A DNA stretch of 64,000 bases, from assembly GCF_040954645.1 (NCBI RefSeq), contig NC_092804.1:94924862-94988861 (forward strand), read 5' to 3'. A program made the position numbers and the translations under genes. The stretch comes from Diabrotica undecimpunctata (taxonomy: Eukaryota > Arthropoda > Insecta > Coleoptera > Chrysomelidae). Shown here one piece after another: positions 1 through 64,000 of this stretch (position 1 is its first letter; every line of letters begins with the position of its first letter). The notes under the pieces were generated by a model that was not told the origin of the DNA, did no database searches, and was given only the letters and a program-made list of their open reading frames with translations.

Positions 1-819
1 ATAGCAAAAATTTGTTGATTTTTCAATTTATATATTACTAGTAATTTGCGAGTAACTTCGTATATTATATAATTAAACTAATAAATCTTTATAAATATTC
101 CAACCAGCGGATGTGCATTTCCTTTTAACATTTCTCACACGGTCGTCGGAATCACGTGCAACAATTTTTTTTTCAAGAATTAGCTTGTTAGTCATATAGG
201 TATACACATACGGCTGGACGTAATATGATGCGAAATACTGCTAACGAGAACTTTAGCCGATATTATTACATTCCTTTTTTACATTGTCTCACGATTCAGC
301 GTTTTCACAGTCGACAATATCCGGTGCACGTGTGTACAAACAAGCTTCAGCTTGCAATTCTCGATAATTTCCAGTCGAGTTACGTCATACCAGCCTGCCT
401 ATTTAATGAACGAATCCATTCTGTTATACTCAGTCTGCAGTTCACCTTTGTAATAACGTGCTCGTTTTGTGTTACAAAAAATTTTGTGCTACAAGTAAAA
501 CAATTTAAAAAAGTAGTACTATTTTATATATTTTAGAGGGCTTGTATTTGATTTTATACACCATCATTCTAAGTTTGTCATTATGTATGTAATTTATTTC
601 TGCATTATTTAAAACATGCAATATTATTTGTAAATATGTTGTTTAATTTTCTCGTTTTTAAAATGGAACAGTGCATTTCACAAATAATAAAGTAATTGTT
701 AATTAAAAAAATAGAGACATACAAAAAATATTTTAAAATTTTGGTTTTATACCACATCTGTTATCCATTATTTTTTCCAAGTTTTTCATATTGTTTATTA
801 ATTTATGTATTATTTAAAA
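1..819. other. AT-rich non-coding stretch
   Basis: No recognisable coding region, RNA gene or mobile-element motif was seen. The longest open frames are short, low in complexity and lack any family motif. Confidence 0.6.
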
Positions 820-1305
820 CATGCAATTTTATACATTTTCTATCATTATTATCCATGCTTTCTGCCTTACGTGTTTCTATGTCAGATATTTTATACATTT
901 TCATTCATTATTGTCCATGCTTTCTGTCTTATGTGTTTCTATGTCAGGTATTTCATACATTTTTATGTACAGCATTTCTTTCTTACGTGTTTCTACGTCA
1001 GATATTTTATACGTTTTCCATCATTTTATGTACAGCTTTTCTGTCTTACATGTTTCTATGTCAGATATTTTATACATTTTCTATCATTATTGTCCATGCT
1101 TTCTGCCTTACGTGTTTGTATTTCAGATATTTCACACATTTTGTATCATTTTATGTTCAGCGTTTATTTTTTACGTGTTTCTATGTCGGATATTTTATAC
1201 ATTTTCCATCATTATTGTCCATGCTTTCTGTTTTACATGGTTCTATATCAGATATTTTATACATGTTTTTCTATCATTTCATGTACATCATTTCTGTCTT
1301 AGAGT
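820..1305. repeat. Tandem minisatellite, about 62-bp unit, about 8 copies
   Basis: The words TTTCTATGTCAGATATTTTA, CATTTTCTATCATTATTGTC and CATGCTTTCTGTCTTACGTG recur in the same order with a period of about 62 bp. Copies differ by point changes and small gaps; some have a TTTATGTACAGC variant in place of TTATTGTCCATGC. Open frames across all three phases here are a by-product of the repeat, not genes. Confidence 0.85.
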
Positions 1306-1897
1306 TACCGTAGCGTATTGTGGTAGTCATGCCTTTACCCGATGGCTGAGTTTTTCTTTTATATAACATAATATATTTACTTTCAATTTTCACATCCAAA
1401 GTATATACTCTAAAACTATATATACTCTAAAATGTATTTAATTTAATTTTTCTTTGTTAATACACCTGAAATATTTTCCCGTTGAATATTAGATGGTCCT
1501 TTACGGAGTATAAAAAGATGGTCGACATTTTCCTGCACGGATTCACGCCTGTGTACCTTCACGAAGGGAGTTGTACTTAAACCTATTAGTTGATCGTGAG
1601 ACGGGACCTGCAAGGTGCGCTGTCAACTAGGGTTAGGTATATACAGTGCATTCCGTATGTTTTATAAACATGATCAGGGGAAATTGTTGCCTGATGGCTA
1701 TCGAAGAACCGTCTATGACCAACATATACTCTTACAGAGACCAATGTTCATTATCCACTGTAAAACAATAAATTACTTGTTCGTCGTAGATAAACTATAG
1801 TATGCACATATTTACGCTTTCCATTCACCTTTCATTTAACGCCTTGTACGTCAAAATCGGATAAATAACAACGAAGATATATTGTAATGGTCTTTCG
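1306..1897. other. Non-coding, nothing recognised
   Basis: AT-rich sequence without recognisable motifs. One short open frame (about 61 codons) has no family signature. Confidence 0.5.
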
Positions 1898-2510
1898 GCA
1901 CGTTAGTTTGTTTGAACATAATTTATGGATGGTAATCATTCGTTGGTTAGTCTTCGTCATAATTGGATTATATCTGAATATCATTGTAAAATGGTAATTG
2001 TTGTAGATAAAATATAATATGCATCAAATCGAAAAATAGTCATCTTGGAGATTTATGTATAGTAGTGGATATGTAGATAAGACTCTTGACTAATTATACG
2101 TTTAGATGAGATCTGTGTGTATTAGTGAGTGTTCAGCGGAGACTCTTGTCGAATTGTACGTTCAGTGGAGATTTGTGTATAGTAGTGGTCGTTCAGATGT
2201 GGCTTGTAGAGAACGTTTAGGTCCTTGTCGGTTTGTGATCGTCCAACTCATATCTATGTCGAGTAATATACGTTAGTTGTTTGAACATACTGGAAGAATG
2301 GTAAATTCGTTTTTAGTCCTCGTTATAATTGGATTATATCTGAATATCGTTGTAGAATAGTAATTGTTGTAGATAAAATATACTATGCAATAAAACGTTA
2401 TCGCATACCAATAATCGTATTTGTGAGTTGTGTATAGTAGTTACTGTTCAGAGGATACTTGTAATGACTGCTCAGATGAGATTTATGTATAGTAGTTGAT
2501 GACCTACATT
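1898..2510. repeat. Degenerate local repeats
   Basis: A block beginning near 1898 (ACGTTAGTTTGTTTGAACAT, then ATAATTGGATTATATCTGAA and GTAATTGTTGTAGATAAAAT) returns at about 2270-2390 with changes. Between and after the two copies, shorter units containing GAGATTTGTGTATAGTAGTG and a GTTCAG word recur several times (2052-2210, 2420-2500). This looks like an old, diverged tandem array. Confidence 0.7.
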
Positions 2511-3559
2511 TCCGTCTTTCCTGTTGTGTCCAATATAATACTTTTTTGTTATTTTGTTGTCGCCCATTCTGTGGACGTGTCCATACCAGTGTAGTTGCGA
2601 TGTCCTTCGTTATTCTGTGATTAACGCACATAATTTCTTACGATTCTTTCATTTCTTACTCTGACAAATTTCGTTTTTTTTTTCGACAGATTTTCTTTAG
2701 CGATTGTTCTGTCCTATCTTGAGTCTAGTTTACAACTGTTATACTTCTGATATGAGTTAGAACGCGTCTGCTATACATCGCATATGCGTTAGATAGTGTC
2801 AGGTATACGTCTGCTATATGTTCGAGCGCGTTAGATATCTGTTACAGTTCGTTTACAGTTAGGGTACGTTACATGTTGTTGTCCGAAGTTTAAAATTGCC
2901 AAACATCGATAGGTTAACTGTGAATTATTTTCTAGTCATTCTGATGCGATATACCCATCGTATGTCCTTTGAGAATATCACGTTTTTCTATATTCTATTA
3001 CCTATTCCGTTATTACAGAGTACAGTGTGGTAGACTGCAATAAGTGTGGAAGAAATATAACACGATATGTTGTTTATATGTTTATTTAGATTTTATTATG
3101 GATATCTAAACATTACAGTATACTTCATTATTCCATGATTAACACATTTACATTTACCAAACAACCGTTCCGATTCTGTGTTGGAGCAAAATGCTCTGAA
3201 TTGGTTATTTTTCTTTACATGTTCTATAAGTTTGCATGCGTATCCTCTTTTTCGATGATAAGGTAATGTATATACGTAATCTAATACTCTTGGTACATCA
3301 CGCTGTCTGAGTGGATCAAAGGCGCATTTTGATTATAGAACAAACGATACTGGTTCTCCGCTGATATAAAAGATATAGCAGGTAACTTCAGTGTTTGTCA
3401 TCCATTGATCAATAAGTATGTCATCTAAATTTAAGCGTTTTATTTTTCTGACTACATTCGAACCTCTGTACAACTTGATTTTATCCATCTTACTTCTTAG
3501 AAGGCTTGATACATACAGAATTTTATTCAATCATGTAACCTCTATCAGGTCGACTTTTA
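2511..3559. other. Non-coding, nothing recognised
   Basis: Just over 1 kb of AT-rich sequence in which no gene, element end or repeat could be supported. Confidence 0.5.
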
Positions 3560-3900
3560 TCCCACACGACTGCGCGGCCTCGGGGTGGAATCTCTTTGGT
3601 CATGACTTCATTCTCATTGTGTCGAGGGGCGTTTACATGTTACCATTAAGGCGTTTACTTACCGTTCCTATGTCATCATTGGTCGATACATGTTGGGGCG
3701 TGGTGCATGAGGGTACGTATTGGTTAGGGCCTGGTGATATGAGAATACGTAACACCACGGTTTGGGGCGTTTACATGTCATCATTGGACGTTGACATATC
3801 ACCATTCAGGCGTTTACTTGTGGATGTTCCTATACCACTATTGGTCGATTGTTTCGTGAGAGAGAGAGAGAGAGAGAGAAAGAAGAAGCGATAAACTAAA
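3560..3900. repeat. Two diverged copies of a GTTTACATGT-rich unit, followed by a (GA)n run
   Basis: GGGGCGTTTACATGT with ATTGG and GGCGTTTACTT words occurs at about 3625 and again at about 3765, giving two copies of a roughly 140-bp unit. A purine run of GA dinucleotides follows at about 3858-3885. Confidence 0.6.
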
Positions 3901-4109
3901 GAAGTGTCTTTTTATGATGACAGGTGTTAGATGGTTTGGGCATAGTTAAAGGATGAAACCTACAGGTGGTGAGACGGGATGATGAACTATAATGTACGTG
4001 GAATCCCCTTGTAAATAGGTCCAATAGCAGCAAAGATATGATTTAGCGTCGTTTTCACAATGTTGTCATGTTTGTTTCTCTGTTAGCCTCAGTGACTACT
4101 CTCCATTCC

Positions 4110-4950
4110 TTTAACGTCTATTATGCTAAAATTCGATCAATCGCAAGAAAGATCCGATATAATGCCATTTTGACAATGTTTTCGTCTTTGTTTTTATGAT
4201 AAAATATTTTGATATCTTCTCCTCTTTCCAACGAGCCCTCATTCGCGAAGATCGAACCAATAGAAACGAAGATACGGTGTAGTGCCTTTTTGGCAATTTG
4301 TCTTTGTTTTTGTGTTAACGTATTCGATATCCTCTCCTCTTTCATTTAACGTTTTTCGCGTAGTAATCTGACAAATAACGATGGAGATATGATATAGTGC
4401 CGTTTTGGCGTTGTCTTTGCGTTTGCTTTTTGTCTTAACATATTCGTTACCATCTCTCAATTCCATCGATACCTTGCACGTTGTTGTACGTTGAGCTGTT
4501 TAGACTTTACAAGATTAGTGTCCTTTTGGCAATGACGTCATCTTTGTTTTCGTGTCAACGTATTCGTTTGTCCCTCCCCTTTCCATCGATACCTTACACA
4601 TTGTTATACGTTGAGCAGTTTAGACGCTACAAGCTTAGTGTTCTTTTGGCAATGCCGCCATCTTTGTTTTTTGCTTCAACGTATTCGTTACCTCCTCACC
4701 TTTCCATCTATACCTTGCACGTTGTTGTACGTTGAGCCGTTTAGACGTTAACAGCTTAGTGCCGTTTTGGCAATGCCGCCAGCTTTGTTTTTTTGCTTCA
4801 TCGTATTCGTTACCTCCTCCCCTTTCCAACGATACCTTACACGTTGTTGTACGTTGAGCCGTTTAGACGTTAACAGCTTAGTGCCGTTTTGATAATGCCG
4901 CCATCTTTGTTATTTGCTTCAATGTATTTGTTACCTCCTCCCCATTTACA
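4110..4950. repeat. Satellite-like tandem array, about 120-bp unit, about 7 copies
   Basis: The word TTGTACGTTGAGC, followed by CGTTTAGACG, TTTTGGCAATG, CATCTTTGTTTT, CGTATTCGTTACC and CCCCTTTCCA, recurs at about 4483, 4602, 4722 and 4843. Upstream copies (from 4110) are more diverged and lack parts. The unit length is 118-121 bp. Reading frames here come from the repetition. Confidence 0.85.
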
Positions 4951-5650
4951 ACGACCCGTTTGTTCGTCACGATCCGCCGAGCCAACGCACCCTTTTACCA
5001 ACAGCCCCTGTTACGCTTTAAAAAAATTGACGCTATTTTCAAGTTTGAACGATACTAAAAGAAGAAGAATTCATGCTATCTTCACGTTTGGACGATTTTT
5101 CACAAAAGAAGAAGAATTAACGCTATTTTCATGTATCGACGACACCTCGAGTACCCCCGTCCCCCCGCACCCCTCGCCCGGCCCCTCTCGCCCCCCTTCG
5201 CCCTACCGCCACCACCCCGTAGCCAAAACAGTGTTACCCATAGCTGCGCGAAACCCGTTGCGCGTACGGTTCCAACAATACCTCACACGACACGATCCGA
5301 TGAGCCGTCGCGCCTCCACCACAAAAAGAGCCAAAAACGAGCAGAATGGACCTTAGCGATTTCTTATGGGATTTAACATGGGAAAATAGCCAGAACCGGT
5401 GCTGCCTAATTACTAACGAATAAAAACTAACATTTATCGGCGTCAGGTGCCTAAAACGAGAATGGAAGGTTTATTTCGCTAAACGTCTGAGTCAGACTAC
5501 TAACGCACAGGTTGTCAGCGTGTAGGTGTATTTTGGCCAGGCGCGCCTAAATACGAAGAATTATTCGCACACCGACTCCGCGACTATCGGCGCCGGCTGT
5601 CTGATTCCGAAAACCGGCGTTCAACTTGGACGTACCCTTATGTCATAACA
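4951..5650. other. GC-rich pocket in an AT-rich region
   Basis: Composition changes sharply: 5140-5300 contains long C runs and many CpG dinucleotides. A GAAGAAGAATT..CGCTATTTTCA word is repeated at about 5060-5130. Open frames span the GC-rich part on the plus strand but show no recognisable domain and are probably due to composition. It could be the end of an unidentified element or an old promoter-type CpG-rich segment; nothing decides. Confidence 0.45.
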
Positions 5651-6330
5651 TAATTAGCGAATATTGATAATAATCGCACCCGAATTGTAAAAATGGCCTT
5701 CGAGGGCGCCGCATGTTGTATCTAAGCTATTAACACAAAATCCTGGGTGCCATTTTTGAGCTATGTGAGCTGGCCTGTAATTATGTGACACCTGATACGA
5801 GTTGTAACTTGCAAAAACACTATACTCAATTGATCTTTGCACAAATGAAAATTTTGTCTTGGGCCTTAATAGTAGACAATCTGTCATATTTAAACAGATG
5901 TATATTAGGGTAAAGTGTGCAAATCGCGGTCACCTAAGAAGAAAATTTAATATAAAAAAAAGTAAAATTCTGTGAATCAAATTTAAGGCGTCAACCGGTC
6001 ATTTGGGGTTTTAACTTATTGCAAGACACATTCAATTTAACAAAATCAAAAATTTTTGTCTTTGACAGAGACAAAAAATAAAAGAGTATCTTTGATCAGT
6101 ATTGTCACCATATATGGACAATACCGGTCATGAGTGTGGGTAATGCCAGTCAATTTGTTTGATTTATTATTAAAATAAAAATCAATATCTATTTAACAAT
6201 TTTTTGTTATAAAACGATTAACGAATGTGCCTTAATGGGTAATAATTCAAGTAAATCAGTAAGAAAGGTGAAAAATATTTTTTATTAAAAAGCAAAAAAA
6301 AAAAAATAACAAAAATATGTGTTTTAATGT
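5651..6330. other. Probable 3' flank of the pogo/Tigger element; no gene
   Basis: Lies immediately downstream (on the minus strand) of the transposase. It contains AATACCGGTCATGAGTGTGG and related CGGTCATTTGGGG words, which might belong to an inverted terminal repeat. The opposite element end is missing, so the repeat cannot be checked. Confidence 0.35.
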
Positions 6331-7466
6331 AAAAATGGTTGACAGTCATCGTAGGTATAACCCTCTGCAGAATCCCATCAACTGCACTCTGAATGGGCCC
6401 ATATTGAGCAAAGGGTACATCTAAACCACATTTCATTGTTTTTGCCAAACTCACTGCAAACCAGGCATCTATCTTCGTCTGTATCGTCACTGATATCACA
6501 TGGTATATCGATATCCGATTCCGAAGAACTAGAATCAAACACCTTTATCTTGTAATGAGGTTTCTTAGTTTGTACTTGTTTTTCAGTCTTATTTGTATTT
6601 TCTCCTTTCTGAGATTTTTGGGTATTTAATTTAGTTTTTCTTTTTTCTTGAATTTTCTTTACCTTTTCCTGTTTTTTCTGTTCCTTTTCTTCTAACTCTT
6701 GTTTAAAAGGCGTAGATGTCAGGATTTTGGCATGCTGTTTTTTTCTGGTTATACTCTTTCTTACAGCGGAATTTGTAATAGACGTAAGTTCTTTAATTGA
6801 TGTGAAACTAGTAGAAGGTCCCGGAATAGGATCCATTGCTGTTGTGTCAACATGATTTTTATTTATAGGTGGCAAAGTTTGAGATGGGTTTGTATTAAAA
6901 ATTTCGGCTGATATGGCTTCATTGTTATCTTGGACTTCAACAAGCGATTGGTTTTGTAATGTAGCAGCTAAGAAATCTTGATTTGTAAATACTTTTGGGT
7001 TGAGTGGAAAAATGCCAGCGCATTTAAAGCAAGATTCTCCTTTACTTATGGTTGCTACTGTAGAATATGCTTTATTAAATAGACCAGCAACATCATATGG
7101 CGTGATATTTCGCATAAAATGTGTTTTAATAAACAAATTACATTCATTTCGATATTCAGCTTTAAGAGGCCCATAAAAAACTATATCCCAAGGTTGGATC
7201 TTGTGAGAAGAATGAGGTTGAATTGAAAGCATAGAAATATTATTTGCTTTGCAGTATTCATAAACTTTTATTGGTATGTGGCTGGAATGTTTATCTGTAA
7301 TTAGAAGAACTGGCGAGGTTTTACTGGGTTTTGAGTATTTGTGGAAGTGTTGTAACCATTCATAAAATAAACCTTCATCAATCCAACCATTATTTGAACA
7401 TTTATATAATGCCTCCGGAGGTCTATCTTTTTCTAAAAGAGGTCGCTTTCGCGGAAAAATAAACAT
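6331..7466 (-). pseudogene. Pogo/Tigger-like transposase, C-terminal two thirds with PHD finger
   Basis: The product is a cut-and-paste DDE transposase of the Tc1/mariner superfamily, pogo/Tigger branch (jerky-like). Visible in order are: the continuation of the catalytic core (LLITDKHSSHIPIKVYEYC, with the D of the second acidic position, then the HSSHKIQPWDIVFYGPLK block typical of the family), a lysine-rich coiled region, an acidic serine-rich patch, and a PHD-type finger (CLVC..., WFRCTLCSIWAHSEC). An in-frame TGA at about 6378 cuts the finger; the frame then goes on with WDSAEGYTYDDC, in which the first Cys of the last pair has become Tyr. The 5' part of the gene is at 8027-8120, beyond a LINE insertion. 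It is inactive as it stands. Family assignment is by motif only. Confidence 0.8.
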
Positions 7467-8015
7467 TCTTCTTCTTCTTCTACGGCACTACAGCCCAAAA
7501 TGAGCCTTGGCCTCCTTTATTTTTTGCCTCCACCCTTGTCTGTCTGTGGCTGCTCTTCTCCATACACGGACTCCTAAAAGTGCTTGTGCGTCGCTGCTTA
7601 CTGTGTCTTCCCAGCGCTTTCTTGGCTTTCCAACTGGTCTCTTTCCCTGCATTCTGGCGTTCAGTGCTCGTTTTGGTAGCCTATCCTCTCCCATTCGTAT
7701 CACATGTCCGGCCCATTGCAATCTTTGTATTCTAATGAAGTCTGACAGGGGTGTTTCCTTATACAGTTGATAGAGCTCGTTGTTATATCGAATTCTGAAG
7801 ATTCCGTTTTCCCTCACAGGTCCTAGTATTCTCCTCAGTACTTTTCTTTCGAATGTGTCGAGTTTGTTTTTGGATGTTTCTTTCAGGACCCATGCTTCGC
7901 TGCCATAACATGCTATTGGCCGAATTAAAGTTTTATAGATTCTCATCTTTGTATTTCGGTGGACACTTTTAGACCGAAATATATGGGAGAGGGCAAAATA
8001 AGCTTTGGAAAAGGG
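7467..8015 (-). mobile_element. LINE-C: 5'-truncated 3' end of a non-LTR retrotransposon
   Basis: The open frame (7488-8051, the first residues being pogo sequence read in another phase) shows the C-terminal region that follows reverse transcriptase in RTE-like elements: KMRIYKTLIRPIACYGSEAW, LDTFERKVLRRILGP, LQWAGHVIRM and a basic GKRPVGKPRKRWEDTV tail. The 3' end carries a short (AAG)n tail (TTCTTCTTCTTC on the plus strand, 7468-7480). It is flanked by AAAATAAACAT at 7456-7466 and 8016-8026, an 11-bp target-site duplication. Removing the insert joins the two transposase halves in frame (..IPP + MFIFPRKR..), so it inserted into the pogo gene. Confidence 0.85.
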
Positions 8016-8026
8016 AAAATAAACAT

Positions 8027-8120
8027 GGTGGAATGTATCTCCCAGCGGCATTCATGGCACACATAACTGTGATGTTTCTACTACCCCTCTCTCCACTGGT
8101 TGCAAAGCCCACCACAGTTT
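8027..8120 (-). pseudogene. Pogo/Tigger-like transposase, short upstream piece
   Basis: Reads SGERGSRNITVMCAMNAAG followed by RYIPP on the minus strand, the stretch that precedes PMFIFPRKR in this family. It ends abruptly near 8120, where unrelated sequence starting with ACAGGGTGTTC begins, so the N-terminal DNA-binding part and the first catalytic Asp are absent from the window. Confidence 0.7.
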
Positions 8121-9380
8121 ACACTATAGCAAAATTTTTTACAGGGTGTTCAAAATATTAGATTGTTCCATTAGTAAATTCAAGATGAAATAACGTACTT
8201 ATTTTAAATGAAACACCCATAGTCATATAAACATAGTCTATCGTATGAAAAATTTACTCGGCTTTTAATCTATATAAGGGTTTCCTATTTATACCTATCT
8301 CTACCTTCATTTTTGAAATGTTTCCTAATTTGTAAGATTTAACAATTTAATTTAACAATCAAGTATGCCATGGAGCACATCAGCAAAACTGGCGATATAC
8401 CTAGCCAAGATACTGTCAATAATAACATTTAAATTTTATCATTTCATCACACAGGATGCTTTATTATTTTAGTTGAGTTTGTTCTACATGTGACTTTGAA
8501 TAATATTCTTATTTCAAATGGCGTACCATATATTCTATACCGCATTCTGGAAGACATTCTGCCTGTTTTTTCTTGCACGTACTGTCTAACTTACTAGATA
8601 GAAATGTCAAACTGAATGTCAGTCACTATTGTAAATACAACTAAATTCAACGGTTACTATTATGGAAATGATCGTCTTAAAAAAATATGAAGGTATAGAA
8701 TTTTTCATATAAAAATGATTTACGACCTCAAAACCCTACAGCGTTGCCAAAACATCTGAATAGTTATTAAGTGACGCATTTTTAAAATGTAAACTATTTA
8801 AGAATACAATACACTAGTCAATTGGATTTTTAAAATAAAGGAAATAATCACACTTTCACAATTTCAAAACTGATTTTAAAAGTTCATCATTTTAAACAAC
8901 TTGAGAAATATTATTAACAGTAGATACACTTAGTTTTAAGACTAGTTCAGCACATTAAAATACATTAGAAAGCATTTTAATACAAAATTATATATTCTAA
9001 ATTTTAAACTTACCTCGATTAGAGCATTAATAGTAAAAACGTCCCGCCATTATTTCTTTTCCAAAATAATCTATTAAAGCTTGTCAGCTTTCTACAGACT
9101 ATATGTAAGAAATCAAAACAAACAAAAATCTTACTCTTTGGATGGGCTGGAGTCAATAAAAGGGCTATTGGTTAACTATTTTTTTATTCTCGAGCTTTCA
9201 ATTGTGTTTACAATTATTATCAAGAGCTAAAAAAGACAAAATACTTACAAGGTTGAACTAAAAAGAAAAAACAATTTTTGTTAACTTACCAAATAAAAAT
9301 TAGTTTAGTAAGTAAAAATTACTGCTTACATCTTCAAAATATTTAATACAAAAATGCTTTAATCTAATAAATGTTTCTCC

Positions 9381-9386
<6 letters not shown>
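8121..9386. other. AT-rich non-coding, possible unidentified element end
   Basis: ACAGGGTGTTCAAAAT at about 8137 resembles the outer end of many DNA transposons, but no matching inverted copy was found nearby. The rest has no motif. Confidence 0.35.

Positions 9387-9447
<61 letters not shown>
9387..9447. repeat. (TA)n microsatellite
   Basis: About 60 bp of uninterrupted TA dinucleotides. Confidence 0.98.
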
Positions 9448-9452
<5 letters not shown>

Positions 9453-9556
9453 GCAATGTTTTGTCAAATTACCGATAGCCATCATCGTTTTTATTTACTA
9501 CAAATAGAATCTCTTATTATTAATTTCCTGAAAATGTATTCTTTATAAAAAGTTTT

Positions 9557-9595
9557 GCATGGTCTAAACCCCATTTACGGGGGTTTAGACCATGC
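9557..9595. repeat. Perfect 16-bp inverted repeat with 7-nt loop
   Basis: GCATGGTCTAAACCCC at 9557-9572 is the exact reverse complement of 9580-9595. A related single arm (TTTTAGACCACGCAGACC) lies at about 9729-9746. It may be two abutting element ends or a true hairpin terminus. Confidence 0.85.
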
Positions 9596-9598
9596 AGA

Positions 9599-9995
9599 AC
9601 TTTTTCCATTACAACAATTTTCAATATTGTGAATAATAAAGGTACTTTACTCTTAAGCGAAATTCATATTTTTTGACATACCTCGTATAAAATTAATACA
9701 ATTTTATATCTGATGGTTGAATCTTAGGTTTTAGACCACGCAGACCTTTTTGATAAAGAATAACTTTTTTGTAATAATAAAGTAGTTATCATATTTGTAA
9801 TAAATAAAAATGATGATTGGTATCACTAAGTTGGAAACAATTTGCAATTTATTTTTTCAATTAGAAGGATGTCATTGCATATTAAAATATAGTTTTTAAT
9901 TCCAAAGAACTTTTTTTAATACCAATTTTCGATATTGTAAAATATAAAGGTATTTTACCCTTCAGTGAAGTTCACATTTTTTACATAACTAGTGT
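9599..9995. repeat. Two diverged direct copies of an about 85-bp AT-rich block
   Basis: The block with TTTTCAATATTGTGAATAAT, AAAGGTACTTTACTCTTAAG and GAAATTCATATTTTTTGACA at 9599-9685 recurs at 9908-9995 with about 20% changes. No coding capacity. It is probably an internal repeat of a non-autonomous element. Confidence 0.65.
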
Positions 9996-10139
9996 ACTGT
10001 TTTTATTAATCTAATTTATTGTTTTTTTATTTATTATTAAAGGTTCTATTTATAACACTAACAAATTTATTAAAGTGTTTATTACTAATTTATTTTACAC
10101 CAATAATTATATAATTTTCTACATTTATTATAATACGTG

Positions 10140-10486
10140 CGTTACATTTTAAAAACTCGACGCGATGTTCAAAAACTAACTAACCGTTTTCAGCAGAGTT
10201 CCTTCTTTAAGTATAAAATGCCGTTAGTTCCGGAATCCCGGCGATGAATCGATGACCTTCCATCCAAAGCAGGTTTTTTTTATATCGGAGGGGGACCCAT
10301 ACGTCTAGAAACTCGTCGGCCTTTCTGACCCTTGGCGATAAGACTGGAAGGTCACGCCATACTGGTTTTTTACAGCGGCTTCTGCCGGCTGGGGTATGAT
10401 CTAGAAAATACTTGAATAGAAAAGATATTAGTAATAAATATGTTTACAGTTTTGAGTCATATGACACGTCATTATCTATCGTAACA
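10140..10486 (-). repeat. Probable 3' LTR of gypsy-1 (inner end defined, outer end not)
   Basis: On the minus strand a purine tract (AAGAGGGGGGAAA, plus positions 10487-10499) is followed at once by TGTTACGATAG, the expected order of polypurine tract then LTR start. Further in, a TATA-like ATTTTATACTTAAAG occurs near 10215. The outer end was not found; the LTR could extend towards 10000. No 5' copy exists in the window because the element is truncated. Confidence 0.6.
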
Positions 10487-11054
10487 TTTCCCCCCTCTTA
10501 AAAGATGGTTCCTCCTGGAACCTTGTCGGGACTGGAACTGGAACGGTATGCTGGTATCGGCAACTGGACCTTCTTTTACAACTTCCAGTTGTATAAAAAT
10601 GACAAGGGACGGTTTTCTCTCCGCACCAGTAACTATGCGGATTGCAACAGACTAACACCTGGACTTAGGTGCCTTTAAAGATGTCCTCCACCATACTTCG
10701 GATAACCCTCCAATCTAATTGGCGGCACTCTAACTTTGGCATGGTTAACTTTTGCACGTCGGACTCTAGTACGTGCTCTCTCAATTGAAGTAAGGCTTCC
10801 CATACGTCTCGGTAGGTAGGTTGCTCACGGGCAGTGTCTTTCGTTACCAGGTAGAAAAGGTAACGTAATGCATCTTGGAGTTTCAAGACTTTCCCGGGAG
10901 CTGGCACTTGGCATTGAAGTTCTGCAACTCGACCGAACTTTCTTCGAAATACGGATGCCAACCCTGGTGCGTCTTTGATACTGGCCGGGATGGTAAGGGC
11001 CAGCGAGTAGTCATCGGGGAGCGCGAGTAGATCTTGCTTTTCTTAAGTGGTAAC
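10476..11054 (-). pseudogene. Gypsy-1 accessory region: macrodomain-like (TARG1/OARD1-like) segment plus CCCH zinc finger
   Basis: Downstream of the integrase one frame runs from about 11042 to 10668. It reads like a small macrodomain of the OARD1/TARG1 type, whose members remove ADP-ribose from proteins or act on O-acetyl-ADP-ribose. Recognisable blocks in order are DLLALPDDYSLALTI, GLASVFRRKFGRVAEL, PGKVLKL, RYLFYLVTKD followed by QPTYRDVWEALLQL, LTMPKLEC, and LDWRVIRSMVEDIFKGT. One stop (10665-10667) interrupts it; the same frame then gives the next strand, VQVLVC, and a CCCH finger (CHFYTTGSCKRRSSCRYQH, spacing C-x7-C-x5-C-x3-H). It ends EMLR-stop inside the first LTR bases. The glycine-rich loops are eroded, and the Gly-Leu-Asp of the catalytic loop after MPKLEC appears lost, so this copy is probably inactive. 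It lies in a different phase from the integrase tail. The macrodomain call is from pattern recognition, the CCCH call from spacing. Confidence 0.6.
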
Positions 11055-11066
11055 ACCATGTCTTGC

Positions 11067-12560
11067 TTAATCGGTACCTCCATGGGCATCCATGAATTCC
11101 TCAAACGTGAGGTCAGACACATCTTGGACTTGGTTTACTTCCACTTCTTCATCTACGTCGTGGTCACCTTCGAAAGACGCCAGCCGGTTATGGTGTACTA
11201 TCATCGGCTTTCCCCTCGGAATCTTGCTTATTCGGTAGATGACATCGTTGATCTTCTCCATAATTAGGTATGGACCTTCCCAAAACTGCTGCATCTTGGG
11301 AGAATAACCTTTTCGCTTCTTGGGATTATAGAGCCAGACTTTGTCGTTCTTCTTAAGGCAACCCTTTTCGGCTTGTGTATCGTACCGTTTCTTCATTCGG
11401 TCGCTAGCGATCTGAAGATGGGAACGGACCAACTCATATACATGGCCCTTCTTCTTTGTAATTCAATCACATAATCTTCACCTGCTACATCTTCTCCAGG
11501 TCGACACCCAAACTCTAGATCACAAGGTAGTCCCATTTCGCGTCCGAATAGGACTCTGGCTGGTGTCTGGCCTGTTGATTCGTTAACAGCAGATCTGTAG
11601 GCCATTGTGAAGAACGGAAGACATTGGTCCCAGTCTCGCTGATGATAGGACACTATTTTTCTCAAATACTTGCCAACTGTCCTATTCATTCGTTCTACCA
11701 TACCATCCGATTGCGGATGATACCCGGTAGTTCTTGTTTTCTTCATGCCTAGTCTATCACATAGTCCTTGGAATAGATCGCTTTCGAAGTTCCTTCCTTG
11801 GTCACTGTGGATCTCCAAAGGTACTCCAAATCGGCTGATATATTCTTAGATCAACTTATCTGCAAAGGTGGCGGCCTTCTGGTCTGGAAGTGCGTAAATC
11901 TCGACCCCCTTAGTAAAGTAATCCATTACTACCAACATGTACTTGCCTCCATTTTCACTTTCTGGAAATGGCCCAGCAATGTCCAAAGCTATTCTTTCAA
12001 ACGGGCTTCCAACATTATATTGTCTCATAGGGGCTCTCCTTTTTCGATAAGGCCCGTTACTCGTAGCACAAATAGTACATTTCCTATACCAGTCTTTTAC
12101 ATCGTCGGAACTGTTCATCCAATAAAACCGTTCCCGAATTCGCTGAAGGGTCCTCTTTACACCAAAATGGCCTCCTGATGGACTGTCGTGTAACTGACGA
12201 AGTACTTCGGCTATTCTGCTCTTTGGGATCACCAACTGTATTCTCTTCTCTGAATCGTCATCATTTTCCAGGACTCGTTTGAGCAAGCCATCTTCCAGGA
12301 TAAATGAGTCCCACTGGGCCCAATACGTCTTAACTACTGAGCATAGGTTTGATATTTCTTGCCAAGGTGGTCGACGGTTTTCCTCTTTCCATTTTCGAAT
12401 TTTCTGTACAACTGAATCTCTCTCTTGTTCTTCCTTTATCTTGGTAGGCGTCCAGTCGTCGTTGACCATCGTTGTTCTTAGCACTGCTGCTTCCTTGGAT
12501 TCCGTTTTGTTGCAGTGGGAACACTCTGCTGGATATGGCCTTCTGGAAAGAGAATCAGCG
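11067..12560 (-). pseudogene. Gypsy-1 integrase (zinc finger, catalytic core, GPY/F module)
   Basis: Integrase of a Ty3/gypsy LTR retrotransposon, which inserts the cDNA into the genome. In order on the minus strand: the end of an RNase H/linker (SHRNADSLSRRP), the H-H-C-C zinc finger (HDSPSGGHFG ... CTICATS), the catalytic core with all three acidic residues (ALDIAGPF, HSDQGRNFES, GMVERMNRT), then the GPY/F-type module (FWEGPYLIMEKIND ... VHHNRLASFEGD). Damage: a stop inside the core at about 11843 between ADKLI and EYISRFGVPLE, and a frameshift near 11430. Its 3' side runs into the macrodomain/CCCH region. Confidence 0.88.
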
Positions 12561-13524
12561 TTTCTGTGACTCACTCGTGACGTAATAATTCCGCTCAGGT
12601 TTTGAAATAACTTTACTAAAATATCCCAGGACTCGTTCCTGTCCTCCTTGAATCTGAGATAGCACTCCTCCAATTCCCATATTACTTGCATCTGTATCTA
12701 AGGTGAACTCTCCTTCTGGCAGTGGATATCCTAAAATTGGTGCTGTGATTAAATGTTTTTTTAAGGTCTCAAAGGCATTTTAGCAGTCTGTATCTCAGCG
12801 GTAATCTCTTGCTTTCTCTGTAAGTCGCGTTAATGGCTTAGCGATATCTGCAAACTTCTTAATAAACCTCCGGTAGTAAGTACATATTCCAAGAAAACTT
12901 CTCACTTGATGTTTGTCTGTTGGTACTGGCCATTCCTTATTGGAATTGATTTTTCCCTTATCCACGGCCACTCCTTCTTTACTGACTATATGACCCAGAT
13001 AATTGACTTTACCTTGAAATAGCTGGCACTTCTTGGGGTTTAACATCAATCGGGCAGCTTTAACTCGATTAAAAACGTTTCCTAAATTCTTCAGATGATT
13101 TTCAAATGTCTGCCCTAAGACGATTATGCCATCTAGATAAACCAGGCATGTTTTCCAAGATAACCTTCTCAACACATTTTCAATAAGCCTTTCAAATGTC
13201 GCAGGACCATTACAGAGTCCAAATGGCATAACGTTGAATTGCCACAATCCAGATCCTGTGGTAAAGGCTGTCTTCTCTTTATCTACTGGGTCCATTTCTA
13301 CCTGCCAGTATCCAGACTTCAAATCCAAAGTAGAAAACAATTTACTTCCAGCGAATGTGTCCAATGTGTCGTCGATCCGAGGCAGAGGATAACTATCTTT
13401 CTTGGTAACGTTGTTCAGTAAAGGGTAATCCACACAGAACCTCGTCGTTCCGTCTTTCTTCTTAACCAGGACCACCAGAGAGACCCATGAGCTCGTAGAA
13501 GGTTCTATCACCCCGTCTTTCTTC

Positions 13525-13526
<2 letters not shown>
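12561..13526 (-). pseudogene. Gypsy-1 reverse transcriptase and partial RNase H
   Basis: Ty3/gypsy reverse transcriptase missing its N-terminus. Motifs: [70 protein letters not shown], and the active-site box YLDG, in which the second catalytic Asp of YLDD is Gly. RNase H starts (FTLDTDASNMGIGGVLSQ) but jumps from YYVTS straight to SHRNADSL, so most of its core is deleted. The frame begins exactly at the edge of a (TA)n array, so protease and Gag are missing. Confidence 0.88.

Positions 13527-13529
<3 letters not shown>

Positions 13530-13612
<83 letters not shown>
13530..13612. repeat. (TA)n microsatellite truncating gypsy-1
   Basis: About 83 bp of TA repeats directly adjoin the first RT codons of gypsy-1 on one side and a PLE terminal fragment on the other. 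Confidence 0.98.
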
Positions 13613-13613
<1 letters not shown>

Positions 13614-13855
13614 GTGTCTTAGTGTGTCTGTCCTATGCTTTTAATATTATTTTAATTGTGACGTTTATGTATACTTGTTAGCACCAAATTTTTACATGTT
13701 TGTCCATATTAATTCTTGAAAAAGGCATGGATTTCCTGCCGAAACGTCGAAAAAAAAATATAAAAATGTCTTAGTATCAAAACAAATTTTTTTATAAACC
13801 TAAGCCCAAGAAAATCTACTAAAAAATATATATTAAGGTTCAAGAACTAAACTCA

Positions 13856-13860
<5 letters not shown>
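13613..13860 (+). mobile_element. Penelope-like element terminal-repeat fragment
   Basis: A segment bounded by two (TA)n arrays and ending in a PLE-style terminal motif (GGCATGG, ATTT, CCTGCC, GAAACGTCGA). No coding sequence. Assigned to PLE because the same layout follows PLE genes elsewhere in the window. Confidence 0.5.
13715..13745 (+). ncRNA. Degenerate hammerhead-like core in PLE terminus
   Basis: CTTGAAAA, a GGCA(TGG)ATTT(CC)TGCC stem-loop and GAAAC occur in the order of a hammerhead core, but the invariant CTGATGA box is changed, so cleavage is doubtful. Confidence 0.3.

Positions 13861-13916
<56 letters not shown>
13861..13916. repeat. (TA)n microsatellite
   Basis: About 56 bp of TA repeats. 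Confidence 0.98.
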
Positions 13917-13924
<8 letters not shown>

Positions 13925-13929
13925 AAAGT

Positions 13930-16900
13930 AAAATGTAATGGCATGTCTCACAAAACAGGAAACCAAAAAAGGTATATCGATGGAAGGCAACCGTATATGG
14001 GCATGTTAACTTGGGAGACGATCACTACAGGAGCAATGCGACCAATTTGTGGCATTAGAGTTAGAGACGAATAGCGTCTGACCCAGAGTGGGCGGCTGAT
14101 ACAGAACTCACCAAACCGTCTGGCAAGCGAGGTGTTTTATTGTCAAAAAACCCTCTTCAGGAAACATGTCGAATTATGAAACGGAATAGGACCCCAGGTG
14201 GGGAGAGTTACTAACTCGGAATCCCACACCGGGAAACCGGTCCGCCTCAAGGATTCTGGGGGAGGCAAATATTCGACAAAAATAAATGTAGGAACATATA
14301 ACATCAGATCCATGAACAAAGACACTAAAATCCACGAACTAGAGGAAGAACTGACTAAAATACAGTGAGATATTATCGGCATATCCGAAGTAAGAAGAAA
14401 AGGAGAACAAAAATGCAGCTAAAATCAGAAAACTTGTTATACTATAAAGGTAATGAAGAAAACACCAACAATGGAGTAGGATTTATAATAAATAAAAAAG
14501 TAGTTAAACACATACAATGTACCAAGGGCATATCAGATAGAGTAGCATACACGACGCTTAAATTAAAAAGAACGTCCTTATTAAAAATCATACAGGTTTA
14601 CGCTCCAACAAGTACCTACAGCGATGAAGATATTGAACATTTCTACGAAGACATAACAACAGCTATGGAAGAAAAGAAATCAAAATTAACGCTAATAATC
14701 GGGTACTTCAATGCCAAAATAGGAGAACAACTATATAAAGAAGAAGACAAAGTAGGACACCATGGATACGGCAAAAGAAATGATAGAGGACACACATTGA
14801 TGAATTACTTGGAGGAGAAGCAACTATATGCAATGAATACATTATTTAAGAAAAAAACCCAAAAAAATGGACATGGATTAGTCCCAATGGTGAAACTAAG
14901 AACGAAATTGATTATATTCTTGCAATGCAAAAATCCATGGTTAAAGATGTAACAGCCCTAAATCGCTTCTCAACTGGTAGCCACCATAGACTAGTCCGAG
15001 CCAAGCTGATCATTGATAGTAGATTCGAAACAAGAAAGAAAATGGAAAATAATCAGAAATTAGACATGGGAAACTAAAACACGAAAAACAGACGTACGAA
15101 GAGAGAATAAAGGAAATATTGCCGACCAAGGAAGATATAGAACACAAACATATCGATGAAATAAACATGATATTTACTGAAACTCTAATGAAAGTGGGTA
15201 AAGAAATAGCACAGACAACAACAAAAAAGAAAGTTTTATATCTCAGGAAACAAAGATTCTTATGAACACAAGAAGAACATTACTAGAACAAGGGGACAGA
15301 AATAAAATGGAATACAAAGAAATAAACAAAACTATTAACAAAAAATATCAAGGAGTGTAAACGGAGAGTACAGGAAGCAAAGATAGAGAAAACAATTGGA
15401 AAAAATAGAAACATGAAGTGCTTAAAACAGAACCTAGGAAACATACAAATTAATAGCATAAAGAACAAAGAAGGAGTGGAGACCAACAATATAAAAGAAA
15501 TTTTACAGATAACGCACGAATATTATACAAATCTCTATAAAACAGAAGAAAAACCAACCCAAGAAATCCGAAATCAGTTAACAAATACCCACCACATGGA
15601 ACGAGGCAATAACACTATTACTATTTAGGAAAGGCGATAGAAAAGATCTGAAAAACTATAGGCCCATAACGCTACTGAATGTAATGTACAAACTGTTATC
15701 TAAACTACTAACAAACAGATTAACAACTAAGTTCGATAATTACCAGTCAAGAGAGCAAGCCGGTTTTAGAAAAGGATTCAGTACAAGCGACCATCTGCTT
15801 ACGATAAAAATATTAATTGAAAAGGCCAACGAATATCAAATCCCAATGTATAAGGCATTTGTAGACTTTGAAAAAGCATTCGATAAGGTGGAACATTGGG
15901 CAGTAAAGAAGTCTTTACAAAATGGGAGAATAGACTATAGATATACGGACTTAATTTCCAATATATATTATCAAGCAACAACATCCATCAAAATAGTTGA
16001 ACAAACGGAGCCCATTAAGATACGGCGAGGAGTCAAACGGGGTGCCACTATATCACCCAAACTATTCAATCAAGTTTTGGAAGACGTTATGAGGAAATTA
16101 CAATGGGAAAAACGGGGTATTAACATAAATGGCCAATACTTGAATCACTTAAGATATGCAGACGACATTGTATTAATAACAGATAAAAGGGAAGAATTGC
16201 AAAATATGATGGATGAATTAAATAGCGAATCAACAAAAATTGGTCTACAAATGAATTATAATAAAACGCAAATTATGACCAACCAACCAGAAGAACTAAT
16301 AATTACAATTGCACAAACAACTATAGAACAAGTTAAAGAATATGTATATTTGGGACAACTAATTAAATTAAATAAAGAAAATCAGACCGGAGAAATAAAG
16401 AGAAGGATACGGTTGGCTTGGGTATCCTTCGAAAATTTTTCCTATATACTAAAAAAATAGAAAATACCCCCAATATTTAAAAACAAGAGTCTTCAACCAA
16501 TGTATACTTCCTGTTCTCGCCTACGGTTCTCAAACTTGGACGTTTACAAAGGAAAACGTGGAAAAAATAGCAAAGACCCAAAGAGCTATGGAAAGGCAAA
16601 TGCTGAACATCAGGCTATCAGACAAGAAAAGAAATACTTGGATCCGCAACAAAACAAAAGTGACCGATATATTAACACAGATAGCAAAACTTAAGTGGAA
16701 GTTCGATGGACATACCATAAGACAGAAAGATGACAGATGGAATAAGACACTGGAGACCATATAGTTAGAAACGAAAAAGAGGAAGGCCACAAATGCGATG
16801 GTCAGATGACTTAAAGAAACATGCAGGCTCGAAGTGGATACAAACTACCTACAATAGAGAGACATGGAAGAAGGAAGAGGAGGCCTATGTCCAAAATTGG

Positions 16901-16932
16901 ACAGCAAGGGCTGTATAGATAGATAGATAGAG
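13930..16932 (+). mobile_element. LINE-A1: RTE-like non-LTR retrotransposon with (TAGA)n tail
   Basis: One element with a 5' untranslated region (about 13930-14270), a broken endonuclease-RT frame (14272-16900) and a 3' tail of TAGA repeats (16913-16932). Beyond the tail, PLE-B coding sequence begins. The same clade recurs as LINE-A2 at 52.25 kb. Confidence 0.8.
14272..16900 (+). pseudogene. LINE-A1 endonuclease / reverse transcriptase
   Basis: The encoded protein nicks the target and copies its own RNA into it. Endonuclease (APE type): NVGTYNIRSMN, an early stop at about 14366, IIQVYAPTSTYSDEDIEHFY, and IIGYFNAKIG, in which the usual GDFNAK catalytic Asp is Tyr. Reverse transcriptase (15684-16460): EQAGFRKGFSTSDHL, FVDFEKAFDKVEHW, GVKRGATISPKLFNQVLED, LRYADDIVLI. 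The C-terminal region continues in shifted frames to about 16900 (MRWS..., AYVQNWTARAV). The N-terminal part of RT, including the KAPG box, is deleted between about 15595 and 15605. It is not functional. Confidence 0.85.
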
Positions 16933-16934
16933 TT

Positions 16935-17460
16935 AGAACACCCTGATGGTTTCCAGGGAAACAACTAACAATAAGCACGGAGGCTACAGCTACAAAACCG
17001 AAATCAAAAGGAGTATTCAAAAACATTTAAACGCCATTCCATCCAAAAAAGAAACCTCGCGGCCGGATAAACCCAAAATCTTTTTACCTTTTATTAAAGG
17101 TGTCACTGACAAGATCAGTAGAATTCTTATCCCTCTAAACATTAAAACCATCGTCACTACTCACTCCAAGTCCAATCTCGTCAGATCCGTAAAATACCAA
17201 ATCCCCAATGAAGACCATGGTGTCTACTAGATACCTTGTTCCAGTTGTCCAGGTACCGCATCCATATACCAATCCATAACCGCATTTACGAACTTTCTAT
17301 ATCAGTCAAACATTCCGATACTACTTCAGCCCTAGCCCGACATATTCAGACAGGTCACAATATAGATTCCGAAAAAGCAAAAATTATCGTTCCGATCCGC
17401 TAGTTAAAATCGAGAATCATTCGTGAAGCCATCGAAATTGAAAAACGGCCTAACAGCTTA
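16935..17460 (+). pseudogene. PLE-B1 fragment: linker and GIY-YIG region of a Penelope-like element
   Basis: Reads SIQKHLNAIPSKKETSRPD and KIFLPFIKGVTDKISRILI, which match PLE-B at 38.5 kb, then a decayed GIY-YIG endonuclease part (ALARHIQTGHNIDSEKAK, REAIEIEKRPNSLN in shifting frames). RT is absent. The left edge is the tail of LINE-A1. Confidence 0.75.
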
Positions 17461-17469
17461 AACACGAGC

Positions 17470-17815
17470 GATGACGTTAAACGACTGCCGGCACCATGGT
17501 GACCGCTGCTTCAGCGACCCCCCGCCCCAACCCACACTGCTCAGACCACGTCAGCGCATACCGTTCCCGCCCAAACTGAGTATAAAAGCAGCTACACAGG
17601 GTAAGACCGATCGTCACTCGACACTGAGAAGTAGACAGATTGAGACCTCAGTGCCGTTTGACGGTTCTTGTATTTCTACAGAACACAATACTGGTACGCC
17701 ACAAGTAAGGGAGTAGACAGGTTGAGACCCCGAACTCGAACGGAGCCGTATCAGTCTTGATAATGGCTCCAAAATGGATTCCGAAATGTCGGATAGGCAC
17801 CGTAAGAAGAAGATA
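17470..17815 (+). repeat. PLE-B1 3' flank / terminal repeat with TATA-type promoter
   Basis: GC-richer than its surroundings. TATAAAAG at 17581-17588 is followed about 33 bp later by CGTCACTCGACA, a plausible start-site context. Further on come TTGATAATGGCTCC and GGATTCCGAAATGTCGG, the weak hammerhead-like end typical of the PLE termini here. It ends at the (TA)n array. Confidence 0.5.
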
Positions 17816-17816
17816 T

Positions 17817-17980
<164 letters not shown>

Positions 17981-18073
17981 AAAGTATTCAACTAGTGAAT
18001 TCAGAGGTTTAATCGGTCATTCAGGTTAGCAAATAAAAAAAGAAGTCAACTACTTCATAAGTTTATCGAAGAC

Positions 18074-18104
18074 GTTTCGCTTTATATTTCTAAAGCTTCA
18101 TCAG
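18074..18104 (-). ncRNA. Hammerhead ribozyme-like core, PLE-A left copy
   Basis: On the minus strand: CTGATGA (18098-18104), stem II GCTTT/AAAGC around an AGAAATAT loop, then GAAAC (18074-18078), the canonical order of a hammerhead core. Hammerheads in PLE terminal repeats are an established finding for this element class. Cleavage itself is not shown by sequence. Confidence 0.75.
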
Positions 18105-18665
18105 TTCTCTAATAAAATATAACAAATGACAGAGTTTATAAGAAATACAGATGTTTATAGTTCATAACTTACAACTCAATATGTAGTATATTATCGATGT
18201 TATCATATATCTACTGTACACTTTACTCATTATTTAAAACTAACTTAACCAAAAAAGAAAAAACAAAAAACAAAAAACAACACACAAACTTTGCCGAAAA
18301 TAATGTTCATATTCGTAGATATGAATATTTAAAAAAATTTTAAACGAACATTTGGCTTCATTTAGATGGTTCTCCGCTGAAGACCAACAAAGTTCTGATT
18401 TATTGCAATCTAGCAAACAACTTGACGCGATACCGAAAATTTTTTTATTTAAGGGCCATGTGTCACCAAATTCCAAGGTTTGAGACAATTATGAACTTCT
18501 ACAGGGGACATTGCATAATTAGTTGGACGGGTGGAATTTGTATGGCGGAAATATTTTGATATATTATTTTTAATTTATGTTTTAATGAAACTTGGAAATA
18601 GGGGATGATTTTGTTATTATTTTGAATGGAAAATACGCCAACTTTTAACTGAAGAATAATTTTTA
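18105..18665 (-). other. PLE-A left copy 3' untranslated region
   Basis: AT-rich, non-coding, and inverted-identical (with small indels in an A-rich run near 18250-18280) to 21960-22512. Confidence 0.8.
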
Positions 18666-20442
18666 TCATTTATTTCGTAAGATGAGAGAGTGGTAAACCT
18701 GGCTCAAATTGTCGATGTCGGTTCTTTTGTTTATTGCCGATGAGTTCTTGAGGATCTCACACATTTCAATAAAGGAGCGTTTCTGATGGTTGTTTTGTTT
18801 CGCCAGTATTTTGGTATTTGTGAAATCAATGTGATGTTTAGTGGAAATGGCGTGTTGTGCAAGGGCACAAGAGGGTTTGAAAAGTCTGATGTCACTTTTG
18901 TGTGAAGTTATACGCCCTAGAAGAGATCGACTAGTCTGGCCAATGTAGCAGGAGTTACATTCTGAACAGATTATCTGATAGACAACATTAGTGTGCTCTA
19001 ACGAGCTTAGTGGAGTTTTAGACTTGGAGAATAACTTTCCAATGGTTTTAGTATTTTTTAGGGATATTTTGACGGGTAAGTTTTTGAATAGTTTAGTAAG
19101 CTTGTTCATAATTTGTGGGAAATAGGGAAGAGAAGCATATTTTGTGGCTGGTTTTGGGGTTAACGGGGAAATGTTCGTCTGTATGCTATTGGATATGGAG
19201 GCTAGTATTGCACCGTTAGGTGCTTCCGAAATAGAATGACCATAGCTTTTAGAGAAAAGATATCTGTTGATGATGGATATGGGGTAAGAGTTATCAATGA
19301 GAATGGATTTGAGTAAATCCAAAGATTCCCTCTTGTACCGCGTATGGGTCAGCGTGTGTACTCTAAAGCTAAGAGCTTGTACAAGGTTATGTTTGTATCT
19401 TATTGGGTGTGTAGAGTGGTAATTTAAGAACCGGTTGCTCGCCATGTCTTTCCTGTACCACGTAGTGCCCAATGTGTTACTATGTGTGCGTATGATTCGC
19501 ATATCCAAAAACGGTATGCTGTTATCAACCTCCAATTCACAAGTAAATTGCAGGTGAGGATCAACGCTATTGAAGACTGATAAGGTGCTTAAAATCTAAT
19601 CAGGTGGTGTTGCTAGGATCAAGTCGTCGACATAACGCTTTACAAAGGGAACCTGGAAATCTAACTTACTGATACTCTCATTGATAAGGTCATCTAGTAC
19701 GAAATTAACTAGAATGGGGGAAATGGACGATCCCATGGGAGTTCCAAAGATTTGGCGATAATATTTGTCATTAAATATTAGATAATTGGTGTCAAACGTC
19801 AGTTTTAATAATTCCGAGAATATTTCCCATGATACTGGACTGTGTGGTTGGATTTCATTCCAATGGTTCCGGAGTGACGTGACGACGCTGGAGAGTGGGA
19901 GGTTAGAAAACAGTGATACTACGTCGAAGCTTACTAAGACATATTCTCTTGGTAACTGATAATTATTGATAAATTCACTGAACTGGAAAGAGTCTACTAT
20001 GTTAAACTCGTTCTTATTTATTGGGAGCGTTTATTGACGATAGTATAGGACGCATACTCAGTTGGGGCTTATGGATTTTAGGAAGACAATAGAACCTGGG
20101 GGCGTTGCGCATACTCAGTTGGGGCTTATGGATTTTAGGAAGACAATAGAACCTGGGGGCGTTGCCATTATAGTTATGGAGGGATTTGGCTAGTTTATCA
20201 TCGATGATTTTTTTATTTTTTAGTTCAGTGATGAATTTATTTATTTTATTTGTGTAAGTTGAGGTGGGATTGCGGAGAAGTGGCTGATAATATTTATTAT
20301 CATCTAGAAGTTGTTGGCTCAGGTTTAAGTACTGCTCTCTCATCATTAGTACTGTTGCATTGCCTTTGTCACTGGTTAATACCATCAGGTCAGGGTGTTC
20401 TTTAAGGAATGTGGTGGTTTGTCTATAGACATCATCTATATC
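18666..20442 (-). pseudogene. PLE-A left copy: reverse transcriptase plus GIY-YIG endonuclease
   Basis: Penelope-like elements code for a telomerase-related RT joined to a GIY-YIG nuclease. On the minus strand, from 20442: linker (FLKEHPDLMVLTSDKGNATV), YYQPLLRNPTSTYTNKIN, a finger block (APRFYCLPKIHKPQLSMR, present twice because of a 57-bp duplication), then FDVVSLFSNLP, GTPMGSSISPILVNF, RYVDDLIL. A TAG (plus 19596-19598) follows. GIY-YIG: CSECNSCYIGQTSRSLLGRI, then SALAQHAISTKHHIDF-like and KRSFIEMCEILKN. The 5' part of the gene is missing. About 50 bp is also missing after the NAPN block relative to the right copy. Confidence 0.9.
20052..20165. repeat. 57-bp tandem duplication inside PLE-A left copy
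   Basis: Two adjacent 57-bp units (20052-20108 and 20109-20165) begin GCATACTCAGTTGGGGC. The length keeps frame, so the encoded RT segment is doubled. The right copy has one unit. Confidence 0.93.
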
Positions 20443-21959
20443 CGAGCCAAATCCCTCCATAACCATAATGGCAACGCCCCCAGGTTCTATTGTCTTCCTA
20501 AAATCCATAAGCCCCAACTGAGTATGCGTCCTATACTATCGTCATTAAACGCTCCTAACATTAATGTAGCCCAATTCCTAACGGACATTCTTTCACAAGC
20601 ATACAACTATAAGAACGAGTTTAACATAGTAGACTCTTTCCAGTTCAGTGAATTTATCAATAATTATCAGTTACCAAGAGAATATGTCTTAGTAAGCTTC
20701 GACGTAGTATCACTGTTTTCTAACCTCCCACTCTCCAGCGTCGTCACGTCACTCCGGAACCATTGGAATGAAATCCAACCACACAGTCCAGTATCATGGG
20801 AAATATTCTCGGAATTATTAAAACTGACGTTTGACACCAATTATCTAATATTTAATGACAAATATTATCGCCAAATCTTTGGAACTCCCATGGGATCGTC
20901 CATTTCCCCCATTCTAGTTAATTTCGTACTAGATGACCTTATCAATGAGAGTATCAGTAAGTTAGATTTCCAGGTTCCCTTTGTAAAGCGTTATGTCGAC
21001 GACTTGATCCTAGCAACACCACCTGATTAGATTTTAAGCACCTTATCAGTCTTCAATAGCGTTGATCCTCACCTGCAATTTACTTGTGAATTGGAGGTTG
21101 ATAACAGCATACCGTTTTTGGATATACGAATCATACGCACACATAGTAACACATTGGGCACTACGTGGTACAGGAAAGACATGGCGAGCAACCGGTTCTT
21201 AAATTACCACTCTACACACCCAATAAGATACAAACATAACCTTGTACAAGCTCTTAGCTTTAGAGTACACACGCTGACCCATACGCGGTACAAGAGGGAA
21301 TCTTTGGATTTACTCAAATCCATTCTCATTGATAACTCTTACCCCATATCCATCATCAACAGATATCTTTTCTCTAAAAGCTATGGTCATTCTATTTCGG
21401 AAGCACCTAAAGGTGCAATACTAGCCTCCATATCCAATAGCATACAGATGAACATTTCCCCGTTAACCCCAAAACCAGCCACAAAATATGCTTCTCTTCC
21501 CTATTTCCCACAAATTATGAACAAGCTTACTAAACTATTCAAAAACTTACCCGTCAAAATATCCCTAAAAAATACTAAAACCATTGGAAAGTTATTCTCC
21601 AAGTCTAAAACTCCACTAAGCTCGTTAGAGCACACTAATGTTGTCTATCAGATAATCTGTTCAGAATGTAACTCCTGCTACATTGGCCAGACTAGTCGAT
21701 CTCTTCTAGGGCGTATAACTTCACACAAAAGTGACATCAGACTTTTCAAACCCTCTTGTGCCCTTGCACAACACGCCATTTCCACTAAACATCACATTGA
21801 TTTCACAAATACCAAAATACTGGCGAAACAAAACAACCATCAGTAACGCTCCTTTATTGAAATGTGTGAGATCCTCAAGAACTCATCGGCAATAAACAAA
21901 AGAACCGACATCGACAATTTGAGCCAGGTTTACCACTCTCTCATCTTACGAAATAAATG
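20443..21959 (+). pseudogene. PLE-A right copy: reverse transcriptase plus GIY-YIG endonuclease
   Basis: Plus-strand partner of the left copy, starting inside the RT linker (KSLHNHNGNAPRFYCLPKIH). RT motifs: VSFDVVSLFSNLP, FGTPMGSSISPILVNFVLDD, KRYVDDLIL at about 20992-21003. The same in-frame TAG as in the left copy occurs at 21028-21030, followed by ILSTLSVFNSVDPHLQF and the GIY-YIG module (CYIGQTSRSLLGRITSHKSD). An extra TAA at 21844-21846 is private to this copy (the left copy has an AGA-type codon there). The nuclease ends near 21959. Confidence 0.9.
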
Positions 21960-22512
21960 ATACCAATTATTCTTCAGTTAAAAGTTGGCGTATTTTCCAT
22001 TCAAAATAATAACAAAATCATCCCCTATTTCCAAGTTTCATTAAAACATAAATTAAAAATAATATATCAAAATATTTCCGCCATACAAATTCCACCCGTC
22101 CAACTAATTATGCAATGTCCCCTGTAGAAGTTCATAATTGTCTCAAACCTTGGAATTTGGTGACACATGGCCCTTAAATAAAAAAATTTTCGGTATCGCG
22201 TCAAGTTGTTTGCTAGATTGCAATAAATCAGAACTTTGTTGGTCTTCAGCGGAGAACCATCTAAATGAAGCCAAATGTTCGTTTAAAATTTTTTAAATAT
22301 TCATATCTACGAATATGAACATTATTTTCGGCAAAGTTTGTGTGTTGTTTTTTGTTTTTTTTTTTTTGGTTAAGTTAGTTTTAAATAATGAGTAAAGTGT
22401 ACAGTAGATATATGATAACATCGATAATATACTACATATTGAGTTGTAAGTTATGAACTATAAACATCTGTATTTCTTATAAACTCTATGTCATTTGTTA
22501 TATTTTAGAGAA
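21960..22512 (+). other. PLE-A right copy 3' untranslated region
   Basis: Mirror of 18105-18665. Non-coding; contains an A/T homopolymer of variable length near 22350-22370. Confidence 0.8.
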
Positions 22513-22543
22513 CTGATGAAGCTTTAGAAATATAAAGCGAAAC
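22513..22543 (+). ncRNA. Hammerhead ribozyme-like core, PLE-A right copy
   Basis: CTGATGA at 22513-22519, stem II GCTTT/AAAGC, GAAAC at 22539-22543. Identical core to the left copy. Confidence 0.75.
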
Positions 22544-22673
22544 GTCTTCGATAAACTTATGAAGTAGTTGACTTCTTTTTTTATTTGTCAACCTGAATGA
22601 CCGATTAAACCTCTGAATTCACTAGTTGAATACTTTAGAAATATAAATTGACGGTCGTAGTTTTTAAGTTTTT

Positions 22674-22676
<3 letters not shown>

Positions 22677-22761
<85 letters not shown>

Positions 22762-22762
22762 G

Positions 22763-22849
<87 letters not shown>

Positions 22850-22858
22850 TATATATAA
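22677..22858. repeat. (TA)n microsatellite, interrupted
   Basis: About 180 bp of TA repeats with a few TG/AA/AG interruptions, just outside the right end of the palindrome. Confidence 0.98.
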
Positions 22859-22887
22859 TTTTCTCTAACTAACTTCCGGTTAGTCTT

Positions 22888-22911
22888 AGTAGCGGATTAC
22901 TATCCGCTACT
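22888..22911. repeat. Short perfect hairpin
   Basis: AGTAGCGGAT / ATCCGCTACT arms with a 4-nt TACT loop. Outer CTAACTAAC (about 22866) and GTTAGTTAG (about 22957) words are also inverted. No gene is associated with it. Confidence 0.8.
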
Positions 22912-22995
22912 CCCAATATCTATTTGTTCATTGAGAATTAAATCTGTATCTCTAGTTAGTTAGATAGAAAAGCTTAATAAACATTCTAAAGTAAG

Positions 22996-23056
22996 GTACT
23001 TTGTTTGGGCATGACAAAATTTCTCTTCTGGGGAATCTGATGTTACAGCGAAATAT
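22996..23056 (+). CDS. Possible host-gene exon (upstream of 23144-23426)
   Basis: The frame FGHDKISLLGNLMLQRN ends in two nucleotides (AT) before a strong donor, AT|GTAAGT at 23057. Those two bases plus the first base of the next exon make a Met codon, so the phase fits the downstream exon, and the 87-bp gap has a good acceptor. The exon start is uncertain; an AG at 22994-22995 would avoid the in-frame TAA just before it, but the pyrimidine tract is weak. Not identified. Confidence 0.45.
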
Positions 23057-23143
23057 GTAAGTTTACAATATTTTGTGGAAATTATGTTGTGGTTTTTATT
23101 TTGATTTATTATTAAAAATAAACAAATTATTTATTTTTACCAG

Positions 23144-23426
23144 GTCATCTAAAAATTTGAAGATGGAAGCATATGACGCTGCTGTACTATCTTATGCCAT
23201 AGCCTCTGCAGCATTTAAAGATAGAAGTTCAAGTTTCATTGGCATGTCATCATTGCCTCATAGAGTTATAGACGACTCCCTAACTCCACCTAGAGACGGC
23301 GAAAATGACGTGGACAGTAGAGGTTATCTCTATCAACTCCTCTATAATCTAGAACAAATGCTGATGAATAGAGCTATGGTGCAGCTATCACATCTAATGG
23401 AAATTTGTTCAACAAAACAGTCACAG
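23144..23426 (+). CDS. Probable internal exon of an unidentified host gene
   Basis: An open frame of 94 codons lies between a convincing acceptor (TTATTTATTTTTACCAG, 23127-23143) and a donor (CAG|GTAAAA at 23426/23427). The product has normal, non-repetitive composition: KMEAYDAAVLSYAIASAAFK, SSSFIGMSSLPHRVIDDSLT, RGYLYQLLYNLEQMLMNRAM, LSHLMEICSTKQSQ. The repeated LxxLLxxLxxM patterns suggest helices. It matches no transposon domain I know. The exon starts in phase 2 and ends on a codon boundary. It is the best candidate in the window for real host coding sequence, but I do not recognise the gene. No further exon was found downstream amid the elements. Confidence 0.55.
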
Positions 23427-23468
23427 GTAAAAACAATGTTCTAGTTCTTAAATATGGATCATAATATG

Positions 23469-23760
23469 AAACATTTTACATACGATTTTTTCTTAATATG
23501 AAATTAATTATTACGTAGTTCACTTTTACACTTATATTATACAGCCTAATCAATATACAACTAATATTTAGGCATTCATTTTGAAAAAAAAGTTGTGTTT
23601 GACATACGATTGACAAACATTTTACATACGATTTTTTCTTAATATGAAATTAATTATTACGTAGTTCACTTTTACACTTATATTATACAGCCTAATAAAT
23701 ATACAACTAATATTTAGGCATTCATTTTGAAAAAAAAGTTGTGTTTGAAAAATAGCAGTC
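23469..23760. repeat. Tandem duplication, 146-bp unit, two copies
   Basis: The block beginning AAACATTTTACATACG at 23469 is repeated almost exactly from 23615. Non-coding, within the presumed intron after the 23144-23426 exon. Confidence 0.92.
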
Positions 23761-23943
23761 TACTTTAGTTATTCTAAATATACTAAAGTAGAAAACAGCT
23801 GCCGGAACAAACCAAGATGGAGAAATCCTGTCTGCCTGCAGTCTAGGTGGGCGTACGACAGAGAAAGTATTCGGAAAAAGGAAATAGAAACTAATGGATT
23901 AAGGGGTAAACAATATATGGATATTTAAATGCCATTTGGGTTG

Positions 23944-23945
<2 letters not shown>
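23761..23945. other. Unassigned
   Basis: Includes an ACTTTAGT..ACTAAAGT inverted word (about 23763-23795). A short open frame with no family signature follows. Confidence 0.4.

Positions 23946-24008
<63 letters not shown>
23946..24008. repeat. (TA)n microsatellite
   Basis: About 63 bp of TA repeats adjoining the left edge of PLE-B. Confidence 0.98.
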
Positions 24009-24009
<1 letters not shown>

Positions 24010-24014
<5 letters not shown>

Positions 24015-24714
24015 CCTATCTAGAAAAAATGACCAAATCCATCATAAATAAGTCTACACTACCTTGAGACATCAAAAAATCTCTTATACCCAGAGAAAAA
24101 TCATCCCGAATTCCAAAGATATACGGCCTTCCAAAAATCCATAAGCCCAATGTCCCCCTAAGACCCATAGTCAGTGCATACAACTGCCCCACGCAGAAAT
24201 TGGCAAAACATCTCACTTTATCCCTACAACCATTAGCCGAAAAAGCATCTTCCTTTGTCAAAAACTCTTTTCATTTTATTGATCTTCTGAAAAACATTTC
24301 TATCTCACCCTCAGATATACTAGATAGTTTTGACATTGTTTCTTTGTTCACTAACATTCCCATCGATGAAACCATTTCCATCTTGGACTCTAAACATCAA
24401 ATCCCCCAAGACACACTATCTCTTATAAAACACTGCATGTCTAATACATACATCATACATAATCTAATACATACTTTCATCATTTCTATCGTCAAACCAA
24501 AGGTGTCCCAATGGGATCCCCCCTCTCTCCCGTAATAGCTGATATTTTCATGGAACATTTCGAAACAGCAGCCCTGTCCTCATCAAATTTCAAACCCACC
24601 TGCTGGTTACGGTACGTTGATGACACCTTTGTCATTTGACCCCATGGTAAAGACACATTAGATCTCTTCCTCTCCCACCTGAATGGAATACATCCTAGTA
24701 TTCAATTCACGGTG
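24010..24714 (+). pseudogene. PLE-B left half: reverse transcriptase
   Basis: RT of a second Penelope-like family. Reads PKIYGLPKIHKPNVPLRPIV, then SAYNCPTQKLAKHL, SSFVKNSFHFIDLL, SFDIVSLFTNIPIDETI, then a damaged GAPMGS box (VSQWDPPSLP in a shifted frame), FKPTCWLRYVDDTFVI and HLNGIHPSIQFT. It has at least one frameshift and two stops. The frame is cut at the codon pair FT|V by the BEL element; the partner half begins at 38247. Confidence 0.85.
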
Positions 24715-25130
24715 TGAACAAATTCCCCTTCGTTGGCTCAGTGAAGATGTTCGTTCAGTTGTAATGGAAACACCAAATAATAGTAGCAGAGTTTATTGAT
24801 GAGACGTATACTATGGGTGTTGACCCGGGATTACTTTGAGTAGAGACTGATGAAGTTGATCGTTGAAGACTATCAAGTTTGTTGAGTGAATATTGATTGA
24901 ATGCTTCTCTGGGCAAGAGATCTTAGTTTTATATAAGTTTTAATTGGGTCAATATATTCGAGGACCTCTGGTGATATGTGTATCTAATTTATGTAAATTG
25001 TTTAACTTTTGTCAGCACTTTTGACTGATGTCCAAATTATATTATTGATAATTGACCAAATGTGTATGTAACCTAATTAACTACGTGTGTGTATTTAATA
25101 ACAAATAAATTCATTCGGTCTATTGGGTGA
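24715..25130 (-). repeat. BEL 3' LTR
   Basis: Shares 416 bp of near-identical sequence with 37777-38192 (begins TGAACAAATTCCCC, ends TCTATTGGGTGA, plus-strand reading). Beyond GGGTGA the two LTRs diverge completely, so the inner (U3) edge on this side is not certain; it may extend a few bases to TTGTCA at 25138. Confidence 0.85.
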
Positions 25131-25245
25131 AGTTGTCAAGTGTCAATACTCAAAGTTTACATATAAGTATTACATAACATAGTAAAATTCAAACATGATA
25201 AATTATAAATAGTTTAAGAATAATCAATAATCTTCCAACCGTACC

Positions 25246-27645
25246 CTAGCTATCAATGTCCGACTCTATCTCTAGATTAAAATTAGGGCAATTGGATGAA
25301 AATGTGGAGAGTGGGATGTCGGCTTGGGAAGTCGACGGTACATTGTTGTGCCGATTACTAACTAATACAGGTACTTCCTGTTCGTTAGTCTGAGTTTGTG
25401 GATTCCCTGAACGACATAGTCGTGCAACAGGACGGTACTTCCATAACGTGAGTATCCCAATTATTACCATTATAGTAATGGTCCCGGTGGCCACAAAATA
25501 ATGCCAATTAGATTCGTGAATCGATCGCCACTGCGTATGCGTCATTTCTTGTTCTTGTTCCAGACTCTCCTCCTCAAGTAACACACGACGTAGCTCTCCT
25601 CCTGGTATGTCAAGGTAGGTGTTTAGAGGCGTGTTAAACCTGCGGGGTGTCCTCGCCACCAGTTGGGCCACGGGAGTGATTGGCGACTTCAGGTAACTCG
25701 TCACTGCTCTGTCCACCCCACTGCTAGTGGGGAGTAATATAATATTTTTCGTTTGGGCGATACATTTGGGTGAAAGCTTCAGGAATGTGACTCGTTCCAG
25801 TACTCTTTCGCTCCGATTTCCATCGCAAATAATGGATATGTGTATCGTGACTGGCGTGATAACTAGCCAGAGGTTGGGAGTACCCATCTTACTCCATTGG
25901 GCTGTCTGTATTGTCCTGGCTACCAGTGGACATGTGCTATTCTTAGATCGCTCATAAATTTCTTCACGTATGCAGTTTGGTTGGGTATCCGTGTTTCTTA
26001 TAGCCGTTGGTGAGCACGCTATCTGCGCCTTTGTCAACAGTAAGCACCTTTCTCTATCTTCCGCGGTCAATTCGAAGTAGTGCAGTGTGTTATAATCTAC
26101 GACCAGTAGATTCCTTGGGGCGACAAATGTGCGCACCACCGACCCCTCAACGTTAAGTGGTATGGCCGTGACTTCGAGCATGCTGTACCTATTTTTCCCT
26201 GTCACTATGAAGTAGCCGATGACTGTTATATATCTGTCGTCATGACTGACTTCTGTTTCTATAATGGGTTGTCGTCGTATTCCGACCCCTTGAGGCAGTA
26301 TCTGCCCTGCTTTCCCTATTAATTTGGTTATTTCACCCGGTTTCACTATATCAATGAAGTGTCCGTGGTTATAGTGAAGGTTTAATATTCCCTCGTAAAA
26401 TTGAGTATATTCGTTTATGAAGTCCATAACTTGTAATGCTATCGTTTGTATTCGTAACGTGCTATATTCGGTTTCTAGTCTTTGTGCTTTGTCTTCTACT
26501 TCGTTAAGTCCTTTAGATATTTCTTGTAGACCTGTGATTAGTGCTTTGTTAAACTTGTTCATTTGCTCGTTTATCCTGTTCTCTGTGTGATTGATTGATG
26601 TTATTGTTTCTAACATTATCTTCGCCTGGTGCTGTGATCCCTTTATTAGCTCCTTTTGGTTACTATCTAATGCTTCAATGTTACTGTAGGCTTCGTCATT
26701 GACTCCAAATACTGAGGTTAATATTGTTCCTAATATTCCTCTTCTTTCCCTTCCTTTTATTTTTACTGTCAACCCCTCGCTTACTGACTTCGCCTTTCTT
26801 TGTCCTTCCTCTAACTTCCCTATTATATCCTTACAATTCACGATTTTTATCTCCTGACACAGTTCTCGTACGCCTTGTATCATATTTCCTATTAGTTGGT
26901 GCTCTTTTCGAATTCTTCCTTTTTCGAGTAACACCTTTATTCGAAATGTTCCCCGGTCTATGACGACCTCTCCAAGGTCTTCTGTGAAAAATCCTGGTAC
27001 CGGATTATATATTTTATACGGTTCTGCCTTTATGGGTTTTAACATCGTTAAAAACATTATAGCTACTAGTATTTTCTTCCATCTTAGTGCTGCTGCCTTC
27101 TTCGGCTTTTCCTGTTTCTCTTCTTCCAGTCGTATTAGCTTATGTATGGGTCTTTTAGTCAGTTTCCCTTTTGCCTTTCTCACTGTTACTACTCTGGTTA
27201 ATCCCTCCGCTCCAGGGTGTGTTTCTGTTACCCTCGCTAATGGCCATCTGCCTGGAGGTGTATCCTCTTCTTTAATTATAACTATTTCTTCTTCTTTTAT
27301 GTTAGGGTGCGCCTTATGCCATCTATTTCTCTGTTGTAATTGGTGCAGGTATTCCTGTTTCCAAATTTTCCAGAAGTCTCTTTTTATTTTCTCCAATAAT
27401 CTCCACCTCGTCGGCATCTTCAAATAATTCGTAAGCTCTACTTCCCGATTTGGTGATATAATTTCTCTCCCTATAAGGAAGTGAGCTGGTATCAGGGCTA
27501 TTTTCCCTTCAGGGTCTTCTGATGACCCACATAATGGTCTCGAGTTCATACATGCTTCTATTTGTGTCAGCACCGTACTCAATTCTTCATATGTTAGAAC
27601 TATTTCCCCGATGATTCTTTTCAAGTGATATTTCATTATTCGCAC
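25246..27645 (-). CDS. BEL integrase C-terminus followed in frame by F-type envelope-like protein
   Basis: A 799-codon frame without stops. Residues 1 to about 180 are the end of the BEL integrase (YHLKRIIGE, IEACMNSRPL, PAHFLIG, then GRWPLARVTETHPG and VRKAKGKLTKRPIHKLI). From about residue 192 there is a hydrophobic signal-like segment (ILVAIMFLTMLKP), then an ectodomain with a furin-like basic site at residues 299-302 (RERR) directly followed by a fusion-peptide-like segment (GILGTILTSVFGV) and a helical, coiled-coil-like stretch. Near residues 714-735 lies one membrane span (FVATGTITIMVIIGILTLW), with a roughly 64-residue cytoplasmic tail. This layout is that of the class I F-like envelope of errantiviruses and baculoviruses. 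How env is expressed (splicing or other) is not visible. This is the best preserved gene of the element. Confidence 0.75.
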   Translation of the reverse strand: MRIMKYHLKRIIGEIVLTYEELSTVLTQIEACMNSRPLCGSSEDPEGKIALIPAHFLIGREIISPNREVELTNYLKMPTRWRLLEKIKRDFWKIWKQEYLHQLQQRNRWHKAHPNIKEEEIVIIKEEDTPPGRWPLARVTETHPGAEGLTRVVTVRKAKGKLTKRPIHKLIRLEEEKQEKPKKAAALRWKKILVAIMFLTMLKPIKAEPYKIYNPVPGFFTEDLGEVVIDRGTFRIKVLLEKGRIRKEHQLIGNMIQGVRELCQEIKIVNCKDIIGKLEEGQRKAKSVSEGLTVKIKGRERRGILGTILTSVFGVNDEAYSNIEALDSNQKELIKGSQHQAKIMLETITSINHTENRINEQMNKFNKALITGLQEISKGLNEVEDKAQRLETEYSTLRIQTIALQVMDFINEYTQFYEGILNLHYNHGHFIDIVKPGEITKLIGKAGQILPQGVGIRRQPIIETEVSHDDRYITVIGYFIVTGKNRYSMLEVTAIPLNVEGSVVRTFVAPRNLLVVDYNTLHYFELTAEDRERCLLLTKAQIACSPTAIRNTDTQPNCIREEIYERSKNSTCPLVARTIQTAQWSKMGTPNLWLVITPVTIHISIICDGNRSERVLERVTFLKLSPKCIAQTKNIILLPTSSGVDRAVTSYLKSPITPVAQLVARTPRRFNTPLNTYLDIPGGELRRVLLEEESLEQEQEMTHTQWRSIHESNWHYFVATGTITIMVIIGILTLWKYRPVARLCRSGNPQTQTNEQEVPVLVSNRHNNVPSTSQADIPLSTFSSNCPNFNLEIESDIDS

Positions 27646-28060
27646 TGCGCTCTCCCATAATCCTCCGAAATGTGTTGCATATGCAGGTATGACATGCCAC
27701 TGGGTACCTAGTGCCAGTAATCCTTGTTTTATCTCGTCATCTATTTTTTATTTTCTTTTTTCAACAAATTTGCTGTTCCTACGAATGTGGTTCCGTTATC
27801 GCTGTATACGTTGTTGCACTGTCCTCTGCGTGCCGTAAATCTCTTGAACGCCGCGATGAATGCATCCGTAGACATATCGCTTACTACCTCAAGGTGTACT
27901 GCCTTCGTTGACAGACACACAAATACTGAGATGTAGCCCTTATAGCTCCTCTATCCTCTGCCTCTCGTGGTACTTATTTTTATTGGACCGGCATAATCTA
28001 TCCCTGTGTTAGTAAAGGGGTGACTCGGGTTCACTCTGTCTTTCGGTAGATCCCCCATTC
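27646..28060 (-). pseudogene. BEL integrase catalytic core
   Basis: The D,D,E core in two or three phases: NTGIDYAGPIKIST (first Asp), a stop, then YKGYISVFVCLSTKAVHLEV, YSDNGTTFVGTANLL (second Asp), and AYATHFGGLWESAVR (Glu) leading into the 27645 frame. The catalytic residues are present; a stop and frameshifts break the chain. Confidence 0.8.
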
Positions 28061-30703
28061 ATTGTTGTGCTGCTTGGCTTTTATACCTCCTGCCCCTTAA
28101 ACATTTTGCTAGATGATCTTTCACGGTTCTTCTGCCGTTGATTATCCAGTATTTCCTTTTTATGTACTGTAGTGTTTGTTGTAATCCGCTATTTAGATTA
28201 CTTGCGTGACTATCTGCTATAAGTAACTTTGTTAATGCACTATCCTTTGGCAAAATTATCGGATGTTTTTCTCCGTACTTTAGATTCGTGTGTCTCAGTC
28301 TTCCGGTGACTCTTAGAATTCCTTGTCTATCCAGGAATGGTACCAATGACGCTAATTTATTTTTCTTGTCTAATTGCTGTTTCTTCTCCAGCTTATTTAT
28401 TTCTTGTTTGAAGTAGGCGTGCTGTGTGTGCTTTATCACCTTTAATAGCGTTTCCTCTAATTCTTGGACTGTAAGCTGACTTTGTCCATTGTCCTTCTTT
28501 TTTCTGCATTTGTCTGCAAATCTCCTACAGTATGAAAGTACTCTTCTCATTCTTTCTAAATTTGAGAATCTCTCGCATATGTCCTCCTTTATCGTTGTCG
28601 TGTGCACCGTTATTTTCGTTTTGACTTCCTCCTCATTTGTCTCTGGTATTTCTTCTGATTCCTGCGTTAAAGTTTTGTTACTAGTCAGCCAAGTTGGTCC
28701 CTTCCACCATAGCTCTGCTTCTAATAATTCTGATGGGGTACTTCCACGTGAGAGGATGTCCGCTGGATTTTCCTTTGTATCTACCTTATGCCAATTTTTC
28801 GGTCCTATAACTCCTCTTATTTCCTCTACTCTGTTGGCGACGAACATTTTGCACCTTTTTGATGATCCCCTTATCCAAGCCAGGGTTATCGTTGAGTCCG
28901 ACCATGCATATACCTCAATGTTTTCCCTGTTCAATGCTTGTATTGTTTTCTTCATTAAATTTGCTAGTAGTACCGCGGCACACAGCCCGAGCCTCGGTAA
29001 CGTCGTTTTCCCTTTCAATGGTGCGACTTTCGATTTTGCTATCATTAGATTCGTTTTGATTTCTGGGCCTAATACCCTTGAGTAGATTACCGCTCCATAT
29101 CCTTTCATAGACGCATCTGCAAATCCACGTAGTTCTACTCTGTTTATCTTGCTTAAATTGTTCCACCTGGGCAATGTTATTTTCTCCAGATTTACTAATT
29201 GCGCCTGGTATGTATTCCACCTGCTTTGTTGGTTGCTAGTTAATTCTTTATCCCAACTGGTCTTTTGCTCCCATAATTCCTGTATGAACATTTTCGCCTG
29301 AATTACTACAGGTGCTATCCATCCCAGTGGGTCGTATAGTTTTGCTACTTCTGACAGTACGTGTCTTTTCGTTATTTTCTTTGCCGTCGTTATCCCTATT
29401 TTGAATGTGATTATATCCTCTTTAGGGGACCAGTGTATTCCTAACGTTTTCCGTACTTCTTCTTGTTTGAATGCCTTGGAGTCTACGTTCCTCATATCCT
29501 CAGGTACGTTCTCCATTATTTTTTCTTCGTTGCTCAACCATTTTCTAAGAATGAAACCTCCTTTTCTGAACAGTTGTATTAATTCCTTTTGGTCTGTTTC
29601 TGCTTCCTGCACTGTCTCAGCTCCTCCTAGTATATCGTCTACATACATGTTTTCTTTTACAATTTTCGATGCCAACGGGAACCTCGCTCCTTCGTCTTCT
29701 TGTAATTGTTGTATTGTTCTTAACTCACCTTCGTTAAGTTATACTCTTGTATGGGGTCCTTTGTGTCCTTTCTCCACAAATTTTTTTGATATTTTTGGTC
29801 TTCTTCTGCCATTCTGATTTGTCTAAACATTTTTTCCAGATCCACTGAGTATGCTATCTTATTGGATCTCCATCGTAATAGTATATTTGTCAAATCTTGT
29901 TGTAATTTCGGCCCTTTGTGCATAATATCATTCAGGCTTACCGCCGATGAGCTTTTGCTTGATGCATCAAACACGGCTCTTATTTTCGTTGTAGTACTGT
30001 CCTCTTTTCTCACTGGATGATGAGGTAAGTAGTACCCATCTCCCTGGTTTTCTTCTATTACCATATGACCTTGGTTTTCATAATCTTCCATGAATTGTCT
30101 GTAATTCGCTTCTAACTGTTTGTCTTTTGCAAACTTCCTTTCTAGTTGCATCAATCTGGCGAATGCTTGCTGTTTAGATTCTCCTAACTTTGCGACGTCT
30201 TCCCTAAACGGAATTTTTACTTCGTATCTCCCTTCTTCATTCCTTTTTACAGTCTGTCGATACAGTTCTTCACATTCTTGTTCTTCCACTGAGAAACTTG
30301 TGTCCTGATTTACTTCTTCTAATTCCCAGAAGTTCTTTATTTGTACGTCCATTTCTTGTCTTGATATCATACAGCATACTTCTGCTTTTATATTCTCCCT
30401 TTCTCGTGCTATTCCCGAAACTATCCATCCTAGTTTGGTGTTTTGACTCAGGAGTCCATTACTTATTCTGTGCATCCCTTCTGTCAATATGTAACTGTAT
30501 TCTTTTACTCCTAGTAGTAAGTCTATCTTCCCTACCTTGTAATATCTTGGATCTGCCAGTATTGCATTTTTCTCGTTATAGTCCGGTAGAATTATATCCT
30601 GTTCCGGTAAATTCCTTGTTATCTTCGGTAGTACTAGTGCTTCTATTTCCATCTCGAAGTCACTTTCGTAATATATATATACAAGGATTTCCACAGTTTT
30701 CAC
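28059..30703 (-). pseudogene. BEL reverse transcriptase, RNase H and integrase zinc finger
   Basis: BEL-type pol. Upstream frame 29720-30703: end of protease/linker (LVLPKITRNLP, YYKVGKIDLLLG), then RT (YYLPHHPVRKED, KIRAVFDASSKS, LNDIMHKGPKLQQDL, YSVDLEKMFRQIRM). Downstream frame 28059-29675: YVDDILGG active site, RKTLGIHWSPKED, VAKLYDPLGWIAPV, RNase H (GFADASMKGYGAVIYSRV, YAWSDSTITLAWI, ENPADILSRG), and the integrase finger (HASNLNSGLQQTLQYIKRKY ... CLRGRRY). Between the frames (about 29690-29720) the conserved block before the QQL helix is missing and the phase shifts. Confidence 0.88.
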
Positions 30704-30772
30704 TGTATTCCTTCACTCAACCGTTTTCTCCAATTTTTCCTGTTTAGCCAGTCCCCTTCCTACTTTCGTAAT
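30662..30772. repeat. 89-bp insertion in BEL pol flanked by 11-bp direct repeats
   Basis: ACTTTCGTAAT occurs at 30662-30672 and 30762-30772. The protein homology of the Gag-protease frame (..ETHYES) and of the next frame (..YYESDFEME) overlaps at exactly these copies, so the 89 bp between plus one 11-bp copy was added, shifting the frame (100 bp). Confidence 0.75.
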
Positions 30773-32624
30773 GAGTTTCGATTAAAAGTTTCATACTCCA
30801 GTTGGCTGTTTTTTCTCCTAACGAGCCTATCCCGGATATGGTCGCCTGTATGGGCTTCCTTGTTGTTCCTAGCGTCGTCGCAGCTTGTTCCGTTATAAAT
30901 GCGCATTGTGACCCTTGGTCGATTAGTGCTCTCATTATGTGTGAATCTCCTTTCGCATCTCTTATGCGTACCACAGCTGTCGCTAGTAATGCTTCACCTT
31001 CCTTATGGCTTGCACAGTTTACTGAATTCTGCCCTCTTTGTTGGTCGTTGCTATTCCTATACCCATTGGTATCTTGTGTATTTTCTCGCCTTCCGTTATT
31101 TTGTTCTCTGGCGTTGTATGAATTATTATTTCCTCCTCTGTACCTATCAGCTTGGTACCCGTTTCTTCTATTGTTCGAATCTCTTCCATTTCTTTCTTGT
31201 GTTTGTTCTCCTTTCGTTTCATTGGAGTTTCTTTTGTTGCTTGTGTTTCCTTTTTCATAATGCAACATATGGTGGTGGTCTCCGCCACAGTGTCTGCACC
31301 TATATTGTGAATAACAGTGTTTTTCTTTTTTATGTGCTAGGCAGTTTGTACAAAATCCTTTTTCTTTTATCATCCTGTTCCGGTCTCTTACATTGAGTTC
31401 CTGAAATTCTCTGCAGTTCGGTACTCCGTGAGCTCCGTTGCATATCACGCAACGTGTTCTTGGTTTCCTAAGAGATCCTCCTTGCTTCCCTTGTCTTTTT
31501 TCTGACTCCAGCAGTTCCAGTGTCTGAAATCTTCGCTGTAAGAATGTTTGTGTCGATTTGTACGTCGGTATCTCTCTACTGTCTCCAATGAGGTTTTCGT
31601 ACAGCCTCCTAGTTTCATTGTCCCATTTCGTTATGATAATTCGGGCTATCAATGGGCTCCACGCTTCCGTGTCTGTTCCTAACCCTCCTATGGCTTCCAG
31701 ACTTTCGTGGAAGGTGTCATGTAGTGATTTCAATGCTCTAGCAGAAGATTCCTTTACTTCCTGCGCTAGTAGCATCCTGTCTATTAATTTAAACAATATC
31801 ATCCTTGGGTTCTCATACCTATCTTTTAGCATGTTCCAGGCCACTTCGTAGTTAGCCTCGGATATGTTTAAGTGTTGTATCATTCTGTTGGCTTCCCCTC
31901 TTACTTGAGTTTTTAGGTACTGCATTTTTTCTGCGTTTGATAACTGGTCGTTTTCATGTATTACTTTAGTAAACAGATCGTGGAAAGTTCTCCACGTTTC
32001 ATATCTGCCTTCATACACAGGGATTTTTACCTGCGGTAATGTCACACCGTCCCTCCTCTGTGTGCTTTCTGGCCGTTGCATTCCTGGCCTTATTTTCTTC
32101 AAAACTTCCCTGACTTTCCTCTTTAGATGATTTATTCTCTCTACTTCTCCATTATCTGTAGCGTCTAGTTCCTCATTTACTGCTGCTTCAATCATTAGTG
32201 TATTCACCTTTTCCATGTATTCTCTTAACTCTGACTGCAATTCTTCATCCTCCTGCAAGTCTTGTTCATTTTCTGGCCGTAATAATTCCTCGATTCTTTG
32301 TTTTCTTATCTGTATCTCCTTTACTTTCGGTGCTTTTCCTCTTTTCAGCACCCTTACATATTCTTCCAACAGGGTTTTCCCCTCAATGTATGTCTTAAAT
32401 ACCTGATCATAGTATTTTGTTTCAAAATATTTTTCTTTCGTTATACCCCCTTCTAGCAGCTTTTCGTGGTTATTCAAAAAATTTGCCCAATATTCTTCTA
32501 ATTTTTCCTGTCTATCCCGGATGTATTGTTGATTTCTCCGAGATTGGGAATCCTTTTTTGTATTGGAAACGAGTTTCGCTATTTTTGCTCCTATTTCCGC
32601 TTGCTTAACGTATACACTTTCCAT
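30744..32624 (-). CDS. BEL Gag and aspartic protease N-terminal part
   Basis: A 626-codon frame. Charged coiled-coil N-terminus (EKLEEYWANFLNNHEKLL), then a BEL Gag core (VKIPVYEGRYETWRTFHDLF, AEKMQYLKTQVRGEANRMI, AWNMLKDRYENPRMI), a double zinc-knuckle region at about residues 390-450 (CVICNGAHGVPNC, CTNCLAHKKEKHC, CRHCGGDHHHMLH), an Asn/Gly/Arg-rich linker, then the protease flap entry (ALIDQGSQCAFITE) with the catalytic Asp. The frame ends early because a 100-bp insertion (30673-30772) breaks it before the rest of the protease. The start Met at 32624 follows a short leader. Confidence 0.85.
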   Translation of the reverse strand: MESVYVKQAEIGAKIAKLVSNTKKDSQSRRNQQYIRDRQEKLEEYWANFLNNHEKLLEGGITKEKYFETKYYDQVFKTYIEGKTLLEEYVRVLKRGKAPKVKEIQIRKQRIEELLRPENEQDLQEDEELQSELREYMEKVNTLMIEAAVNEELDATDNGEVERINHLKRKVREVLKKIRPGMQRPESTQRRDGVTLPQVKIPVYEGRYETWRTFHDLFTKVIHENDQLSNAEKMQYLKTQVRGEANRMIQHLNISEANYEVAWNMLKDRYENPRMILFKLIDRMLLAQEVKESSARALKSLHDTFHESLEAIGGLGTDTEAWSPLIARIIITKWDNETRRLYENLIGDSREIPTYKSTQTFLQRRFQTLELLESEKRQGKQGGSLRKPRTRCVICNGAHGVPNCREFQELNVRDRNRMIKEKGFCTNCLAHKKEKHCYSQYRCRHCGGDHHHMLHYEKGNTSNKRNSNETKGEQTQERNGRDSNNRRNGYQADRYRGGNNNSYNAREQNNGRRENTQDTNGYRNSNDQQRGQNSVNCASHKEGEALLATAVVRIRDAKGDSHIMRALIDQGSQCAFITEQAATTLGTTRKPIQATISGIGSLGEKTANWSMKLLIETHYESRKGTG

Positions 32625-32670
32625 GATTATTTTTATAAATTTTTACATTCAGCGGTAAATATATTCTTCT

Positions 32671-33738
32671 TCTTCAAGTGCCATCTCCGCGGCGGTGGTC
32701 GGCAATCATCATAGCTATTCGGACTTTTGAGACGGCTGCTCTGAAAAGTTCATTTGATGTACATCCGTACCACTCTCTCAGGTTGCGCAGCCATGACATT
32801 CTACGCCTCCCTATGCTTCTCTTTCCTTGGATCTTTCCCTGCATAATCAGTTGAAGCAAGGTGTATTTCTCTCCACGTGTAATATGTCCGAGATATTCTA
32901 ATTTTCTTGTTTTTATTCAATTTAAAATTTCCATTTCTTTGTTTATCCTTCCCAGAACCTCTTTGTTTGTGACGTGTTCTGTCCATGATATTTTCAGAAT
33001 TCTTCTGTACACCCACAGCTCAAATGATTCCAGTTTTTTCATTGATGTCGCATTCAAGGTCCAAGATTCCATTCCATAAAATAAAGTCGAAAAAACATAG
33101 CACCTCGCCAACCTAACTCTTAGTTCCAGTTTTAAATCCCTGGTACATAGAACTCTTCTCATTTTGTTGAAATTTGCTTTAGCCTTTTCTATTCTTATTT
33201 TTATCTCCTGATTGTAATCATTTGTGGAGTTAATTATTGTTCCCAGGTATGCATATTTGTCCACTTGTTCGACGTTGGTTTCGTTTATTAGAAGATTCTC
33301 GTTATTTCTTTGAGTTTTCGATATTCTCATAAATTTCGTCTTCTTGACATTCATTGTTAGACCATACTCTTTTCCATACTCTGCTATTCTGGTCACCAGT
33401 CTCTGAAGATCTTCAATGTTTTCGGCTAAGATCACAGTGTCGTCCGCATCTCTAATGTTGTTAATGGGAACTCCATTTACCTTTATTCCAGCTGTTTCAC
33501 CCTCAAGAGCTTTTTTCAGGACCTCTTCGGAGTAGGCATTGAAAAGAATTGGCGACAATACGCATCCCTGTCTTACTCCACATCTAATTTCAATTTCTTC
33601 TGACAGCTGTTCGTTAACACGTACTTTTGCTCGCTGTTTATAGTATAAATTTGATATGATCCTGAGGTCGTTGTAGTCAATCTTCTTTGATTTCAGGACA
33701 TTCATTAAATGTTTATGTCGTACTTTATCGAATCCTTT
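32671..33738 (-). pseudogene. LINE-B1 reverse transcriptase, C-terminal half
   Basis: Continues the frame of 35250-36907 after the nested LINE-B2: DYNKGFDKVRHKHLMNVL, CGVRQGCVLSPILFNAYSEE, NNIRDADDTVIL (the YADD tyrosine is Asp), MNVKKTKFMRIS, ARCYVFSTLFYGMESW, FELWVYRRILKISWTEHVT, then after one stop RKLEYLGHITRG and GRRRMSWLRNLREWYG. It ends near 32671. Confidence 0.88.
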
Positions 33739-33752
33739 ATTATAGTCAATAA

Positions 33753-35235
33753 TATTATTAGTCAATAATATAGGGCCTGATAATATCGAAGCTGAATTTT
33801 TAAAACTCTTGGAGGATGAAGGAATAAATTGGATCACGGCTGTCTTCAATAAAATATACAATACAGGAATCATCCCTGATAAATGGCTAGAATCAGAATT
33901 CATAGCGATACCTAAAAAACAGGGGGCTAAAAAGTGCGAAGAATATCGAACAATCAGCCTAATGAGCCACATGTTGAAACTGTTTCTTAGAGTCATCCAT
34001 GGAAGAATTTATAAGAAGTGCGAGGAACAAATATCAGACAGACAGTTCGGCTTCATTAACGCAGTGGGTACCAGAGAGGCACTTTTCGGAGTACAGGTAC
34101 TGATTCAAAGATGCAGGGACGTTAACTATATACGTATACGCGTGCTTGATCGACTATGAAAAGGCATTTGACAGAGTTCAACATCAAAAGATGATAAACA
34201 TTTTAAAAGAAGCAGACCTGGATGACAAAGACCTCAGAATAATTTCAGAACTATACTGGAATCAGACCGCATACATGAAAATTAACGGAGAAGAAACAGA
34301 TCACATAAAAATACTACGCGGAGTTAGACAGGGATGTATTCTATCGCCGTTGATATTTAATATGTACTCAGAAAAATTTTTTAACGAGGCTCTTTACGGA
34401 ATAGACGAAGGCATCCTTCTAAATGGTGAAAGAGTAAACAATGTTAGATATGCCGACGACACCATGGTGATAGCAGATAGTTTAGAGGGACTTCAGAGGC
34501 TAATGGACAGAATAAACGAGTACAGTCAACAGTACGGACTAAACATTAATACCCACAAAACCAAACAAATGATTGTCAGCAAGGAGAATATAAATGGGGC
34601 TCATCTATACATTAATGGGACGCAGATAGAGCGAGTAAAACAGTATTGCTACCTGGGAACTATTATAAACGAACAGTGGAGCAATGTACAGGAAATAAAG
34701 TGCCGCATAGGAAAGGCAAGAACGGTCTTTAACAAAATGAGCGCCATCTTCAAAAGTCACAACATATCCCTGGATACAAAAATGAGACATTTGAGATGCT
34801 ATGTTTTCTCTGTGTTGTTGTACGGGGCGGAGGCATGGACGCTTACAGACACCACTATTAAAAAACTTGAAGCATTTGAGATGTGGCTTTATAGAAGAAT
34901 GCTGAGAATATCATGGACAGCAAGGATCACGAACAACGAAGTTCTAGAAAAAATGAAGAAGGAACCAGAGATTGTGTTTACGATCAAACGCATAAAATTG
35001 CAATATCTGGGACACGTTATGAGAAATCAGCACCGTTACTCCCTGCTGCAGTCTATATTGCAAGGTAAAGTCAAAGGTAAGCGAGGACCCGGTAGAAGAA
35101 GAATATCATGGCTGCGGAATTTAAGAACATGGTTTAAGAAAACCTCAACGGAGCTGTTTCGAGCCGCAGCAAGCAAGGTCATGATTGCCAATATGATTTC
35201 CAACATCCGAAACGGATAGGAACCAGAAGAAGAAG
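33753..35235 (+). mobile_element. LINE-B2: RTE-like 3' fragment inserted in LINE-B1, opposite strand
   Basis: Flanked by ATTATAGTCAATAA at 33739-33752 and 35236-35249, a 14-bp TSD; LINE-B1 reads FIDYN | NKGFD across the site. The 3' end is (AGA)n at 35226-35235. A partial extra TTAGTCAATAATA at 33757-33769 suggests slippage at the 5' junction. Coding: GPDNIEAEFLKLLEDEGINW, then from 34146 a long open RT frame (DYEKAFDRVQHQKMINIL, LRGVRQGCILSPLIFNMYSE, NNVRYADDTMVI, RCYVFSVLLYGAEAWTLTD, GKRGPGRRRISWLRNLRTWF) to 35219. One frameshift lies at about 34140. RT catalytic residues are intact; the endonuclease is missing. Confidence 0.92.
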
Positions 35236-35249
35236 ATTATAGTCAATAA

Positions 35250-36907
35250 AACATGCGTATATATCTTGATTGACGTCCAGGCATCTTTGTATTAGTATAT
35301 TAAGTGAAAAAAGAGCTTCACGTGTTCCTAGGCCTTTGCGAAAACCAAATTGTGTATTAATAACGTCTATGTCCAGTTTGTGATATATTCGGTTATGGAT
35401 TGCTTTAAGTAGTAACTTTAGCGTATGAGACATTAAGCTAAATGGTGCGGTAATCGCTGCATTCTCTTGCGTTTTTCTTTTTAGGGAGACAAATAAAAAT
35501 AGATGTTAACCACTCTTTGGGTAATACGCCTGAACTATAAACTTGGTTCAAGAGTGTCACTAAAACATCAATGTGCTTCTCATCTAGAATTTTTAGGATT
35601 TCTATAGGAAGCATATCAGGTCCAGGGCTTTTCCCGCTCTTCATTGTTTTTAATGCGTGCAATATTTCTTCTTTTGTAATATATGGACCTATTTCTTCTG
35701 ACGTAAGTTCTATGTGCTCCAGATCTCCTCTTTCATCATCGAACAATTCATCGATATATTCTGCCCATCTTTGTATTTTCTCGTCCGTATGTATTATAGC
35801 AGTACCGTGTCTATCCAGAATTGCACAAGTGGGATTTTGTTTTCTTAGTCCTGCCAGTTCTTTGACTTTCTTGTGTAGTTTAAACAGATCATATTTATTT
35901 TGAAGGTCTTCGATCTCTTTGCATTGCTCTTCAAAGTATTTTTCTTTTGCCTGCTTTATCGTCTTTCTAATCTCGTGGTTTATCTCTCTGTATTTATTGT
36001 TATCCTTGTTTTTAAATTGTCTCCGTTGTTCCATCATATTGAGTATCTCGTCATTCATCCATTCCTCTTTTCTCCTTGAGGAAGTCTTTAGTATTTCTTT
36101 ACAGGGTTCCAGTAGACAATCTTTTAGTCGATTCCAGTACTCGTCAATATCATTGGTGTTTGTGTTCAATTTGTTGCAGTTCACATGCAGTTCATGTTGG
36201 AGGCATTCTTTTACTTTAGGTTCTTTAAGTTTTCTTGTGTCTATTGTAGGGATTCTTTGATGTCTTTTAATATTTTTAAGGGTGAGTGTAATTTTGGCTA
36301 TAAGTGGATTGTGATCTGAGGCCACGTCTGATCCAGGATATGCTTTCACGGCTTTAACAGCATTACGGTATCTTTCATTGATCATAATGTAGTCTATCTG
36401 GTTCCTGACTACTTTCTCCGATGTATCTGTCGATCGCCATGTATACAGCCGTCTGTTTGGTAACATAAAAAATGTGTTTGTAATAATAAAGTTCTGCTCT
36501 TGACAGAATTGTAACAGACGGTCTCCTCTCTCGTTTCGATTTCACAGACCATAGTCTCCTATACAATGCAGTTTCCGCTTTGTCCCTTTCCAATCTTTGC
36601 ATTCAGATCACCTAGGACTATCGTGATTTCTCTTGTTTTCGTTATTCTAAGTGCCTCTTCGATATCTCGATAAAATAATTCTACTTCTTCTTCGTCGGCA
36701 TTCGCCGTAGGAGCATAAACTTGTATCAAATTCAGTTTGGCATGAGATGTCACTAACTTCAGTACCATTACTCTTTCTGAGATAGGGAAATAGCATTCCA
36801 CCGCTCTATTAGATTTTTTATTAACTATTACTGCCACGCCGTGTCTGTGTTGGTTATTCTCGCTACCGGAATAATATATTGTGGCTTCGTCTGTTGAAAA
36901 ACAACCT
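35250..36907 (-). pseudogene. LINE-B1 endonuclease and N-terminal half of reverse transcriptase
   Basis: APE-type endonuclease starting part-way in (DEATIYYSGSENNQHRHGVA, LNLIQVYAPTANADEEEVEL, VLGDLNAKIGKG), a frameshift near 36560, then PNRRLYTWRSTDTSEKVVRN, QIDYIMINERYRNAV, SDHNPLIAKI (catalytic SDH box), a charged linker, and RT: MKSGKSPGPDMLPIEILK, LPKKKNARECSDYRTI, a frameshift, FGFRKGLGTREALFSLNI, DIYACFIDYN. The 5' end of the element is truncated inside the endonuclease. Confidence 0.88.
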
Positions 36908-36918
36908 GTAAATATATT

Positions 36919-37776
36919 AGACAATACGAAATGTACGTTATTTATTAAATATACCTGTACTATTACACTTTCTTTTCTATCGGAATGTGCAATTTAGCGA
37001 AATATGAGTTTGACCTTGCCTGCTGTGCTATTCTTTGTACTGAGGTAGGTCGAGATGTAATCAACACACTGTTATAATGATATATATATTGTTATCAAAA
37101 TAAATGAAATTATTTGCTACGTAATTATTTTAATTTTTCGAAATAAAGTATTTAATTGAAATTAAAAGCAAGCTATATGTATGAACGTTTCTTTTTTCAA
37201 ATTGTCATACAAAATTACTGTTTAGTAAATTTTAGCTGTGAATGACGTTTATTTTTGTTTTATCAATTCTCTGTATTATTTAAATGGTATACATTCTAAA
37301 GTACATTATTATATGATTGATAGAGTGGAGATTGTTGTTCTAAATTGTTAAATTGTAATAAAAAAAAAACTTGTTAAATTGTAAGATTGTAAAAGTTGGA
37401 AGATTTTGTAATTATTCAAAAACTTACGGTTTTTTGTGTTCTTAGACGTTGAGGATCCCTCGCTTCTGGTGGGTTCTGCAATCGGTCCTGTCCTTTGGCT
37501 GCTCTGCGGCTCTAGTATGGCTCTCGGCTTTGGTACTACTCTCGGCTCTAATATGGCTCTCGGCTTTGGTACTGCTCTCGGCTCTAGTATGGCTCTCGGC
37601 TTTGGTACTGCTCTCGGCTTTGGTACTACTCTCGGCTCTAGTATGGCTCTCGGCTTTGGTACTGCTCTCGTTCTCCCGGGTCTAGTGGTCTCTCTCTGCT
37701 ACTGAGGGTGTTGCTGGCGTGGACTGTATAGGCTCTCTCAAACTTCCTTGAAGTATTCTGTTTCTCGATAGGACCA
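36919..37776 (-). other. BEL leader with 36-bp tandem repeat
   Basis: Non-coding leader between LINE-B1 and the 5' LTR. At 37490-37690 a 36-bp unit (GGCTCTCGGCTTTGGTAC plus TGCTCTCGGCTCTAGTAT) is repeated about five times in variants. A primer binding site lies at 37764-37776 (TGGTCCTATCGAG on the minus strand). Open frames over the repeat are artefacts. Confidence 0.75.
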
Positions 37777-38246
37777 TGAACAAATTCCCCTTCGTTAGCT
37801 CAGTGAAGATGTTTGTTCAGTTGTAATGGAAACACCTAATAATAGTAGCAGAGTTTATTGATGAGACGTATACTATGGGTGTTGACCCGGGATTACTTTG
37901 AGTAGAGACTGATGAAGTTGATCGTTGAAGACTATCAAGTTTGTTGAGTGAATATTGATTGAATGCTTCTCTAGGCAAGAGATATTAGTTTTATATAAGT
38001 TTTAATTGGGTCAATATATTCGCGGACCTCGCGTGATATGTGTATCTAATTTATGTAAATTGTTTAACTTTTGTCAGCACTTTTGACTGATGTCCAAATT
38101 ATATTATTGATAATTGACCAAATGTGTATGTAACCTAATTAACTACGTGTGTGTATTTAATAACAAATAAATTCATTCGGTCTACTGGGTGATAAAATTA
38201 TACTGTCCATTTTCGGATATGAATTCTGAAGATTTGATATTGGACA
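37777..38246 (-). repeat. BEL 5' LTR
   Basis: On the plus strand it starts TGAACAAATTCC directly after the CCA of the primer site. It matches the 3' LTR for 416 bp, then has 54 bp not found in the 3' LTR and ends GATATTGGACA just before the CGGTG duplication. Confidence 0.8.
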
Positions 38247-38690
38247 CGGTGGAAGTTGAGCCTGAAGCATATTTGCCATTCCTTGATGTTTTTATTAAGA
38301 AAAAGCCACCTCACAGTGTTTCTTATTCCGTGAACCGGAAACCCACTCATACAAACCGTTATCTTAATGCCCAGTCACATCATCACTCCCCCCAACTCAA
38401 TTCAGTTGTCAACATTCTCATTTCTCGTTCCATAAGACTTAGCGACAACACTCATAGGTCATCCGAATTCAATTCAATAAGGCAAACACTCTTACAAAAC
38501 GGCTACCACAAAACCCAAATCAATAAGAGCATTCAAAAACATCTAAACCCCATTCCATCCAAAAAAGCAACCTTGCCGCCGGATCAACCCAAAATCTTTC
38601 TACCATTTATTAAAGGTGTCACTGACAAGATCAGTAGAACTCTTCTTCCTCTAAACATCAAAACCATCTTCACTACACACTCCAACTGTA
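38247..38690 (+). pseudogene. PLE-B right half: region between RT and GIY-YIG
   Basis: Resumes the PLE-B frame: VEVEPEAYLPFLDVFIKKK, VNRKPTHTNRYLNAQSHHHS, LISRSIRLSDNTHRSSEFNS, SIQKHLNPIPSKK, KIFLPFIKGVTDKISRTLLP. Open for its length, then cut at about 38690 by the I-clade LINE. No nuclease part remains. Confidence 0.88.
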
Positions 38691-39960
38691 AGTGTCAGTA
38701 ACTGGGGAGCTGACCCAAACATCTCAATATTACTATACAGAAATTTAATGAGATCGATCCTAGATTACGGATCTATATTTGATGGCTCAGCATCAAACGC
38801 TGTACTCCAAAAAATCGAAAGTATAAAAAATAAAGCACTTAGGTTAAGCACTGGTTATCTTCGTAGTACTCCCATATTGGTCATGGAATGTGAGCTTAAT
38901 GAACCTCCACTTTCATTACGCAGAGAATTCTTAAGTGAGAAATTTATAGTTAAAGTGGCAGTTAACAATAAACTGTTGTTGAATAAAATTGTACAACTAA
39001 CCACTACATACCTAACTCATCATTACTGGGAAAAAAGAAGCAGCTTTTAGTTGTGGAAAGTTTTCTCAACGTTTTTAGTTACATTGACGACATACACCAA
39101 ATGGAACAAACCTCGTCTCGAAAATTAAACTATGAAGATTATTTATCTCCATTTAACTGCCATTTAAGTAATATTCTTGCCACAGATTTTCTTACTAAAA
39201 TAGATCACCTTCAGTATGTACAACATCATTGGGGGAGTTATCAAAAAATTATATACAGATGGTTCAAAAATGGACGGCAAAGTTGGATATGCTATATTCT
39301 ACCCCCAAAAAAGTATAAAGATAAACAACAGATTACCCGACAAAATGACAACTTTCACAGCTGAACTCGTAGCAGTCAAAGAAGCCTACAAAATATGTAT
39401 GAATCAAAAAGAACTAAACTATGTTATATTTACAGACTGCCAAAGCATTGTACATAAACTGAAATATAATTTACATAATTTTGAAGAAAATTATATCATC
39501 AGTGACATGATAGCACTGAATAGTGAAGCTTTGAAATCGGGCAAAAATATCATATTGTGCTGGATAAAAGCACATATTGGTATAAAAAACAACGAAATAG
39601 TAGATGATCTGGCTAAAAAAGCAACAATGAAAGAATCCACTCTGCAAACCTATCAACTTCCTATGGGTGATTTAATATCTGTAATCAGGTCTCTTAAACG
39701 CATAAAGTGGCAGGGACACTACAACAATTCAGACAAAGGCAAATTTTATAAAAGAATCCAACCCACAACTTCCGTCAAGACATGGTTTTAAACAAGTTTC
39801 CAACAGAGGCTTCATCAAAACTATTTGTAGAATAAGAAGCAATCATTGTATGACTCCAGTATACAAAAGAAAAATGGGACTGGCAAATAATATTGAATGT
39901 ATATGTGGGGAGCTAGCTGATCTACAACATATGCTGTTAGAATGTCCTTTACATTTTATT
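38690..39960 (+). pseudogene. I-clade LINE: RT C-terminus, RNase H, Cys motif
   Basis: RT end: NWGADPNISILLYRNLMRSI, LDYGSIFDGSA, KIESIKNKALRLSTGYLRST. RNase H removes the RNA of the hybrid: KLYTDGSKMDGKVGYAIFYP (first Asp), FTAELVAVKEAY (Glu), VIFTDCQSIVHKL (Asp), and CWIKAHIGIKNNEIVDDLAK (last Asp). After 39791, in shifted frames, comes CICGELADLQHMLLECPLH, the typical C-terminal Cys/His motif of I and R1-type elements. Frameshifts at about 39050, 39230 and 39790. Confidence 0.85.
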
Positions 39961-40330
39961 GAAATATCAAATTTTTTACCAAGCTAGTTCAAGTTAATGT
40001 TCAATTACCTTCTAATCTAACACATCTTTTATAGTCAAAGAATCTAGATGAATATAAAATTTTATATGGTCATATTAATTGCTTAAAATTAAAGCTCTGG
40101 TAAAAAAAAACAATAAAAAAATAATAAAGAATAAAAAAAATGGAGAACAAAATAAAAAAAAATAAAAAAAAGTTACTAAGAAGATTTAAACTTGCGAGGT
40201 GTCGAATCGGGTTTATGTCTTAGCGTAATAATAAAAAAAAAATAAAACAAAATAAAAAAAAAGTAAAAAAAAGTAAAAACAAAATAAAAAAAAAGATACA
40301 AAAAATAAAACAGCAAAAACAGAGTAAACT
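38690..40330 (+). mobile_element. I-clade LINE 3' fragment with RNase H and A-rich tail
   Basis: 5'-truncated non-LTR element. Contains the RT C-terminus, RNase H, a C-terminal Cys motif and an A-rich 3' region (40100-40320) made of AATAAAAAAAA-type runs with a short unique insert (GCGAGGTGTCGAATCGGG at about 40196). It starts inside the PLE-B frame. Confidence 0.8.
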
Positions 40331-40680
40331 AGTAAGTAAGTTTCTAACATTCCATGTCTTAACTGTCAATACAATAGTTTTAAATTTAAATACTAACAAT
40401 ATCTTGTAAAGAGAGAACTCAAAACAAATTTACTGGCCAGTTGGTTGTCAAAACCAGTGCCAATAAAATGCCAATTTTTAATGAGATTTGGCTACAACAG
40501 CTGTGATAAGATTGGATCTTTTTTAACTTGGAAATGTGGTCATTGATTCTGGAAGTAAACGTACTGGTGGGATTTCTGGATAACGGTCTATAATATTGTT
40601 TATCATTTAAAAGTAATTGGCTGATATCCATGTATTGCTCTTTATACATAAGCACAGTGGTATTACCCCTATCACTTAAA
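40331..40680 (-). pseudogene. PLE-C fragment, minus strand, N-terminal RT region
   Basis: Reads YKEQYMDISQLLLNDKQYYR, PLSRNPTSTFTSRINDHISK on the minus strand, almost the same as 41420-41540 of the plus-strand PLE-C copy. Its 5' end faces the plus-strand copy, so the two lie head to head as in the PLE-A palindrome. The rest of the copy is missing. Confidence 0.8.
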
Positions 40681-40689
40681 AATTATCGT

Positions 40690-41681
40690 TACGAAACTTA
40701 AAGCTAGAAGAGTTTTCTTGTTAGAATGCCGTAGAAAGAAACAGAGACCTACTTTTAGACAAAACCAGATAGATCGAATAGTCAACACCACCTTCAGAGC
40801 TACCAGAGGTTCAGTTAGACGCAGAGTGGACAATTTTGAAATTCAGGTGAGAGTTCGCCTCTTAACATTTGTATACATTCTGTACATTATGATATCAAAA
40901 CCGCCACTCAACAAATCCAATCTCTCACTTCCCAACTCAGGAATTCCCTTCCTACTCATATCATCCACAATTTCGACCTTAGACTGCACAGACAAATTCA
41001 ATTTATCTTCAATAAATCTCTTAAAACACTCCAAAAAAAGATTGCCAACCTTAGCATCACCCCTTTTTCTAAAATCAAATATCAACAGAAATATTTAAGA
41101 AACCTTACTGAAATTGATCTTCCTCCCAACGTTGCTAAATTATTAGCTCTTGTTCCTAAATTTGGATTATCTCCAACCCTGAAGGATTATTCAATTTGTA
41201 ACCTATTATCTGATGTTGAAAACATTCTTACAGTATCCGAATCTACAGATCTCACTAAATTGAGATCATCAGCCAATAACATTTTACTTAATTTTACTAA
41301 TGCTTCAAAAAAATCACAATCTGAAATTGATCGAGCCTATAATGAAACTAGAACTTTTCTTAAAGACCATCCTGAACTATTGGTACTTTTAAATGATAAG
41401 GGTAATACCGCTGTACTTAGGTATAAAGAGCAATACATGGATCTCAGCCAATTACTTTTGAATGATGAACAATATTACCGACCGTTACTCAGAAATCCCA
41501 CCAGTACGTTTACTTCCAGAATCAATAACCACATTTCCAAGTTAAAAAGATCCAATCTTATCATGGATGGTGTAGCCAAATTTCTTAATAATTACAATGG
41601 CATCTCTCCGAGATTTTACTGTTTGCCTAAAATCCATAAACCTCAATTGTGCATGCATCCCATAGTATCATCCATTCTTCT
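40690..41681 (+). pseudogene. PLE-C: N-terminal region and start of RT
   Basis: A basic N-terminus (LKARRVFLLECRRKKQRPTF, VRRRVDNFEIQ), a frameshift near 40870, then a long open frame (TATQQIQSLTSQLRN, EIDLPPNVAKLLALVPKFGL, RAYNETRTFLKDHPELLVLL, GNTAVLRYKEQYMDLSQLLL, SPRFYCLPKIHKPQLCMHP). Most complete PLE N-terminus in the window. Cut after IVSSI by LINE-B3. Confidence 0.85.
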
Positions 41682-42907
41682 TCTTCTTCAGTGCCTTATC
41701 CGGTCAGCATGTTGGCGATCATCAAGGCTATCATGGTTTTGTTGACTGCTCGGCGAAACAGCTCCGCTGAGGTCATCCCAAACCATTGTCGTAGATTTTT
41801 CAACCACGAGATACGACGGCGTCCCGGCCCTCTTCTGCCAAATACTTTACCCTGCATAACGAGTTGAAGAATTCGATATTTTTCTTCGTTCCGCATCACG
41901 TGGCCGAGGTACTCAAGCTTACGTTGTTTAATTAAATTAAGCACTTCTTTTTCTTTTGTCATGCGCTGTAGGACCTCAACGTTGGTGACATGGTCCACCT
42001 AAGATATTTTTAGTATCCTTCTGTACATCCACATCTCGAAGGCTTCGATTCGTTTTTCAGTGGCTTGCGTCAGTGTCCAGGCTTCAACTCCATATAGTAA
42101 CACTGGAAGAACGTAGCACCTCACTATCCGCATCTTGGTTCCCAAACTGAGATCACTGCAGCTCAGCAAGGATCTCAACTTAATAAATGTAGACCGTGCC
42201 ATTTCAATTCTGGATCTAATCTCTTGAGCGTAGTCCCATTGTACGTTGAGGGTAGTTCCGAGGTAAGTGAATTTGTCGACTCTTTGGATCTCTTCGCTAC
42301 CTGCCATTCGTGCCCCGGTATCTAAATTTGTACGGCTGACAACCATGAATTTAGTTTTAATATTGAGGTTCAGTCTGTATGTTACGCTCACAGTTCGCAC
42401 TCGGTCTAGTAAGGCCTGCAGATCGTTTAGGCTGGTTGCTAGTAACACAGTGTCATCGGCGTAGCGGATATTATTGATGTATTCACCGTTCACTCGGATT
42501 CCCATGTCTAGGTTTGTGAGGGCTTCATTAAAAATCTCCTCAGAGTATATATTGAAAAGAGTCGGCGATAGCACACATCCTTGCCTTACTCCTCGCATGA
42601 TCTTGACTTGGTCGGTCAGCTGGTCTTCGACCTTGACTTGAGCACGCTAGTTCCAGTATAAATTCATGATGATCCGAATGCCCTTCTCATCCAATCCTAC
42701 TCTTTGTAGTGCGGTGACCATCTTCTGGTGCTGACAACGGTCAAATGCCTTGGCGTAGTCAATAAAACAAATATAGACATCACAACTGACATCGCGGCAT
42801 CTCTGAAGTAGGACTTGTAAGGTGAAAAGTGCTTCACGTGTACCCATGGAATTTCGGAATCCGAATTGCATTTCACCGACATTTTCTTCGCATTTCTTGT
42901 AAATCAT
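41682..42907 (-). mobile_element. LINE-B3: RTE-like 3' fragment inserted in PLE-C
   Basis: 5'-truncated. RT on the minus strand: FGFRNSMGTREALFTLQVLL, YICFIDYAKAFDRCQHQKMV, MRGVRQGCVLSPTLFNIYSE, NNIRYADDTVLL, RCYVLPVLLYGVEAWTLTQA, then after one stop VDHVTNVEVLQRM-like, RKLEYLGHVMRNEEKY, GRRGPGRRRISWLKNLRQWF. The 3' tail is (AAG)n (TTCTTCTTCTTC at 41679-41690). The PLE frame reads IVSSI | NAPNC across the site; TCATCCATT on the left and TCATCATT on the right are a slightly altered TSD. Confidence 0.9.
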
Positions 42908-44200
42908 CATTAACGCTCCTAATTGCAACATTGCACATTTTTTGGCTAATATACGTTCAACAGCATATAATCATGATAACAAAATTAATATCTCAGACTC
43001 CTTGAAGTTTATTGATTTTATCAACAACTTCCAACTACCTTTGGGTTCCAAGTAGTAAGTTTCGATGTAGTGTCTCATAATCACTGGAATTAAATTCAAC
43101 CCCATTGTCCCTTTGGATGGGAAACTTTCGTGGAACTCGTCAAGTTAGTGTTTGACACCAACTATTTGAGGTTCAATGATAGATTTTACCTACAGATTTT
43201 TGGAACCCCTATGGGATCTTCTATTTATCCCCTTTTGATTGGTTTCGTCTTAAATGACCTTATTGTAGATAGACTCAGTCACTTGGATTACAATATTCCT
43301 TTTGTCAAGAGGTATGTTGACGACTTGATCCTGGCCGTACCCACTGATCAAATTACTAACACACTTTCTGTGTTCAATGAATACAATCCCCACTTGCAGT
43401 TCACATGTGAGAAGGAGGTAAATAAAACCATTCCTTAATTATTATTCCTTTTATCCTAAAAGATTCAAACACAACCTCGTACAGGGATTAGCCTTAAGGA
43501 CTCATAAGTTGTCACATCCTTTATACAGAAGGGAAGCCACTCAGTTAATTAAAACTATATTAGTTGAGAATTCTTATCCAACTTTTCTTATTAATAGATA
43601 TCTTTTTTCTACTGCAACGTCCTTACTTGACCCGACTTATACCAATGTGGGAGATTTGCATAATAACATACTTGACAACAATGAACTCCACCTTGATGAG
43701 GTATTCACATCTGAGTCTTCTAGATATTTCTCATTACCCTATTTTCCACAAGTTACAGAGAAACTTGCTAAATTGTTTAAACCCATATCTACTAAAATAG
43801 GCACTAAAAATTGTAAAACAGTTGGAAATATCTTTTCACGTACCAAAAACACCTTTAGATATTTGGGAGAAATCAAATGTAGTATTTAACATTCCAAGCA
43901 AAGACTGTCATTTGAAGTATATTGGCCAAACGAAAAGAACCCTTAAAGGGCGTGTTATATGCCATAAAATTGATATCAGATGCAACAAGAACTCTTGTGC
44001 TCTCAGTACCCACTCTATCTCTCTTAACCACCAAATTGACTTTGAGAATATTAAATCTCTAGGAACTGAGAATAATTTCTATAAGAGATCCTTCCTGGAA
44101 ATGTGTCACATATTAAGGGAAAAAAACTCCATGAATAGGCGTACTGACATCGATAATCTCAGCATCATTTATTACCCCTTGCTGTTGAATAATCCTTAAA
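42908..44200 (+). pseudogene. PLE-C: rest of RT and GIY-YIG endonuclease
   Basis: Resumes NAPNCNIAHFLANI, VSFDVVS, FGTPMGSSIYPLLIGFVLND, VKRYVDDLILAVPTD, then a stop after KTIP (43436) and a deletion, a linker (LPYFPQVTEKLAKLFKPIST), and GIY-YIG (KYIGQTKRTLKGRVICHKID, KRSFLEMCHILREKNSMNRR, TDIDNLSIIYYPLLLNNP) ending at about 44199. RT active-site Asp residues remain. Several frameshifts. Confidence 0.88.
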
Positions 44201-44790
44201 ATCTTTCTAGTTAAATGTTACATTTCATGATTTAACTTAGTTACACCTAAATCCGATCAAGACATGGCCTAAATTTTTCGGTTTTTGTCCTTTAGGAAAA
44301 AAAGTAGCTAAAACCGATTCTACCTTGATACTTCTAAATTAAATCCCTATATCCATTTCAACGAGAACTTTAGCAATTTTCATACATCACATTCGATGTA
44401 AAATCCTTTCCTAAAGGAACCACATGGAGAACCACAAATTCATATCACATTATAATTCATTAATAATCACTAATTCTAGGTTCCGTAACAATGGTCATCG
44501 GTACCTTTTATTTCCATTCTTCTTTTTAATTAGATTTATAAATAAATTGGCTTCATGTTTCGATATATTATACATCAGCGATAGAATAGAATTATTGTAT
44601 TATATTATACTGTTCTTGTTAACATATTGTGACATTTTTGTGACTGGTTAATGTTTGTATTAATTTATAAAAAAAACTCTGAATGTGTTTTTTTAACTGT
44701 AACTTTTATTGTATTTATTAAATGTTTTGTAACACCTTACCATATGCATTTGACAATGTTTGACATTTATATATGACTTTACAATCATTA
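44201..44790 (+). other. PLE-C 3' untranslated region
   Basis: AT-rich non-coding between the nuclease stop and the hammerhead-like terminus. Confidence 0.6.
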
Positions 44791-44793
44791 GAA

Positions 44794-44823
44794 CTGAAGA
44801 AGTGCAGAAATACTGCACGAAAC
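44794..44823 (+). ncRNA. Hammerhead-like core, PLE-C terminus
   Basis: CTGAAGA (44794-44800; canonical is CTGATGA), stem II GTGCAG/CTGCAC with an AAATA loop, GAAAC (44819-44823). Stem II is perfect with a sequence different from PLE-A, which argues for a selected structure, while the T-to-A change in the core is expected to reduce activity. Confidence 0.55.
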
Positions 44824-44912
44824 GTTTTCTATTAAAAGATTGAAATAGTTTTTTCATTTTTTATTTCTCCTTGACCGATATCCTCATTTCAGTGAGATTT
44901 TAATCTCATTCA

Positions 44913-44917
<5 letters not shown>

Positions 44918-44970
<53 letters not shown>
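44918..44970. repeat. (TA)n microsatellite
   Basis: About 53 bp of TA repeats at the outer end of PLE-C. Confidence 0.98.
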
Positions 44971-44974
<4 letters not shown>

Positions 44975-44999
44975 CGTATAGCTAAGATTAATACTATTA

Positions 45000-45215
45000 C
45001 AGGAATTAACCTCACCAGTCTTTCGGGTTAAACCGCGTTAATTATAATTGCGCCGAGCTTTCCACATCCTCTTTGATGTCTTCTTCAGGACTTCCGAGGT
45101 CTCAGTCTCCCGAATTCTCAGACACTACTACACTAATCACAGCATTACAGGTGCTGAGAATAGAGGAGGGGTCATTTACACTGTCGATGGTGACGTGGCT
45201 TGGGTGAAGGTTGGC
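45000..45215 (-). repeat. PLE-B2 terminal repeat, left copy
   Basis: Inverted relative to 46640-46850: shares AGACTGAGACCTC, GTGACGTGGCTTGGGTG and CGCCGAGCTTT words on opposite strands. Overlaps the C-terminal end of the PLE-B2 frame. Confidence 0.75.
45059..45088 (-). ncRNA. Hammerhead-like core, PLE-B2 left terminus
   Basis: On the minus strand CTGAAGA (45082-45088), stem II GACATC/GATGTG, GAAA (45059-45062). Confidence 0.45.
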
Positions 45216-45608
45216 GTGGGGGCCAGCGTGGGGATTGGTGCGGTGATTGGCACGGGGGATGGCGCGAACATTTCTGACAGTCGGATTTTGGTTGACGAGT
45301 GGAGCCGTTGGTATTTTCTTTATGAAGGGTCTCCAAGTCGAAGGTATCCGTATGCCGTCATCTCTTTTATTGAGACAATTTGGACTTTTTTCAATTTCTA
45401 TGGCTTCTCGGATTTTTCTTGGTTTATAGAAGCAGATGGGCGCTATGGTTCTGGAGTTTTCAAAATCAATTTTGCGACCTGTATGAAGGTGGTGTTGACC
45501 TAGAGCTGAAATTGACTCGGAATTGCGAACAGAAATGGAATGTTCATAAATCCTATTTTGGATTCTACGATTTGTTTGGCCTATATAGGATCGGGGCAGT
45601 CTGCACAA
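45102..45608 (-). pseudogene. PLE-B2 GIY-YIG endonuclease
   Basis: SYIGQTNRRIQNRIYEHSIS, ALGQHHLHTGRKIDFENSRT, KPRKIREAIEIEKSPNCLNK, then an Asn/His/Pro-rich tail. It overlaps the end of the RT frame (45565) by a frameshift. The upstream Cys of the module is altered. Confidence 0.82.
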
Positions 45609-46608
45609 GAAATTTCATAAACTCCGTGTTGATCATTTGGAATGTTGTCTTTGACTGATCGGACAAGAGATGGAAGTTTTTTTGGGGGGTAAATAATGTC
45701 GTTATTCCTCTTGATTTTAGAATTTTGTCTATTTTGTCAGTGACACCTTTAATGTAAGGAAGAAGCTTTCGTATGATGAAAGTCTGAGTCTTTGGGTTGA
45801 GATTGAGTGGGACATTGATGTCTGTAGATACTCCTATTGATGTGATTTTCGCGGTAACCGTTTTGGATAGGGTCTGTTTTAAACTAGAGAGTTCAGCGGG
45901 TCTACTTGCATTGTCGCAAAGGGGTATTGACCTGGAGACAAGCGTGTTAATTACTGAATTAATTTGTGAAGAGGGATAATGAGCGTTGGCATGGAAGTAA
46001 CGATTGGTATGGATGGGTTTTCGATGAATAGAGTGATGAAAACCTCGGGATTGGTTTTTCTTTATGATAACGTCGAGAAATGGTAGGGATGAATCAGTTT
46101 CCATCTCCATTGTAAACTGGATACTAGGATGTATACCATTCAGATGGGTTTCAAAAGATACCAAAGCACCCCTGCCATGGGACCAAATAACGAATGTATC
46201 TTCAACATATCGTAGCCAACATGTAGGTTTGAGCATTGATGTGGATAGTACTCGGATCTCGCAGTCTTCCATAAAGATATTGGCAATTACTGGAGATAGT
46301 GAGGAGCCCATTGGGGCACCATTTATTTGTCTGTAGAATTGATTTTGGAAGATAAAATAAGTGTTGGACATACAATATTTAATGAGAGATAAGTGGTCTT
46401 GCTGGATACTGTATTTAGTTTTCAGAATATTTAGAGTTTCGTCTATAGAAATGTTTGTAAAAAGTGAAACAATATCAAAACTTACTAGAATGTCTGACAG
46501 TGAGATAGGGTATTGTTTAAGAAGTTCGATGAAATGAAAAGAATTTTTGACGAAGGATGAAGCATTTTCGGCGAGAGGTTGTAGAGTTTTGGTCAAGTAC
46601 TTGGCCAA
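45565..46608 (-). pseudogene. PLE-B2 reverse transcriptase
   Basis: A 347-codon open frame: KYLTKTLQPLAENASSFVKN, SFDIVSLFTNISIDETLNIL, FYRQINGAPMGSSLSPVIAN, CWLRYVEDTFVIW (the first catalytic Asp of YVDD is Glu), IHPSIQFTMEMETDSSLPFL, HRKPIHTNRYFHANAHYP, KLLPYIKGVTDKIDKILKSR. The N-terminal finger is missing. Same family as PLE-B at 24.0 and 38.3 kb. Confidence 0.88.
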
Positions 46609-46616
46609 TGGTTATT

Positions 46617-46850
46617 TAGGGCAGTTGTGTAGGCCCCCACGTCAACCTCCACCCAAGCCACGTCACCATCGGCGGTATAAATGACCCGTCCTCTATTCCC
46701 AGCAGTAATGCTTTGATAAGTGATCAGTGTAGTAGTGTCTAGGGACTCGGGAGACTGAGACCTCTCAAGCCCTGAAAAGACGTCGAAGAAGATGTCGAAA
46801 GCTCGGCGCAATGATAATCAACGCGGTTTACCAGGAAGACTTAATTTTAG
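46617..46850 (+). repeat. PLE-B2 terminal repeat, right inverted copy, with TATA box
   Basis: Inverted match to 45000-45215. Contains TATAAATG at 46676-46683, about 95 bp before the hammerhead-like core. The left copy has GTGTAAATG at the same place, so it has lost the TATA box. Confidence 0.75.
46772..46800 (+). ncRNA. Hammerhead-like core, PLE-B2 right terminus
   Basis: CTGAAAA, stem II GACGTC/GATGTC (one G-T pair), GAAA. Compared with the left copy, stem II changed but still pairs. Confidence 0.4.
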
Positions 46851-46962
46851 CTCTAGGTTTAATAATTGTAATAACCGCGGAAACCTTTCGGAACATATAC
46901 AAGCAAGAATAGAGGTAGACTATTCCAGATTATTTTAGTACATAATAACTTGTATACATAAG

Positions 46963-47025
<63 letters not shown>
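46963..47025. repeat. (TA)n microsatellite, left target of the mariner-like element
   Basis: About 63 bp of TA repeats. Confidence 0.98.
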
Positions 47026-47027
<2 letters not shown>

Positions 47028-49579
47028 GGGTGGTCCAATAAGGCGATCTCTCGGCTATATATCAGAAACTAGTCATGTTATAACTTTAGGAGAAAAAATT
47101 CCTTAGTAAAAGTGGCCAAGAGAAATCGCTGGAAATAACTTTCAAGTTTCTGGGTTAACCGCCAGGGGGCGTAAACTGTGAAGAAAAATTTGAAAACCAG
47201 TTTTTTGTGAAATATGCCCAATTATACCAGGTGTTCAATAAGTAAACTAGAAAGAGGCCTAAATTCCGCACAAAGTTGTTTGAGTACTTTTTTTTTATTT
47301 TTTCAAATAAAGGGTGGGGGAGAGTGGGAAAGTATTTGTGGATAAATACCTATAACTTTGGTTTGGATCAACCGATTTTAACGAAATTAGTGTTATTAGA
47401 AAGAGTGTGGATGATTTAATTTACATCTACTATAAAACAATTGCATTTAGTTTTAATTGTCATGGGTAGAGGGTACTTTCAAATAGAAAAAATTAAAATT
47501 TGTTTTACTTCAAAATGTTTAATGGAAACACCTATTTATTGTAAATTATAATGGAACAGGATTGAATTCGTAACAAAGTGGCGCAAACCGCATGTTGATA
47601 GCTTTTGTCGAACTCGAGATATGAATAAAAACGCATAGACATAAGTAAGTATAGTATTGACTCACCCTTTATTATAACTTAAAATTAAATATGTGAAATA
47701 TCATACAAATATCTCGATCATTAAAACTTAATGTCCAATTAAATGTTTAAATCGTTTTCCATCGTTGTCCACACAAAGATGTAATCTTTCGCGAGTATAC
47801 ATAACAGCTGCTTCAATCTCAGCTGTTGATATACTATTTACTGCGTTTATAATGCGCTGTTTGTCGCCTCGCGTGGTTGGTCGAGTTTGGTACACTAAGT
47901 CCTTCAATCTTCCCCACAGATAAAAGTCCAGACATGTTAAGTCTGGAGATCTAGCTGGCCATGAAAATATACTTCCCCTTCCAATCCATTTATTTGGATA
48001 ACTTGCACACACATAATCTCGAACTCGTCTGGAAAAGTGCGCAGGACACCCGTCATGTTGTAATATCATATCTTTTCTTGTTTGTAAGGAAATTAAATCT
48101 TCCAATAAAACAGGCAGCTGATTTTCCAGAAAATCCAAGTATGTTTCGCCATTTAAAGTTCTATCAAAGAAATATGGACCTACGATCTTTCTATCAAGTA
48201 TACCACACCAAACATTAAGACTCCATCTACCTTGAACCTGCACCTCATGTATCCAGTGCAGATTTTCTTCAGCCCAATAATGCATATTATGCAGATTAAC
48301 AACCTGTGATATTTTAAAATCCTTAGAACAGTAGTTTTGGGTATGTTTAATTCTATAGAGATTTGCCGACTACTTATATGTGGATTCTGTTGAACTAAAG
48401 CAAGAACATTGATTGAATTATCTTCGGTCATACCCCTACTACGTCGTTTAAAACAAGGACGATGAAAACTACCAGTTTCTCTTAATCTTCTTGCCTTTCT
48501 TTCAAATACTTCTTTGCCATAATGTCTCCTGTCAGGATATCTTACAGAATATATACATGAGGCAATAGCGGTATTTTGGTGACATTCTAAATAAACTCCA
48601 ATCATATCATACAATTCTTCATTTGATATACTCATTACGAATTATTAGTACTGTTAATAAATTACCAATATTACCAATATTAATATCTATTGAAAAAAGT
48701 GTAATCTTCAATTCGAATTATAATATAACACTTCTTTACAATGTTTTGACTGCTGTCAATAAATAAACAATATGAACTCACCGTCAAATTCATTGTCGTA
48801 GCCTACTTAGTTTCGAAAAAACTATTTTTAATCATATGAAATAACAGTGGTCAAAATAGATATCAACATTAAGATTCTTCTGCTATAAAAAAATTTGAAA
48901 GTACCCACTGACTTATTTTTAATTTAATTTATAATACAGGGTGAGTCAATACTATAATTACTTATGTTTATGCGTTTTTATTCATATCTCGAGTTCGACA
49001 AAAGCTATTAACATGCTGCGGTTTGCGTCATTTTGTTACGAATTTAATCCAGTTCTATTATAATTTACAATAAATAGGTGTTTCCATTAAACATTTTGAA
49101 GAAAAACAAATTTTAATTTTTTCCATTCGAAAGTACCCTCTACATATGATAATCAAAACTAAATGCAATTATTTTATAGTAGATGTAAATTAATTTATCT
49201 ACACTCTTTCTAATGACACTAATTTCGTTAAAATCGGTTGATCCAAACCAAAGTTATAGCTATTTATCCACAAATACTTTCCCACTCTACCCCACCCTTT
49301 ATTTGAAAAAATAAAAAAAAATACTTAAACAACTTTGTGCAAAATTTAGGCCTCTTTTTAGTTTACTTATTTAACACTTGGTATAATTGGGCATATTTCC
49401 AAAAAACTGGTTTTCAAAGTTTTCTTCACAGGTTACGCCCCCTAGCGGTTAACCCAGAAACTTGAAAGATATTTCCACCGATTTCTCTTAACCACTTTTA
49501 CTAAGGAATTTTTTCTCCTAAAGTTATAACATGAATAGTTTCTGATATATAGCCGAGAGATCGGCTTATTGGACCACCC

Positions 49580-49581
<2 letters not shown>
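47026..49581 (-). mobile_element. Mariner-like DNA transposon with about 650-bp terminal inverted repeats
   Basis: Begins CCGGGTGGTCCAATAAGG and ends with its reverse complement (one change in the first 25 bp), bounded by TA on both sides inside a (TA)n array. The inverted repeats extend to about 47674 on the left and from about 48931 on the right. Between them lies a minus-strand transposase. A single element of 2,556 bp. Confidence 0.9.
47728..48635 (-). pseudogene. Mariner-type transposase, HTH domain plus partial DDE core
   Basis: N-terminal helix-turn-helix like the insect DUF4817 domain (YDMIGVYLECHQNTAIASCI, YPDRRHYGKEVFERKARRLR, SSRQISIELNIPKTTVLRIL). Then, after a jump and frame change near 48300, MHYWAEENLHWIHEVQ, RWSLNVWCGILDRKIVGPYF, LQHDGCPAHFSRRV (second catalytic Asp) and SPDLTCLDFYLWGRLKDLVY (third). 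The segment that should carry the first catalytic Asp between the HTH and the HYW block is missing, so the enzyme cannot be active. The start Met at 48635 precedes SISNEELYDMI. Confidence 0.85.

Positions 49582-49668
<87 letters not shown>
49582..49668. repeat. (TA)n microsatellite
   Basis: About 87 bp of TA repeats on the right side of the mariner-like element. Confidence 0.98.
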
Positions 49669-49673
<5 letters not shown>

Positions 49674-49719
49674 GCAGTTTGTGAAGATGCAAATTCAAAT
49701 AATTGTCTAACTATTCTAA

Positions 49720-50320
49720 AAATAGTTAAACGTTCTAAGAACAGTAATTATATTGTGCTGTGAACTATAAACGGATTTTATTCCATTTATGTTCTCGCAA
49801 ATAGGAGCAAAAGTGTATAATGAAGTACGTTATGTGAAAATAGAAATAAAATTTTATTTCGAATAATAAATTAATATTAAAATAATTTTTAACAATATGA
49901 TCAATAAATTAATAATAATTATTTTTATACACTAATAAATTATTTTATTTGAACTTAAAAAAAGCAAATAATTTAGAATTAATGTAATATCTCGGAAATA
50001 TAACTGTAATTCTAAGAAAAATTAAACATTCTAAGAACAAACTAATTCTATTTTGCTGCGAACAGTAAACGAATTTTATTCCATTTGGGTTATTGTAAAT
50101 AGGAACAAAAGTGGACAATGACGTACAATCAGAGAAAACAGAGATACAATTATATTGCGAATAATAAATTAATGTTAAAATAATTTTAATATGACCAATA
50201 AATTAACAATAATAATTTTATACATTAAATAATTATTTTATTTATACTTAAGAAAAAACAAGTAATAATTTAGAGTCAATGGAATATCTCGAAATAAATA
50301 TAACTACACCTACCTAAGAA
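49720..50320. repeat. Two tandem copies of an about 300-bp AT-rich block
   Basis: TTAAACGTTCTAAGAACAGT, CGGATTTTATTCCATTTATG and AATAAATTAATATTAAAATA words at 49720-50015 recur from about 50020 with changes. The second copy contains the left terminal repeat of the Tc1/IS630-like element. Confidence 0.75.
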
Positions 50321-51675
50321 ATTAGTCAGAATCAAAATCACTGTCGTCTTTTTCAGTTTCGGAACTAGAATCTTCACTAAATTATAGGATTTTCGGTTGT
50401 TATTTTGTCAATAAAAAGTTCTGCTTCCAAGAATTTTTCTTCCCACTTTTTTGCATGATCACAGCATTTTTTTTCCAAACTGCAGCACTAAATTCGTCTA
50501 AAAATGTTTCGCGTAATTGTTGAACATTCCCAATATGAATATGATTTCTTTGTCCCACGTATTGCTTCAGTGATGCACAAACTAATTCGATGGGATTGCA
50601 TCTATCTCGAACGTTTTAAATTTTGGCTTATGGAGTTAAATAATATACAAATCAGATTTTAACATATTCGTGTCAAAATAAATATTCTTAAACCTTAACC
50701 ATTCTATCATAATTTGTTTTCTACTGTTAGGATTCGGTGTTTTATTTTTTTGATGAATTAATGTTTCTTCCAAACATTTTTTGTAATTCGTAAAATTCAT
50801 TTCGTAATGTTAGTCTCCGGTATTTGAATTTGATTTAAAAATCTTTTGAGGGCAATAATAATTAATCGTTGCCCTTTTTAAATGGGCCTAGCTAGTCCTT
50901 CATTGGAATTGTTGTTCCAAAAAGTAGCAACGGTATGCGAAGTATGAACATACGTTTCGTTCATATACATATATACAATCGTTTTATTTGACTCTCTGTA
51001 CAATTTTATCGCACGTAAAAAAGCTATTCTTAAGTGACGAATATCATGTCTTTCCATTAATAGTTTTTTGTTCGTTTTCGTGTGTCTCCAGCGGAATCCC
51101 ATCGATTTTATTATTTTTCGAACAGAATCTTCGCCTCCTGTATATCCAATTCCTTTAAATGTTCTTAAAATATTCGGCACTGTAAGCACAATTTTATCAC
51201 TGGTATAAATATTTAAAATAATTCTACTTAGCAAACTTTTATCTGCGGTATCTAAATAGGTTTTAAACTTATCCTATTTTTCGTTTTAGTTGGCGATTTA
51301 AAAGAACTTACACCACGTTCTATATCTCTTTGCTCCGTGACAATTCTGCGAATACTTCTTTTTGTAACACCTGTTGCATTTGCATCTTCCTCCGAATTGT
51401 ATTAGAACTTTCCTTCATGTTCCAACACACTTTTTCTATAATTCTTTCTCAGAATAGGCCTTCTTTCTCATGTTTTACATCCACCACTTGATTTTTTGTG
51501 GTCCTCTCCGACATTTTGATTTAGTTTCGCTTTTTTACTTCGACGTCCAGCACAAGCAACTAATCTTGTTCACTTGTTGTCTCACTAAATTATTACCTTG
51601 TAGTTCTTACATTCATGTATATCTCCTTTTCTTGACATGAAATAATCTATTTGGGAGTGATTTTGTCCACTTTTG
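50106..51675 (-). mobile_element. Tc1/IS630-like DNA transposon remnant
   Basis: Perfect 13-bp inverted ends CAAAAGTGGACAA (50106-50118) and its complement (51663-51675) enclose a decayed minus-strand transposase. Size about 1.57 kb, normal for this group. Confidence 0.7.
50340..51540 (-). pseudogene. Tc1/IS630-like transposase, heavily decayed
   Basis: Helix-turn-helix remnant (NATGVTKRSIRRIVTEQRDI in broken phase), then an open stretch at 50878-51234: FKGIGYTGGEDSVRKIIKSM, GFRWRHTKTNKKLLMERHDI, RHLRIAFLRAIKLYRE, VYMYMNETYVHTSHTVATFW, where the usual catalytic DET is NET. The C-terminal CNPIELVCASLKQYVGQ block is readable near 50600. Many stops. Confidence 0.75.
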
Positions 51676-52250
51676 TACGTAATAAGTTAAGTTTCTCTCT
51701 TTTGAAAGAATATTTTAACTCCTAATTTATCATATAAAGCTTTTCTTTCATTCTCAACCAGCTATATTTGAGGAGTATATAATTATCAATATATTACATA
51801 TTATCAATATTTAGAGAGATGGAAGCAAATATACCTAAAAAAAGAGCGTTGCCGACAGAAGTGAATACTTCTTATAGCCTGTGATTATTATGTAGGTTGA
51901 TGAAATTTTATGTCTGCTTATTACTAAATTAATAATATTTTTTATAATAACACTACACATTTAATATCCTTAAAATTTTTAAAATCTTAATTTTTTCCTT
52001 TAAAAATTTTGTTTAATGATTTTAGTAATTTTCAAAATTTGTTAAATACAATACATATAGAATTTATTTGTCATAACCGTTACTTTAGAATTTATTCACC
52101 TTTTTGGTTTAACGCCAAACATGATTTCGTATGGATTCTGGCGTATTCCTTTGTGATAAGTTATGTTTTTTGCGAATTGAATAAACAGCAAACCTTCTGA
52201 CTATTTATTTGAATTATTATCTTGCATCAACGCAGCTGGATTTCGCTTTC
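51676..52250. other. AT-rich non-coding, nothing recognised
   Basis: No element end, repeat or gene could be supported. Short open frames lack any motif. Confidence 0.5.
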
Positions 52251-52251
52251 G

Positions 52252-53266
52252 CTTCCTGGATTTCGCTAAGCGAAATTCAGGACGCAATGAAAAAGATGAA
52301 AAACAACAAAGCGCCAGGGAGAAGATGGAGTCGTAATAGAAGCTATGAAGATGGGCGGACGTGCCCTTCTCAACCCAATAAAAATGTTGTTTAACCTTTG
52401 TCTAACAGATTGTTGCATATCAAAAACATGGAACAATGCAGTAACAATTTTACTACACAAGAAAGGAGACAAGGCGCACCTAGAAAACTATAGACCAATC
52501 AGCTTATTGAACCACATCTATAAAATGTTTACCCGAATAATTACAACAAGACTAGAGAAAAAGTTAGATTTCTACCAGCCCCTAAAACAAGCTGGCTTCC
52601 GCTCAAAATTCAGAACAAACGATCACCTACAAACGGTAAAAACCTTAATAGAAAAGTCGCTAGAATATAACAGACCACTGGTACTTATCTTCGTAGACTT
52701 TCACAAAGCCTTAGACACTGTGGAATTAGACAGCATTATAACTGCTCTGAACAATAGTAGAATAGATTACCGGCTCACAAAGTTAGTACAAACATTATAC
52801 CAAAACGCCACAATGCGTGTAAAACTACATGATACCACCAGAGAAATTCATATCAAGTGAGGTGTGAGACAGATCGACACTCTCTCACCTAAATTATTTA
52901 TAACGGTCCTCGAATACGCCTTTAAAATGCTAAAGTGGGAAAATAGAGGAATAAAAATAGATGGAGAAATGCTCAATCATCTGCGTTTTGCCGACGACAT
53001 AATACTTATTACCGAAGATCTGGGTGAAGCACAACAAATGGTACAAGAATTAGAAAACGTATCTTCAACAATAGGTATAAAAATGAACATCAGTAAGACC
53101 AAATTTATGACAAATTTAGTTCCCAGCGAACACCTAATCATCCAAAATCAGGTGGTAGAATTGACAGAAAAGTACATATATCTTGGTCATAAAATCAGAA
53201 TAGGCAAGGACCACCAGACCTGTGAATTTCAACGCCGAGTAACACTTGCTTGGGCGGCGTATGGTT
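52252..53266 (+). pseudogene. LINE-A2 reverse transcriptase
   Basis: MKKMKNNKAPG, a frameshift, NAVTILLHKKGDKAHLENYR, PISLLNHIYKMFTRIITTRL, QAGFRSKFRTNDHLQTVKTL, LIFVDFHKALDTVELDSI, a stop before GVRQIDTLSPKLFITVLE (the usual G of GVRQGD is Ile), and LRFADDIILI as active site, followed by the thumb (ISKTKFMTN, YIYLGHKIRIGKDHQTCEFQ). Confidence 0.85.
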
Positions 53267-53415
53267 TGTAATGAAATGCAAAACCTTTATAAACTAGGTT
53301 TTAATATACAAGAAATTAGCATTGTTTTGTTTGAATGAATAACATGACAATTACATATGACATTAACTAAAACTAAGATGACAATTGACAAACACAGTTC
53401 ACAGACCACAGGACA
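53267..53415 (-). repeat. Gypsy-2 3' LTR
   Basis: 149 bp. It contains a small AAAACCT/AGGTTTT hairpin near its outer end that the 5' LTR lacks. Confidence 0.85.
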
Positions 53416-53427
53416 TTCACCCCAACT

Positions 53428-54518
53428 TTATTTTTGAACAAAGTCTTTAAGGTAAGCAGGTGTGTTTCTTTCCCTGGTACCTCTTCTAATAAGACTGTCT
53501 TTATTTTCTTTCTTTAAAACACTTTCAATATTACCTTGATCTTCCAGAACGTTAACAGGAGAATTATTTGGATTTTCCTCACATATACTCAATCTAGGGC
53601 TTGGTGGATCTTTGATAAACTGTTCATTAGAAACCGCAGATTCCGATCCACTAACACACTCCAGTAGAGATGCATCTCCTCGTGGTGCAAGTTGTCTTAA
53701 GACTACTGTTGTTTCTTTACCATCTTCACGTCTAACAACAGCATAGTTTGGATTTGCTTCAATTAGCTGTACTTCTTCAACGAGGGGTTCATATTTGGAC
53801 TGCCTCACATTTTTTTTTTCATAAATACTTTTCCGGGGGTTATCAACCATGAAGGAAGCGCAGCTCCATTTATAGCTTTTCTAGAATGATGAAACATTCG
53901 CTCATGAGGGGTACTGTTTGTAGATGTACACAAAAGAGAACGAATTGAATGAAGAGCTATCTCAACTACTTCTTCCCACTGTTCAGTTTTTAAATGTTTA
54001 GATTTTAAAGCAAGAGAAATAGTTTTCCATATAATTCCATTATATCTTTCTGTCTGGCCATTGCCTTCAGGATTGTAAGATGTTGTTCGGCTTGTAGGTA
54101 TTCCTTGTGAATGGGGAAATGTTTTGACTTCTTGGGACATAAATGCCCCCCCTTGATCTGAATGGCTTGACATGGATATACAAAGGGGAATCGAGAATAT
54201 TCGTCAACAATTGTTAGGATATATTTGTTATGAGATCTAGATGGAAGCGGTCCTTTAAAATCCAGAGACAATCTTTCAAAAGGCGAAGTAGCTTTAATTA
54301 ATCTCCCCTTGAGTTTTTAAAAACTTTGGTTTTATTTCTGCACAGATAGGACAGCGATTGGTCATTTCACGGACTTCATCAATAGTATATGGTAAGTTAC
54401 GTGTCTTTATCCAATGGACCATTCTGGTGATTCCTGGATGACACAAGGATTGATGTAGTTCAAATAGACTTGGTCGAGGATTTATTGAACAGCTCACTCG
54501 TGAGAAAGTATCTGGCAC
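53428..54518 (-). pseudogene. Gypsy-2 integrase
   Basis: H2C2 finger (SLFELHQSLCHPGITRMVHW, NRCPICAEIKPKF), catalytic core (SLDFKGPLPSRS first Asp, HSDQGGAFMS second Asp, PEGNGQTERYNGIIWKTI Glu), then a C-terminal region (VQLIEANPNYAVVRREDGKE, NTPAYLKDFVQK). Four overlapping frames show at least three frameshifts. No macrodomain or CCCH sequence follows, unlike gypsy-1. Confidence 0.88.
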
Positions 54519-56014
54519 TACATTCTCAACTCCTGGTCGGTACTGAATATCGAAACTGTAGCATGATAATTCAAGGCGCCATCTGATAATCTTCTCATTT
54601 TTTTTATCTTACTAGTGTGGTGCATATTGAACATAAAAGAGACAGACTTTTGATCAGTTATAAGTCGAAAATGTTTACCTATCAAGAAATGTCTCCATTT
54701 TATAAGAGCTTCCACTATTGCATAAGCCTCTTTTTCCACTGATGAATGATTTCTTTCACTTTTTGATAAGGTTCTTGAAAAGAAAGCAACAGGTCTTCCT
54801 CCTTGGCTAAGAGAAGCAGCAATACAAAAATCTGAAGCATCAGATTCAACGATAAAAGGAATCTTGTCATCAATCGTAGTAACGGCTGAAGAAATAATTT
54901 CAGATTTAAGAATTTGGAAAGCTTCAGCTGCTTGTTCTGTTAAAGGAAAAGTATTGCATGTGACTAGTTTTTGTATCTTTTCTGAAAATTGTGGGATACA
55001 TTTGGAATAATGTGCAAACATTCCGACAGCTCTCTTTAGTGATTGTGAATCGTTTGGTAAGGGTAACTTCTTTAATGGTTCAAGTCTTTCAGGATCAGGT
55101 TTTAAGGTCTGATTTTCTATTTGATAACCCAAAAGTTTGATTGAATTCAGTGTATAAGAACTTTTATTTTGATTTATTGTTAGATTGTATTTCTTCGCTA
55201 CTTCCATAAATTTATTAAGATTTTCATTATGTTGTTGTTGATTTAATCCACAAACCGTAATGTCATCAAGATATGCATATACACCTTTTAAATGTTCGGA
55301 TTTAATAATACCATCGATAACCCTTTGAAAACAAGCCACTCCGTTGGTTACCCCAAAAGGAATCCGGCAAAATTGGTATAGTTGGCCGTTGGCTTCAAAA
55401 GCAGTGTATATTTTCTCTTCATTTTTGATTGGAATTTCATGGTATGCATTTTTAAGATCAATAGTACTGAAGACAGAATATCTTGCTACTTTTCTAACAA
55501 TATCTTCAACATCTGGGAGAGGATAGGCATCTAAGTAAGTAAATTTATTAATCGTTTGTGAATAATCTACCACCATTCGCTTTTTGTGTGTTTCACTTTT
55601 TGTAATAAGTACTTGTGCACGCCAAAGAGAGTTGCTTTCTTCTATGATTCCATTCAATAGCAGATACTGTATCTCGTCAGATATGAATTTTCTATCTTCA
55701 GTTGAAAATTTTCTTGATTTAGTTGCCCTCGGTTTGCAATCATTTGATAGATTGGATAATAATTTGGGTGGCTCTATATTTAAGTATGCCAAACTACAAA
55801 TGTTATCTATACGATCAATAACTAAAGGCATTTTTGAGCCAGCAAAAGTGATTTCTAGAGAAGAATGTTGTTTAAGCAAGTCATGACCTATAACTACATC
55901 AGCACATAAATCTTGAATTATTGATAATTTGACATTTTTATAGGAATGTTCGTTTATTTCTAAATTAACAAAGCAGTGTCCTGAGATAGTCGTTCTGAGT
56001 GCTGTTGAAGCCAT
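54518..56014 (-). CDS. Gypsy-2 protease end, reverse transcriptase and RNase H
   Basis: A 498-codon open frame. Protease C-terminal part (DVVIGHDLLKQHSSLEI), RT with FSTEDRKFISDEIQYLLLNG, KRMVVDYSQTINKFTYLDAY, FSTIDLKNAYHEIPI, IPFGVTNGVACFQRVID, YAYLDDITVCG (intact YLDD), the connection, then RNase H (PFIVESDASDFCIAASLSQG, EKEAYAIVEALIKWRHFLIG, FRLITDQKSVSFMF). An indel in an A-run at about 54600 shifts the last residues, so the linker to integrase continues in another frame. The main enzyme domains look intact. Confidence 0.88.
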   Translation of the reverse strand: MASTALRTTISGHCFVNLEINEHSYKNVKLSIIQDLCADVVIGHDLLKQHSSLEITFAGSKMPLVIDRIDNICSLAYLNIEPPKLLSNLSNDCKPRATKSRKFSTEDRKFISDEIQYLLLNGIIEESNSLWRAQVLITKSETHKKRMVVDYSQTINKFTYLDAYPLPDVEDIVRKVARYSVFSTIDLKNAYHEIPIKNEEKIYTAFEANGQLYQFCRIPFGVTNGVACFQRVIDGIIKSEHLKGVYAYLDDITVCGLNQQQHNENLNKFMEVAKKYNLTINQNKSSYTLNSIKLLGYQIENQTLKPDPERLEPLKKLPLPNDSQSLKRAVGMFAHYSKCIPQFSEKIQKLVTCNTFPLTEQAAEAFQILKSEIISSAVTTIDDKIPFIVESDASDFCIAASLSQGGRPVAFFSRTLSKSERNHSSVEKEAYAIVEALIKWRHFLIGKHFRLITDQKSVSFMFNMHHTSKIKKMRRLSDGALNYHATVSIFSTDQELRM

Positions 56015-56033
56015 TATTATGCTTGCATGACTT

Positions 56034-56970
56034 CTAAATGTTTATAGACAATGCATAATTCTTACTGATATATGACTCAGAACTACCTGTGTCTATTAAA
56101 CTTTCAGTTGTATTTCCATTCACCTTTATCTCAGTAACACTTTTAGATAAGCATTGAGGGGCAGCAGCAAGATTTCTAACATTGGAACTAGATGTAGTAG
56201 TAGCTAAAACAGCAGCTGATACTGAATTGGGCATCTGAAGCCTATATACCTTGGAAAAATGTCCAACTTTCGAGCATTTCTTACAAACTTTGTCTCTAGC
56301 AGGACATAGGCTACGAGGATGCCTTTCAGTTGATCCACAAAAGTAACATTTCCAACTTTTCACAGCAGCAGAAGTATAATTAGTGTGCTCTCTGGTTTCG
56401 GAAGAAATTGTATTAATAATTTGTACAGGAGTTGTATAAGCCTCAGAGTGTTTTGAAGCTGACTCCAGAGACTGGGCTTTCACTATCGCTATCACTATCT
56501 TGCAGAGTAATAGTGTTGTTTTCTAGTAAATGTTGTCTTATGTCATTAGAAAGAATGCCATTAATAAAAGAGTCTCTTATATAATCTTCTCTATTTTGGT
56601 CTGCAGAAACGGCTAGAAAATTACAGTCTTTGGAAAGCACTTTAAGATGTTGAACGTATTGACCTATATTTTCACCAGTTTGTTGTTTTTTTGTCATTAG
56701 GATATGTCTGGCAAAAATTTCATTTTTGGGTTTAACAAAAGCTGCTTCGAGAATACTTTTGGCTTCAGAATACTTTCTACACTCAGAGATGAGTTCATAG
56801 ATATTGTTGCTCACGTAATTTACCAGTAGTTTGAATTTCTCCTCCTCTGAAACATCAATCACAGAGGAAATAAAGTGTTCAAAGGTAGCTTTCCAATGCA
56901 TCCATTCTTGAGACGATCTAGGAGAGTAAGGATCTGCATCGAATCTGTCTGGTCGTAGTAGCTTATCCAT
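56034..56970 (-). pseudogene. Gypsy-2 Gag and start of protease
   Basis: Gag frame 56443-56970 starts at MDKLLRPDRFD and shows a capsid-like core (QEWMHWKATFEHFISSVIDV, YELISECRKYSEAKSILEAA, ENIGQYVQHLKVLSKDC). A frameshift at about 56470 leads to the zinc-knuckle frame (CYFCGSTERHPRSLC, CKKCSKVGHFSKV) and the protease active site SLIDTGSSESYISKN. Another shift at about 56034 links to the RT frame. The second knuckle lacks its last Cys (VYRLQ). Confidence 0.85.
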
Positions 56971-56977
56971 ATTTGAT

Positions 56978-57022
56978 ATTTCTTGTATATTAAATTGTAT
57001 TACAATTTAATATACAAGAAAT
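56978..57022. repeat. 45-bp perfect palindrome at the gypsy-2 5' LTR / internal junction
   Basis: Two 22-nt arms (56978-56999 and 57001-57022) are exact reverse complements around a single T at 57000. It spans the LTR edge (56996) and the place where a primer binding site is expected, 8 bp upstream of the Gag start codon. Confidence 0.97.
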
Positions 57023-57121
57023 TAGCATTGTTTTGTTTGAATGAATAACATGACAATTACATATGACATTAACTAAAACTAAGATGACAAATGACAAACA
57101 CAGTTCACAGACCACAGGACA
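56996..57121 (-). repeat. Gypsy-2 5' LTR
   Basis: 126 bp; shorter than the 3' LTR because the segment with the AAAACCT hairpin is absent. Confidence 0.8.
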
Positions 57122-57126
57122 TGGTT

Positions 57127-57621
57127 CACTAAGAGACATCTTTAAGAGCAACATCCCGATAGCTATGAAACGGAAGACATTTGACCAAAGTGTTCTTCCT
57201 ATTATGACATACGGAGTAGAAACTCTCACGATCACAAAAACAACAGAACTAAAATGCGAGTGGCACAAAGGCGCATGGAAAGATCAATTCTCGGCGCTAC
57301 AAAAAAGACAAAATAAGGAATCAAGACTTAAGGAAAAGAACAAGTATCAGTGATGTCGTCGAACGTATAGCCAAGCTGAAATGGAATTGGGCAGGTCACA
57401 TAGCGAGACTGAAAGACACAAGATGGACCAGAAAACTAATGGACTGGCGCCCACGAGAAGACAAACGCAGCAGAGGAAAACCACCAACACGCTGGATGGA
57501 CGACATTAGACGAATATCCAAGAAATGGCAACAAGAAGCACAGAACCGTGAAGAGTGGCGAAAAATGAGAGAGACCTATGTCCAGCAGTGGTCAAAAGAG
57601 GTTGCACGATGATGATGATCC
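57127..57621 (+). pseudogene. LINE-A2 C-terminal region
   Basis: SLRDIFKSNIPIAMKRKTFD, QSVLPIMTYGVETLTITKTT, then after frameshifts VVERIAKLKWNWAGHIARLK, RGKPPTRWMDDIRRISKKW, and a stop after VQQWSKEVAR. This matches the C-terminal design of LINE-A1. Confidence 0.82.
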
Positions 57622-57624
57622 ACG

Positions 57625-57815
57625 CAGCTGACATTCTGTATGTCCTGATTAGCTCTTTCTACCGATCGTTGGATTCGATTGCGGCACTAGGCTTTCCGTG
57701 CACTAATTTAACATATTTCCACATAGTACATAGCTTAGATATAACTCGGGTACTGAACTCTCTACCATTATCAGACCGCACCTCTTTCGAATGTGGGTTT
57801 ACCGTTGTTTAACAC
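57625..57815 (-). pseudogene. Integrase core fragment of another Ty3/gypsy element
   Basis: On the minus strand: KEVRSDNGREFSTRVISKLC, TMWKYVKLVHGKPSAA, then a decayed ESNDR region where family members have a QSQGSVERAN-type sequence. It resembles the gypsy lineage whose integrase carries the MWP.L.IVHGKPRH pattern. Confidence 0.6.
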
Positions 57816-58310
57816 AGTCAGGTTTGCGGAGGAAATCCATTTGTTCCAAATTTCCCCTCTTTCGTCATTTTTTGGGGACCCATAAAGAATGGATTTGGCG
57901 TTTATATCACCATCGATTATATAAGTTGTTTCTCCCTGTGACGCCTCTATGATTTTTTCATTTTTTTCAGCCCGCTATTGTATCATGTTTATATTAGGTG
58001 AGATATAACAGGCTATGATTGCTAGTTCGTTTATTTTTTTCTTTAATAATCCCTTTTTCTTGGTAATTTTGTTTATGCACACTTTGTTGTTCACCAAAAA
58101 TACAGCAACGTCTGCTCTGTTATCGGAGATCCAACCGATTTCTGTTGAGATATTTTTATTCGGTTCTGGGACTATGATAATTATCTGCGTCAATTTGCAG
58201 GGCTTTTGAATAACTCAGGTCGTGTGCCACCTTTGCTCTTCCGATGTTCACCTGCAGTATTTTAAGTCCTTTCGTCTGGATCGAAGCCATTTTAAGTCGT
58301 TACAACTAGC
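57816..58310 (-). pseudogene. APE-type endonuclease fragment of an R1-like LINE
   Basis: Minus strand: LKILQVNIGRAKVAHDLSYS, KALQIDAD, a frameshift, IIIVPEPNKNISTEIGWISD, NRADVAVFLVNNKVCINK, NELAIIACYISPNINM, a stop, then IIDGDINAKSILYGSPKNDE (the GDxNAK box). No RT follows. Confidence 0.78.
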
Positions 58311-58989
58311 TCATCTACGTCTTAGGATGAGAGTATGTTCTAATATACCCAATCCTTCATTTAATTTAACTGGTATTTTGACTAACTATTTGCTTAGTTT
58401 TGCTGGAGATAATTATTGAATGATCTAGAATTGCTTTCTGATATATTATTTTTACTCGGTTAAAAAATTATAGGTATTATTACATAAGGTATTTTTAATT
58501 GTCGCTTATTGACGTTAATTAAAGCTTTTAATTTTTATAATAAATCTATACCAATTAAATCAATCAAAAATTTCGCTAAATTTAAAAAAATAAAATTTAT
58601 TTTATTGTTTTACTTTAAAAATATTAAAAGTTGCTTTCATCGTATTTATGTATATCACATTGGATCATTATTTTTATGAATTGTTTGTTTGTAGTTAATC
58701 TGTTGGTTAAATAATTGCGTGGAGGTAAAATTTGGTTTAGATCTTAGAGATCTTAGAGATCTAGGATTCTGGCTTATATTTGTTTTGCTTTGTGGATCGT
58801 TATTAAAATTTCTTTGTTAAAAATTACAATAAGATAGTTATCAAAATTAGGTTGATATTAATACGATGGGGATCTATCTGGTATATTCTATTGTTGTGTT
58901 TGAGGGGATCGAATATTTGAGCGATATTGTGGCAAATTATTTTTCGGAATAAAAGTGGGTGATCTAGAAATATTGTTTCTTATAAAGTA
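58311..58989. other. AT-rich non-coding
   Basis: No convincing coding signal. Part may be the decayed end of the Gag remnant or the leader of the R1-like piece. Confidence 0.4.
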
Positions 58990-59545
58990 TGTTTAGATGA
59001 AGGTATGAAAGAATTTTGTGAATTTAAGTTATTTCTGCATTTGTATTAAATATAGGAAATTTTCTTCTTCAATAACCAAACTCATAGCTTTTTCTAAACT
59101 ATCTTGATTTCTTAATCTTCTGTTTGTAAGGATAAATATAAACCTCTAATATATGTTTTTAAACTTAAATCATTATAACTTTTTATTCTAATTAATTTTT
59201 CTTGTGTTGTAACGTTAAGTGTATTTAATTTTGAAGCTACTAGACTACGGGTTTCTTGCGGGTCAACGCATACCGAAATTATAGGGGTTTCATTTCTAAA
59301 AGGCCTCAAAGTTATAAAGTCTTGGATTAAGCAATCGAGATCTCTCTGATCTCCCAAACTGAGGCTGAGGGCATCTTTTACAAGTTGCAATGTATTGAGT
59401 TCGGTCCTAGATCCTATTAACATTTGAGCGCTTCCATTTAGTTTACGTAGTATAGCTCAAAGTAAAAAAGTACATATTTAAAGTGTTATCTGTTTGGCTG
59501 GCAAAATTTGTAATTAAATGTTTGCAATTTTCTATAAATATATAA

Positions 59546-59611
<66 letters not shown>

Positions 59612-59668
59612 TATGATGGGATGGAATCCAAGTATAGTTTTAACAGTTGATAGTTTGTTTGAGCCATT
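58990..59668 (-). pseudogene. Gypsy-type Gag remnant interrupted by a (TA)n array
   Basis: Starts MAQTNYQLLKLYLDSIPSYD at 59667, meets the TA array at 59609, resumes after it at IFIENCKHLITNFASQTD, then SRTELNTLQLVKDALSLSLG, DLDCLIQDFITLRPF, TTQEKLIRIKSYNDLSLKTY, and in a shifted frame RLRNQDSLEKAMSLVIEEEN. The helix pattern is that of errantivirus/gypsy Gag. No zinc knuckle was seen. Confidence 0.65.
59548..59609. repeat. (TA)n microsatellite inside Gag remnant
   Basis: About 62 bp of TA repeats that sit within, and break, the Gag reading frame. Confidence 0.97.
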
Positions 59669-59685
59669 TTGTTATCTCTGTCACT

Positions 59686-62405
59686 TCTTCTTTAAGTGCC
59701 GTCTCCCGATTGGAGGTTGGATATCATCATCACACTCTTTACTCTATCTACTGCTGCTCTAAAGAGTTCTATAGAACTGCATTTAAATCAGTCCCTTAAA
59801 TTCTTCAACCATGACACTCTCCTTCTTCCTATAGGTACTCCTTCCTCCTATCTTTCTCTATATTATCAGCCTTAGCAGTTCATATCGCTATCCCCTCATT
59901 ACGTGTCCCAGATATTGTAACTTTCTTATTTTTATTGTTTATATACGCAATACTTCGGTGTTAGTTTTCATCTGTATCCATGCTATTCTAAGCATCCTCC
60001 TGTAGCACATTTTTACAAACGCATTTCTTGCTATTTCTATCCTGGCTCTTATTTCGGTTGTTTGATCATTATTATCTGAATTCCAGGTTCCTAGGTATTT
60101 GTATTTATCAACCCTTTATATCGGTACATTTCCCAAATGTATGGTTGTTGGTATATTTGTTTTCTTTGTTATTATAATGTATTTGGTCTTTTTTATATTT
60201 ATTTTTAGTCCATACTTTTCACAGAAACTGTTTGTTTTGTTTAGCAGTAATTGGAGTTGTTCAGCAGAGCTTGCCATAATCACGGTGTCATCTGCATATC
60301 TTATGTTGTTAATAGATCTTCTGTTAATTATTATTCCTTCACTTTGAGATAGTAATGCTTCTTTAAAAATGGCTTCACTATATACATTAAATAGTAATGA
60401 GAACATAATACATTACTGCCTAACTCCTCTCCTGATTTCAATTTCTGGACTGTGTTCGTTATCTATTACGATTTGTGTTCTTTGATTCCAGTAGAGGTTT
60501 GTTATGATTCGTAAGTCCCTATGGTCTATGTTTTTTGTCTTTAGAATTTGGACTAATTTTTCATGTCTTATGCATGTCAAATGCTTTTTCAAAATCAACG
60601 TAACAAACATGCACATCAACATTCATATCCATGCGTCTTTGAGCTAACACATTAAAATCAAATAACGCTTCTCTGGTTCCTAGTCCGTTTCTGAACCCAA
60701 ACTGACTATCATCTATTCCTTCTTCCAGTTTTTTATTTATACGATTATGTATTATTTTCAGGAATAATTTGAGAATGTGACTTATTAGTGATATTGTTCT
60801 GTATTCACTGCAACATTTAGCGTTTGTATTTTTAGGGATAGCACAAAAGGTGGAGAGTAACCATTGTTTCGGTATGTGTCCTGTTTTGTATACTGAGTTA
60901 AATAAGTCTACTATAATGTCTGTTTCATCATTTATGCATTTTAAGGTTTCTATAGGGATTTGGTCTGGACCTACTGCTTTACCATTTTTGCTGTTTTTTA
61001 ATGCCATTTTAATTTCCTCTTTTAATATCTCTAAAAAGATATCCTCTTCTACTTCTATCTCCATATGTTCTGTTCTATTGTCTTTGAACAGTTCATTGAT
61101 GTATTCTGTCCATCTCTTTAATTTTTCGTTAGTATGCAATACAAGTTTCCCATTTGCATCTTTCAGTATTCCCGGTTTTCTTGTTCTATTGTTGTGAGTT
61201 AATTCTTTAATTTTTTTATGTGTGTTAAAACTATCATGTCTTTTCTGGTATTCTTTTATTTCTGTGCATTGTTCTTTTAACCATTGTTCTTTCGCTTTCT
61301 TAATTCTGTATTTTATTTGTTTATCCACTTTTTTGTACATCTGATTATCTTTGTTTGTATATTTACGTCTTTCTTCCATTAAATCTAAAATTTCTTCCGT
61401 CATCCATTGCTTCTTTTTTATATCTGGTTGGTATTAGAATTTCTTTTTGACTTTTATCTATTTCTGTCTTTATTAATAACCATTTTTTATCCTCAGTATT
61501 TTGTAGAATTTGTTTTTTAACATTCATTAATCCGTTGTTGATTTCATCTGCCAGGCGTTGCCTTATGTGTGAGTTCCTTTATTTACTTGTATAGATTTTT
61601 GCATTTATTGTTCTTCGTTTTATTATTTTCATTTTGAGCCTAATTTTGATCACTACTGGTTTGTGATCATATGCTATGTCGGCACTTGGATAGGTTTTTG
61701 CGGATATAATTGCGTTCCTGTATCTTTGTCTAACTAATACATAGTCTATTTGGTTTCTTACAATTCTCTCTTCTTGATCTGCTGGTGACTTCCAGGTATA
61801 TAGTCTTCTTGGCATTTTGAATAATGTATTAGCTATAACAAAATTATTGTTTTGGCAAAATTCGATAAGCCTGTCACCCCTTTCTGTTTCCCAGACCATA
61901 TCCTCCTGTACATTCTTCTACTTTTTCTTCCCAAATCTTTGCGTTAAAGTCTCCCATTATAATTGTTACATCTTGCGTTTTAACGGATTTTAAAATGTTG
62001 TCTAGATCTTCGTAAAAATTTTCAATATCGCTCTCTGGTTTGTCCACAGTTGGAGCATAAACTTGTAGGATGTTTATTTTGGGTTTGTTCTGGTTTAATT
62101 GTAAGAGTATAATTACAATGGAGTTACAATTATAATGGAGTGTGGAGTGAAATTTATTACAGATTCATTAATGTTTTTGTTTAATATTATCCCGACACCA
62201 TATATGTGTGAACCGTCTTGACTTCCTCAATAATATATTGTTTTATTGTTTACTTTTATCTTTCCTGAGTCGGACCATTGGACATCACTGATTCCTAAAA
62301 TATCTATATTCAGCCTTTCCATTTCTTTAACGGCATTATGTACTTTTCCAGCTTGATGTAGACTTCTAACATTTCAAGTCGCTACTTTGCAAGTCTCTAT
62401 CAATA
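59686..62405 (-). mobile_element. LINE-B4: nearly full-length RTE-like element
   Basis: About 2.7 kb from endonuclease start to an (AAG)n-type 3' end (CTTCTTCTTTAAGTGCC at 59685-59701, close to the 3' end of LINE-B1). No clear TSD was found. Confidence 0.82.
59700..62405 (-). pseudogene. LINE-B4 endonuclease / reverse transcriptase
   Basis: Endonuclease starts ETCKVAT, a stop in place of Trp, NVRSLHQAGKVHNAVKEMER, LNIDILGISDVQWSDSGKIK; later a frame with TLFKMPRRLYTWKSPADQEE, RNQIDYVLVRQRYRNAI and YDHKPVVIKI (SDH box changed to YDH). RT (60561-61403): MTEEILDLMEERRKYTNKDN, NSKNGKAVGPDQIPIETLKC, FCAIPKNTNAKCCSEYRTIS, FGFRNGLGTREALFDFNVLA, VHVCYVDFEKAFD; then IEIRRGVRQ, a stop, LLFNVYSEAIFKEAL, NNIRYADDTVIM. 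A deletion near 60030 removes part of the thumb (VKM jumps to CYRRMLRI). The tail is decayed. Confidence 0.85.
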
Positions 62406-62673
<268 letters not shown>

Positions 62674-62790
62674 AAAAATACGACCGTTGATTAAATTTGG
62701 AAAATATTCAATGGTTGAATAGCAGAGGTTTTATCGGTCAATAATTGGCAAATAAAAGTCGTCAACTACTTTATTGATTTATTCGAATAC

Positions 62791-62821
62791 GTTTCGCTTT
62801 TATTTTTAAAAGCATCATCAG
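62791..62821 (-). ncRNA. Hammerhead ribozyme-like core, PLE-A2 left terminus
   Basis: On the minus strand CTGATGA (62815-62821), stem II GCTTTT/AAAAGC, GAAAC (62791-62795). Confidence 0.75.
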
Positions 62822-63049
62822 TTCACTACAAATAAAAAAGATTTTAGAATATAAGTAAACAAACCAACAGGGTTCATACTTACAAAAACAATTTGTAGGG
62901 TTTTTTTTATAGATGTTATAAAAACTCTACGATAACTTAACATTAAAGATTACAAACTAAACAAGAGAAACGAAACAAAAAATACAAGTAAAACTTTAAG
63001 AACATTAGTTCATTTAATTTTAACCGATGGCTTCATTTGAACGTTGCAA

Positions 63050-63396
63050 CGTTCAACTCTGACGAGTGCAACTCCTGCTACATTGGCCAGACCAGCCGCT
63101 CCCTTCAAGGTCGACTAACGTCCCACAAAAGCGACATTAGGATTTCTAAACCATCTTGTGCCCTTGCACAGCATGCCATTTCAACCAAACACAGTATCGA
63201 CTTCACGAATACCAAAATACTGTGCAAACAACAAAATCATCATAAGCGATCCATCCTTGAAATGTGTCAAATTCTTAAACATCCATCCTCCCTAAATAAG
63301 AGAATGTCCTCCGAATGTCCTCCTCCGAGTTGTCGATGTCCTCCCCGACATCGACAACTTGAGTCAGATATATCACTCCCTCATCATACAAAATAA
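63050..63396 (+). pseudogene. PLE-A2 GIY-YIG endonuclease fragment
   Basis: CNSCYIGQTSRSLQGRLTSH, KSDIRISKPSCALAQHAIST, KHSIDFTNTKILCKQQNHHK, RSILEMCQILKHPSSLNKR, then the expected TDIDNLS part is replaced by a Pro/Ser-rich stretch created by local rearrangement (see 63328-63359). All RT sequence is missing. Confidence 0.85.
63328..63359. repeat. 13-bp inverted repeat made by local templated copying
   Basis: AGTTGTCGATGTC (63328-63340) and GACATCGACAACT (63347-63359) are exact complements with a CTCCCC loop. Only the right arm is ancestral (it codes DIDN in other copies). Confidence 0.9.
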
Positions 63397-63906
63397 ATAA
63401 AAAAACCCCTTACAAGACAGAAGCTTCAATCCCATTTTTCTTTCCAAATTTCTTCTTTTTTTTTGTTTGTTTGTTTTTTTAAAGAAAAAGGAATAAATAA
63501 ATCCTTTAAAAAAAAAAGGTCCGTCCCTGTTCCGCTTGATAATTCCCTTAAGAATCGTAATCTGCACCATGCATTCCAAAGAAACACATGGACGACAACA
63601 AGCCACATGTGAAAATTATGACGAGCTGATCCAAAACAATCGAAAAGATTAGTGTGGTTTGACCCTCGAAAGAGCTTAAACCAACGTTCAAATGAAGCCA
63701 TCGGTTAAAATTAAATGAACTAATGTTCTTAAAGTTTTACTTGTATTTTTTGTTTCGTTTCTCTTGTTTAGTTTGTAATCTTTAATGTTAAGTTATCGTA
63801 GAGTTTTTATAACATCTATAAAAAAAACCCTACAAATTGTTTTTGTAAGTATGAACCCTGTTGGTTTGTTTACTTATATTCTAAAATCTTTTTTATTTGT
63901 AGTGAA

Positions 63907-63937
63907 CTGATGATGCTTTTAAAAATAAAAGCGAAAC
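63907..63937 (+). ncRNA. Hammerhead ribozyme-like core, PLE-A2 right terminus
   Basis: CTGATGA (63907-63913), stem II GCTTTT/AAAAGC, GAAAC (63933-63937). Confidence 0.75.
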
Positions 63938-64000
63938 GTATTTGAATAAATCAATAAAGTACATAGTTGACGACTTTTATTTGCCAATTATTGACCGATA

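What the first reader, a model, noticed from the sequence alone, without database searches (positions are those of the whole stretch)
10476..11054. Ty3/gypsy element carrying a TARG1-like macrodomain and a CCCH zinc finger after its integrase
Seen: between the integrase GPY/F module and the 3' polypurine tract, one frame (broken by a single stop) contains blocks that I recognise as the OARD1/TARG1 macrodomain order (DLLALPDD, GLASVFRRKFGRVAEL, RYLFYLVTKD, PTYRDVWEALLQL, LTMPKLEC, LDWRVIRSMVEDIF), then a C-x7-C-x5-C-x3-H finger ending at the LTR. Known: macrodomains of animal RNA viruses reverse host ADP-ribosylation, and CCCH fingers bind RNA in antiviral PARP-family proteins. Inference: the element may have captured a gene that helps it against an ADP-ribosylation-based defence, or that modifies its own Gag or RNA. 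I know of no described gypsy lineage with this pair.
Basis: partly seen in the sequence, partly recalled or inferred. Interest (0 to 1): 0.88.

Follow-up and report, generated by a model that had tools for sequence, protein, structure and literature searches.

The report
Retrotransposon polyprotein with TARG1-like tail
A broken copy of a jumping gene of a type found in beetles carries, at the end of its replication polyprotein, a domain descended from an ADP-ribose-removing enzyme plus a zinc finger of an RNA-binding type; a relative with one unbroken frame exists, but key active-site residues of the enzyme are gone, so it looks like a re-used binding module rather than a working enzyme.

Summary
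Window 10668-11042 (-) encodes a domain homologous to TARG1/OARD1 (E 1.8e-20), and 10548-10604 (-) a CCCH finger (Pfam E 2e-4), between a Ty3/gypsy integrase tail and a 3' LTR. It is a family trait, not a chance insertion: two Diabrotica predicted proteins (72 and 82% identity) and a 1339-aa natural polyprotein, P0121, carry it. P0121 reads protease-like, RT, RNase H, integrase, macrodomain, CCCH in one unbroken frame. The window copy is a dead, 5'-truncated fragment.
TARG1's Lys84 is kept in 4 of 4 element sequences, but the loop with Asp125 is two residues shorter and has lost Gly121, Gly123 and Asp125 in the 3 of 3 that reach it; the first loop is degraded too, the scaffold much less. TARG1-type hydrolysis is therefore unlikely. 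I favour a binding or tethering module at the integrase C-terminus, where chromoviruses carry a chromodomain. Macrodomains in retroelements have a precedent (fish retroviruses, cited in PMC4977317); a TARG1-type domain in Ty3/gypsy Pol did not appear in the listings.

The parts
10668..11042 (-). TARG1/OARD1-like macrodomain with degenerate ADP-ribose loops, 125 codons, ended by a stop at 10665-10667
10647..10664 (-). counterpart (VQVLVC) of the last macrodomain strand, downstream of the stop; P0121 reads GVQILVC here with no stop
10548..10604 (-). CCCH zinc finger C-x7-C-x5-C-x3-H; nearest solved structures are CPSF4/CPSF30 fingers
   Evidence: PF00642 E 2e-4
11067..11462 (-). integrase C-terminal part: GPY/F module (Integrase_p58_C) and acidic tail, ended by a stop at 11067-11069
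   Evidence: PF22938 E 1.1e-13; 72% identical to P0121 residues 1043-1164
11393..11845 (-). integrase core, second part
   Evidence: PF00665 E 2.3e-4, 21.8 bits, below its cut-off of 32.6 in this piece; 83% identical to P0121 over 132 residues
11846..12697 (-). linker, integrase H2C2 zinc domain and start of the core
   Evidence: PF17921 E 2.3e-20; 78.5% identical to P0121 665-906
12555..12779 (-). incomplete RNase H
   Evidence: PF17919 E 2.6e-20, profile positions 7-75 of 100
12795..13529 (-). reverse transcriptase, nothing of the element before it
   Evidence: PF00078 E 4.4e-33 in frame 12795-13640; P0121 283-600 matches window 13529-12576 at 84%
13530..13611 (+). (AT)n tract at the 5' truncation point of the element
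10487..10499 (-). polypurine tract next to the 3' LTR
   Evidence: read
10481..10486 (-). first bases of the 3' LTR (TGTTAC); its far end is not defined because no second LTR was found
   Evidence: the stretch 9950-10490 matched only itself in the window

Best explanation
Anatomy (about 0.95 sure): the window holds a decayed 3' fragment of a Ty3/gypsy retrotransposon family whose Pol polyprotein continues, in one reading frame after the integrase GPY/F module, into a TARG1-derived macrodomain and then a single CCCH finger. History (inferred): an ancestor of this family acquired a TARG1-type domain; the loop that carries TARG1's Asp125 was shortened by two residues and both ADP-ribose loops lost most of their conserved residues before the sampled copies diverged; the scaffold was then kept by selection. 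Mechanism (inferred, about 0.4 sure): the domain no longer works by TARG1's Lys/Asp hydrolysis. It acts as a binding module at the end of integrase or as a released Pol fragment: the macrodomain holds a nuclear or chromatin partner and so steers the integration complex, and the finger binds RNA or DNA, possibly the element's own RNA. Shown: domain identity, order, one frame in a natural relative, change of the catalytic loop. Not shown: ligand, partner, processing, effect on integration.
For: Homology to TARG1 in three of three sequences tested (window 1.8e-20; P0001 9.7e-15; P0121 6.5e-20 over residues 1163-1305). P0121 also matches Ty3 Gag-Pol over 249-1117 at 2.1e-127 and PF00642 at 1317-1339: one natural 1339-aa protein joins the parts. 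P0001 aligns with P0121 from residue 1144, in the integrase tail, to 1297, with no stop. Loops: Met40 and Gly41 kept in 0 of 4, Gly121 in 0 of 3 (Glu in all), Gly123 and Leu124 missing in 3 of 3, position 125 R, R, N; Lys84 and Asp20 kept in 4 of 4. Of columns with one residue in at least 112 of 118 OARD1-like proteins, all three long element sequences keep 1 of 14 in the two loops and 23 of 42 elsewhere (Fisher p 0.0018). Selection: window-P0121 differences have a higher mean BLOSUM62 score than 999 of 1000 neutral simulations, and 22 of 1000 simulations had no stop. Position: chromoviruses carry a chromodomain at the C-terminus of integrase (PMC3605345, passages).
Against: Four element sequences only, one of them (P0002) ending before the second loop. 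The exact places of the missing residues depend on the alignment; searches agree on two fewer residues there. The selection test is weaker by another measure (share of positive-scoring changes: 33 of 1000 simulations reach the P0121 value), weaker for P0001 (34 and 66 of 1000; no stop in 60 of 1000) and not significant for P0002 (122 and 120 of 1000; no stop in 225). With the four element sequences alone AlphaFold gave a poor model (pLDDT 48.7); the good one (89.3) had 62 OARD1-like rows in its alignment and leans to that fold. Nothing ties the domain to chromatin beyond position and family habits. DarG, with the lysine but not the aspartate, is an active hydrolase (PMC7050489, passages), so activity is not excluded. 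P0121 comes from one unnamed 5313-base contig and ends at the finger's last histidine, so its true end may be cut.
Confidence: 0.45

Rival explanations
1. The domain is still an ADP-ribosyl hydrolase, with a changed mechanism like DarG or SCO6735, and removes ADP-ribose from element RNA ends, cDNA ends or Pol, protecting the element from a host PARP-type defence.
For: Lys84 kept in 4 of 4. DarG keeps only the lysine, and SCO6735 has neither dyad residue, yet both are active (PMC7050489, PMC9411070, passages). The NCBIfam DarG model matches the window weakly, E 5.1e-5, 22.7 bits against a cut-off of 250. TARG1 can remove ADP-ribose from nucleic acid ends (PMC7050489, passages).
Against: The phosphate loop (RIGCGLD in OARD1; RIGCGLAGG as printed for SCO6735, PMC5087735, passages) reads KLEC or RIEC and is two residues shorter in 3 of 3; the first loop is degraded too.
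Confidence: 0.2
2. A structural passenger: the domain only serves as a folded C-terminal extension of Pol (stability, spacing or polyprotein processing), with no ligand.
For: Scaffold kept better than the pocket; the macrodomain (64.5%) and finger region (59%) are less alike between window and P0121 than the integrase pieces (72 to 83%).
Against: The finger's metal ligands are kept in both window and P0121, which suggests nucleic-acid binding; Lys84 and Asp20 are kept in 4 of 4.
Confidence: 0.25
3. Chance: a cellular OARD1 pseudogene landed next to the integrase of this copy only.
For: The window copy has three stops between integrase tail and finger.
Against: Three other sequences have the domain, and two of them (P0001, P0121) carry the same integrase tail in frame before it.
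Confidence: 0.02

Closest known systems
TARG1/OARD1 (C6orf130), ALC1-like macrodomain class
   Same: 36-37% identity, whole-domain alignment, same predicted fold, Lys84 and Asp20 kept
   Different: Asp125 and the glycine-rich second loop lost, first loop degraded; fused to Pol; followed by a CCCH finger
DarG antitoxin macrodomain
   Different: Bacterial antitoxin; 18-23% identical to the model for the three single-domain DarG chains listed, 15% for a DarTG chain
[quoted passage not shown] 2009, cited in PMC4977317)
   Same: Retroelements that carry a macrodomain (one sentence)
   Different: Described as additional open reading frames of retroviruses; the macrodomain class is unknown to me, as the original paper is not held
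Chromoviruses (chromodomain at the integrase C-terminus)
   Same: Extra domain after the GPY/F module in Pol (PMC3605345, passages)
   Different: No chromodomain was listed for P0121; the added domain is a macrodomain plus finger
Orchid Gypsy elements with an AlkB-like m6A demethylase (PMC9289625)
   Same: Ty3/gypsy elements that took up a nucleic-acid modification enzyme
   Different: Separate open reading frame with in vitro activity (abstract)
CPSF4/CPSF30 CCCH fingers
   Same: Best solved matches of the finger (6fuw_C, E 1.4e-5 summed over fingers, best single finger 0.081; 2rhk_C 7.6e-5, best single finger 0.0011)
   Different: One finger, not several; P0121 lacks the GEKTV lead-in that window and CPSF4 share

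Membership tests
Ty3/gypsy LTR retrotransposon | RT and RNase H upstream of integrase, similar to Ty3 | tested here: met
   Window order RT, RNase H, H2C2, core; P0121 matches Ty3 Gag-Pol 2.1e-127
Ty3/gypsy LTR retrotransposon | GPY/F-type integrase C-terminal module | tested here: met
   PF22938 E 1.1e-13; WEGPYLI read (that this is GPY/F is recalled)
Ty3/gypsy LTR retrotransposon | two LTRs with target-site duplication | tested here: inconclusive
   3' LTR start and polypurine tract present; 5' part of the element missing; no second LTR in the window
TARG1/OARD1 (ALC1-like) macrodomain | sequence homology over the whole domain | tested here: met
TARG1/OARD1 (ALC1-like) macrodomain | macrodomain fold | tested here: met
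   the model used OARD1-like rows, and without them it was poor
TARG1 hydrolase | catalytic Lys84 | tested here: met
   4 of 4
TARG1 hydrolase | catalytic Asp125 | tested here: not met
   R, R, N in the three sequences that reach it
TARG1 hydrolase | glycine-rich phosphate loop GCGL | tested here: not met
   EC with two residues missing, 3 of 3
TARG1 hydrolase | ADP-ribosyl ester hydrolysis | not testable with these tools
   needs an assay
CCCH zinc finger | C-x7/8-C-x5-C-x3-H above the curated cut-off | tested here: met
   window 21.6 bits, P0121 22.6 bits, cut-off 20.5
Chromovirus | chromodomain after integrase | tested here: not met
   no chromodomain among the 17 Pfam families listed for P0121 at E up to 1
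Fish retroviruses with macro domain | common origin of the macrodomain | not tested
   sequences and original paper not at hand

The most novel reading that the evidence does not exclude
A Ty3/gypsy lineage has turned an ADP-ribose eraser into a reader fused to integrase. With Lys84 kept and Asp125 lost, the domain would hold ADP-ribose tightly or even covalently, as a review reports for TARG1 mutated at residue 125 (PMC7050489, passages, which prints Glu125), and so tether the integration complex to PARP-marked chromatin or DNA breaks, as a chromodomain does with methylated histones.
Probability: 0.12. Interest if true: 0.85.

Novelty: new variant of a known kind. Interest (0 to 1): 0.62.

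Why it matters
Domains that retrotransposons keep after integrase can show which host system they meet. A TARG1-derived domain kept after losing its catalytic loop would link ADP-ribosylation, or a re-used macrodomain surface, to retrotransposon integration or RNA handling. It also warns annotators: two Diabrotica proteins named 'ADP-ribose glycohydrolase OARD1-like' are probably pieces of this kind of element.

Tried and rejected
Chance insertion was rejected. Relatives were sought in viral contigs twice and in prokaryote genome contigs once: patterns matched 35, 73 and 105 stretches and none encoded a relative by tblastn. The donor could not be placed: of 940 matches to a profile that included human OARD1 only the best 120 are listed, 2 of them the Diabrotica proteins, the named rest vertebrates apart from one coral and one mussel, some unnamed, so the closest insect OARD1 is unknown. 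dN/dS was not possible, because DNA was at hand only for the dead window copy; a neutral simulation stood in (AT-rich equilibrium, transitions weighted 3, parameters of my choice; the window copy's own decay works against finding selection). AlphaFold with element sequences alone failed. The CPSF likeness of the finger is only a lead. Papers: ten searches were answered. Those joining macrodomain, macro domain, OARD1 or TARG1 with retroelement words listed 0, 1, 3, 2, 1 and 1 papers; of these I opened only PMC4977317 (passages) and saw the rest as listings. Most subscription papers are not held, so absence from print is not shown.

Full report
WHAT IS THERE. On the minus strand, window 13529-10476 holds, in order, the remains of reverse transcriptase, RNase H, integrase zinc domain, integrase core, GPY/F module and an acidic tail (Pfam), then a 125-codon frame (10668-11042) and a 62-codon frame (10479-10664), a polypurine tract and an LTR start at 10486; the last codons overlap the LTR start. 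The last three frames (integrase tail, 125 codons, 62 codons) lie in one reading phase, interrupted by stops at 11067-11069, 11043-11045 and 10665-10667. The 5' part is lost at an (AT)n tract (13530-13611); similarity to a relative ends at 13529.

THE FINGER IS REAL. PF00642 scores 21.6 bits, cut-off 20.5. The best solved matches are CPSF4/CPSF30 fingers: 6fuw_C at 1.4e-5 summed over several fingers, best single finger 0.081; 2rhk_C 7.6e-5, best single finger 0.0011. The PARP12 finger model is far weaker (E 0.099).

IT IS A FAMILY. The 125 residues find 2 proteins at E up to 1e-3 among 12 candidates, both Diabrotica virgifera predictions named OARD1-like. P0001 begins in the integrase tail and passes into the macrodomain with no stop: it aligns with P0121 1144-1297. 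A search for longer proteins, scoring only the macrodomain, found 1 protein at E up to 0.01 among 193 candidates: P0121, 1339 residues, from an unnamed contig of 5313 bases. P0121 has a protease-like stretch (PF13975, 25.2 bits, under its cut-off of 28.2) and RT, RNase H, H2C2, integrase core, p58_C and CCCH domains above theirs; it matches Ty3 Gag-Pol at 2.1e-127 and TARG1 at 6.5e-20 over residues 1163-1305. Identity to the window is 78.5% and 83% in two integrase pieces, 72% in the tail, 64.5% in the macrodomain and 59% in the finger region. So the arrangement integrase-macrodomain-finger in one unbroken frame exists in nature. P0121 ends at the finger's last histidine, so its end may be cut.

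THE POCKET IS DAMAGED, THE SCAFFOLD LESS SO. Aligned with 118 OARD1-like proteins, the element sequences keep Asp20 and Lys84 in 4 of 4. TARG1's Gly121 is Glu in 3 of 3 that reach it, Gly123 and Leu124 are missing in 3 of 3, and position 125 is R, R and N; P0002 ends earlier. Where exactly the two missing residues fall depends on the alignment; searches agree that there are two. Met40 and Gly41 are kept in 0 of 4; Gly43 in 3 of 4. Among columns conserved in at least 112 of 118 OARD1-like proteins, the three long element sequences all keep 1 of 14 in the two loops and 23 of 42 elsewhere (p 0.0018; at 106 of 118, 1 of 15 and 23 of 48, p 0.005). The loop borders (35-45, 119-126) were my choice, the second guided by PMC5087735 (passages). 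Because the change is shared by the window, P0001 and P0121, it is most simply ancestral.

SELECTION. Simulated neutral decay of the window frame to the same identity gave a lower mean BLOSUM62 score of the differences than seen for P0121 in 999 of 1000 runs, and 22 of 1000 runs had no stop; by the share of positive-scoring changes 33 of 1000 runs reached the observed value. For P0001 34 and 66 of 1000 runs reached the observed values and 60 had no stop; for P0002 122, 120 and 225, not significant. This supports, but does not prove, purifying selection on the domain.

MECHANISM. In TARG1, Lys84 attacks the distal ribose and residue 125 resolves the intermediate; a mutant of residue 125 accumulates a covalent intermediate; DarG has only the lysine and SCO6735 neither residue, and both are active (PMC7050489 and PMC9411070, passages; the review prints Glu125, the others Asp125). 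So loss of Asp125 alone would not end activity, but the loss of the glycine loop with it makes ordinary hydrolysis unlikely (inference). The position after the GPY/F module is where chromoviruses have a chromodomain (PMC3605345, passages). I therefore favour a binding or tethering role at the integrase end of Pol, with the finger as a nucleic-acid contact. This step is inference.

KNOWN OR NEW. Extra domains in LTR retroelements are known: AlkB in orchid Gypsy (PMC9289625, abstract and one section), DEDDy exonuclease and GDSL esterase in bdelloid elements (PMC5408684, passages), and macro domain proteins in fish retroviruses (one sentence in PMC4977317, citing Basta et al. 2009, which is not held). 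The listings showed no TARG1-type domain in a Ty3/gypsy Pol. I rate it a new variant of a known kind.

LIMITS. The host of the window and of P0121 is unknown; the window's own genome could not be searched (tool unanswered at the 13 calls listed in Tried and rejected). Copy number, processing and expression are unknown.

Noticed in passing
window 25246-32642 (-): A BEL/Pao-type element (DUF1759, Peptidase_A17, H2C2, DUF5641); the 833-aa frame 25246-27747 runs 626 residues past its DUF5641 match with no further Pfam hit at E up to 0.001, perhaps an env-like or other extra domain.
   Followed up: no
window 53892-56041 (-): A second, more distant Ty3/gypsy element: 28% identical to P0121 over RT/RNase H, 33% in part of integrase.
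   Followed up: partly
window 18666-20030 (-): Reverse transcriptase followed by a GIY-YIG domain, the layout of Penelope-like elements (the label is recalled).
   Followed up: no
window 6378-7487 (-): DDE_1 (pogo/Tigger-like, label recalled) transposase fragment.
   Followed up: no
whole window: 16 AT dinucleotide tracts of 12 or more repeats, one of them exactly at the truncation point of the gypsy element.
   Followed up: partly
P0001, P0002 (Diabrotica virgifera predictions): Public gene predictions named ADP-ribose glycohydrolase OARD1-like match the element, and P0001 begins in its integrase tail, so they are probably misannotated retrotransposon pieces.
   Followed up: yes
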